In this document: one piece after another, positions 1 to 64,000 of the stretch
Numbering within the stretch: the first letter of the stretch is position 1
Layout of the letters: each line of letters begins with the position of its first letter
DNA from: Tubiluchus corallicola
Lineage: Eukaryota > Priapulida > Priapulimorpha > Priapulimorphida > Tubiluchidae
Reading direction: 5' to 3'
Assembly (NCBI GenBank): GCA_030141605.1
Contig: JAQGDQ010001016.1
Location: forward strand, 1-64,000
Length of the DNA stretch: 64,000 bases
Program-made: the position numbers and the translations under genes
The notes under the pieces: model-generated
The model's input: only the letters and a program-made list of their open reading frames with translations
What the model was told of the DNA's origin: nothing
The model's database searches: none

Positions 1-970
1 GCTTGATAAACGCAGAGGATGAAAGAAATATATCTTCTTGCTAGACTAGATCGTTTAAGAAATGTGCTTTCCAATCAATAGCTGTACTAAAAATTATACC
101 GTTCCTTTTCACTATCTTTTACGAAGACTTAGACTCCAGTTTTGAAGTTATTGCTTGCAGTAGTGCTTCAGTATTAACTTTCTTCCATATATAAACTGAG
201 AGTTTATAAAAAAAATTTATCTGTCATAATGAGGATATCAAGGAGTGAACATCTCGTTTTAAGATGGAAATGGTTGAATTGTGGACTGATTTTTAAGGCT
301 CAATTTGATCTTGAATTTGTTTGTAATAGCTGGACATGGATAATACCTAGTTCTGTGTCATAAATCTAGCTTTCATGTTGACTGTCAGATTTGTAATTAA
401 ATGTAAACGCTAATTATGATTAATTCACTCAGCTAATTGTTTAAGCAAGACATTTTTGATATTCCTTACCAAACCTGTCTTTAATTAACAAAAAAACATG
501 TATACAACAAACTTCTTAGAGTAATTTTGCTTTGAAAGGGGCTTCCATATATGTATTGCGTTTTAATCTTATCAATTGTAATTATAAGGACATGACAAGA
601 CTCAGTATTTAACTATACTGCAGGCTGATCTTTATCTACTTTTTCGTGAAGGTTGTTTAATTAATTTATATATCTCTTAATTGCTGATTTGTACAGTTTG
701 TCTGCCGGAACTAGCCTAGCTCATGAGCCCATGCACAGTAAATTTGTTCACTTCTTTTGCTGTCAGTATTGTACCAGAAATTGATACAGCCTATTCTGGC
801 TCAGTAACGGTTTCCATGCTGAATCGGGTCAGTACAATTGTGGTGTGCAAGCGGTTTTGGAGCGGTATAGGCTTGATTGCTGGTTTTAGCTTGCGTGTAC
901 TGGGCCAATATCGTACATGCCATAATGCCATGTAGCTGGCTCATAATATCAATATTTATTGGGAGATTAC
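1..970. other. Start of intron 1 of LRR copy 3; no further gene seen
   Basis: This is the 5' part of the phase-1 intron that follows exon 1 on the minus strand. Plus-strand bases 1-23 read as the end of a short open frame (LDKRRG-stop) whose complete form is at 10297-10386. I see no cassette exon here. Confidence 0.4.
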
Positions 971-1556
971 CATAGAATATTATACTGAATGTTTCTGGTC
1001 GTCTGTCTGGATGCAGTGTGAACATTCGCATAAAATCTGTGCCGGTATCCTTTATCGTGATATCTGTGAGATCTGGGTTGTCGGAAAAATCTAGATGTTC
1101 TATATCCAACTTTCGTGCGGTAATAATATAAATGATCTGTATAGTCTTTAACTTTGAAAAAGCTCTAGGATGCATTTCAGTTAACTTCCAACTGTTTTGC
1201 AAGTACAGCCTGTTTACGGTGAAATTTTCTGGAAAATCATCTTCAGCAATTTTTTCAATGTTAGAGTCATCAATGATTAACCAATTTAGTTTTCTTCCAT
1301 CAAGTATTTCTGGATACCAACGGGATTCAGCATATTTCGTGACAGTCAGAGTCGTTATCAAACTAGGTGCACCTTGTATTATATCATTTATCACGGGTAG
1401 ACTAAGTTTAGGCTCTAATTCACTGCCACACCACTGATAGCTATCGATAAACGGAATAGTGTAAATTCTAACTTCATAGTAGCTACAATTCATTTCCCAA
1501 ATATAAAGCTCACACTTAAAACACAACAAGAGTACACCTAATAGACAAAGAAACAT
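971..1556 (-). CDS. LRR surface protein, copy 3, exon 1 (partial gene; rest lies left of the window)
   Basis: Exon 1 of a third array member. The chosen start (M at 1556) puts a hydrophobic signal peptide, MFLCLLGVLLLCFKC, at the N-terminus. An in-frame upstream ATG at 1628 would add 24 residues that align only loosely with the copy-1 upstream region. The exon encodes a short Cys-containing N-cap followed by degenerate LRRs (for example LTEMHPRAFSKLKTIQ and HLDFSDNPDLTDI). It ends TAT G|GTAATC, a phase-1 donor at 971/970. It differs from copy-2 exon 1 by a single residue (Ser versus Arg in ETFxIIFYG). Downstream exons must lie beyond position 1, so the product cannot be completed here. Confidence 0.75.
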
Positions 1557-4500
1557 GTTTTCAAACTTCAAAAAAGGTTTCAGTTCTGTAGCACCTAGCA
1601 ACCATAAGATCGTCAATTTAGAATTCAAATGAGAAATTTAATATTGTTTTGAAACAATGGTTTATCAGACAATAAAATACTGTATTCTAAAGTGCCATTC
1701 TATTCTGCATAATTTATTGCAAGTTTAGAACTTGTTTGCAATGAATGAGTGGGCCTAACCATAAAGCAAAACTGATCCAAACTTAAACTGTAAGTCAATT
1801 TACTCTTTAAAACATAGAAAGCAGACATAATTATTATTTTTTCAAAAATGACTTACGTGACAGATTAATTACCACACAAGCACAATTTCACGTTTGCACC
1901 ACTAGTTCTTTGCTACCTCATGCATTTCGCCATTCGTTAGTAGGTCTCAGTTCAGATGTGTTAGTTTCTGACGAACTGTGCACGTTGGTAAATGGTAATT
2001 GGTAAAAGTGAGCACAATGCTAAATTTGAAATTTGAAATTTTATCTTAAAACTTGTCCAGTTTCAGTGCAACGAACTGAACATCTTATAATAGCACTGTA
2101 CTTCAATTTTCGTTTTCGCATACACGTACAACAGCTCAAGGAATATTTTTGCTGTGGAAAATTATGTTTGCACATGATGTCATGAATAGTTGGGCTTGCC
2201 CGTGTTTAATTTTTTAATCTATTATATAATTATCAGGAACGCTTTTACAGTATTAATTTTGGTAAAATGTATTATTTTTATCAGACGAAAATCCTGTCCT
2301 TTTTATCCTGTCTTCCTATAGGAATTTATTGTAATAATGCCAATAGAAAAGGTGCTACTGCTACAAAATGCATTTGCATAATTATATAATAAAAATCTAG
2401 AAAAAAATCAATATTTAGAAAATCGATTTCCATAATTTATTCGTGATAGTATTTGTTATGCTTACATTGCGAATATCAATGTTAAACTTGCAAATTTCTA
2501 ACAATATCCTATTTAAGATTAACACAGAAAACAGTCAAATGGGGTGTTTTGTCTTTAAGAATGCATTGGTTACAGTATTAGAATTGACAGAGTGAACACT
2601 AGTATAAGCAGACATGAATGAACCACGTCATGTTAATGCACTAGTTCTACAGGCTCTTCATATTCTGTCCTCTTTGAGTTGCAGAATTCGTCACACGCTG
2701 TTGAATATAAGAGGGACTTCGCAGTTTATAACAGATCCCAAAAACCTTTTGGTAGGTTTCATAAAGAGCAGTTTCACACTGAAGGGCTTTCGCGCTAAAT
2801 TAAAAGCACGAGCAAGTGCTGTAATTACAGAATTAGATACTAGATGACTGTAGTAAATAATTTATATCTGTGGCTGAATTGCTGAAGAGATATACTACAA
2901 ATAATGTCTTAAAAATATTGAGCTGAATAGGTGAAGGTGCATTGTACAGTTCTGTTCATAGGCACCAGGCCAACCAACCTACAGGTAATGTTATGACGTC
3001 CTCCTGCTATTGGTTGAGCAGTGGTTTCCTGTGGAAAGAACGAAAACGTGACATCGTCAGTTGTCTTTTGGTTGTCGTGGAATGCACTTCTCCTCTCTGC
3101 CTGCTGAGTGTCGTGCATTTCGCAAGGTTTGAAGCATGGTCATCGGATTTTGTTTTTTCTCTTTGTGATATTCTTCTCAGCCGTCCCTTTTGAATTCCAA
3201 GTTTTGGTTTTGTTGTTTGTTTCTTAAAATTTCTGGAGTATCCATTATGCAGCGCTTACCCGCATCACCGATGGCTATCTACAGGGTCGAACCCCGGAAC
3301 AATATTTATGTGTAAAACAAATTTAGAAGTTATTGATTCTATTAACAGTTCAACAATTTATTATTTCACTAAAACTCTTACTCGTCTTTTTTGTTATTGC
3401 ATTTATTATTATGATTGTCTTATTATTTATTGTCATGATTATGTGTTATGTTATTACGTATTTTAATTCTGCATTTTGTATGTGCATGATCTTATTTAAG
3501 AACCTCCTTGTGGTTCGTATAAGAATTAAGAGGAAGAGTCGCTGTCAGGCTCGTCTAATGATGGGATACGTTGTTGTAGCAACCACGTGTGTTTATAAAA
3601 CATCGCCTCACAAAGTACAGATGTAGCTAACCCATCGCTCTCCTGCGTTACCCCTGCTCCCACCGTACATAGTCAGGTATTCAAATAGTGATTAGATTGG
3701 TGGCCAGAGAATGTTGATTGAGTGGTATATAGCTTGAGAAATATTGAAGTAAGTAGGATTCCCACCTAAAACCACAAGACCGACAGCCAAGCATCGTAAC
3801 ACTTGACAACGACCTGTAATGAAGGGAATTCACATGTAACTTTCCAAAAGGCTTTGGGATTTGTGCTTATTCAACGCAATGCATAATTGAAGATTTGTGA
3901 CATTCAAGGTGCATAATAAGCAGTGCATTAGATTCGTCATACAGCGGCACTGTAATGAGGCATTGCAATAAACATGATTTCTTGTTCATTAAAACAGAAT
4001 GTCATAATAACACAGAGAAGTGTGGCGTGAATCTCACTAATTTGGTTGTCAAAACGGTTCAAATTTATTTGGATCAAAAAATATTGCGCATGTAAAATTT
4101 TTTTTGCAAATTACAAAGCATATTTTCAACAAATTCTGCAGACAACTACAAAACTATAAAAAACAAAAAACTTTACACATATTTGGACAGTTAATGGCTG
4201 GATATTTTTTCGAGCCCCTGATAATAGTCAGAAACTGACGGTAGGCTTTGAGCAAGCGGTAGTTATTTTATAGAATATCACCCATGTTTAATGTCCTTCA
4301 AACTTAATTCAAATTTTTTATGGCAAAATTTCCTTTGTAACCATCAATGTGACATTGGAGACACCCAAAATATTCAACTTTGTCAGAGTTTCCTAAATTA
4401 GGCAATAGTAGTGAGTAGTCTATTGTATAAACTGTTTTAACACTTCACTTCCATTTTAGGGCTACGGTGGCAAAACAGCTCAAGATACAGTATCAACAAA

Positions 4501-5122
4501 ATGTGAGTGGCAACTGTAATTCGTCCAGCAAGTAAAGGTTAGAAGCAACAGGGAATCAAAGTTGTCCATGGTGCATGCCAGAAATGATTAAGGAAGTGTT
4601 GCAATTACTGCAACATCAAAAATAATAAAAGATCGAAGATGTTTTTCATCACAATTTTTAATAGGGCTCTAAAACACACGGCGTTGAATGCAGTTTGATA
4701 TAATAATATGTGCAGCACCGCATCTTTCTTGTGCAATTACAGTAAATTAAACCACACCAATGTATAGCTGTTTCAAATACAACTGGAGTTACTAGGAATT
4801 TTTAAATAATTACTGACTCTAATCTAAAATATAAGATTTACCTAGACGTAAACGAACTGCAACTGGATGAGACTTTTACTAATACAAGTGTAGGGCTTAG
4901 TTCTAGCACAATACTGAGTAATTCTCTCACATTATCAATTTTTTGGACACTATTTAACCATCTGTCAAAGTACAAGCAACGTTTGCTGAGAAGCTGCGCT
5001 GATTATCTATTTTCTTTCTTGTTTTGTTATGGTTTTTTAGTGATTTTTAATACTTTCTACAATATTTTTGTCTTTTATTAATTTAATGTCTGTCATTTAA
5101 GTGAAAGCAAGTTTTATTACTA
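1557..5122. other. Intergenic region between LRR copy 3 and copy 2; near-identical to 11921-15535
   Basis: No supported gene. Open frames here (for example 2614-2847 plus, 77 aa; 3333-3626 plus, 97 aa and very hydrophobic) match no family I know. They are present in both units simply because the DNA is duplicated. Around 2970-3060 there is a GC-richer block with TGACGTC (CRE-like), an ATTGG (inverted CCAAT) and several CG dinucleotides. It lies upstream of copy-3 exon 1 on the minus strand and could be promoter-like. At 3588-3600 a TATAAAA follows an E-box-like CACGTG on the plus strand. None of these is proven. Confidence 0.35.
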
Positions 5123-5355
5123 TCATGGGCTAAACATAAGCCTCTCTGTTGTAAAACTTAACAAAATAGTTGTGAAACATATCTCAATCAGAGAACTGCT
5201 AGAGATAAAACTTTTCTGTGTTTCTTCACAAAATTCATCCACTGAAATCTCTCTATCTGTATGCCGTATAGGTGGCACTGCACAATCAATTGTTGAAAAC
5301 AGCCATGGCTTTCCTTTTGTCCATTGCATGCTGCAGTTACAAACAAGACTGCTCA
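5123..5355 (-). CDS. LRR copy 2, exon 5 (terminal LRRCT and hydrophobic tail)
   Basis: Acceptor TTTTAG|TG at 5355/5356. It encodes SSLVCNCSMQWTKGKPW, a second Cys pair (DCAVPP, EFCEE), a Ser-rich stretch (SFISSSS) and the final ICFTTILLSFTTERLMFSP before the stop. The Ser run followed by a hydrophobic end resembles a GPI signal but is only moderately hydrophobic. Confidence 0.7.
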
Positions 5356-8300
5356 CTAAAATAAAATAATGCACCCTGAAAAAAGCTTGTTTGTACCTGT
5401 ATGGTAAGACTAGCTTCGTAATGCTTAATAGCTGGTATGCATGTTGGGTATTGGTGACAGAACTCAGAAAGCCAATTTGCATTGAAAGAGCAGAATAATT
5501 TTCCCGATAGCTGCTTAAAAGATTCCTTGGTTTCCAAGAAATTACGCACAAGAAAATTTTTATGTGACCAATTTATTTCATTTAAATCATAATGAAAACT
5601 TGCCCTATTAAGCTTGCTAACCATGTTAGTTATTTAATTTCGATTTTTAAATTTGCTAGCTGAATCATCAGAAAAATTAATGTTAAATTTCGTGTGTACC
5701 TGCTATTTAATATTTAAGCCTACACTTGCCACCATCCGCTTTCTTGAATTATCAGTCACTTTTCTCGGTACAGGACAGAAAAATTTATAAAATTTGGGAT
5801 CAATGTATGAACCGAAAGCTCCTTATTTTGCTACATTTCTCAACTAGAAGGTTTGATTTGCACATAGCAAAACTGAAACTTATTGATGGTAATAGGCAAA
5901 ACCTAAGCATGCTGAATGATTGCGACATCTAATGGCAAAGTTAGAAAATATAGCAGAAATATTAAGATTATAAAATCAGCATCTGAAATGGAGGTTTTTA
6001 CGTGGGACGTGTGGAAAAAAAGCTAGGATTTGTAACGTGTGCAAGCTGGTATAAATGCCAATTCCAAAGTGTTTCATAGACCAAATTTTCACATTCTGAT
6101 TAAACCAGTTTTCACACATAACATAGTGGACAAACCTCAAAAGTCTGTGAAAATTTTGAAAATCTCGTACATAATCTTGCTGAAAACTGTCCAAGTTTAT
6201 TAAATTGGTTCACTAGCAGTGGTTTTAAAGCGAATCCTAGTAAATTCCAGTCAAATGGTTTTGGTGTAAAGACAAATGATAAATTGAAGTGTTCAAACTA
6301 TCGAAATTGACTGTGCAGATTCAGTCGAAATTCTAGGTGTTAACATTGGTTTTAATTTCAATTTTAGCGAACATATTTTAAACCTTTGCCGGCGTACCTC
6401 TTGTTAAATTATTGTTTTAAAACGCCTCTTAACTTTACTAAATCTACATATATCTTCTGATTTGAACTATTGTCCATTAGTTTAGCATTTTTGCGGTGCA
6501 GCGAACACGCAAAAATTGAAAAATTACAAGAACGTGTTTTACGTTTTGTCTTCAATGATTACTTTACTGATCGTGACACAATGTTGAAAAAAGCTAAAAT
6601 TAAAAAGCTTATGGAAAATAGGCAAAGATTAATAGCATTAGAGGTGTTTAAAATTCGACATAAACACCGTCCAAAAAGCTTATGTAACATGGTTAATCTG
6701 AGAGAAAGCTCTTAGCAAATGCAATATGATACCATCACAAATATTACCAAAGTAAGCACAGAATTAGATGGAAAAAAGAAGTTTCCGATATTCAGCTTCT
6801 AAAATTTGGAATGAATAGCCCAATCATTTGTGCATAGTCACTAACTATAATGATTTCTTGAGGCAAATTAACGTATGGAGCAGGGACATATGTGGTACAG
6901 GAAAGCCAAAATAAGGAAAACTCACATGTTATCTCTAGAAGAATATAAGAGTATGATCTATCCTTGTGCAGAGTTGGCGTGTTCATTTGTGATATATTTG
7001 TTCCACTAATGATAATGGTAAAAATGGCTTTGTTGTTTGATAAATCCATCTCCATAGATACAAGCTGCTTACAGTTCCTGATGACAATCTGTTCCACATA
7101 ATTCATTTTGTAAAATGCTTTAGGGTGTATTGATTTCAACTCTTCATTATCGAATAGTTCAATTATTGATGTCACATTTCCATAAATGGCTTCTTCGTCC
7201 AATGTCTCAATATCTGCCATTCTTAATGTGAACTGCCGTACTGTCTTCCCATCGAGAAACTTTCTTGGCAGTTCTTTCTCTTTATAATCGACAATTTTTA
7301 GAAGATTTGTGCTCCGAGGCAACGAATGCCAGATATCTACCAACTTGTCCATGAAGAGAACACTACCATAGTCACCACATATTATGTTACATTTCCTAGT
7401 TTGTTGCCAATTTATCCACACATCGCATTCAGGTATTGGGAGATCACAGACTGGATTGTGCGTTGTTGATTCAGAAGGCACTTTTGTTGTAGTCAAGTCA
7501 CAGTCCTTTAATGATTCTTTCACTTCATCAATAGAAAATTTAACACAGTACAACTGCCAATCACACTGCTTGTAACACTCAACTTTACTTGATTTGTGCC
7601 AATGTTCACTTTCAGCCCACTTCAAATAACAATTGCAAAGAAGTCTATTTCCTGTAATACAATTAAGTTCCATAATAATAAGTTCTCCACAGAAATTTTA
7701 TGATTGATAGTTGGTATCTGGTAATATATTGCAGCAAATAAAAAAGACAGCATTTTCGTTTCTGTAAAACTATTACCATCATCATTGTGTCATCATCATC
7801 ATCATCAACAACAACATCATCATCAACTTAAATTTTAACTCGGGATCTAGTAGCTGTTGAAATAGCAGTGAGACATGGCACGGTAGTAAATTAAGAAATT
7901 CATTAAAAAATTTAGTATTGTCGCTACCTTTCAGCTTGAGTTGAATGTTCTTGGAGTCATAATACATGTGCAGTTTTGGTTTTTCCATGTGCATCATTCC
8001 AGTTTTTTCAATGTCAATTACACTAAGTTGGCGATTATTAGACAAATCCAAATTTATAGTTTCTAATTTGCGACAGTTTAGGATGATTATATTTTCAACA
8101 GTGTTTATCCAGTAAAATGCTTTTGGGTCGAGAACAGTTAATTCAGGAAGGCGTTTCAAAATGAGAGCAATCCTAATCGTTCCACCAATTGCTATTTTTC
8201 CAATTGTTTCTAGTTTTGAATCAGTAATTTCCAATGTGTCGACAGTTTTTCCTTCAAGGAAACTACTTGGAAGTTCCTTTTCTTGGAAATTAGCAATATA

Positions 8301-10111
8301 GAAATATCGAGTCCAGTGAGAGAGTCCTTCTACGATTTCCTCCAAGTCAGTTATGAAAAGTGGATCATAATAACCACAAGCAACAAAACAACCAGTTAAA
8401 TTATCAAGATATTCAACAACAATGCACTCATGAAGCACGATGCCACAGTCAACCGTTAAACATCCAATGAATTCTCCAATTTGTATTTCTCTTGTTGTAT
8501 GATTTACTGGTGGATCCTTACAATCGATAGCTGATTCTTTCCATTCTTTTGCTTTAGTCCACTCCATGCTACAATCACATTGTAATGGATTTCCTGTAAA
8601 TAAATCAATAGCTAATCAAATTTGTTAACAAGTTGACATTGAAATCCCTTCTTATGCTCTATGTTGTCAAATTTGAAATTTTCGTTGTACCGACTTCCGG
8701 AAATTTTAGTTATACCGACTTTTAGTTTGGTTGAGCTTATAGACCGATTTGATATTGTTTGCTGACTGACTGACTGACAGCACGTTTTTGTGATTGCTGT
8801 GGTTAATAATCAATTCTGTAACACCACGTATTCAGAATTTGGCATTACATTTCCGTTGAAAAATACCTAACAAATTGTCATAGAATATAGCTCAAAGAGT
8901 TCATTGGCACGTTTGCACCCAAAGGTCGGTGTCAGCATTTTCATTGAAAAATTTTCTTGGATTAATTGTGCCAAAAAATGTTTGTAAGATTCTATTATTG
9001 ATTATTGTTTTTTACCTGTTAGCGAGGCTAAACAAAGCTAAATATAAAATTATCATGACTTATATTTTACCTGTTAGTTTTATGATTAGCTGATCAGGAG
9101 TTCTGCCTGGATGAAATGATGGCATATCCATTCGCGTAATGCCAGTTTTGTCTATTACAAGCGTTTGCAAATAATGACAGTTCTGTAAGTCCAAATTTAT
9201 GTACGTAAGACGTGGAGCATCTGAAATTAATATGTATTTAACATAAGGCTGTAATTCAAACGCCCTTGGGTCAACGTAGATCAGATTGTCACAGCCTATG
9301 ATTCTGATATCTTTCTCAACTTGGCAACCAATTTCCGCAAAGCCAACACTCTCTATACTGCTGTACTTTAGTTCGAAGATCTTAATTACTTTGTATTCCA
9401 AAAATGCAATTGGTAGTCGCTTTTCTATGTAATTACTAATGTACAACGCATCTAAATAGGTGGGAACGGTTTTTTCTATCACATCCAAATTTCCGAAATC
9501 AAGTCTGAAGAACCAACCGCACTGAATCTGGCACGGATCTGTATTCAAAAAACGACACACTGGTAACTCTGGGCCGCACGGCTTTGGTTTTGGTGTGGTC
9601 GTAGGAGGGTTCGTCCATGTAGGGTGGATAATTGTTCTGATGGTTGACTCAGTAGTGGTTGTGGGGCATCCCAAGAATTCGTCAAAATCTGCAAGAGTCA
9701 TAGGTGGATTTACTCGTGGAGGGTCCAGGCATTCTATTCTAGAAAACTGCCAATTCACAGCTTTTGTCCACCGCATTGAACAGTTACAAATCATTGGATT
9801 TTCTAAAAAAAGATAAGCGAAATTTAATGAATTTATTCCTATTAACTTGTTTTGTGTTTATTCATAAAATTGTGTAATTTCTAATATAACTGATTGTTGC
9901 AAATTTGTTTGAACCTGTTTTCATGCTTTCGTTTCCTGCAAAGTTTTAATTTTGGAAACTTCACTCTACATTTGCTCACTCTCTCTCTCTCTCATTTCTT
10001 TCTCTTACTTTCTCTCTCTCCCTTACTCTCTCATCTGTCTCTCCCATGTCTCTCTTACACTCTCTGTCTTTCTCTTTCTCTCTGTCTCACCTCCCTCCCC
10101 TAACCTCCCCT

Positions 10112-10152
<41 letters not shown>

Positions 10153-11920
10153 CTTTCTTTCTGTTTCTTTCTACCTCTGATTCTCTCTTCTCTCACTAGT
10201 CATTATCGCTTGCTGTTGGCATGTTTTAGGAGAAACTACATGCTGCGATATAAAAAATAGTCATATCTAACTGAGTTCAATTTTTCATTGTTTACAGGTG
10301 CAATAGATGTCAAGAGTGTTGAGGCAAATATCACCAAAGTGATGAAAATGTACCTTAGAAATTGGCTTGATAAACGCAGAGGATGAAAGAAATATATCTT
10401 CTTGCTAGACTAGATCGTTTAAGAAATGTGCTTTCCAATCAATAGCTGTACTAAAAATTATACCGTTCCTTTTCACTATCTTTTACGAAGACTTAGACTC
10501 CAGTTTTGAAGTTATTGCTTGCAGTAGTGCTTCAGTATTAACTTTCTTCCATATATAAACTGAGAGTTTATAAAAAAAATTTATCTGTCATAATGAGGAT
10601 ATCAAGGAGTGAACATCTCGTTTTAAGATGGAAATGGTTGAATTGTGGACTGATTTTTAAGGCTCAATTTGATCTTGAATTTGTTTGTAATAGCTGGACA
10701 TGGATAATACCTAGTTCTGTGTCATAAATCTAGCTTTCATGTTGACTGTCAGATTTGTAATTAAATGTAAACGCTAATTATGATTAATTCACTCAGCTAA
10801 TTGTTTAAGCAAGACATTTTTGATATTCCTTACCAAACCTGTCTTTAATTAACAAAAAAACATGTATACAACAAACTTCTTAGAGTAATTTTGCTTTGAA
10901 AGGGGCTTCCATATATGTATTGCGTTTTAATCTTATCAATTGTAATTATAAGGACATGACAAGACTCAGTATTTAACTATACTGCAGGCTGATCTTTATC
11001 TACTTTTTCGTGAAGGTTGTTTAATTAATTTATATATCTCTTAATTGCTGATTTGTACAGTTTGTCTGCCGGAACTAGCCTAGCTCATGAGCCCATGCAC
11101 AGTAAATTTGTTCACTTCTTTTGCTGTCAGTATTGTACCAGAAATTGATACAGCCTATTCTGGCTCAGTAACGGTTTCCATGCTGAATCGGGTCAGTACA
11201 ATTGTGGTGTGCAAGCGGTTTTGGAGCGGTATAGGCTTGATTGCTGGTTTTAGCTTGCGTGTACTGGGCCAATATCGTACATGCCATAATGCCATGTAGC
11301 TGGCTCATAATATCAATATTTATTGGGAGATTACCATAGAATATTATACGGAATGTTTCTGGTCGTCTGTCTGGATGCAGTGTGAACATTCGCATAAAAT
11401 CTGTGCCGGTATCCTTTATCGTGATATCTGTGAGATCTGGGTTGTCGGAAAAATCTAGATGTTCTATATCCAACTTTCGTGCGGTAATAATATAAATGAT
11501 CTGTATAGTCTTTAACTTTGAAAAAGCTCTAGGATGCATTTCAGTTAACTTCCAACTGTTTTGCAAGTACAGCCTGTTTACGGTGAAATTTTCTGGAAAA
11601 TCATCTTCAGCAATTTTTTCAATGTTAGAGTCATCAATGATTAACCAATTTAGTTTTCTTCCATCAAGTATTTCTGGATACCAACGGGATTCAGCATATT
11701 TCGTGACAGTCAGAGTCGTTATCAAACTAGGTGCACCTTGTATTATATCATTTATCACGGGTAGACTAAGTTTAGGCTCTAATTCACTGCCACACCACTG
11801 ATAGCTATCGATAAACGGAATAGTGTAAATTCTAACTTCATAGTAGCTACAATTCATTTCCCAAATATAAAGCTCACACTTAAAACACAACAAGAGTACA
11901 CCTAATAGACAAAGAAACAT
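5123..11920 (-). CDS. Multi-module LRR surface protein, copy 2 (complete, 5 exons, 980 aa)
   Basis: Inferred CDS: 11920..11335, 9802..9071, 8593..7928, 7651..6926, 5355..5123. Exon lengths 586, 732, 666, 726 and 233 total 2943 nt, or 981 codons with the stop, and every junction is phase 1. Layout: signal peptide (residues 1-15); N-cap and LRR block 1 (to ~195); three repeated modules at 196-439, 440-661 and 662-903, each LRRCT-like (N-x-L-x-C-N/D-C-x-M/L-x-W) then Cys-rich N-cap then LRRs; a last LRRCT-like piece (904-980) ending in the weakly hydrophobic tail ICFTTILLSFTTERLMFSP. There is no cytoplasmic domain, so a GPI-anchored or secreted protein is the best inference. Function is unknown; LRR modules of this kind bind ligands or partner proteins. 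Two AATAAA motifs (minus strand) lie within 50 nt after the stop. Confidence 0.75.
5976..6850 (+). mobile_element. CR1/L2-like LINE, RT C-terminal remnant (unit 1)
   Basis: Broken by frameshifts and stops. Recognisable phrases of a non-LTR RT end: NWFTSSGFKANPSKFQ near 6200-6260, then LRCSEHAKIEKLQERVLRFVF and DTMLKKAKIKKL at 6490-6620, then ALEVFKIRHKHRPKSLCNMV to 6700. It is antisense to the LRR gene and sits in its intron 4. Confidence 0.7.
6926..7651 (-). CDS. LRR copy 2, exon 4 (module)
   Basis: Acceptor TTACAG|GA at 7651/7652 and donor ACA T|GTGAGT at 6926/6925, phase 1 both sides. It begins NRLLCNCYLKW. A short Thr-rich linker (TTTKVPSESTTHNP) precedes the N-cap (VCDLPIPEC, CNIICGDYG), then LRRs with KSIHPKAFYKMNYVEQI and MDLSNNKAIFTIIISG. 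The length of 726 nt matches copy 1 exactly. Confidence 0.75.
7928..8593 (-). CDS. LRR copy 2, exon 3 (module)
   Basis: Acceptor TTTACAG|GA at 8593/8594, donor AAA G|GTAGCG at 7928/7927, phase 1 both sides. It begins NPLQCDCSMEW, the closest match in the window to a textbook LRRCT start. N-cap cysteines appear in CLTVDCG, HEC and GCFVACGYY. The LRRs include LTVLDPKAFYWINTVENI and NLDLSNNRQLSVIDI. It is 666 nt in both copies and strongly conserved. Confidence 0.75.
9071..9802 (-). CDS. LRR copy 2, exon 2 (module with Thr/Pro-rich linker)
   Basis: Acceptor TTTTTTTAG|AA at 9802/9803, donor ACA G|GTAAAA at 9071/9070; both phase 1. The module opens with NPMICNCSMRW (LRRCT-like), then CLDPP. A Thr/Pro-rich linker follows (TTTTEST, NPPTTTPKPKP) that is probably O-glycosylated. 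Next comes a four-Cys N-cap (CGPELPVC, PCQIQCGWFF), then LRRs ending QLIIKLTG. The LRR centre is the part most different from copy 1. Confidence 0.75.
9960..10190. repeat. (CT)n-rich microsatellite tract
   Basis: About 230 bp of CT repeats with interruptions, with an uninterrupted CT run near 10118-10148. Open frames through it code only for Ser/Leu runs and are not genes. It lies in intron 1 of LRR copy 2. Confidence 0.9.
10297..10386 (+). CDS. Possible plus-strand terminal exon at the duplication boundary (unknown gene)
   Basis: After the acceptor-like TTTACAG at 10290-10296, a 28-codon frame reads AIDVKSVEANITKVMKMY then LRNWLDKRRG and a TGA at 10384-10386. The first two bases would complete a split codon. 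The composition (amphipathic, Lys/Arg-rich) looks coding, but I do not recognise it and no upstream partner exon is obvious. Its last 22 bases are also bases 1-22 of the window. It may be the tail of a plus-strand gene carried along by the duplication, or chance. Confidence 0.25.
   Translation, partial: GAIDVKSVEANITKVMKMYLRNWLDKRRG
11335..11920 (-). CDS. LRR copy 2, exon 1 (signal peptide, N-cap, LRR block 1)
   Basis: The start at 11920 gives the same MFLCLLGVLLLCFKC signal peptide as copy 3. Phase-1 donor TAT G|GTAATC at 11335/11334. LRR phrases include LTEMHPRAFSKLKTIQ. It is identical to copy-3 exon 1 except for one Ser-to-Arg change, so the duplication or a conversion is recent. Confidence 0.75.
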
Positions 11921-14900
11921 GTTTTCAAACTTCAAAAAAGGTTTCAGTTCTGTAGCACCTAGCAACCATAAGATCGTCAATTTAGAATTCAAATGAGAAA
12001 TTTAATATTGTTTTGAAACAATGGTTTATCAGACAATAAAATACTGTATTCTAAAGTGCCATTCTATTCTGCATAATTTATTGCAAGTTTAGAACTTGTT
12101 TGCAATGAATGAGTGGGCCTAACCATAAAGCAAAACTGATCCAAACTTAAACTGTAAGTCAATTTACTCTTTAAAACATAGAAAGCAGACATAATTATTA
12201 TTTTTTCAAAAATGACTTACGTGACAGATTAATTACCACACAAGCACAATTTCACGTTTGCACCACTAGTTCTTTGCTACCTCATGCATTTCGCCATTCG
12301 TTAGTAGGTCTCAGTTCAGATGTGTTAGTTTCTGACGAACTGTGCACGTTGGTAAATGGTAATTGGTAAAAGTGAGCACAATGGTAAATTTGAAATTTGA
12401 AATTTTATCTTAAAACTTGTCCAGTTTCAGTGCAACGAACTGAACATCTTATAATAGCACTGTACTTCAATTTTCGTTTTCGCATACACGTACAACAGCT
12501 CAAGGAATATTTTTGCTGTGGAAAATTATGTTTGCACATGATGTCATGAATAGTTGGGCTTGCCCGTGTTTAATTTTTTAATCTATTATATAATTATCAG
12601 GAACGCTTTTACAGTATTAATTTTGGTAAAATGTATTATTTTTATCAGACGAAAATCCTGTCCTTTTTATCCTGTCTTCCTATAGGAATTTATTGTAATA
12701 ATGCCAATAGAAAAGGTGCTACTGCTACAAAATGCATTTGCATAATTATATAATAAAAATCTAGAAAAAAATCAATATTTAGAAAATCGATTTCCATAAT
12801 TTATTCGTGATAGTATTTGTTATGCTTACATTGCGAATATCAATGTTAAACTTGCAAATTTCTAACAATATCCTATTTAAGATTAACACAGAAAACAGTC
12901 AAATGGGGTGTTTTGTCTTTAAGAATGCATTGGTTACAGTATTAGAATTGACAGAGTGAACACTAGTATAAGCAGACATGAATGAACCACGTCATGTTAA
13001 TGCACTAGTTCTACAGGCTCTTCATATTCTGTCCTCTTTGAGTTGCAGAATTCGTCACACGCTGTTGAATATAAGAGGGACTTCGCAGTTTATAACAGAT
13101 CCCAAAAACCTTTTGGTAGGTTTCATAAAGAGCAGTTTCACACTGAAGGGCTTTCGCGCTAAATTAAAAGCACGAGCAAGTGCTGTAATTACAGAATTAG
13201 ATACTAGATGACTGTAGTAAATAATTTATATCTGTGGCTGAATTGCTGAAGAGATATACTACAAATAATGTCTTAAAAATATTGAGCTGAATAGGTGAAG
13301 GTGCATTGTACAGTTCTGTTCATAGGCACCAGGCCAACCAACCTACAGGTAATGTTATGACGTCCTCCTGCTATTGGTTGAGCAGTGGTTTCCTGTGGAA
13401 AGAACGAAAACGTGACATCGTCAGTTGTCTTTTGGTTGTCGTGGAATGCACTTTTCCTGTCTGCCTGCTGAGTGTCGTGCATTCCGCAAGGTTTGAAGCA
13501 TGGTCATCGGATTTTGTTTTTTCTCTTTGTGATATTCTTCTCAGCCGTCCCTTTTGAATTCCAAGTTTTGGTTTTGTTGTTTGTTTCTTAAAATTTCTGG
13601 AGTATCCATTATGCAGCGCTTACCCGCATCACCGATGGCGGGCCATAAGGCTATCTACAGGGTCGAACCCCGGAACAATATTTATGTGTAAAACAAATTT
13701 AGAAGTTATTGATTCTATTAACAGTTCAACAATTTATTATTTCACTAAAACTCTTACTCGTCTTTTTTGTTATTGCATTTATTATTATGATTGTCTTATT
13801 ATTTATTGTCATGATTATGTGTTATGTTATTACGTATTTTAATTCTGCATTTTGTATGTGCATGATCTTATTTAAGAACCTCCTTGTGGTTCGTATAAGA
13901 ATTAAGAGGAAGAGTCGCTGTCAGGCTCGTCTAATGATGGGATACGTTGTTGTAGCAACCACGTGTGTTTATAAAACATCGCCTCACAAAGTACAGATGT
14001 AGCTAACCCATCGCTCTGCTGCGTTACCCCTGCTCCCACCGTACATAGTCAGGTATTCAAATAGCGATTAGATTGGTGGCCAGAGAATGTAGATTGAGTG
14101 GTATATAGCTTGAGAAATATTGAAGTAAGTAGGATTCCCACCTAAAACCACAGGACCGACAGCCAAGCATCGTAACACTTGACAACGACCTGTAATGAAG
14201 GGAATTTACATGTAACTTTCCAAAAGGCTTTGGGATTTGTGCTTATTCAACGCAATGCATAATTGAAGATTTGTGACATTCAAGGTGCAAAATAAGCAGT
14301 GCATTAGAGTCGTCATACATCGGCACTGTAATGAGGCATTGCAATAAACATGATTTCTTGTTCATTAAAACAGAATGTCATAATAACACAGAGAAGTGTG
14401 GCGTGAATCTCACTAATTTGGTTGTCAAAACGGTTCAAATTTATTTGGATCAAAAAATATTGCGCATGTAAATTTTTTTTTTGCAAATTACAAAGCATAT
14501 TTTCAACGAATTCTGCAGACAACTACAAAACTATAAAAAACAAAAAACTTTACACATATTTGGACAGTCAATGGCAGGATATTTTTTCGAGCCCATAATA
14601 ATAGTCAGAAACTGACGGTAGACTTTGAGCTAACGTTAGTTGTTAAACATGTCTCCCATGTTTAATGTCCTTCAAACTTAATTAAAATTTTTATGGCAAA
14701 ATTTCCTTTGTAACCATGAATGTAAACTGAATCAATGTTCCCATCAATGTGATATTGGAGACACCTAAAATATTCAACTTTGTCCGTTTCAGAGTTTCCT
14801 AATGTAAGGCAATAGTAGTGAGTAGTCTCCTGCATGAACTGTTTTAAAACTTTACTTCAATTTTAGGGCTACGGTGACAAAACAGCTCAAGATACAGTAT

Positions 14901-15535
14901 CAACAAAATGTGAGAGGCAACTGCAATTCGTCCAGCAAGTAAAGGTTAGAAGCAACAGGGTATCAAAGTTGTCCATGGTGCATGCCAGAAATGCTTAAGG
15001 AAGTGTTGCAATTACTGCAACATCAAAAATAATAAAAAATCGAAGATGTTTTTCATCACAATTTTTAATAGGGCTTTAAAGCGCAAGGCGCTTGACTGCA
15101 GTTTGATATAATAATATGTGCAGCACCGCATCTTTCTTGTGCAATTAGAGTAAATTAAACCACACCAATGTATAGCTGTTTCAAATACAACTGGAGATAC
15201 TAGGAATTTTTTAAATAATGACTGACTCTAATTTAAAATATAAGATTTACAAAGACATAAACGAACTGCAACTTGTTTTACTAAGACAAGTATAGGGCTT
15301 AGTTCTAGCACAATACTGAGTAATTCTCTCACATTATCAATTCATTGGACACTATTTAACCATCTGTCAAAGTGCAAGCTACATTTGCTGTGAAGCAGGG
15401 CTGATTATCTATTAACGAGCAGATTTATTTCTTGTTTTGTTATTGTTTTTCGGTGATTTTTAATACTTTCTACAATATTTTTGTCTTTTATTAATTTAAT
15501 GTCTATCATTTAAGAGGAAGCAGGTTTTATTACCA
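11921..15535. other. Intergenic region between LRR copy 2 and copy 1
   Basis: Near-copy of 1557-5122 with a 12-bp insertion near 13640 and rising divergence after about 14.5 kb. No gene supported. A 43-bp exon-like stretch (TTTTAG|GGCTACGG ... AAAAT|GTGAG, about 14866-14910, matching 4461-4503 in unit 1) could encode GYGDKTAQDTVSTK on the plus strand. There is no further support for it. Confidence 0.35.
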
Positions 15536-15768
15536 TCATGGGCTAAACATAAGCCTCTCTGTTGTAAAACTTAACAAAATAGTTGTGAAACATATCTCAG
15601 CCGGTGAACCTCTTGAGATAAAACTTGCTTGTGTTTCTTCACAAAATTCATCCACTGAAATCTCTCTATCTGTATGCTGTATATGTGGAACTGCACAATC
15701 AATTGTCGAAAACAGCCATGGCTTTCCTTTTGTCCATTGCATGCTGCAGTTACAAACAAGACGGCTCA
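15536..15768 (-). CDS. LRR copy 1, exon 5 (terminal LRRCT and tail)
   Basis: Acceptor TTTTAG|TG at 15768/15769. SRLVCNCSMQWTKGKPW then DCAVPH and EFCEE. The pre-tail differs from copy 2 (SFISRGSPAE versus SFISSSSLIE), but the end ICFTTILLSFTTERLMFSP is unchanged. Confidence 0.7.
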
Positions 15769-18700
15769 CTAAAATAAAATAATTCACCCTGAAAAAAGTT
15801 TTTTTGTACCTGTATGGTAAGACAAGCTTTGTAATGCTTAATAACTGGTATAAAGTTAGGTATTGGTGACAGAACACAGAAAGCCAATTTGCATTGAAAG
15901 AGAACAGAGTAATTTTCCCGATAACTGCTTAAAACATTCCTTGGTTTCCAAGAAATTACGCACAAGAAAATCTTTATGTGACCAATTTATTTCATTTAAA
16001 TCGTAATTGCACTGTTAAGCTTGCTAAACATGTTAGTTATTTAATTTCGATTTTTAAATTTGCTGAGCCATCAGAAAAATTAATGTTAAATTTCGTGTGT
16101 ACCTGCTATTTGATATGTAAGCCTACACTTGCTACCATCCGCGTTCTTGAATTATCAGTCACTTTTCTCGGTACAGGACAGAAAAATTTATAAAATTTGG
16201 GATCAATGTATGAACTGAAAGCTCCTTATTTTGCTACATTTCTCAACTAGAAGGTTTGATTTGCACATAGCAAAACTGCAACTTATTGATGGTAATAGGC
16301 AAAACCTAAGCATGCTGAATGATTGCGACATCTAATGGCAAAGTTAGAAAATATAGCAGAAATATTAAGATTATAAAATCAGCATCTGAAATGGAGGTTT
16401 TTACGTGGGACGTGCAGAAAAAAGCTAAGATTTGTAACGTGTGCAAGCTGGTATAAATGCAAATGCCAAAGTGTTTCATAGACCAAATTTTCACATTCTG
16501 ATTAAACTAGTTTTCACACATAACATAGTGGACAAAACTTAAAAGTCTGTGAAAATTTTGAAAATCTTGTATATAATCTTGGTGAAAACTGTTCAAGTTT
16601 ATAAAATTGGTTCACTAGCAGTTGTTTTAAAGCGAATCCGAGTAAATTCCAGTCAATTGGTTTTGGTGTAAAGACAAATGATAAATTGAATTGTTCAAAA
16701 TATGAAAATTGACTGTGCAGATTCAGTGAAATTTCCAGGTCTTAACACTGGTTTTAATATCAATTTTAGCGAACATATTTCAAACCTTTGCAGGCGTACC
16801 TCTTGTTAAATTAATGTTTTAAAACGTCTCTTAACTTTTCTAATTGTAAACTGTATAAAGGCTTTTTTCCACGCTTTTATATCTTCTGATTTGAACTATT
16901 GTCCACTAGTTTGGCATTTTTGCGGTGCAGCGAACACACAAAAATTGCAAAAATTACAAGAACGTGCTTTAGTTTTGTCTTTAATGATTACTTTACTGAT
17001 CATGACACAATGTTGAAAAAAGCTAAAATTAAAAAGCTTATGGAAAATAGGCAAAGATTAGTAGCATTAGAGGTGTTTAAAATTCTACATAAACTCCGTC
17101 CAAAAAGCTTATGTAACATGGTTAATCTGAGAGAAAGCTCTTATCAAATCCAATATGATAACGTCATAAGTATTACCAGAGTAAGCACAGAATTAGATGG
17201 AAAAAAGTAGTTTTCCGATATTCAGCTTCTAAAATTTGGAATGAAAAGCCCAATAATTTGTGCATAGTCACTAACTATAATGATTTCTTGAGACAAACGA
17301 ACATATGGAGCAGGGACGTATGTGGTGCAGGCAAGCCAAAATAAGGAAAACTCACATGTTATCTCTAGAAGAATATAAGAGTATGATCGATCCTTGTGCA
17401 GAGTTGGCGTGTTCATTTGTGATATATTTGTTCCACTGATGATAATGGTAAAAATGGCTTTGTTGTTTGATAAATCCATCTCCATAGATACAAGCTGCTT
17501 ACAGTTCCTGATGATAATCTGCTTCACATAATTCATTTTATAAAATGCTTTAGGGTGTATTGATTTCAACTCTTCATTATCGAACAGCTCAATTATTGAT
17601 GTCACATTTCCATAAATGGCTTCTTCGTCCAATCTTTCAATATCTGTCATTCTTAATGTGAACTGCCGTACTGTCTTCCCATCGAGAAACTTTCTTGGCA
17701 ATTCTTTCTCTTTATAATCGATAATTTTTAGAAGATTTGTGCTCCGAGGCAACGAATGCCAGATATCTACCAACTTGTCCATGAAGAGAACACTACCATA
17801 GTCACCACATATTATGTTACATTTCTTGGTTTGTTGCCAATTTATCCACACATCGCATTCAGGTATTGGGAGATCACACACTGGATTGTGCGTTGTTGAT
17901 TCAGAAGGCATTCTTGTTGTAGTCAAGTCACAGTCCTTTAAAGATTCTTTCACCTCATCAATAGAAAATTTGACACAGTACAACTGCCAATCACACTGCT
18001 TGTAACACTCAACTTTACTTGATTTGTGCCAATGTTCACTTTCAGCCCACTTCAAATAACAATTGCAAAGAAGTCTATTTCCTGTAATACAATTAAGTTC
18101 CATAATAATAAGTTCTCCGCAGAAATTTTATGAGAAACAGTTGGTATCTGGTAATATATTGCAGCAAATAAAAAAGACAGCATTTTCATTTTTGTAAAAC
18201 TATTATCATCATCATTGTGTCATTGCAGTGATCATCATCATCATCATTATCGTTATAAATTTATTATAATAGTAAATTAGTATTATTAAAATATAATAGT
18301 AACTGTTGAAATAGCAGTGAGACATGTTTTGCCGAAATTGAGAAATTTTTTAAAAAATTCAATATTGGTGCTACCTTTCAGCTTGAGTTGAACGTTCTTG
18401 GAGTCATAATACATGTGCAATTTTGGTTTTTCCATGTGCATCATGCCAGTTTTTTCAATGTCAATTACACTTAGTTGGCGATTACTAGACAAATCCAAAT
18501 TTATAGTTTCTAATTTGCGACAGTTTACGATGATTATATTTTCAACAGTGTTTATCCAGTAAAATGCTTTTGGGTCGAGAACAGTTAATTCAGGAAGGCG
18601 TTTCAAAATGAGAGCAATCCTAATCGTTCCACGAATTGCTGTTTTTCCAATTGTTTCTAGTTTTGAATCAGTAATTTCCAAAGTGTCGACGGTTTTTCCT

Positions 18701-21700
18701 TCAAGGAAACTACTTGGAAGTTCCTTTTCTTGGAAATTAGCAATATAGAAATATCGAGTCCAGTGAGAGAGTCCTTCTACGATTTCTTCCACGTCAGTTA
18801 TGAAAAGTGGATCATAATATCCACAAGCAACAAAACAACCAGTTAAATTATCAAGATATTCAACAACAATGCACTCATGAAGCACGATGCCACAGTCAAC
18901 CGTTAAACATCCAATGAATTCTCCAATTTGTATTTCTCTTGTTGTATGATTTACTGGTGGATCCTTGCAATCGACAGCTGATTCCTTCCAATCTTGTGCT
19001 TTAGTCCACTCCATACTACAATCACATTGTAATGGATTTCCTGTAAATAAATCAATAGCTGACCAAATTTTTTTAACAAGTTGACAAGTAGATCCCTCCC
19101 TTCTCTCTGTTCAGTAAAATTCGAACCTTGTGTAACTTATTTTACTCTGAAATTAATTTTGAAACTAATGATTAAAAGAATTTACTCAGGCCCACGAACT
19201 ATACATATTAGGCTGCTTGCTTCTTTTTACCCTTTGTTAAAGTAAAACCGGACGATTGTTTAGATTCGTTCTCATATTAATTTAGTGTCCAAAATATACA
19301 TTTTCTTTCCTATAAAAGCTAACAATTGAATATTTAGCTTAGAAAGTTAATTAATGGCAACTGAACACAGACATTGCTTATGTCAAAAACTAACCACAGA
19401 AACTACCCGCTGCTAATCTTAGTAGATTCACTGAGACGCGAATAGCTTTGAAAGTTTAATGAAATTGTTATATGTATAACATCCTTGTGATACTTGTCTT
19501 TGTACGTCATATATTCACTGTGGTTGGCTTTATTTCACAGGCTCAATTCTGCAATGCTACGTATTCAGAATTTGGTGCTATTTTCCACTGGACAATACCT
19601 AACAAACGGTCATGGAATATATTCTCAATGAATTTACTGGCACATTTGCACTCAAAAACACTGTTAGTATTTTCATTGAATAACAACTGATAGAATACCT
19701 TGGATTAATTATATCAAAAAATAATACTCGTACTTTAGCACAGTAGCCAGGTACCATTAACCTCTGTCACTAAGGGCGACATTTTTAAATGAAGCTAAAT
19801 ATATAATGCCAAACCTCTCTTATTCACCAAACTCATTAGTGTATCAAACATCAGGAATGTATTTGTGTATCAACAAACACATTAGTGCACCAAACATCTG
19901 GAATGTATTTGTGTATCAACAAACACATTAGTGCATCAAACATCTGGAATGCATATGTGTGTCAACAAACACATTAGTGCATCAAACATCTGGAATGTAT
20001 TTGTGTATCAACAAACACATTAGTGTATTAAACATCTGGAAGCTATTAGTGTATCAAAAACTCTTTAGTGTATCAACTTCTGGAACATAATACTGACTGT
20101 TAGCTAAAACTTATCAGAGATATTTTAAATCATATAGGATTCTCACATATCTGGGAAGCTGAAAGTACAGAGTCCATTAGGCACAAAAAAATTATTAATT
20201 CACTGAAATCAAAACTGCAAACCAAATTACTAGAAGAAAAATGTCCCTAGAGAAACTGGTAAAAACATTAACGAAAAGAATAAGTTACAAACTTATTCCA
20301 AGTTTAAAAACGAATTCATAGAAGAAAAATACCTATTTTTAATAAAAAAAACCCTGTTAAAAAGCAAAGTTTACAAAATTGCATATTAGCTCATACAACC
20401 TCTTTATTGAGAAAGGCCGACACATCAAAGCTAAAACCGTATTAACAATAGATTACGTAATTTCTGTGAAGAACAAAATTGATGACCAAAAGCAATTAGT
20501 TCTTGACTGCAACTATTATATTGATTTAAGCCGTTTTTCCCATGTCAATGAAATTTTCCCAAACTTTATTAATCTTACAGTACAGGAAAAACTTATATTT
20601 CTAATGAATGGAAATGAATGGAATGTAAAGTGAATTGCATATTGTTTTTTTTCATTCGTCAGTAAACTATTACTATTATTATCATAACTATTATTATTAT
20701 AATTATAATGAGTTCTATTTTTACCCGTAAGTTTGATGATTAGCTGATCAGGAGTACTGCTTGGGTGAAAATTTGGCATATCCATTTGAGTTATGCCAGT
20801 TTTGTCTATCTCGAGGGTTTGCAAATAACGACACTTTCGTAAGTCCAAATTTATAGATGTCAGACGTGGGGCGTCTGAAATTAATATGTATTTAACATAA
20901 CGCTGTAATTCAAATGCTCTTGGGTCAATGTAGTAAAGTTTATCATTGCTTATAATTCTGATATTTTTTGCAACTTTTCCACTAATTTCACCAATTCCAA
21001 CCCACTCTATACTGTTGTATTTCATTTCAAAGGTGTTAATCGTTTTGGATTTTAAAAATCGAAGTGGTAGTCGTCTTTCTACGTAATTACTGATATACAA
21101 TGCATCAAAATTGTCAGGAACGGTTTTCTCTATGACATCCAAAGTTGCAAAATCAAGTCTGAAAAACCAACCGCACTGAATCTGGCACGGATTTGTATTC
21201 AAAAAACGACATACTGGTAACTCTGGGCCACATGGCTTTGGTTTTGGTGTGGTCGTAGGAGGATCCGTCCACGTAGGGTGGATAATTGTTCCCGTGCGGA
21301 AGGTTGTATCGGTAGGGCTTCTGGAGCAATCCAATAATTCGTCAAAATCTTCAAGAGTCATAGGTGGATCTACTCTCGGAGGATCCAGGCATTCTATTCT
21401 GGAATAAAACCAAGGCACAGCTTTTGTCCACCGCATTGAACAGTTGCAAATCAATCGATTTTCTAAAAAAAACAGCGATAATACACTGAATGCATAAGTT
21501 TTCTTTTTGTTAGGTACTTGTTTGACTATTTCTGCATGCATTTATATAAGCATACGCAATTACTTTTAAAATAACTGATTGCTTATACCTGTTATAATTA
21601 CAAAGAATTTTTGTTTGCTTTGAAAATAACATAAGCTGAAATGTCGTCAAGCAAATTGGTCTATCGCTCGACGTCCACTCTGACTTAAGCTCAGTGGCAT

Positions 21701-24700
21701 TCGGGACAACAGTTCACAACATCTGTCTAAACCAAACTAAACAACATGACAGTCGAAACTAAAGTCTAGTTTACTTTTGCATAAACAGAAATTTGCAGAG
21801 CAGTAGCTATTTTTACACGAAATGAGCACTTCAAGTAGCCAAAAAATTACTTTTCAATTTAAGCAGAATGCAGAGACGAGCAGCAATGCAAAATACAGAG
21901 ACATAAGTACAATAAACAAACAAAACCAGTTAGCCTTGCTTAGAAATAAATGAGAAACAAAAATATTATTGTTATGAATAAATTTCGGAAAATGAATTTC
22001 AGTAGGTGTTAATTGAGTTACCAGATGAATTAGATTCAGATGATAAACTCGCTCTTCCCTAAGTTAAGTAAGGAAATTTATACAAGTTGAATATGGAACT
22101 CACCCAGCTGGTGGCTCGAATTTAATGAGTTAAATTGTCGCAAGATAGTAGAAGGACAGGTGTAAAATTCAAAGGGACACTATTGATTACGCGGCATGCA
22201 TACAGATTAGAAGACAATAGGAAGAAGGTAAATAGCGATCATTTGTCACATGTCGGGAAAGTAATTAGAAGCCCCAAGGTCTAGTATCAGTGCTTATTGA
22301 TCATTAAATTGAAATCAGAAGTAATACCGCCCAGACAGTGCGGAAAAAATCAAAAGCAACAAAATGTAGGAACAGTCATTATTGGTTATAAAATCAGAAA
22401 GTGAAAGTATTAGCCGCTGTCCAGGAGGTAAAGTGTCACCAGATGGTGCAATACACGAACATCAGGCTTTTGCAATATAAGCTAAGAAAAATATTCTAGC
22501 GACACACCAAGGTGACGTGAGAGTCACATACACAACGAGGGAGGAAGTCTGACAGTGGTTGTCGCCATCGTGTTGTGTCCAAGATATCTTCTGCAAGATA
22601 AGAAGCATCGCTAGCCCAGGGTGGAGGAACATCTACGTACTTGGCAAAGTTTGAGCACTGGTGCTGCGAAGTCTCGTTAGGAACAGGGATTTGGCCTAAA
22701 GCAGTGGTACATTGGCCAATCCGCCAGTTAAGTGAATTAACTTATTTATTTTGTAACTTGTATCTGATACAGTTGTAACCGTAACGTAGTTGTATGATTT
22801 AAGCACCTTCAGTGCATCATACCAAGAGAGAAGATCAGTTAAGTGAATAGCATCTCTTTGGAACTAGACATTATTTGTAAACGCCCACTGGCGTATGAGG
22901 ACAAATCTTGTATTGGTACCAGAGTTGATTAAATTGTAAACTGTAAAGTTCAATAAAGTCTATTCACTGTATTAACTTAAACATTGAGTTTGTGAATGTT
23001 TAATACGTTATTGGTAACTCATAATCGCAACACTGGATCCTTGATTTGAACCTGAAGCGATTCGCAGTGTAGAGCTCATTTGCGGGAGCTGGCTAGTAAA
23101 CTTGAGGGATAAAGATCTGACTCACAACGCAAGTTCGGTGGTTATAGTCGTGTAGGACAGATCATTGCCTTATCGACTGAACCAAAGCCCTCGGCGTCGG
23201 GTAATCGATCAGTTACCTGGAAGCAATCGAGTGTGAATCCCAATAATTATTAATTCGATTAATTACTTCAATTAATCATGGTCGCTCTGTGAAAATTAGA
23301 GGGTGATATTATGTGTATCTTGCCTTTGAACATGCGAACATCACTACCAGCCTACGGAAATGGAATAAAATAGATTGTTCCGTTCCATAGACGACCCTTA
23401 TATTGAATGCCCGAATTGCATCTTTTAACCATGATTATAACCGCAAAAACAGTGCAAAATTAACTAATATTACGTTGATGTATAATATCAGTTTTGATCT
23501 AATTTGAATTCACTTTGACTGTGAAGGTCTCCTTGAAGTTTAAAAAACTGGCTAGAAAAGAAAACGTCTAGCAAAAAAAATTTGAAAACGTTTTTTCTAA
23601 ATATGGGGATCCTATGACTGTGCTGGTTTACTCATAATCATGACAGTTGTCACAGACTCCCGTGAATAAGTTCAGCTCCGGGGCCATGCCTCGATTATTG
23701 CTGACTAAGACCGGCTATTTAGAGGTGCGCAGGCTGGAACATCGTTTTTATCTAGCTTGCAATGTTATAAACAAAGTCAAACTGCGTATTTTCTTGATAA
23801 CAAAATGGTTGAATCAGCAACTCATAGACGTAAGCATTTCTTCTTATAAACAAAACTAGACAATATATATCCATTAATTCACTTGCAATTTCAAATGACA
23901 GTAACAAAATTTAGAACCAGGCCAATATTTCTCCCGCCAACTAATGAAAAGTTGAGCATTTTTCATAACAGTATTAGATGCAGCTGTAGCTAAACGTTCA
24001 GAACAAAGCTCAAAGGATTGTGAAATAACTTGCATGCCGATTGGCTATTTAATGATAATGATTGACATTATGCTAGACATCAATTGGAATGTCAATCTGT
24101 GTCAAACCTAATGTTCAAATAACGACAGTAACTCTGGGCCATATTGTTCTGACTCTGTTATGAGGGGCGTAAGATTAACAAGATATCAGTGAATGCCCCA
24201 TGCTTGTAATTGGATGTCTTATTGGAAACTAAGACTTCTCTCCCATCAGCCTTATTTATTATTTGACTGCATCATTATAATTTTTGAGACTTTGTTTATT
24301 CCATATCTGGAGAAAAGCATCATTTTCTAACTCAGATTAATTTTTGAAATCTGAAATCAGATTTTTAGAATCCACTATGTAGGCTAGTCCAAAATGGTAA
24401 ACTTACGAAGAAGCATTATACTGAACGTTTCAGGTTGTCTGTCTGGATGCAATGTGAACTTTTGCAGGAAATCCGTGCCGGTATCCCATATCATGATCGT
24501 GTCCAGAACTGGGTTGTCAGAAAAATCAAGATGATCTATATCCAACTTTGGTGCGGTAATAATATAAATGATCCGGGCATACTTCAAATTAGAAAATGCT
24601 CTAGGATGCATTTCAGTTAACTTCAAACTGCGTTTCAATTGTATCTTGTTCACGTTAAAATCTTCTGGAAAATTATTTTCACCGAATTTTTCAATGTTAG

Positions 24701-25058
24701 AGTCATCAATGACTAACAGATTTATTGTTTTTCCATCAAGTAATTCAGGATACAACCGGGATTCAGCATATTTTTGAATAATCATTGTTTCAACTCTCGC
24801 GGAGACACGTTTCATAATGTCATTCATTATGGGATAATCAAGGTGAGGTTTGAATTGATCACCACACCAAACAATGCACTCAGGTTTTGGGCGACGATAG
24901 GAGACGGAAACCACAAAATGACATTTTCTTGGCACAAATTCGCATGAGAACTGAATCATATCAACAGTCCACTCTGGTTCGGTCGGTTTAACTGGATCAC
25001 TGAGAGCGCTTTTGTTAAAAACGTGAAACATGAATACGCATGATAGATAAAGAAGCAT
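15536..25058 (-). CDS. Multi-module LRR surface protein, copy 1 (complete, 5 exons, 1004 aa)
   Basis: Inferred CDS: 25058..24407, 21462..20725, 19040..18375, 18081..17356, 15768..15536. Exon lengths 652, 738, 666, 726 and 233 total 3015 nt, or 1005 codons with the stop, and all junctions are phase 1. The architecture is the same as copy 2. The signal peptide MLLYLSCVFMFHVFNKSA, N-cap and LRR block 1 occupy residues 1-217. Modules follow at 218-463, 464-685 and 686-927, and the terminal LRRCT and tail at 928-1004. Exons 3 and 4 are almost the same as in copy 2, while exons 1 and 2 differ much more. A protease gene fragment ends only about 500 bp upstream. The function is unknown; an extracellular recognition role is inferred from the LRRs only. 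Confidence 0.75.
16380..17280 (+). mobile_element. CR1/L2-like LINE, RT C-terminal remnant (unit 2)
   Basis: Duplicated partner of the remnant at 5976-6850, independently decayed by different frameshifts. Readable pieces: FVFNDYFTDHDTMLKKAKI, ALEVFKILHKLRPKSLCNMV and SSYQIQYDNVI at 16970-17160. It lies in intron 4 of LRR copy 1. Confidence 0.7.
17356..18081 (-). CDS. LRR copy 1, exon 4 (module)
   Basis: Acceptor TTACAG|GA at 18081/18082, donor ACA T|GTGAGT at 17356/17355; 726 nt as in copy 2. It begins NRLLCNCYLKWAESEHW. A few replacements only (for example KVPSES to RMPSES, VEQIVIRN to VKQIIIRN). Confidence 0.75.
18375..19040 (-). CDS. LRR copy 1, exon 3 (module)
   Basis: Acceptor TTTACAG|GA at 19040/19041, donor AAA G|GTAGCA at 18375/18374. 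It is 666 nt as in copy 2, with NPLQCDCSMEW at the start. Only a handful of replacements separate it from copy 2 (for example KAKEWKESAI versus KAQDWKESAV). Confidence 0.75.
19829..20075. repeat. 46-bp minisatellite, about five copies
   Basis: The phrase ATTAGTG recurs at 19835, 19881, 19927, 19973 and 20019, exactly 46 bp apart. Each unit contains CAAACATCTGGAATGTATTT or a near variant. The last units are shortened. It is absent from the matching intron of unit 1 and lies in intron 2 of LRR copy 1. Confidence 0.9.
20100..20636 (+). mobile_element. LINE ORF2 3'-end remnant
   Basis: The end of an 84-codon open frame matches the usual extreme C-terminus of L2/CR1-type ORF2: YNLFIEKGRHIKAK, then LDCNYYIDLSRFSHVNEIFP, then FINLTVQEKLIFLMN. 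The canonical Cys pair before it is mutated. It is antisense to LRR copy 1 and absent from unit 1, so it inserted after or independently of the duplication. Confidence 0.55.
20725..21462 (-). CDS. LRR copy 1, exon 2 (module with Thr/Pro linker)
   Basis: Acceptor TTTTTTTTAG|AA at 21462/21463, donor ACG G|GTAAAA at 20725/20724, phase 1 both. It opens NRLICNCSMRWTKAVPW, then CLDPP, a linker ending DPPTTTPKPKP, and the N-cap CGPELPVC and PCQIQCGWFF. The LRR half shows many replacements relative to copy 2, while the N-cap and the DAPRLTxINLDL repeat are conserved. Confidence 0.75.
21463..24406. other. Intron 1 of LRR copy 1; candidate LTR inside
   Basis: A 2.9-kb intron with no coding exon visible. 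The stretch 21.6-23.4 kb is more GC-balanced than its surroundings and looks transposon-derived. Confidence 0.5.
22571..23032 (+). mobile_element. Candidate LTR (TGTTG...CAACA)
   Basis: About 460 bp starting TGTTGTGTCC and ending ATCGCAACA, with AATAAA at 22952-22957 placed as in an LTR R region. A leader-like sequence follows, but no gag or pol. No target-site duplication is seen and no second LTR is present, so the call is tentative. Confidence 0.3.
24407..25058 (-). CDS. LRR copy 1, exon 1 (signal peptide, N-cap, LRR block 1)
   Basis: Start chosen at 25058 so that MLLYLSCVFMFHVFNKSA forms the signal peptide; an upstream in-frame ATG at 25148 is possible. Donor CTT C|GTAAGT at 24407/24406, phase 1. 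The N-cap has CEFVPRKC and ECIVWCGDQF, one Cys pair more than copies 2 and 3. LRR phrases such as LTEMHPRAFSNLKYARI align with copies 2 and 3 throughout. Confidence 0.75.
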
Positions 25059-25557
25059 AGTTTCTAACTTCAACAAAACAGAAAGAGAAGCTATTAGATA
25101 TTTTCTAATTTCAAGGTTTGAACATATAGTAAAAATACCATTGTCCACAAGACACTACAAGTTAGAAGAATATTTTATTTTGAAACAATTAGACAATTAC
25201 GTACTGTGTTCTAAAGCACTATTTTGTGCAAGCATTTAGAACTATGTATAAAGCAGGTATAGCAATTTTTCAACACAACCTTAATAGGAACATCCCAAAA
25301 ATATATAGCGCTGTTCTGCTAAGCTCTTTTTTTCAATACAAATACACATTCACAGGCACATCCACATATAGACAGTTATTCACACATACATGCACATATC
25401 TGTTTAGTTGTGTAGACAGCATTCAGCAGTTATTGTAGAAATGCTAACAAACTTTCCTGAAAATATTTATGTGAAAATACTGATTTTGTCTACAAAATTA
25501 AATGGAATCTTTTTTCGGCCTTTTGTTTCACACATCGCAATGAGTTTGCATACTTAC
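25059..25557. other. Gap between LRR copy 1 and protease copy B
   Basis: Holds the 3' end of the protease segmental duplication (homology to 33.65 kb begins near 25280). I see no promoter motif I can support. Confidence 0.4.
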
Positions 25558-26429
25558 TCTTTAAAAATTTGAGCTACTGTTAGAATATGTTTGTCATCGA
25601 AAAGAAATCCTCCTGCTGTAATTTCAAGCGATTTATTGATAAAACCAGGACGAAGAATCCTAACCTTCAAGAACAAATACACAAATAGTTACTAAAACTG
25701 TTGCCTTGCATCTTAAATTTCTATATTAAAAAAAGGGAAGAAGTTAATGCAAAAGTAGAAAAATTTAATCTGCTGTACAAAACGATGTTTTGGTTTTTTC
25801 ACGAAGAATTTCCAACTGTGAACTAGAAAACTGAACAAATGTGGCTTTCCAACTCCATGTCTCCATGCTGCCACAATACTGCCATAAATGTAATAACCTT
25901 GTGACTATCAAATTAAAGAGATCATATAAATAATTTAACGTTAAATATGAAACGTGATTTAAACTCCGCAAAATTAAAAAAAACAAAACAGCAAAAGTTT
26001 ATTTTTGCAAAAAAAAACAAATTTAAACACGCACCATGTATGGAAATTCCCGCTCCCCTGCATTTTCTCCACCACTAATTCTTGGTTCAATAGGCAACTC
26101 TGCAACATATTTTCCAATTTACTCATAGACAAAAACAAAACAAATATTTACCACTAAACGTCCACGTGTGAATCTGGACCTAAAAAAGCTTCGTTGAATT
26201 AGGCGATGGTGTACATCTTGATAAATTGCAATTCGCTTGTATCAGAGCAAAATCTTTGGATTAGCTTAAATCTAACAAACTGAAAGCAAATTATAACTGA
26301 TGAATACAGTATGTACCCAATGTTTTTAAAAGTCGCAAGCTCAGGACTAGCCAAACCACTGTTCTTACTTTTTCATTAATCACTGGACAAAGAAAACTAT
26401 CTCAAGTTTGGAGGTTCAGCCAAGTTTCA

Positions 26430-27860
26430 CAGACACTCAAGACGATAAGTAAAATTGATAACAACTATAGACCAGTAAGCCTAACGTCAAAACTGTTTAA
26501 AACATTAGAGAAAATTATCTGGAGATGACTGATACAGCACATAAAAAGCAAAATATGAAGAACACAATGCAGATTTAGAAAAGGCAAGTCTGTATCAGAC
26601 AACTATTAGATGACATCAATTTATGGACCAAAATAATCAGTTGTTGAGCTTCATTTGACACAATCTGTTTAAATTTTGCAAAAAGATTTGATTCAATCCC
26701 TCACAAAAGACTCTTACTAAAGTGACTAAACTATATTAAGTGTAATGATGTAATAATGTTTGGCTTAAACGAAACGGAGATTGTTTGGCTTTTATTGCGA
26801 CAAACAAACAAGGTTATCAAGTACTGCTTAGTACAATATTTCATTGTTCGTGCACCATCCTCTTCGTCATGTTACTTCATATTTGACATGTATTGGGACG
26901 CCATTTCCCAAAATTATACATTTCGTCGGGAATGAGATGTAAATTCTTTTAACATACTAATTGATTTCTTATCAAAACGTCCACTACGATTAACTAAAAT
27001 TAATTAGAGACTTTCAGCGAATAACTAAATAAAATGAAACAAAATCTACATACATCAACCCGGGAGTTACTCAGAAAATTTATCATTACTGCTTTTGAAC
27101 ACATTGAAATCTGAATAACAAGCATTTAAAACTAGGACGCCAATATTGAAGCCAGATGTCACCACCTTACAGGTAAGAGCAGGTAAGTTAACTTAATCTA
27201 ATCAAAACGCACACTGAACTATTATTAGTCATATTGTAAGAACAAACCGTTTTGGATATTTAATAAACAAAGCTCCTTAACAGAAATGGCGAATGATTTA
27301 GAAGTTATTGTAGATGATAAACAGAAATTTGATAAGCATGCTGGAACAGAGCCAGTAGAAGAATCAGAATTGTCGGAATGATGAAAAGGCTCGTTTGTCT
27401 ACACTGGCACTGACATGTTTTTGCCATTATTCAGCAGATTAGTAAGACCGAAACTGAAATATGGTAATGTAGTTTGATAACAATTTTACAGAAAAGACAT
27501 CAATTGATTAGAAAACGTACAGTGTAGAGCAGTAAAGATGGTTTACTGTATATCAGGTCTGAAGTACGAAGACACATTGTTGATACTAAAACTGCTATAG
27601 TTTAACATACCGTAAGTTTTGAAGTGACAAGATGGAAGTGTACAAAATCACGCACAGCAACTGCATTACGCCAATATAGTTGACTCAACACAAAAAACCG
27701 ATTTTTCGCAGTAGCGACACAAAGATTATGGAATAAGTTACCATAAAAGGTTTTGGAGGCACCATCTTTGAATGCTTTCAAGATCCGTTTAGATAGACAG
27801 ATTTTGGAGCAGGAAATACACCCAGAAAGACCTCAAGGAATAACTTAACATACAGCCATA
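26430..27860 (+). mobile_element. LINE RT remnant (CR1/Jockey-type) in intron 1 of protease copy B
   Basis: Degenerate plus-strand reading: NNYRPVSLTSKLFKTLEKII, a later FRKGKSVSD and then SLTKD in the first part, all typical of the RT fingers and palm. Around 27430-27840: LVRPKLKYGNVV, LENVQCRAVKMVYCISGLKYE and the RT C-terminus. Many stops; inactive. Confidence 0.7.
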
Positions 27861-28549
27861 AGCTTATTTCTGGAACCATGAACAAATCAAAGTCCAAAGA
27901 GATACGTGTTTTTATTTATGTGAAATTTTAAGCACTATTACAGTTCTAAAAATACACGTTTGATGAGCTATCGATTGGCATGTTAACATACATATATAAA
28001 CTATCCAAACTATAAGGCAAAATAGCTCAGAAAGATACCATTTTTAAAGTAGTATGCACAAAACTTTCAAGGAAACTTCATAATGTAATAATTCAAGATT
28101 ACGTGAACATTTGTAATACCATTTTGGGAAAAAGTCGAAATCAAAACGATTAAGACTGTAACTTGCAGCTCAAAAAAGTGTACCAAAGATTACTGTGAGA
28201 AATCAACTTGGTCTACTAAAAGCTGCAATAATCTTTCCAAACAATAACCGCATTGCATACCAAAAAAATTTTAGTGCGTAAATCTGGCTAATTCATAAAA
28301 AAACATACTAGCTTTGAAACAATAATTTGTGCCAAAGAGCTATCCCAAGCATGTTTGTTTTGTTATGTAGAAAAACACATAAATGCATATTGCTAGTAAA
28401 TAAAGCTACTTTCACTGTGAAAGTCAAGCACCCCTCTTTTAGTGATACGGAATTTGTAAATTTTGGGGTTCATTTAAAGATTTTCTTCGGAAAGAGGAAG
28501 TCACAAGGGAAGTGACAATCATGTAAAGGAAAGCACTGTGCTTTGCATT

Positions 28550-28750
28550 TATTACAATATTATAGGTAGCAAGAATCGCTTATCTATGGTAGCCATGTAA
28601 CTCAGTGTATCCAGTAAAAATGGCAGTGATTGTCAGGGCATTGACAACAACTTTGAAGAAATTGCATTTAGTAGAAGAGAATGTGATTGATGTCACGTTT
28701 ATCAAGACTCTTTAACAAAGTTCATTTCATGCTTAATTTTACATTCAATG
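28550..28750 (-). mobile_element. Small remnant of a minus-strand LINE
   Basis: Matches 36028-36180, where the same sequence is part of a LINE RT with the YADD motif. Here the part carrying YADD has been lost. Confidence 0.5.
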
Positions 28751-29117
28751 AAGCCGTATTAGCCAAAATTTACTCTCATTTGTAAATACAAGAATATTAT
28801 GAATTGAGTCACACATCCCGCATAGTTACATAAAAATGTAGTTATTTTGTGATTTGACTGTGGGAATGTGTAAAGTTACTTCACCTATAAGATGATCGTG
28901 TGAGCCACAATGTCACATATCTGAGTAAGAATTTATTTCTCCTTTAACGCAGAATAATTCATACCACAAAGTGAGACTAACCTTTTCCGTTTGAGCCTGG
29001 AGAAGCTGTTGAGGACTGAGATTCTTTAGATTGACATAGAGTGTCAAAGCAAAGCAATGTAGTAAATGCAAACAAAAATGTAAACCGAAAACATCGAGCT
29101 GCATGCACTAATAGCAT

Positions 29118-30692
29118 TGTTTCTGAAACTGACAATTTGAAAGTTGAAAAATAATTAGTAAATAAATCAATGCCATAAGGATCTCAATGATATGATAGCA
29201 TCAATAACTAGTTACAGTGATTCCATTCACTGATCAAAGGAAATCAAATTTTTATGCCTAAACAAACTTACTTTGTAGTGCTCGCCATCTGTTAAAAAAG
29301 AGAAAAACAAATTTGAACATTTACTGTTTTCATTAATTGGAAAACGCATTTCAAAAACGCAGTTTAAAAAACACAAGGTCAACTTTCAAACACAAGGTCA
29401 ACTTTCAAACATAATAGGCAGTCCATATTTGAATAGTTACTTCCATTTCGCTTAAGTAGCTAGTGTTAAAAGCTAATTTAGTTACTGTACAAGCAGGTTG
29501 TGATAACAGACAAATTCAACAGGTGAGAATAATCTAAAAACTATGAACAAAGATTTAGTTTAAAAGAATTTAATTTCATTTCATTTAAGTGTTTTCTATC
29601 TCTGCATTTAATAGTTCATAATTTGGAAACCCGTTAAAGGACAGCAATTTGACCAGGTAGTCTACATTTCTTATTACAGGAAAAATACAAATTACCATAT
29701 TATTATTCAGGCAGCAATTGCATAATTAGGCATAATAAGTTAGAGAAAGTTATTTTACCATACGTACCTGTTGCCAAGAAATCTACTAGTTCCAAAAACA
29801 CTTAAAAAGTGGTTAAGCCTCATCACAAAGGTTTTCCATGCTTAAATAAACGATTCCACTGTTTTGTATGTTCAAACCACATTGTCTGAGATTTGGAACT
29901 TTGGAACAACGATTCTTTTCAAAAGAAAATTGAGAACGTGATTATTTAGGTTAAAGAATGATTGTTTCGTTCTATTTATATTTTGCAACTGCAGAACGAA
30001 TTTTTATTGCTGTATTCACGAAGAGTGTTTTCTTGTGCTGTAATAACTAGACTTTGCTAAGTTAATATAAGAAAATGTAACCATGCACCTTGTTGACCCT
30101 AACAGCCACTATGAGGATGATAATGGTGACTTTAATTTTGGACCAGATTTTCAGGTCCTGCAGCACCAAGTTTTCATTCTTCAACTGATTCATCATACGA
30201 AATACTTATAAAACACTTTGTTTCTTATCTTTTGAACATTAAAGGCTAACTGCTACACTTGGAAATGCCATCAGAACGTCTATGCCGTTCGTGACTTTAT
30301 TTCAGCATATAATCTGTAATATATATAATATATAATTTAGGTGTTTTATAATTTGGCCATAAAATTGCAGTTACTTTCACGAAACTATATTTTGTTTTTA
30401 GCTGAAGTGTTAATTGTTAGCATTTTAGTTTCAATTTTATTTCCATTTATGTTTTGCCAAGTGCATCTAGTGTATTTATCAAGCTTGTTTTCAGAAAGGT
30501 GCTTATAAACAAACATGCTTATTTAAAATATGAACTTTTTATAAAAAATTATTTATTTTAAATTCGCATATCACGTACACATTCTGTGGTAGGTTTGTTT
30601 ACAAAACTTGATAATCATAGAAAATTTTGTGTGAAAGCATTTGCCTTGAAAATTATAAAACCTTAAAAGTACTTTGCTATTACTTAGTCTGC
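29118..30692. other. Upstream region of protease copy B and downstream region of copy A
   Basis: A mini-exon-like stretch, acceptor AACAG, ATGGCGAGCACTACAAA, donor GTAAGT, lies near 29279-29295 and is conserved upstream of copy A. It may be a 5'-UTR exon. The rest of the stretch shows nothing I can name. AATAAA on the minus strand near 30550 may serve copy A. Confidence 0.35.
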
Positions 30693-31004
30693 TTAATGAC
30701 TAAAAAGTGCTGAGAACAACGTAATTATACAGATCATTGATGTAGAATGTACCACAGCTTTGTCAGATGCAGAGGTATATGCTGCAGATGGTATAAAACT
30801 TATATCTTTAAACATGAAGCCTGAATAAAATTGCTGTTCACTGATCCACTCCACATAATAGGCAATTCTTGGTCCCGCAATTACCGAAAAATCGTCATAC
30901 CCTTCACTTGGATCCTCAGATTTTACATTTCTCGATGTACCTTGATAAATGCCTATCACTTTCATTTGTACTGTGTCTAATACAAGTGGTCCACCAGAAT
31001 CACC
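30693..31004 (-). CDS. Protease A exon 7 (catalytic Ser, hydrophobic tail)
   Basis: Acceptor TTGTAG|GGT at 31004/31005. Begins GDSGGPLVLDTVQMKVIGIY; IAYYVEWI is the usual final helix. About 50 residues follow, ending SMICIITLFSALFSH and the stop. Confidence 0.8.
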   Translation of the reverse strand, partial: GDSGGPLVLDTVQMKVIGIYQGTSRNVKSEDPSEGYDDFSVIAGPRIAYYVEWISEQQFYSGFMFKDISFIPSAAYTSASDKAVVHSTSMICIITLFSALFSH

Positions 31005-34000
31005 CTACAAGAAGAAAATACAACAGTTTCGATTTGCAAAACGTCAATAAAAAAGTGTGCAAAATTGTAAGGGAATTCTAGTAGGCTTGGAGAGAGCATG
31101 CTGGCAACATTGAGACATGACAATATAGCGGAATATCCAGCTAGCATCTTGGTTATTAGAAAACTGCATGATGGGTCCAATTATTCTATGGTGAGACTTA
31201 TTGCAAAAAGTGTTAAATATTGAGACAATTAGCTACAACTTAAAGTTTACTATGCACATTGCTATATTATGTCCAGTGAAATTGCCTGTCACACCCACAG
31301 TATCAGTTGATAGTGAAACTCATTGAAAAAATAAGGTACACTCGTTTTATTAAATTAAAGTTAATACCTTTAAAGATTAAAATTTATAGCACCATATTAC
31401 GAACGAATCACGTGACAATCGCCAGCCAATCACAATCATTTGGCTGAACATATGACATTCTGAATTCTCCATGTTATGATGTCTTCCAATGCGCTGCTTT
31501 TTTCTAGATATTTTTAGAAGATTTTCACAGGTTGCTGATGTTAAATCCAGTATTAAATTCAAATTTAGCCAATTAAAAATACAGAAGGTGGTACAAACTT
31601 GCAATTTTCTCAAAAATTGTAAATAAGACATTTTACCAATTATCTGCCCACCGACATTCAAATTATTAATTTTATACCTGTATCTTGGTCAATAAATAGT
31701 AAAATTTTAAATAGCTACTTACAAGACCACCTATACGTCCTGGGTGATGTGCACAGATGTAGTGTACTGAAGAATAATTCGCGCAACGCCCTCCAGTAAT
31801 AACTGAGAAGGTCGCCTTCTGCAAATGCTCATAATTTTTAGAGGGTCTATCTGAAATACGAAAGTGCCTAGTAATGTGATACTCATGGTAAAGAATAAGT
31901 AGATTTTCAAACAATATTGACACATGTATACTATGTCAAGTAAGCTTTAAAAGCAAATAAAATGCAGCAACACAGACCCACTGCGTGACTTAGCTCCTGT
32001 ATAACAATAAAACTGGCAGCCCTAAAAATACTCTTCATCAGCATTAATCAACTAAAAATATTATATCTTTAATCAACCAAATTATTACAAATTCAACGCA
32101 CCACTCCATATATCAGATCCCCATCCTACAAGAGTAATATCTTGGTTAACGTAACTCATATTAAGGTCACACACAGGTGTTTTAGCAGGTCGAACATCAT
32201 CATTAATCTCAACTGGTGCGTTCAGTCGTGCAAAAGCAATATCATTGATGCCAGTTCCCATTATATATGAAAAATGTTCATGCCTTTTATACCAGTGAAT
32301 CTGTAATTTCACAAAAACTATTAAAATTAAGAAAGTGCTGTCTCACACTAGTCTCACACTAGTCTGACGTGGGCATTAGTAAAAATGATTAAATATGATA
32401 GACAAAAAAATAAAGTTTGATATTCATGCCACAAAGTACGAATGTAACATATGAGAACATTATTAGTGATAGTCTACAGGGATTTAGCTCCTCGGGTCTA
32501 TAAGAGTTTGTTGCATTTTACATGGGTTCAGTTCATGAGAAAGTGCTCTCATTAAGCACGATAAAACTATATTTAATAATTTCTTAGGTTTCCGCTCCTC
32601 GTACAATAGAGTTACTAATTCTTCTAATTCACTTTGGCGTTAAGTCTACTCTATTTTTATGGAGCCATTGATGTTTTAGGAATGAGAAGACCATAATTGT
32701 CTATGCTGGAATTCTGTACATTTCTATTGGTCTGTAGCAAGCAGGCGATCAAAAAAGAAGTGTGGACGATCACATCAGAGGGGTGTTTTTTGTATTTTTG
32801 TCCAAGTTAATCACTTACATATACTTTTTAAACAAAATACAACGAATCAGTAACCGAGTACTGTACCACCCGTATAGAAGAGCACATAATTTTCAATCAT
32901 TCAGTTGTGTCTGTGTTTAAGCCTGTTCTCACACAGCAGCAGAAAACCCATTCACCAAATGTGACTTAGTGTAAGTATGCAGTGCCTTAATGAGCTAAAT
33001 TGTTTCGTATCTATCAGTCGAAACTATTGTACTAAACTTTGATCAATCTCTGGTGGCTTGTAATGCAAAAGATACATGATCTCACCTGTACAACCCATCA
33101 CGTGGTTTATAAAAAATAAGTTTCTAACACCATATACTACCATATACTCCATATATTATAGATATTTATGTGATGGAAGATAAATCATACATAGCGGAAC
33201 TGACTTGGTGTACGAAAATCGTTGCTTCCAAGACATACAACTAAGTGTGGTCCTGATGGTATGTCACTGCAAAACAGAGATAATTGTCTATAAACAATCA
33301 TGTTTTGGACGCCTCAGTGCAAATACAGTAACGACTCAACTTTCTTAATAATTCACAAAGATAGCAAATCCAAGTATCGAAGAACATTATTCATTTTATT
33401 CAACTAACTTTCATCCACATTTTATTCTTAATCCTTGTCATTCAAGTTAGCTGATTAGAAAGTGGGAAGTAAACTGAGCAAACTGAAGTAACCTGAGTTT
33501 TAAAGTTACTTTGGCAAAATCACATTTTTGGCTGAATATGCATGATCAAAAACACATAAATGTTAACGCGACTTGGCAGCAAGTTCTATATAGCTGTTAC
33601 GTCATTCAGTTATTTGGTTTGTTATTCTGCACCTAGTAAGCAATCAGTGTTCCTTAATAGGAACATCCCAAAAATATATACCGCTGTTCTACTAAGCCTT
33701 TTTTCAATACAAATACACATTCACAAGCACATCTACATATAGACAGTTATTCCCACATACATGCACATGTCTGTTTAGTTGTGTAGACAGCATTCAGCAG
33801 TTATTATAGAAATGCTAACCAACTTTCTTGAAAATACTTGTGAAAATACTGATTTTGTGTACAAAATTAAATCTTTTTTCGGCCTTTTGTTTCACACATC
33901 CAATGAGTTTGCATACTCACTCTTTAAAAATGTGAGCTACTGTTAGAATATGTTTGTCGTCGAAAAGAAATCCTCCTGCTGTAATTTCAAGCGATTTATT

Positions 34001-36571
34001 GATAAAACCAGGACGAAGAATCCTAACCTTCAAGAACAAATACACAAATAGTTACTAAAACTGTTGCCTTGCATCTTAAATTTCTATATTAAAAAAAGGC
34101 AAGAAGTTAATGTTAAAAGTAGAAAATTTAATCTGTTGTACAAAACGATGTTTTGGTTTTTCACGAAGAATTTTCAACTTTGAACAAGAAATTTGAACAA
34201 ATGTGGCTTTTCAACTCCATGTTTCCATGCTGCCACAATACTGCCATAAATGTAATAACCTTGTGACTATCAAATTAAATCGAACATATAAATAATTTGA
34301 CGTTAAATATGAAAGGTGATTTAAACTCAGCAAAATTAAAAAAACAAAACAGCACAAGTTTATTTTTGCAAAAAAAAACAAATTTAAACACGCACCATGT
34401 ATGGAAATTCCCGCTCCCCTGCATTTTCTCCACCATGAATTCTTGGTTCAATAGGCAACTCTGCAACAAATTTTCCAATTTACTCATAGACAAAAACAGA
34501 ACAAATATTTACCACTAAACGTCCAGGTGTGCATCTGGACCTAAAAGGCTTTGTTGTATAAGGCGATGGTGTACGTCTTGATAAATTGCAATTCGCTTTT
34601 ATCAGAGGAAAATCTTTGGATTTGCTTTAAGTCTAACAAACTGAAAACAAATTATAACTGATGAAGACGGTATGTTCCCAATGTTTTTAAAAGTCGCAAG
34701 CTCAGAACTAGCCAAACCACTGTTCCTACTTTTTCTTTGATCAATGGACAAAGAAAACTATCTCAAGTTTGGAAGTTCACCAGCACTCAAGAAGGGAAGT
34801 AAAATTTATAACAACTATAGACCACTAAGCCTAACATCAAACTATGTAAAGCATTAGGGAAAATTATCTGGAAATGACAGATACAGCACATCAAAAGCAA
34901 AATATCAAGAACACAATGCGGATTTAAAAAAGGCAAGTCTGTATCAGACAACTATAAGATGACATCAATTTATGAACCAAAATAATCAGTTGTGGAGCTT
35001 CACTTGACACAATCTATTGAAATTTTGCAAAAAGATTTAATTCCATCCTTCACAAAAGACTTACTAAAGTGACTAGACTATATTAAGTGTAATGACGGAA
35101 TACTGATTGGCTTAAATGAAATGGAGATTGTTTGGGTTCTATCACGACAAACAAACAAAGTCAGTCAAGTACTGCTCAGTACAATATTTTAATGTTCGTG
35201 CACCATCATCATAGCGCATGCCTCTTCGTCATTTTACTTCATATTTGACATATATTGAGACGCCATTTATTAAAATGATACATTCTATCTGGAATTATAA
35301 TTACATTACAGTATACAGCGTTGGAAGAAGCTATAATAGGTATCTTAAAACATTATTTTTAAATGAGTTCTTAACCTCTAATTTTTGCATTTTCCTTTAG
35401 ATCTACAATGCAACCATATTTAAATCTTAAATTTACTCGACTGTTATTTACATGTTTATTTACTGTTATGTGCAGGACATTACAATTTTTCTCACAAATT
35501 TTAATTTTTGACCACCTATTAAATAATTCGTAGGCATATTATGCCACAAAAATACATTAACAATTTGACGCTTTCATTTTGTCTAAATATTTTTCTATAA
35601 GCAGTGTTCCATTTTACCCTAACGGCATTCACTTTATTGTTTGATATGCCCCCAATTTCGCATCCCTATAATAAAATGGGTTCACAATATGTATTGACCA
35701 GAGATTTACCTACTGTGCCACTACGATTAAGGCCCATACGTGAGAAAATATTGTTCACAGAACTAATAACTTTCCTTTTTAACTTAGAAACAAAAATAGA
35801 AAAACTTGTCAAAATATCGCAACCTAAATGCTTTACTGTCTGTTTCCAGATCAGTTGTCCAGTAAAGCTTTTGCCAAAGTAAAGAAGCCACGTTTTGTTA
35901 GGATTAAATGAGATACTCCATTTTATACCATATTTTTCACGATTTTAAGCATTTTACGTAAGTGTCTACATGACCCTGACAACAAGGCAATGTCATCAGC
36001 ATACATGACAGTGTCTACAAAATTATCTATGGTATATCTATGATAGCCATGTAACTCTGTATATCCAGCGAAAACGGCAGTGATTGTCAGGTCATTGACA
36101 ACAACTTTGAAAAAATTGCATTTAGTAGAAGAGAATGTGATTGATGTCATGTTTATCAACACCCTTTAACAAAATTCATTTCATGCTGTATTTTACGTTC
36201 AATGAAGCCGTATTAGTCAAAATTTTACTCCGATTTGTAAATACAAGAATGTTATGAAACGAGTTACATCGCGCCTAGTTACATAAAAATGTAGTTATTT
36301 TGTGATTTGACTGTGAGAATGTGTAAAGTTATTTCACCTATAAGATAATTATGTGAGCCACAATGTCATATATCTGAGTAAGTATTTATTTCTATTTTAA
36401 CGGCAGAATAATTCATACCACAAAGTGAGACTAACCTTTTCCGTTTGAGCCTGGAGAAGTCGTTGAGGACTGAGCTTCATTAGATTGACATAGAGTGTCA
36501 GAGCAAAGCAATGTAGTAAATGCAAACAAAAATGAAATACGAATACACCGAGCTGCATGCGCTAATAGCAT
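30693..36571 (-). CDS. Trypsin-fold serine protease copy A (complete, 7 exons, 340 aa)
   Basis: Inferred CDS: 36571..36436, 34460..34396, 34027..33921, 33266..33191, 32300..32102, 31850..31723, 31004..30693. Exon lengths total 1023 nt (341 codons with the stop) and all junction phases agree. Signal peptide first; zymogen cleavage site R52|IHGGENAGEREFPYM; catalytic His99 (ILTVAHIF), Asp148 (NDIAFARL) and Ser240 (GDSGGPL). Family S1 cysteines 42/58 and 191/220 are absent as pairs, while the GRC...YIC pair (168/182-like) remains. The residue six before the Ser is Ile, not the Asp of trypsin, so cleavage after Arg/Lys is unlikely. A ~100-residue end after Ser closes with the hydrophobic tail MICIITLFSALFSH, suggesting a GPI anchor. 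Substrate unknown. Confidence 0.8.
31723..31850 (-). CDS. Protease A exon 6
   Basis: Acceptor TTTCAG|AT, donor CTT|GTAAGT, phase 0. Encodes the segment with GRCANYSSVHYICAHHPGRI, a 168/182-type Cys pair, ending RIGGL just before the Ser exon. Confidence 0.75.
32102..32300 (-). CDS. Protease A exon 5 (catalytic Asp)
   Basis: Acceptor ATTACAG|ATT, donor AGT G|GTGCGT, phase 1. Begins IHWYKRHEHF; the catalytic Asp is in NDIAFARLNAPVEI; it ends ITLVGWGSDIWS with the family GWG. Confidence 0.8.
33191..33266 (-). CDS. Protease A exon 4
   Basis: Acceptor TTTTGCAG|TG, donor TAT|GTATGA. Encodes DIPSGPHLVVCLGSNDFRT then PSQFRY, equivalent to the strand before the Asp loop (V-x-LG-x-x-D-x-R of S1 proteases). 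No partner exon was found for copies B or C. Confidence 0.7.
33921..34027 (-). CDS. Protease A exon 3 (catalytic His)
   Basis: Acceptor TTGAAG|GTT, donor AAA GA|GTGAGT, phase 2. Encodes VRILRPGFINKSLEITAGGF then LFDDKHILTVAHIFK. The His codon CAC is at 33932-33934. Cys after His is replaced by Ile, and its usual partner Cys before GG is Ala. Confidence 0.8.
34396..34460 (-). CDS. Protease A exon 2 (zymogen activation site)
   Basis: Acceptor TTGCAG|AG; donor ATG|GTGCGT, phase 0. Encodes ELPIEPRIHGGENAGERE then FPYM, the R-I-x-G-G activation site of family S1. Copy B has Ser in place of His. Confidence 0.8.
34770..35230 (+). mobile_element. LINE RT remnant in intron 1 of protease A
   Basis: Same insertion as at 26430 in the duplicate, but shorter. 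Readable: YNNYRPLSLTSN..., FKKGKSVSD. Confidence 0.65.
35400..36180 (-). mobile_element. CR1-like LINE RT fragment with YADD
   Basis: On the minus strand one frame carries DNFVDTVMYADDIALLSGSC, the RT catalytic motif, and then SCRHLRKMLKIVKN. After a stop, a second frame continues as SISFNPNKTWLLYFGKSF and a typical RT thumb. At least two breaks; inactive. Confidence 0.7.
36436..36571 (-). CDS. Protease A exon 1 (signal peptide)
   Basis: The ATG at 36571 gives MLLAHAARCIRISFLFAF and then TLLCSDTLCQS, a cleavable signal peptide. A low-complexity Ser/Thr propeptide follows, ending PGSNGK. Donor AAA G|GTTAGT, phase 1. Confidence 0.75.
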
Positions 36572-39500
36572 TGTTTCTGAAACTGACAATGTGAAAGTTG
36601 AAAAATAATTAGCAAATAAATCAATGCCATAAGGATCTCAATGATATGATAGCATCAATCACTAGTTACAGTTATCAGTTATGCCTAAACAAACTCACTT
36701 TGTAGTGCTCGCCATCTGTTAAAAAGGAGAAAAAAAATTGAAAATTTAGTGTTTTCATTCATTGGACGAATCAGTAATTCAAAACGCAATTGGAAAAACA
36801 CAAGAAGGTCAACTTTCAACAAGAAAAAACTGAATATCCTTAACGTTTTTTTCTTTATAGATTTGTGAAAAAATCTTAAACATCGAAGTGGAACTGATGC
36901 CCCAATCGCCATCAACAGATTCTCCATAAAACATATTTAAATTCATGTGATTTGACATCAGTCATTCTAAAATTGCTTAGGGAGAAGAAAGCATAATACG
37001 CAGCCCGTATTTGAATAGTTTCTTCCATTTCGCTTAAGTAGCTAGTGTTAAAAGCTAATTTAGTTACTGTACAAGCAGTTTGTGATAACAGACAAATTCG
37101 TTTCATCAGACAAGAATAACCTAAAAACTGTGAACAAAGATTTAGTTTAAAAGAATTTAATTTCATTTAATTTAAGTTTTTTTTATCTCCACAGTTAATA
37201 GTACATGATTTAGTAACCCGTTAAAGGACAGCAATTTGACCAGGTAGTCTACATTTCTTATTATAGAGAAAACACAAATTACCATATTATTATTATTCAG
37301 GCAGCAATTGCATAATTAGGCATAATAAGTTAGAGGTAGTTATTTTACTATACGTACCTGTTGTCACGAAATCTACCAGTTCCAAAAACACTTAAAAAGT
37401 GGTTAAGCCTCATCACAAAGGTTTTCCATGCTTAAATAAACGATTCCACTGTTTTGTATGTTCAAACCACATTATCTGAGATTTAGAACTTTAGAATAAC
37501 GATTTTTTTTTCAAAAGAAAATTGAGGACGTGATCATTTAGATTAAAGAGAGATTGTTTCGTTCTATTTATATTTTGCAACTGCAGAACGAATTTTTTGC
37601 TGTATTCACGAAGAGTGCTTTCCTGTGTTTTATAACTGGACTTTGTAGTAGAACGTAAATATGAAATAAGATGGTGACTATATTATCTAAGTAGTATCAT
37701 AGGAAATGTCTATGATTTTGACCATAATTGGTACTGCTAAAAGCTATGCTGATGTTTTTGAAGATGATGATTGATGTAGATTATATTGTAACGATGCAAT
37801 GACAGCGTAGTTATTTGCAATAGTCTGCATTAGTCGTTCTCTCACATGTTGGAAGCCGAGTGGTCCAGTGCCATCAGTGATGATGAAGAACATTTCAACA
37901 GACGTCTGTTGCATATCAGGTTTACAAAGACAAACAAGCAACTTCGTACTAGACCTAACTATCACAAGGGAGTGGTGGTGGGAGGGGGTGAAAAAGGCAT
38001 TTCTTCATTCTAAGAAGAAGTTTATGACAACATTTAAGGAATCGTTTAGTCATTTTATCAGCTCATCATCAATGTTGGTAATTGCATTAAAGATGGGTAT
38101 TGTTGTCTAATGAAATACGTAAATGGCAAAAGATTGTTTGCTTGTCCTGATAGCTAATGATTGCATTTGAATGGTCATTGGGTAGATATTTTGAATAATT
38201 ATTGTGGTAAATTGAAATAATGCTAATAGCTCTCCTATCTTTTTCATGTCTCTGTTGAGCTCTAAGAATTTCTCCTTTAGCCTAGGGTGAGTTTTTGGTA
38301 TATGCAACAACGTATATTTCTATAATATATTGCTTACGATGAATAAAATAAAAAAACTAGACTATTTGAAATTTGTTAAATTTTCAGCAGAGTGTAGTGC
38401 CGTGTTTATCAAAGTTTTATAAATATAATAAATGCAGGCTAGAAAATTTTAAAATAAGCTTATAGGTCGCGATAATTATCTGACGAAACTTATGGATTAA
38501 ATTTAAATGTTGAAACAAAATTTACGTATTTACTTGATGTGCTCTCTTTATTTTATTTATTAATAAAATATAGATGCACAAACTGAAGGTATACATTTCA
38601 TAATTATAACAAAAAAATTAATCTTAGTAGAAAACTTGCTTCTCGTTTTCCTACGCCTAAATGGAAAATAATCCCTCCAAAGCACATTAATTAGATTCAG
38701 AATGTTTCGAATTACTAAATTTTAGCAAATTGACATTTTAACTTTTGCTTATTTTTCAGAAAAAAACACAAAAAAATAAATTACAGAGCAGTTAATTAAA
38801 GCCAATTTACCTTTTGCGCAAGAGTATTTCAAGTTGCGTGAAAATTTCCAACACTTTGCATTATTTGAAGGGGCGGGTAGAAAAATTTCATATAGGCTCC
38901 ACATTAAGACATATAGTCAACTGCTGAGGTTTCATAACGCCCCTCACAACAAACGTCTGATTTGAAAATTTTATATGATCATATATGTGAGTGTAGAATT
39001 GCTGTAGATTTCTATTAATTATGGACGTGAAACCTAACTGCCTATATGCTGGAGAAACGGCAAGCAAGGGAATCGAGTTTCAACTCATATAAGTTCAGAA
39101 AAAATTAACTTATTGGAAAGATGCATGAGTTTATTATGTTATGCCTGCAATTTAATTGGAATCCGTCTCGGTCAACCATAGAAAAATCTAGAAATAGTTC
39201 ACATGAATTGCATAGTAGCAGTAACATGACGGCAGATCATGTGGAATCATTGGAGATACAGGGTGAGCTAAACTGCATCAATGGTTGATTGAAGAAATTA
39301 AACGGACATCCTAATCCTCAGCTTTGGATACGAATCAAAATCTAAGATACATTGTAGCTGTCTTTGTGGACCTTGTCTCAAAATTTCATTAATTTTGCAT
39401 TTGCAAGATTACTAAGATTACAATAAACTTTTCTTGATAAGCTTCCTCGTAGCTCACTGTATTAATTACTGTAGCACGTTGTTCTCTAAATTGTGGTTCT

Positions 39501-39762
39501 ATGCAGTAAAGTGTTACCAGCAAACTCTTTGTAGTTAAAATTATTTAAAATATATAATAATAATAACAATATAATAACAGTAAATATATTCAGTTAAATA
39601 TCATCGAAAATTTTATTATTAAATATGTAAAATCCACATTTTGCATATACATTCTATGATAAATTTCTTTCAGGAAAGCAACAATTATAGAAGACCAGTG
39701 TGGAAATTTTTACTTCAAAATACCACACAAGAAAATTCTAATATTTACTCTGCCTTTTTTAA
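36572..39762. other. Upstream region of protease A; no gene seen from 37.65 to 39.76 kb
   Basis: The mini-exon-like ATGGCGAGCACTACAAA, between AACAG and GTGAGT, is at about 36695-36711 on the minus strand. Further up, open frames at 37744-38310 match nothing I know. The rest is AT-rich and featureless to my eye. Confidence 0.35.
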
Positions 39763-41324
39763 TCATTGAAGCATTAGAAGGCTTGAAGAAAATGCTGATA
39801 ACAATATAATTGTAGAGATCGCTGTTCTCTCGTGTTCCCGAGCTCTGATAGATGCACAGTTAGATGTTGCATATATGTCAAAACTTTGATCTCCAAACGT
39901 CATGATTGAATGACCCTGCTGAACATCAAGCCATTCTGTATAATGGGCAAGTCTCACAGAGAATTCATTGTACCCTTGTTCTGCTTGATCTATGAATGCT
40001 GGATCTTTATGAACGGTTTGAAATATCCCAATCACTTCCCTTATTTGTGTGCTTATTATAAGTGGTCTACCCGAATCTCCCTATAAGAAGAAAAATACAA
40101 AATTATTTTTAACATTGAATTACAAAAGTCAATTACACATTCGCTGCATATTTAAATTTGTAAAATGCTAAAACATTTTATAGGACATTGGTAGGCATAC
40201 TTGAAATTTCACCTCCATATTTACATCCACATTTAAAACTTCTTGCTCATTATTAAGTGATATTAACCAATAATGCAATAAACAACACACACACACACAC
40301 ACACACACACGCACGCGCGCACGCACCCTCACACACACATCATCAACGATCTCCAAACCTCCAAAAAAGCAAACAAACTCACAAGTGACCTCCTAGAAAC
40401 TACAACCACCTAGCCTCACTATTTTTAGAACAAAAGAAATTATGTTTCACAAAAAAATTCGCTTACATATGGTACTTAGTAAGTAATATGATACCCGAAA
40501 AAACTGAGGGCAAATACCAGTGATTACAAATCATAGTCATATTAATAACGTATATATAGTTTCAGGGCTTATGGGGGTTATTTGGAAAATCTATGTAGCC
40601 CTCTCCCCCCACCCCACCCCCTCCCCGATTTGTCCATAGCGATATAATTTGCGGTTACAAAGTATATGTATATGTATATATTCATGTCATACGTTTTTTA
40701 TTTTGTAAACAAACGTTGTTATTTTCTGATTGCTACCCAGTTAAGGAATTGTGTAATTTTTTTCTTCAACAAATTTATTACTGGTGCTGCTAATACTTAC
40801 GTAGCCACCTATGCGCCATGGGTGATACGCACAGATGAAAAGTTTTAGATCATGTAGCTGACAATCGCCTTGATCAGTGACTGTGAAAGTCGCCTTCTGA
40901 AAGTGATCATGCGGCATTCCTGGCGTGTCTAAAATATGAAGTTGATTTATTAATAAAAAATATTATGATGTTAGAAAAATCAACAAGTACAGTAACCATG
41001 CTGATAAAAACTAATAACATCACTTTGTTCAAGCTTTAAAATTAGTTCTCACATTACATCAACTGGGTTGTAATTTTGTCACTTTAACTAACTCTTAAAT
41101 TATTATAAACTTTACATACGACTCCATAAATCGCTTCCCCATCCTACTAAAGTAATTTCTTGGTTAATGTAACTAATATTGTAGTCACACAAAGGTATTT
41201 TTGCAGGTTGAACATCATCATTCACTTCAACTGGCTGATTCATTCGTAAAAAAGCAAGGTCATGTTTGGCACACATTCCTGGTCGTTTAAATTGAAATTT
41301 TTCATGCAAGTTGTACCAGTGAAT
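39763..41324 (-). pseudogene. Trypsin-like protease copy C, 3' half only (exons 5-7), GDSGRP
   Basis: Exons 41324..41120 (catalytic Asp in KHDLAFLRM, GWGSDLWS), 40928..40801 (ICAYHPWRIGGY) and 40080..39763 (GDSGRPLIISTQ ... hydrophobic end TIILLSAFSSSLLMLQ). Lengths 205, 128 and 318 nt keep the phases of copy A, and the frame is open throughout. The Gly two positions after the catalytic Ser is Arg, unusual for the family. No exons 1-4 were found upstream; BEL/Pao debris begins about 200 bp away, and an unrelated LRR end exon lies beyond it. Either a truncated relic or the 3' end of a gene whose 5' exons I missed. Confidence 0.65.
40287..40340. repeat. (CA)n microsatellite
   Basis: About 25 CA repeats with a GC-containing interruption (ACGCACGCGCGCACGC), in the last intron of protease C. 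Confidence 0.9.
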
Positions 41325-41537
41325 CTTCAGTAACAAAAATCCCTGAATTTAAGAAAGTTTTGCATTTGATCAATACTTAGCCTGACAACAGATGTTAGAA
41401 ATAATTAAATGCAAATGCCATTTCAACCGAATGAAAATTTCTTGCAGAAGGGAGCTCAAAAACAGTAAAGCCAAAACAATTTACGTACACAAAATTTTAC
41501 TGCTCGATTTGTAAGAACGCCTTAGCTAAATCACCCA

Positions 41538-42041
41538 TCAAGATAGTGATAACACCGACTTCTTCTTACAACTCGCATCAAAAGCTATACGTAATGGTGA
41601 AGTCTCGCTATCTTTTAAGACAAAGGTGTGAGGAAGGTAAATTAATGGCTTTCCTGCAGGAAAATTTCGGTCACACTTTTCTATTATAGCATCCTGTAAC
41701 TGCTGTTGAAAGATTTTGTTGTATGCTTGTAAAAGTGTTGCATTTTGCTTAAGTCTAAATACAACATTTTCTAAGCATGCTCTGCACAAATCAAGATTCG
41801 TGGGGAGCTTGGCTAACTTATCTCAATCACGAACTGGCCAAGAAACTCTGAACCGACCGTTCACAATGTAAGCAGTTCTATTAAAATGGTCTTCTACAAT
41901 CGCCTCTTCTTCTGCCTTTGTTAAATTACTGAAATAATCGATAATTCCTGTATGAGTTTGTATTTTTAGTGGATAGATGGCGCTAGGAGGTGGAGAACGG
42001 TAAACAATAATCAACAGATGGTCGAATACACATGTAAACAA
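41538..42041 (-). mobile_element. BEL/Pao retrotransposon, RT N-terminal fragment
   Basis: Readable minus-strand phrases: TGIIDYFSNLTKAEEEAIVE and RFRVSWPVRD, then after an in-frame stop CLENVVFRLKQNATLLQAYN, PLIYLPHTFVLKD and LRIAFDASCK. These follow the order of the BEL/Pao RT entry region. Ends abruptly before the catalytic RT core; inactive. Confidence 0.75.
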
Positions 42042-42680
42042 TTTTTTTAAAAATACAAGTAATGACTACCGTATTTATAAAATCCATTGCTCTATCATAT
42101 TTGTATTTTACGTTTTAAATAAAAACGAAATTAAAACAATTTCCAGCAAATCTAAATCCCAGAATTTAGAGAGTTCACATGTACAATTTTGTGTATTGTT
42201 TATTGACTTGTTTGTTTTGTAAACTTGCAGTGGGCTTATTGAACGAAATGCCTTCAACTTGCTCCCCCGATGCACATGTATTTGCTACCGAGTGTAAATG
42301 ATAACTATCATTAGTCATGCTTCACATGACTATCACATTAACGTTTGTTTCAAAACTAGCTTGCGATTGCGCTATTAAACTATTGTGTGTTAAAGCTGTG
42401 TAATCACTACTAAAACCTGACCGTTCTCCCCTTTGCCCTTCAAAATTGTTTGCAGTCGCAAATTCATGAAGCGCAAATTCGTTGTCTGCTGTAGAAGCTT
42501 CAGAAACAATTGCGCCAGTAAAGACGTTTTGTAACTTTTGATTTGGCAGCTTGCCAGCAGCTGGCTCAAGTAAATTTTCAGAAACAGCTTGCTGTGAAAT
42601 GGGCAATATAACATCAGTCTGGAAAGTTGTTGTGTTTGCAGTACACCGAGGTGCTATAATTTGGCTACACTTAATATTAC

Positions 42681-43502
42681 TTAGAAACGAGTTTGTTGCT
42701 GACCTGCTTGGACATCACTAAAATCTAATAAATTCTCATACCTACCAATGACATTGTACTCTGCATTGTAACGGCTAGAACATTGATCAACATTGCACGT
42801 ATAATACTCATGTTCCCATGTGCATTGCCGACTGCCAGTATCAGTTTCTGTTTTTTTTAACTCTTTTAGCATACACTTGAATGACATGCTTATAATCGGC
42901 CCATCACTTAAACTGGAATTACTCAATTCTTGAGTGCCGGTAAGTAACCCAAAACTAGATTCAACAAATTCAAGGTCTGATTTCGGCAATCGATAACGAC
43001 GTGGTTTAACTACCTTCCAAAATACATTAGGGGGGGGGGCAAGTAAGATTTGAATAGATAACGGGCCTCGGTCACAAACAAGAGTTGGGTCAGCCAAACA
43101 ACCTTGACCATGCTTAGCTTTGAAATTATAAAACCAACTGCCTGGCTGATCATTCAAAACTTCATTAAGATTCATCATTTCGACTGGTGCTGCTAAGTGT
43201 TGCACCACTCTGCACTGAATAGTTTTGAAACGACGCTTAGCTTTCAGGTACATTGTGATCTTCGCAAGCCCTTGATGAATCTTCACTGGCTGTTTTGCCC
43301 CAAACACAAAAACTTCAGGGTCTTGTAGAGGCTGAATATGCAGATTGAGCTTATGGGCTAGCTCTGTGGTTATATATGAATGATTGCTGCCCCCTGAATC
43401 TAAAAGAACACGTGCTTCAATTTGTGTTTTTGCAAAAACATTAGATTTGACTGACACCATCGCGGTTTGTAAAATATCTGAGTCGCCTAGTGCTGACATC
43501 AC
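42681..43502 (-). mobile_element. BEL/Pao aspartic protease (DUF1758-type) fragment
   Basis: Open frame of 273 codons. EARVLLDSGGSNHSYITTEL carries the retropepsin LDSG with the flap region after it (VFGAKQP...). Then conserved BEL linker sequence (VCDRGPLSIQILLAPP). The 3' part loses similarity. An unassigned frame at 42322-42606 lies between this and the RT piece. The element has no recognisable LTRs here. Confidence 0.75.
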
Positions 43503-44171
43503 GTGACCCTGTACTTGACTTGTAGCAGGATCGGAACTTCAGCCTTTTAAGACGAAACTACTCCATCTTCTACAGACTCGTGTGACCGAAACAAAAGCCG
43601 GTCACGTGACCATTCTGACTGATTGTGTCAGCACATAGCCTAGCAAAAGATTCACAAAACATCTGTTCATTAAATGTGTTCATAATCAATGATGCACGAA
43701 TGTTCCACATAATTATACTGTTTATCTGACTTTTCACCATTAATTTGGGTGGCAATAAACTGACAGACATATACGCACCAAGTCAATTTACAGGGTCACT
43801 ACCCCTAAGCACTATGCGTGCCACTTATGTGCTGTTCCAATTTTTTCCTGTGCTATTTTTACCTGTGCCATTTTTACCTACTTTTCCATTTGTGCCGTTG
43901 TTTCTTGTGCTAATTTTGGTTTGAAAACAATACTAAAATACTGTTTTTTTTAAATATTTTTACTTACAATCATATAAAGTAGTTATTGTAGTTTGTTAAA
44001 AATGCAATAAGTTTATTTTAACTAAGTCAGTGTTCTCAGTGAAGTATATTACGATGAGTCCAGGCGAATTAGAGGGTAGTTTCAATATAGAGAGACCCAG
44101 AAGATTATAATCCGGCCATATTTATGGTAGATCAAAACGAAATGAAGGCAAAAAAGAATGGTTTGTACTTA
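43503..44171. other. No gene seen; possible further BEL debris
   Basis: A 66-codon minus-strand frame (43570-43770) may be gag residue of the same element, but nothing diagnostic is visible. At 43840-43920 the sequence has repeated TTTTTACCT-like phrases. Confidence 0.3.
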
Positions 44172-44600
44172 TTACACACAACAAAAAAATAGGCAAACCA
44201 CGTGAGTAGAATTAGGAAAAACAGAGAAATTGAGAAGTTTTATGGCAGAAATAAGCGATAACAAAAGTCTACATAAGAATAAAAACAATTTATGATTGGC
44301 ATGATTTTCAGCAAGAACAGGTTGATTATTTGCAGGATTGTTAGGATCACAGAATTGAGCTAATGTCATTTTATCTTCATCGTGGCTGTGAGACGGAACG
44401 TGACAGTCAAATATCGACTCCATCGAAGAATCTTCTTTCAGCCATTTCAAACTGCAGTTGCAAAAAAGCGATTTCGTGAAAAAAGTTAAAAATTGAAAAA
44501 CTCCAATGTGCGTTTGTGCAAAACAAAGATAATTCAGTTGCTTATTTAACGAAAAATCCAACAATTCAGAAAAACGATTATTAGCTAAAAATATTGTATC
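44172..44600 (-). CDS. Orphan LRR end exon (LRR, LRRCT-like motif, hydrophobic tail)
   Basis: Open from about 44600 to the stop at 44172. Reads FLANNRFSELLDFSLNKQLN (LRR-like), then KSLFCNCSLKWLKED (LRRCT-like), FDCHVPSHSHDEDK and AQFCDPNNP. The C-terminus is a strongly hydrophobic stretch including LFLFLCRLLLSLISAI. It matches the terminal exon of the LRR array in plan but has no acceptor at the usual place before the CNC motif; LRR and LRRCT are continuous here. Other exons of its gene were not found upstream to 46 kb. Could be a relic of a dispersed family member. Confidence 0.5.
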   Translation of the reverse strand, partial: DTIFLANNRFSELLDFSLNKQLNYLCFAQTHIGVFQFLTFFTKSLFCNCSLKWLKEDSSMESIFDCHVPSHSHDEDKMTLAQFCDPNNPANNQPVLAENHANHKLFLFLCRLLLSLISAIKLLNFSVFPNSTHVVCLFFCCV

Positions 44601-44603
44601 TTA

Positions 44604-46252
44604 CATAAGTATACTTATGAACTGGGGCTTTTAATAGCTGCATTCTTTACGGGCACAAGACACAAACTAAAATAAATTACACTAAGTTTAAAACTGTTGG
44701 AACTACGATCATTTTATTGTCATAAGTATTTACAATTTTTTCTGGACGATAATTCGACGACCGTCTGGCTGGCATTTTGCTTTACAACAACTAAGTTTAA
44801 ATTTTTACAAAACTTTATATTCTGCACATAATCTGCATGTAACAATTTAGTTCTCTTTGTAACGATTGGCTGGATAATTCTTTTTATAATTATAAGCACT
44901 CGTTTTCAGGAATCAGTTAGAATTCGCAGAAAGTGAATTCATTCTCCATATTTTCAACATTAAATTTTGTTTGCGTCTTGCGGCCAAAGAGCGAGTGTTT
45001 GTAAGAAAAATGTGTTGCGTCATCAAGGTAGGCGGGGCTAAACGCAGCTTAAGATCTGCGTGTTCCTCCTACGGCTTCGAGTCAAATTCAAGTTTCTCTC
45101 GATATTTTTCTCATCTCTTTTCTGATTGTCAATTACATGCCCCATATACTTACTTTAGTAATGCGTCACCTGTGTTCAAGTCACCTGTTGGTAAATTGCT
45201 CATTGGTTAAACAGAAAGTACTTTAGATTTTTGCCATTGAAGTCATTGTCTTTTGCAGACTGATTATAAATAAACTTTTAGGTAAAATTCTTCTAACCAA
45301 TACAATTACAAATTTACAAACAGGAGAGTACAAACACAAGGTGCATGCTTGCTTAGTTTATTACATCCTAACAATGTCTAGTGAGATTTTTATTGCAGTT
45401 ACTCTTTGATACAGTGAAATCTGTTTAGTTGTTTGCTTTGTGACATGCAAAATATGTGCAATGTAGTTTCAGCATGAGTAGAACAGACAACATTTGAACT
45501 TGGAGGAAAAATGGAAGACAACGAACAACATTGTGAAGGTGACATTGTTGCAAGAATGAAGACGCGGCTTATAAAAATGCAATAAAAACTTAACATATAT
45601 AAAGACCAACTTCTTGTGTAAGTAGAAGTGAGTACCGAAGCGAGAGGCAGCTGTTTGATATTGTAGACATTACAAATCTGTATTTGTAATCCGTTGCTAT
45701 TGTTTCCTGGACTTAGTAAGTACGCAGATCTTTACTATAGTAATTTGACGTAATACGGATGAAAGTTTTTGAACGTAACGTGTAACTGTGTAATACAGTC
45801 ATGTTAACTCAACTCTTCAAGTGCTTCAAGCTGATGTATTCATAAGGAAATTTACACGCAGTTTAAAAATTTGCAAAGTTTTCCCTAAAGAAAAAAAATG
45901 TTAGCGTATTTCGTCAATCTTGTCAATTTCAATTTGCAATGCTATTGGAGGTTGTTCCACATTTCATTTGCATCGTGGGTCGAAACTTTGTGTATATGCA
46001 GCAAGTACGCTCTTTATATTTTGTAATATTCGTTTTAACATTAATGCTTCACAACGGAACACAACGAACTTTTTTTAATTTGGTTAATCTCTTGCTGCAC
46101 ATCAATTGCAGATTTTTCACAAAATAAATTAATTCTTATTAGCTGTCGTTTAAAAATATCAACACTGTAAATTTCTTTTTGTTGTTTGTGTAGTTAGTCG
46201 TAATAATTCCAACCCTTTCATTTCTAATTTGTTTTTGTTTGTTGACAAACAG
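44604..46252. other. No gene seen (upstream of the sulfotransferase-like gene)
   Basis: Open frames are short and unlike any family. The promoter of the plus-strand gene that follows should be here, but I find no decisive motif. Confidence 0.4.
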
Positions 46253-46259
46253 ATGTAAA

Positions 46260-53359
<7,100 letters not shown>

Positions 53360-54061
53360 TTTTATGCTTGTGTAGAAGATATTGATTTAGTGTGAATAAG
53401 ATTCCTATAAAACCTGCTTTTGAAGGTTTGTTTGCTAGAAACTTCTTGTTTTCGTATTTTTGCCTCGGAGTAGGCCTAATATGCAAATCATGTTAGTAGA
53501 TGTTAGTGGTTGAAAACTTATGTTATCACAAGATCGTCAGTTGATTGTATTAGGGTATCGACGGATGATGATCGTTACGATGTTAGCGTATATTAGAAAG
53601 TACTGTGTGCAGTACATTATGTAGCTTATAGTTCTTTCTAGGGCATTTGAGGTAAAGAGTAGTAGCTTAGAGATGCTAAAGTGATATTTTATGTTAATTA
53701 TATAATTTGCCATGCAATAACATAATTATTTGTCATTTACACTATCAATTGCTCATTATGTTAACTCGTTACATAAACCCTACTGGTTACCTTCAGTAGT
53801 GTATTTAAGACAAATTAGGGCTGTAGTATGCTAATTTCTCATCATGTGTAATCTGATATGTGCATAAGTCAAACTGACACTTGTACTGCTATTAATCTAT
53901 TTTTACTAATAAATTAGACTGCTGTTCTATTTGAATTATAATATATTTGAAATTTTATTTGAAGAACGTTTTGCATTACATGAATTATATTAAACTCGAA
54001 GCTGTTTACTAACTATAAAGACTTGAGAGAGAGAAACGGAGAGAGACAGAGAGACAGAGAG

Positions 54062-54149
<88 letters not shown>

Positions 54150-56600
54150 GCGTCTGAAATATTACAAAACACCACGAATTATTTTAAGAAAGCATTCTTT
54201 AATACAGGAATGTTAAATTGGGAACAAGAAGAGAATCAATTCAATTTTGAAAGTGAATGTGTACCTTCTTCATCTTACATCTCACGTAAAATCAAAAAGA
54301 AATGAAGGGAGTGTTGCTAAAAACGAATTTTAGAACTGAGTAGGACATTACATTTTAGAAAAAAGCTGAGTTCAGCAATATATATTTATTTTCCTGCCGA
54401 TCAACAATCGATCACTGCTCGTTTGAAACTGCCATCAAGTTATGAGTACCTCTACTAAAATAGTAGCCTGCTCTACAAAGAGGAATATTAGGAGGGGAGA
54501 TTGTCGGTTAAGTGATAGTATTATATGGGCAGATGTACCTATAATTCTATGCAATCGCATTACGAACATTTCGCAAAAAAGGCTGTTACTGAAGAAAGAG
54601 GTGATGGGTTCGCGAAGTTTATTTTATTTTATTTCTCTTTATTTTAAATCAAAGATGCAGAATTAGGTATGAAGTTTCTACTGAAGGCGAAAATCGGGGA
54701 TGGGGAAAGCGGGGCAGGTCGAGGTACGCATCTGCTCCGTGTTTGTGAACAATGTTAAGCAATGCTGCATTGGTTAAGAAATGGACTGGAGATTGCCATA
54801 AAAAATTGCTTCTGTGTATCTGCTGCACTGGTCATAGCTACTTATTTTGCAGAGGAAGGTAGAGTAAACGTGGCTACACTAGACCACCTAGCTGTGGCAG
54901 CCCGCAAAATCAGAATTCGTTCCCTGGAAACTTAAAGTCCAACTACCAATATTCTGTAAGACAGCTCCTTTAAGGACCTCTTCTTTTTTTTAAAAAAAGA
55001 CAAATAAACAAAAGTAGTTTGTTAGTGTCCAATAAAACCTTCAGTCTGGATACGCTATGTGCATATTGAATCATCAGTTGCTCTTATTAGTATATAATAG
55101 GCCTATTGTATATCAAAGATAGTCTATAATTTCTGATGATGGTCAAACATTTATATCTTTCGTAGTTTTTGTGAGATTTACTGCAGCCATTGCTTGTTCT
55201 GTAGTGAATGTGGACATTATTTTTCAAGTAAAGTGTTAAATAAAAAAAGATTAAAGCAATAAACCCTCGTGCGCCTGGTGAAATATTGTAAATAGTTAAG
55301 GTCACGTTCAACGAAAAATAGTTTCTCCACGACATTTTGGTGACTGTGGTACAGTATTTTCACGGTTTTACGCAGGTGTTTTTTTAACACAAACGTTTTA
55401 CTTGTGCAGTGGTACAGCACATAACGTACAATTTGCACCTTGTTGTCATATGTTTATGGTGACTACGTATAGTTGATATAGTCGATTATAAATTCCTCCA
55501 TTCTTGATTCTAGACAAGTTGTCTCGTCTTATAGCAACATGCTTGATAACAACACTGTTACTTGACAATTAAAAATATTATTAACTTGAAAACCGAATCG
55601 TGGCGGTTTGTCTGTTAGTGTACTAAATTGTGCAAAAATACGTTTTAATATAAAATGGAGGGTTGAGTTTCCTTTAGGGGAAATGCTGGCATGTAAATCA
55701 CAAGACGTTCGAACTTCAGGAAGCCAGGTCATAAAAGAGCGTACATCTGCAAGAAACGTTTGCAGAAAATCGAGGTTTGGGTACGGGTGGATAGGCAGTT
55801 AAGTAGGTAGGTTATAGAGTCATAGATATTTGGAAGGCGAATAGGTGAAAGTGAGTAGGTAGTGTCTGTGCAGATGGATGGATGGGTTTGGGTGTATGGA
55901 TGGATGGATATGTTGGTAATAATATTAGAATTTTAATAATTCTATGAAAATGGGCAAAATTTAAATATGCCGTTCTGTGGCGGCTCCTAGCTAAACTTAG
56001 TGGGGGGGGGGTGCTGCTTCAGAAAATGTTTAGCCATTGTTTTAATACTGTGTAAAAACGAAACAAACATGTAATTTTAATGTAGTAATTTGTAATTGTA
56101 ATTTTAATCAAACAAACTTAAGAAACTTTATACATATACTTGAAAAAACCCTAAACAAAAAACATTTTTTGCTTGCTAATAGCTTAAATACTCATAGTTC
56201 AAGATTGGCACATTCACGGTGAGCACGTGGCAACTGACAAGCAGCTGTGTGAGCGACAGTACTTTCTCTACCTGCGCCCAGACATGTGTGCATGACCGCA
56301 TGTGCTCAACAGCCAAACACCGAAATAACAACTAAAGAAAAGAATACTTATTATATTGAATATTGTAGAAAATATTGAGGTGGAAATAGGTGGTGCAGCA
56401 GTTCCACAATACCTATACACGAGCAGCCACAAATGCCAGTGAATTAAATTCTAGGTTATTAAGTTGTCCAACTTATCTAAATGCTTGTTGACAATATGGT
56501 GGTCGTTTTATAAAACAATTCTTACAACGCTGTCATTCTTTCTCTGTAAGTAAGACTATTATTTTAATAAATGATTTCAATGTATTTTGTTACTCACTCA
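53360..56600. other. 3' flank of the sulfotransferase-like gene; no host gene seen
   Basis: An AATAAA near 53909 could be a distal poly(A) signal. Open frames at 54442-54666 and 55529-55802 match nothing I know. 55.87-55.91 kb has short GATG repeats. Confidence 0.4.
54025..54147. repeat. (GA)n microsatellite
   Basis: About 120 bp of GA dinucleotides with a few interruptions at the left end. The Ser/Leu open frame on the minus strand is an artefact. Confidence 0.95.
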
Positions 56601-57003
56601 TTCACTGTTCTTAGGTGAGTAACAAAACCGCAAACTTTTACATTATTGAAGCTGTAAAGCTTCGTAGAATAAGTTTCACTCTTATTGGCACAAAGGAAAA
56701 TTGCTCCATATAGAATTACTTTAAAAATGGTCATTCCAAATTGTTGTTGTGGTTATCATTTAGAAAACTCAGAGTGTTTCATCCCTGACTGCCCTAATTA
56801 TTATCATCCAGCCAGAGATGCTATATTCAGACAATTAAATAACATATTGTCACCTTTCAATATCAATTATTTTACAATACACTAAGAGTTAACTGTTATC
56901 ATTGTATCTTCTTTGGAGGTAATGATTTTAATGCTGATGTTAACTGTAAAATGTTTGATTGCATTCAGAATTATATTATGAGTACTAAACAGTTTAATAA
57001 CTG
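56600..57003 (+). mobile_element. LINE ORF2 3'-end remnant
   Basis: CCCGYHLENSECFIPDCPNY then YHPARDAIFRQLNNILSPF, and after a frameshift FGGNDFNADVNCKMFDCIQ and the stop. This Cys-rich pattern followed by a final helix is the usual end of L2/CR1-type ORF2. Inactive. Confidence 0.6.
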
Positions 57004-58530
57004 ATAACTGATTGTATGATAACTGTGTAACTCATGCTTATCAATATGTGCTTTTGGATGTACCACGTGACCTTCTGGATGACTGAGCAAAACTCGACCA
57101 CACTTGTCTTGAATATTTTTTATTCCTAATATACTTACGTAGGTAGAGGGAAACGTATTGCAAAATTTTTAAATAAAAAATACCCAAAATTCTTACAAAT
57201 AATTGGAAGCTATATTTTAACACGTGTAGTGGGATTATTTTACCGAATGTTAATAAAACTGATAATCAGGCCCTGCCAATATGGATGGCAAATTTAGTGT
57301 TTAGTCAAATAAAAGTGTGTGCATTAATGTAAACAGCAGACAAAAATTAAATGCAGTAATGCAAAAATAACGCTTACCCAACGTTTCACCTTCAGATTGT
57401 ATTTTTTGCTTTTTTCAGCTTTCAGCTTTTTTACGTTTGTGTTTGCGATCATTACAAAGTGCTGCCATTAGTGACACTGCCATAATATGGGCAGTATTTA
57501 AATGTGTACCATGGTTTGCCGAATGAGTTGACCCTATGGTTGTTCACTGCTGTTTCTCCATTGAGCTACTATATAACACTACAGTTAACAGTACACTGTA
57601 ACTGTATTTCCTTCTACACTACAAAATATTTTTCAATTTAATGTTTTAAAAATATCTGAACGTTTCTGTTTACTGTTAAACTTGCAGGAGATAAATAAAT
57701 ATATTACATTAAAAGTGATTGGCCCTGAACGTATTAATGACATTCTTGTGCTTAGTTTGCTTCAAATACTGCTGATTTTAGTTTAAGCATGTTTTGGGTC
57801 AATATTGTTACCCATAGCCATCTCGTCTATAACTGTAGTCACTACTCAAGCCTCGCTATTAGACAGGACAGTGTTAATGAAAGAGCATGTCAAACCTCTC
57901 TAGACAGACTATTTAACAACCAGGCCGAATATCAAACATCAACAAACTCTAATTAGTCATAAACACTAATTGTATTAATTTCCAGAACATCAGACAAATA
58001 CAAGCAGACGGACACAGAAATCTTTTTCCTACTTGCTAAAGCATATCTATGGACAATGCCCACGCTAATGTGGACAATGCCCACGCTAATGTACAGTGAT
58101 AGTTGCCCCGGCTACGATAAAGTATTGTTCAGTGTTCATGTATAGATAGCTAGTATCAGTTGAATTACTTAACCTCGTCACATTTTTCACTGAGGAATAC
58201 TTACTGTCAGCATTGTATGAAATAAACGTGAAATCAACATTTGTTTTAATTTAGCTGGCAATTAACGACATGATTAATTAATTACATTATGACTGTGAAT
58301 GCCGGAATGTTTATGAACCACTGCAGTTTATTTTACCAATTTTAAAATATTCTTTAAATATTTACAAAACAGAGCAATTGTTTATAAACATGCTGACAAT
58401 AATTTTGATAATGCTAGTTAATTTGAGAAAAGTGTTGATACCATGAGTATGCCCCTATTGTCATGGGTACAGCTGGTGCTGTTGAATTGTGAGCTACAGG
58501 CAGGAGATGTTGGATCTGCTCTGTCTTGCT
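57004..58530. other. No gene seen
   Basis: AT-rich. A short direct repeat, GGACAATGCCCACGCTAATG, occurs twice at 58051-58090. Otherwise nothing recognised. Confidence 0.4.
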
Positions 58531-58537
58531 GAACTAA

Positions 58538-58880
58538 TAGCTTAGCCGGCAGAACACGGGAGTAATCTTCTCAGGTTCGAATCCTGACTATAATTTTTCA
58601 AGGTCGCCTTTCTTTTTCAACTCATTAACCCATTTGGCAATAACTGCTAAAGATGAACTACACCGGGAGTAATAATCTCAGGTTCGAATCCCAACTATAA
58701 TTTTTCAAGGTCGCCTTTCTTTCTCCAACTCATTAACCCATTTGGCAATAACTGCTAAAGACGAACCACACCGGGAGTAATAATCTCAGGTTCGAATCCC
58801 AACTATAATTTTTCAAGGTCGCCTTTCTTTCTCCAACTCATTAACCCATTTGGCACTAACAGCTAAAGATGAACCACACC
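58538..58880 (+). mobile_element. tRNA-derived SINE with three tandem B-box modules
   Basis: A perfect pol III A box TAGCTTAGCCGG at 58538-58549 and B box GGTTCGAATCC at 58574-58584, 36 bp apart. A 107-108-bp module starting CGGGAGTAAT and containing the B box is then repeated (starts 58557, 58664, 58772). The acceptor stem does not pair, so this is not a tRNA gene. Confidence 0.7.
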
Positions 58881-59133
58881 GGTTTATAAGCATTTTGGCA
58901 ATCACTGTTATTATGCAAGACTCGTGTTCATCTCACAGCTTCCACTCAGGTGTGTCGAGCTTTCATTTTGCCATTTCTTTCAGCCTGGGTATCTCTTGCT
59001 ACTTTCAGTGAAGTGTGGTATCTGTGCATTGTGTAAGTGCTTACGACAAAATACAATCATTTTCTTGCATTTGCATTTTGTGATATAATCGCTTCACTGA
59101 CTTATTCCATTCGTCTTTAATACCATCTGCTTT

Positions 59134-59407
59134 GCTCTGTCCTGAGAGGTCTCTAAAAGTGGTCTTGAACAACAAATCCGACAGAACAAGGCTCCTCATT
59201 TATGCAAACAATTCTGCTGTGAGTTTGAGAACTTTGTTGAGAGTCTCCTTGCAGACCTGCATAGTGAATTTAAATGGTCAGCAGAGCTGAAGTTCAGAGA
59301 TATGTCATTTAAGCAGTATTAAATTTATTCCATTCCCGCATTTTCTAATGACCTATTTTGAAGTCCTATATTTAGCAGAAATATTATTGCAACGTTGGGC
59401 TGATCTG
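59134..59407 (+). mobile_element. hAT-like transposase fragment, left arm of a palindrome
   Basis: Encodes IRQNKAPHLCKQFCCEFENF and VESLLADLHSEFKWSAELK before stops. It is an inverted copy of 59684-59962. Confidence 0.5.
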
Positions 59408-59683
59408 TATCAAATGACTAATTTATTGCAAAATACTTACTATGATAATACATTTGAGCCTACAAAAATGCGGAGGACGCGTACATGCTACACACATTTT
59501 CGGATAACATTTAACCTTTTGTTTTCAGATATTATACACTCTGAAAAATTCTGTCATCTGTAGAACTAAGTTCAGCCATGCATCTTTTAGCAGAAATTTC
59601 GAAAATGAGTGATAGTTGACTGCCAGTAATGAAAAAACTGTGTGTGTAACACCGACCTTATTGTGAATTTTGCAAATACATTT

Positions 59684-60330
59684 GATCAGCCCAACATTCC
59701 AATAATATTTCTCCTAAATATAGAACTTCAAAATGGGTCATTAGAAAATGCCAGAATGGAATAAATTGAATACTGCTTAAATGACATATCTCCAAACAGT
59801 CTTTCAGCTCTGCTGACATTTAAATTCAAGATGCAGGTCTGCAAAGACACTCTCAACAATGTTCTCAAACTCACAGCAGAATTGTTTGCATAAATGAGGA
59901 GCCTTGTTCTGTCGGATTCCTTGTTCAAGACCACTTTTAGAGACCTCTTTAGATGACAGAGCACGAATCCATACATTGACAAGCTCCACTTTTGATTCAG
60001 AGTCCACTTTTACGAGTTCAATAGATGTCAAATATTCTACACAACTTGCTTCTCGCTCACGAAAAAGTAACTTACAAGTATGGCCAATACTTTTTTGTGG
60101 TTATTGCTGGTACTTTCATTTATATTCATAGAGAAATGACAGGACTTTATATTCTGAAGAGTTTGAAAAGTTTTGCTAAGTCCATGAGTCATATTATATG
60201 ATGCTGTAGTACAGTCCATGCACAAGCTATCCGGAGATTTCTTGTCTCTAGCCAGCTCTTTGGACAAGTTGACCAAAACAGGTGACATTATGGAAGGCAG
60301 GTTATTTTCAGCCAGAACACCAAGCACCAT
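59684..60330 (-). mobile_element. hAT-like transposase fragment, right arm plus extension
   Basis: Minus strand. MVLGVLAENNLPSIMSPVL, then CHFSMNINESTSNNHKKVL and AILVSYF, resembling the hAT/DUF4371 core in which D-E-S/A-T marks the first catalytic Asp; here it is Asn. After a frameshift: LTSIELVKVDSESKVELVNV, then IRQNKAPHLCKQFCCEFENI. Assignment to hAT rests on my memory of the family. Inactive. Confidence 0.45.
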
Positions 60331-62800
60331 TGCCTACAAAGATCAAAGTTCCATTACAGTCTTTTACAGACAATGTTTAATACTATAGCTACATGTGGAC
60401 AATATGATACAAACACTGTAATACTGTAACATTGTTAATTACAGAGATGTCACCAGTTTGTTAATTCCAGAGATGTCACCAGTTTTTTATTTATTTAAAG
60501 TGCAAAAAAGATGGAATTTATTTAATGAGTAATTCAATCGTCAGGTTTTCATCGCAGCACTGGTTCTAAAATGGTGAACGCTATTCCATCACATACAGTA
60601 ACTTAAAACTGCGGCCACTAAGAATGAAATATCCAGTTAATTTACCTTAAGTCCAACAAAACCGTAAAAATGATCTTTCATCACTCTTTATATAGTACAG
60701 TTAAAAGTTAAAAGCACACAAAAGGTTGAAAACTAATGTAATGTGCACCACCATCACCTATCATTGTAAAATATAATGCAAATATTTTTAACATAATTTT
60801 TCTTGTATTCACTTAAAAATATCTGAATAACGTTTATTTCATCAAGTGAATTTAAGCAACTGACCACACGGTCACTAACTGGAATCAGAGGTTTCAATGT
60901 GCCCCTTGCCTTTTGGGAAAGGCTTGATGCCGCTTGGAACACGGGATACGGTGGTAACACAGGTCTCCTATTATCTATACAAATGCATTTTTAGAATTGA
61001 CATTGAATTCATACATGTGATCACTCTTAGGCCTACATGCACATCTGGTACACTGCATGGATTTAGCTTATGCATTTTACATTACTGATTACATACAGCC
61101 CCCCCCCCAATTTTTTAGAAAATGTCAAAAATTTGAAGGGTGTCAGCGGCTCGTAATGAGAGCAATAAGGTGTAAAATTGAGACAAAATGGGAATTCGTT
61201 TGAATTTCTTCAAATAGATGGCGCTGACACAAATTTCACGCACGCGCCGTAGTTTCGCCACACCGCCACGTTTGAAATGCATTTGCGACAAATTATAAGT
61301 TTCCGTTGCTGTAGGCTTAAGTTAAATGCCAGTTGGGAATAAATAAATCGTTTTTCTTGCACGCAAAATACTGTGTGGGAATTCAAAATTATACGTTTTT
61401 TAAACAGTTAAGTTCGGACATTATATACAGTCGGGCCCCCCTAATTTTTTTTTGGTGCAAGACGCCCCTGATTACATAGATAGCCTTGATCAGCCTTAGT
61501 AGTGATTAGGCTTGTCAGTTGGTACATCTCTGTAGTCATAATCAGCTCCCAGAAGCTAAAAACTGATTTCTTGAGAAATTATTGGGAATCCATTCATCCT
61601 CATCACCACTGTCTTCATCTGTCTCTAACAGTGCATCATCAGGTGGCGTGATAGCACATCATGAACATTTGGAAACGATCAAAAGTATTGTACGTTGTAT
61701 ATGCTTAATGCATAGCGTCCTATATTTGGGACAATTGTATTTAGGCTATTGCTCAAAATAGGTATTTTTTATAAAGATGCATTAAATCATTTCCTTTAAT
61801 ATTAAAAAATTATCACGTACACCCTGTAGTGTAATTGTTGCAATAAAAGTTTGAATATGATACTTAAATAAATAAATTCTCATTTTTTTTGTTCTGATAT
61901 TTTGCTCAATATACAATACAAAAAGATAAGTATGCTCTCTGCATAGTATTTTATGCTCAATTAACAATATTAATTGTTGTTTATTTGTAATTAATTTAAT
62001 CAAATGTAGAATGTGCAGACTTGCAATTTTTATCTATGAAAACAATCAGGACTGTTGTTCCTAGTGACAAGACAACATACAGTAAAAAACTCAAAATGTA
62101 CCAGCTCTGATACCATAAAAACAAACTTGTTATGAATAAATAAATAAAATGAAATAATAATAATGAAATAAATAATAATAAAAAAATAATAATAATAAAT
62201 AAATAATAACATTAACTTCCTGCATAAATGAAATCCAAAAAAGCTAAAAAATTTCAGTGATAATGTCAACCTTGAAAAGCAAAAATTAATCTACAGAACA
62301 TCAACAATAACCATAAAAACTCTAATATATAAACCTATTTCCCAATTGCTGTCCTATTTTACTGACTTCTAGTATGAATTACGTGAACTAACAAATGCCA
62401 GGATTATAACAAAAGAATCCATTTAACAGCAAAACTTTTTACATAAAATCTAAAAAAATCTATAAAATCTATATATATATAAAATTTTTCTAAAATAAAA
62501 AAAAATTACAAAAATCATCATGATCTCACAAAGGTTAAAATCGCAAACAAAATAAAGACAATTTAGGTCTAAGATAAAACTTTTTTTCAAAAAAGTCAAA
62601 TATTCACTTTATTTTGACGTAGCTTTCTATTATAAAAACCATAAGACAAGTAATAGAATACAGTAATTCCTAACTATACAGAAACAGGCTTAAGCACAGC
62701 TTTCATAAATGACGCCTTTTAAAACAAAACATTTGGTAATTTTACCATTTACAGAATTGGCTTGCATTCAACCTTAGCCATTCAAACTTAACATACGACT
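60331..62800. other. No host gene seen; poly-C and AAT-rich tracts
   Basis: A minus-strand frame at 60754-60960 may be an upstream part of the same transposase-like remnant. C-tracts at 61099 and 61436 each lead into AATTTTTT. 61139-61231 contains the inverted pair GTGTCAGCG / CGCTGACAC. 62130-62210 is (AAT)n-like. Confidence 0.35.
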
Positions 62801-63160
62801 AACGATAGACAACACACCTGTAACTACGCTAACGATAGACAACACACCTGTAACTACGCTAACGATAGACAACACACCTGTAACTACGCTAACGATAGAC
62901 AACACACCTGTAACTACGCTAACGATAGACAACACACCTGTAACTACGCTAACGATAGACAACACACCTGTAACTACGCTAACGATAGACAACACACCTG
63001 TAACTACGCTAACGATAGACATCAAACCTGTAACTACGCTAACGATAGACAACACACCTGTAACTACGCTAACGATAGACAACACACCTGTAACTACGCT
63101 AACCATAGGCAACACACCTGTAACTACGCTAACGATAGACAACACACCTGTAATAACCCT
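62801..63160. repeat. 30-bp minisatellite, 12 copies
   Basis: Unit AACGATAGACAACACACCTG plus TAACTACGCT, twelve units in exact 30-bp register with very few changes (at 63012, 63104 and the last unit). Because 30 is a multiple of three, the minus strand reads as an open 10-residue repeat (SVVTGVLSIV). I do not treat that as a gene. Confidence 0.95.
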
Positions 63161-63440
63161 GAAACCACCACTACGCCCTCAGGATAACCTAGACGCCGCT
63201 AACACGAAGAAAAAACCTCCATCCTATGCTGAAAGTCCACATAATCATTGCAAATACGATCACAATGCAAATAAACCATTGGATTTTGAGGCTTCGCAAA
63301 AGAACTCTTGGAACCCATAAATTAACCTAAAACCTGCTTATATACATAATCCCGATCTGTAGACACAGGTAAAAGAAGCAATAAAAATCAACATCCAACA
63401 TAAGCAAGCTCAACTTGACACTGGAACGTACATCAGCACG
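63161..63440. other. Spacer between the minisatellite and an RT-like fragment
   Basis: No gene seen; may be continuing debris of the RT-like element to its right. Confidence 0.3.
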
Positions 63441-63701
63441 ACTCACATTAGTGTATAATTCAGCAAAGTCAAACTGTACTATTGCTCAACGAAGCAAAAT
63501 ATCCAAATTCTTCAAAGCAGTTGCCACCCCCGTACTATTTATAACAAATGTTTGTACCCCTAATTTAGACTGAATTTTCTGAAGCAAAACTTCATTTATC
63601 TTATCTAACTTCTTGCCCACCAGTTCACTGCCAGTTATAATAGGTCTACATTTCAAGTGAAATTCAGTCTCCAGAGAACTATACTTCCATTTATGGAACA
63701 T
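63400..63701 (-). mobile_element. Penelope-like (or related) reverse transcriptase fragment
   Basis: LKCRPIITGSELVGKKLDKI, VLLQKIQSKLG, an in-frame TGA near 63492, then AIVQFDFAELYTNVSRADV. The RPI...(spacer)...FDF-x-x-LYTN order is that of Penelope-type RT around its first catalytic Asp. Later motifs are not in frame. Confidence 0.5.
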
Positions 63702-63781
63702 TCCCTTTCTGGATGTATTACTCCAGCAATACTACTGAGGCTATAATGCTTAGGTTTTGCCTGCCAAGTCCTCAGTAGTAG

Positions 63782-64000
63782 TGACCTCTCTGTCTGCTCT
63801 ACATGCTTATCTGAACCTCATTGACCTCTCTGTCTGCTCTACATGCTTATCTGAATCTCATTGACCTCTCTGTCTGCTCTACATGCTTATCTGAACCTCA
63901 TTGACCTCTCTGTCTGCTCTACATGCTTATCTGAACCTCCTTGACCTCTCTGTCTGCTCTACATGCTTATCTGAACCTCCTTGACCTCTCTGTCTGCTGT
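63782..64000. repeat. 40-bp minisatellite, 5.5 copies, runs off the window
   Basis: Unit TGACCTCTCTGTCTGCTCTA plus CATGCTTATCTGAACCTCAT, starting at 63782, 63822, 63862, 63902, 63942 and 63982. Units vary only at one or two bases. The array continues past 64000. Confidence 0.95.

What the first reader, a model, noticed from the sequence alone, without database searches (positions are those of the whole stretch)
5123..25058. Phase-symmetric LRR cassette genes: a modular surface-receptor array
Two genes rebuild exactly from five exons (2943 and 3015 nt, both multiples of three). Exons 2, 3 and 4 are all phase 1 at both ends, and each carries the same unit: LRRCT-like CNC start, Cys N-cap, LRRs. 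Any such exon can be lost, gained or swapped without breaking the frame. Together with tandem duplication this is a ready-made way to build variable recognition proteins. I know of no described family with module borders placed inside the LRRCT in this manner, though I cannot search.
Basis: partly seen in the sequence, partly recalled or inferred. Interest (0 to 1): 0.75.

Follow-up and report, generated by a model that had tools for sequence, protein, structure and literature searches.

The report
Modular multi-domain leucine-rich-repeat gene family
A probable animal genome carries a large family of secreted or membrane-tethered proteins built from repeated blocks whose gene borders almost always fall at the same point; some relatives have gained extra blocks, but the two genes in question keep a fixed order and show no sign of rapid diversification.

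Summary
The two five-exon genes are real: 2943 and 3015 nt, all four introns phase 1, GT-AG. They encode four capped LRR domains with a hydrophobic N-end and C-end. The window's own genome (343.5 Mb) lists 164 matches to one module, a lower bound. Outside intronless or relic frames, the phase-1 acceptor stands at 78 of 79 LRRCT starts examined, the phase-1 donor at 79 of 79 ends. Nine genes rebuild as five exons. In a tree of 64 modules, second, third and fourth exons form separate clades: no swapping seen. Module gain does occur in relatives: five modules 81-93% alike on C1432, a duplicated two-module block on C1363. Selection looks purifying. The array evolves by gene-level duplication and recombination. 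The cassette anatomy is supported; the 'variable receptor' reading is not. Species, splicing and function are unproven.

The parts
11335..11920 (-). gene A exon 1: hydrophobic N-end (signal-peptide-like), N-cap, LRRs of domain 1; phase-1 donor
   Evidence: Pfam LRR_8 E 3e-5, below its cut-off
9071..9802 (-). gene A exon 2: LRRCT of domain 1, Thr/Pro linker, four-Cys N-cap and LRRs of domain 2; phase 1-1
7928..8593 (-). gene A exon 3: LRRCT of domain 2, N-cap and LRRs of domain 3; phase 1-1
   Evidence: AlphaFold model
6926..7651 (-). gene A exon 4: LRRCT of domain 3, N-cap and LRRs of domain 4; phase 1-1
5123..5355 (-). gene A exon 5: LRRCT of domain 4 and short hydrophobic C-end (weakly GPI-signal-like); stop TGA, AATAAA from the fifth base after it
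24407..25058 (-). gene B exon 1: hydrophobic N-end, four-Cys N-cap, LRRs of domain 1
20725..21462 (-). gene B exon 2, phase 1-1 module
18375..19040 (-). gene B exon 3, phase 1-1 module, 96% aa identity to A exon 3
17356..18081 (-). gene B exon 4, phase 1-1 module, 97% aa identity to A exon 4
15536..15768 (-). gene B exon 5: LRRCT and hydrophobic C-end
971..1556 (-). exon 1 of a third copy (Z); the rest lies beyond the contig start
1..8638 (.). first copy of the tandem unit that holds exon 1 of Z and exons 5-3 of A
   Evidence: 96% / 94% to 10365-19086
10365..19086 (.). second copy of the tandem unit: exon 1 of A and exons 5-3 of B; similarity falls near the exon 3/intron 2 border
44172..44600 (-). 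lone LRR plus LRRCT frame with hydrophobic C-end; no AG at the module border, so an intronless member or relic

Best explanation
A large family of extracellular, probably often GPI-anchored, proteins with four tandem capped LRR domains. One ancestral exon (C-cap + N-cap + LRRs, bounded by phase-1 introns at the LRR/LRRCT junction) was duplicated in frame to make domains 2-4. In the canonical genes, those of this window included, the three module exons have since stayed in fixed order, each diverging in its place under purifying selection; copies multiply as whole genes by tandem duplication, with unequal crossing-over or conversion making mosaics such as gene A, whose exons 1-2 and 3-5 have different ages relative to B. 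The symmetrical border still lets modules be added, as on C1432 and C1363, and lets different C-ends (GPI-like, or long mucin-like tails) follow the same LRRCT. Shown by sequence: exon structure (no transcripts), border conservation, fixed order, mosaic divergence, module duplication, constraint. Inferred: the founding exon duplication, surface or secreted location, GPI anchoring, ligand binding by the solenoids (innate recognition or cell adhesion).
Against: No transcript supports any splice site. The C-ends of A and B are weak GPI signals (best 14- or 15-residue hydropathy 1.2-1.9, charged residues near the end); C676 as rebuilt ends without a hydrophobic tail. Pfam shows no LRRCT or LRRNT hit at E up to 1 in the five exons of A. 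Exon 5 alone is not significantly constrained (p 0.19). Some copies are broken. The 99.9% stretch of the tandem unit, and C1724 against C794, could be assembly or haplotype effects. The species is unknown and no relative outside this genome was found, so nothing is known of the family's spread.
Confidence: 0.68

Rival explanations
1. A variable recognition system: module exons are shuffled, skipped or chosen by alternative splicing to give a receptor repertoire.
For: Module borders are phase-compatible; relatives with at least five and six tandem modules exist; solenoid fold shared with many receptors, a lamprey VLR among them.
Against: Modules keep position, 13, 14 and 13 modules per class; pN/pS below 1 in all exon and module pairs measured, also among the five C1432 modules; strand positions not significantly enriched for change (exon 1, 22 of 42 against 41 of 115, p 0.067; exons 2-4 no excess). 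The genes are complete in the germline.
Confidence: 0.1
2. Structural or adhesive secreted matrix or mucus proteins, with no recognition role; the LRR blocks are spacers or self-association units.
For: Four LRRCT exons lie in frames of 718-1718 residues with Ser/Thr/Pro- or charge-rich tails, two of them ending in basic stretches; chondroadherin is the top structural match, though tied with receptors.
Against: A and B and the short terminal exons lack such tails; fold matches are a mix of receptors, adhesion and matrix proteins.
Confidence: 0.27
3. The tandem array and near-identical contigs are partly assembly artefacts (uncollapsed haplotypes, hairpin reads).
For: 1-3000 against 10365-13364 differ at 2 sites next to a contig end; listed matches on C786 come in mirror-image pairs; C1724 carries a similar arrangement, its module 3 94% identical to A's.
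Against: A and B differ at 33-44% of synonymous sites in exons 2 and 1, too much for alleles; paralogues on several other contigs keep the structure.
Confidence: 0.12
4. The phase symmetry is an inert leftover: it records the founding exon duplication and has no present role.
For: Fixed order in the canonical genes; intronless members have a like multi-domain layout, and one such frame repeats its three-domain block without introns.
Against: C1432 and C1363 show later module duplication in intron-containing genes.
Confidence: 0.35

Closest known systems
Amphioxus FrLRR and Slit2-N (PMC10199209, abstract and passages seen)
   Same: A Slit2-N-type region of tandem LRR domains (four in Slit2-N), a GPI anchor in FrLRR, origin by exon shuffling proposed; tested there as bacteria-binding phagocytosis receptors
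   Different: FrLRR has a folate-receptor domain and nine exons, is described as a unique gene, and its last exon begins inside LRRCT; here one exon per module and many genes
Slit
   Same: Four consecutive LRR domains with caps; weak LRRCT and LRR sequence match to Slit2 (E 0.3; E 3.2e-4)
   Different: A and B end about 34 residues after the last LRRCT cysteine, with no room for EGF or laminin-G parts (recalled features of Slit); Slit is cited as having short LRR exons (PMC6642158, passage)
Brown-algal ROCO LRR exons (PMC11378527, abstract and passages)
   Same: Phase-symmetric LRR exons, proposed receptor diversification
   Different: 72-bp phase-2 exons, one LRR each, in LRR-ROC-COR GTPases, diversifying selection reported; here phase-1 exons of about 220-260 residues, extracellular by inference, purifying
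Lamprey VLR (PMC3308329, passages)
   Same: LRR solenoid with caps, repeated coding units near each other
   Different: VLR germline genes are incomplete and assembled from flanking cassettes; these genes are complete
Glycoprotein-hormone receptor ectodomains (FSHR, TSHR)
   Different: No seven-helix part in A or B; introns of gonadotropin receptors are phase 2 (PMC11378527, passage)

Membership tests
extracellular LRR (eLRR) proteins | signal peptide | tested here: inconclusive
   Hydrophobic N-ends in A, B and 7 rebuilt paralogues by hydropathy; no dedicated predictor
extracellular LRR (eLRR) proteins | LRR solenoid | tested here: met
extracellular LRR (eLRR) proteins | LRRCT cap with C-x-C, W and later Cys | tested here: inconclusive
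   C-x-C at the 93 starts listed (selected for it), W and later Cys in the alignment; but Pfam LRRCT not reached at E up to 1
extracellular LRR (eLRR) proteins | canonical LRRNT | tested here: inconclusive
   Four Cys in the module N-caps, with unusual spacing read by eye from the alignment; no Pfam hit
Slit | four LRR domains followed by EGF and laminin-G domains (recalled) | tested here: not met
   Four LRR domains present; the frame ends about 34 residues after the last LRRCT Cys, AATAAA right after the stop
VLR | incomplete germline gene with flanking LRR cassettes | tested here: not met
   Complete five-exon genes
VLR | somatic assembly | not testable with these tools
   no reads
Toll/TLR or LGR receptors | TIR or seven-helix part after the LRR ectodomain (recalled) | tested here: not met
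   A and B end after LRRCT and one short hydrophobic stretch
phase-symmetric LRR exon families (ROCO type) | repeated symmetrical LRR exons of one phase | tested here: met
   phase 1 and whole-module size are a variant
phase-symmetric LRR exon families (ROCO type) | exon shuffling with diversifying selection | tested here: not met
   No swap between positions and pN/pS below 1; module duplication alone is seen in relatives

The most novel reading that the evidence does not exclude
The phase-1 LRR/LRRCT junction is a standing recombination and splicing socket: in members such as C1432 (at least five modules 81-93% alike) any module can be joined to any later one, by germline crossing-over or by alternative splicing, and the last LRRCT can be joined to GPI-like, mucin-like or other C-ends, giving one animal lineage a large plug-in repertoire of multi-solenoid surface proteins.
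Probability: 0.12. Interest if true: 0.8.

Novelty: new variant of a known kind. Interest (0 to 1): 0.45.

Why it matters
Having fixed-order genes, genes with multiplied modules and intronless members of one family in one genome makes it possible to test when symmetrical exons are actually used for module gain, and when they are only a record of origin.

Tried and rejected
Relatives outside the genome: viral contigs and genome contigs gave none confirmed; these collections hold viruses, bacteria and archaea, so this says little. Species: COX1 was not found in the assembly (searched under the standard reading), so the organism is not placed; 'animal' is my inference from introns, extracellular LRR proteins and neighbours, not a tool result. 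Exon-1 strand enrichment: a first mapping through the exon-3 model gave 23 of 39 against 35 of 109, p 0.004; with exon 1's own AlphaFold model it is p 0.067, so I do not claim it. Foldseek alone gave no hit at E up to 0.001 for the exon-3 model (best 6.7e-3); the structural statement rests on VIA-align of Foldseek's own candidates and the sequence profile. First automated rebuild of nine genes: A, B, C1724 and C42 came out right, three failed and two took a wrong exon 1; those five were repeated with the exon-1 frames seen. These rebuilds, chose among phase-1 donors only; what is not by construction is the exact position, the open frame and the acceptors. Print searches in which I saw no paper on whole LRR modules bounded by phase-1 introns at LRRCT; one library, mostly listings, so not proof of absence. 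Rejected idea: a VLR locus (the genes are complete).

Papers: abstract or passages seen of PMC2235866, PMC2637281, PMC6642158, PMC11378527, PMC3308329, PMC10199209, PMC4346834; all others only as search listings. Slit's EGF and laminin-G parts, the seven-helix and TIR parts of receptors, Dscam and the GPI-signal rule are recalled.
Full report
WHAT IS THERE. The window (32-36% GC per 4 kb) is positions 1-64000 of contig C794 of an unnamed 343.5-Mb genome, so its left edge is the contig's start. Exon 1 of a third copy lies at 1556-971. An AATAAA begins at the fifth base after each stop, so the genes plausibly end there. No transcript was available.

THE FAMILY. Searches of the window's own genome listed 164 (module 3 query), 168 (module 2), 150 (module 4), 150 (exon 1) and 137 (exon 5) matches: overlapping sets, mirror copies included, and lower bounds because at most 150 candidates are scored in full. 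Reading these lists by hand, the order 1-2-3-4-5 on one strand appears for A, B, C1724 (115-108k), C42, three genes on C786, two on C1123, two on C94, C1992, C1527, C58 and C676; of these one C786 gene (a stop in exon 3) and the second C1123 gene (exons 2 and 4 incomplete or split) look damaged. A second C1724 copy (105-101k) has exons 2 and 3 broken and no exon 5 listed. Only parts of the order were seen on other contigs (for example C507 3-4-5, C1965 1-2-3). Nine genes were rebuilt from DNA: A, B, C1724, C42, two on C786, C1123, C1527, C676; five exons each, 975-1008 aa, no internal stop (five of the nine needed the second try; phase-1 donors only were considered). The others were not fully fetched or are damaged.

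THE BORDER. In the 31 loci L009-L039 plus window 1-26000, 93 LRRCT starts were found by profile and C-x-C; 80 have AG exactly two bases before the N codon. Of the 13 misses, 12 lie in intronless or relic frames (L012, L015/L016, L030, L031); those frames hold 14 starts, 2 of them with AG. The 13th (L020) has an AG in the same phase one codon further out. So 78 of 79 outside those frames. A few of the 79 are mirror copies on contig C786. The lone frame at 44.5 kb of the window, outside this count, has no AG. Donors: of 98 LRR ends examined, 18 lie in intronless or relic frames and one is a broken fragment; the other 79 have GT one base after the last model column. At least one gene has a further intron inside a module (C2128).

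DO MODULES MOVE? In a tree of 64 full modules (29 of 93 extracted pieces lacked the LRRCT and were left out) the second, third and fourth exons form separate clades (ultrafast bootstrap 91 with one C2128 module inside, 100, 98). So the order was set before these genes separated, and no swap is seen. By contrast C1432 has five modules 81-93% identical in tandem and C1363 six, with two neighbouring modules repeated as a block (80% and 75%; other pairs 58-63%). Whether each set is one gene was not shown: C1363 is cut by the contig end, and the ends of the C1432 set were not read. C2128 seems to have a fourth module; its exon 1 was not found in the lists. An intronless frame on C628 (1440 aa in the fetched stretch) repeats a three-domain block; a 956-aa intronless frame on C786 has four LRRCT starts. 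On C716, C2111, C2227 and C2024 the same LRRCT start, behind the same phase-1 acceptor, opens frames of 718-1718 residues with long Ser/Thr/Pro- or charge-rich tails; Pfam names no domain there above its cut-offs in the three scanned.

HOW THE ARRAY EVOLVES. Window 1-8638 and 10365-19086 are 94-96% identical, but A and B differ at 103 of 274 synonymous sites in exons 1-2 and 28 of 323 in exons 3-5 (Fisher 8e-18). Similarity falls near the exon 3/intron 2 border (the two longest alignable pieces of intron 2 are 78% and 79% alike). Gene A is thus a mosaic: unequal crossing-over or conversion, in register, with a switch at a phase-1 intron. The fall is not sharp to the base: intron 3 differs at 15%, intron 4 at 5.5%. 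Within the unit 1-3000 differs at 2 sites while 4201-5122 differs at 6.7%: a more recent event, or an assembly effect near the contig end.

SELECTION. pN/pS for exons 1-5 of A/B is 0.64, 0.37, 0.23, 0.15, 0.51 (exon 1 p 0.002, exon 2 8e-9, exons 3-5 together 2e-7, exon 5 alone 0.19). Among C1432 modules 0.22-0.33, C1363 0.25-0.44, with strands and other positions alike. On exon 1 the strands differ at 22 of 42 positions against 41 of 115 (p 0.067). So constraint, with no significant sign of diversification.

FUNCTION. Most likely an extracellular ligand-binding or adhesive protein. Of 22 LRRCT-led tails printed, six are broken module pieces, relics or frames without a tail (one of them the 956-aa intronless frame, which stops inside the LRRCT); of the other 16, 14 have a stretch of 15-residue hydropathy 1.2 or more within 10 residues of the end. 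It is strong in some (C1123, C507, C1652) and weak in A and B. A four-LRR-domain protein (human Slit2-N) and a GPI-anchored amphioxus protein with a Slit2-N-type LRR region were reported to bind bacteria (PMC10199209, abstract and passages); that is a lead, not evidence here.

VERDICT. Observation right; mechanism half right. A new variant of phase-symmetric LRR genes.

Noticed in passing
30693-32342, minus strand: Trypsin-like serine protease pieces (GDSGGP motif, named from recall), the last with a hydrophobic C-end.
   Followed up: no
25279-26922 / 33652-35284 and 28581-30056 / 36035-37645: A second tandem duplication, 87-91% identical, without LRR modules found by profile.
   Followed up: partly
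46194-46553 and 51816-52220, plus strand: Sulfotransferase-like exons: the second matches Sulfotransfer_1 at E 1e-3, below the cut-off; the first has no Pfam hit and was named from recall.
   Followed up: no
42681-43538 (minus), 49086-49598 (plus): Retroelement pieces: DUF1758 peptidase and H2C2 integrase, both just above their cut-offs.
   Followed up: no
G000:C786, whole contig (81352 bp): Listed family matches come in mirror-image pairs, nearly without exception in the cut lists: a palindromic contig, real or from a hairpin read.
   Followed up: partly
L030 (C628:543001-549000): An intronless 1440-aa frame (open at the fetched edge; 1460 aa in the genome search) repeats a three-domain LRR block nearly unchanged.
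   Followed up: partly
62789-63153 and 63782-63998: 30-bp (12 copies, 97%) and 40-bp (5.4 copies, 98%) tandem repeats; the 30-bp array is open in two plus frames and one minus frame.
   Followed up: no
L032-L035: LRRCT exons in frames of 718-1718 residues with Ser/Thr/Pro- or charge-rich tails, two ending in very basic stretches.
   Followed up: partly
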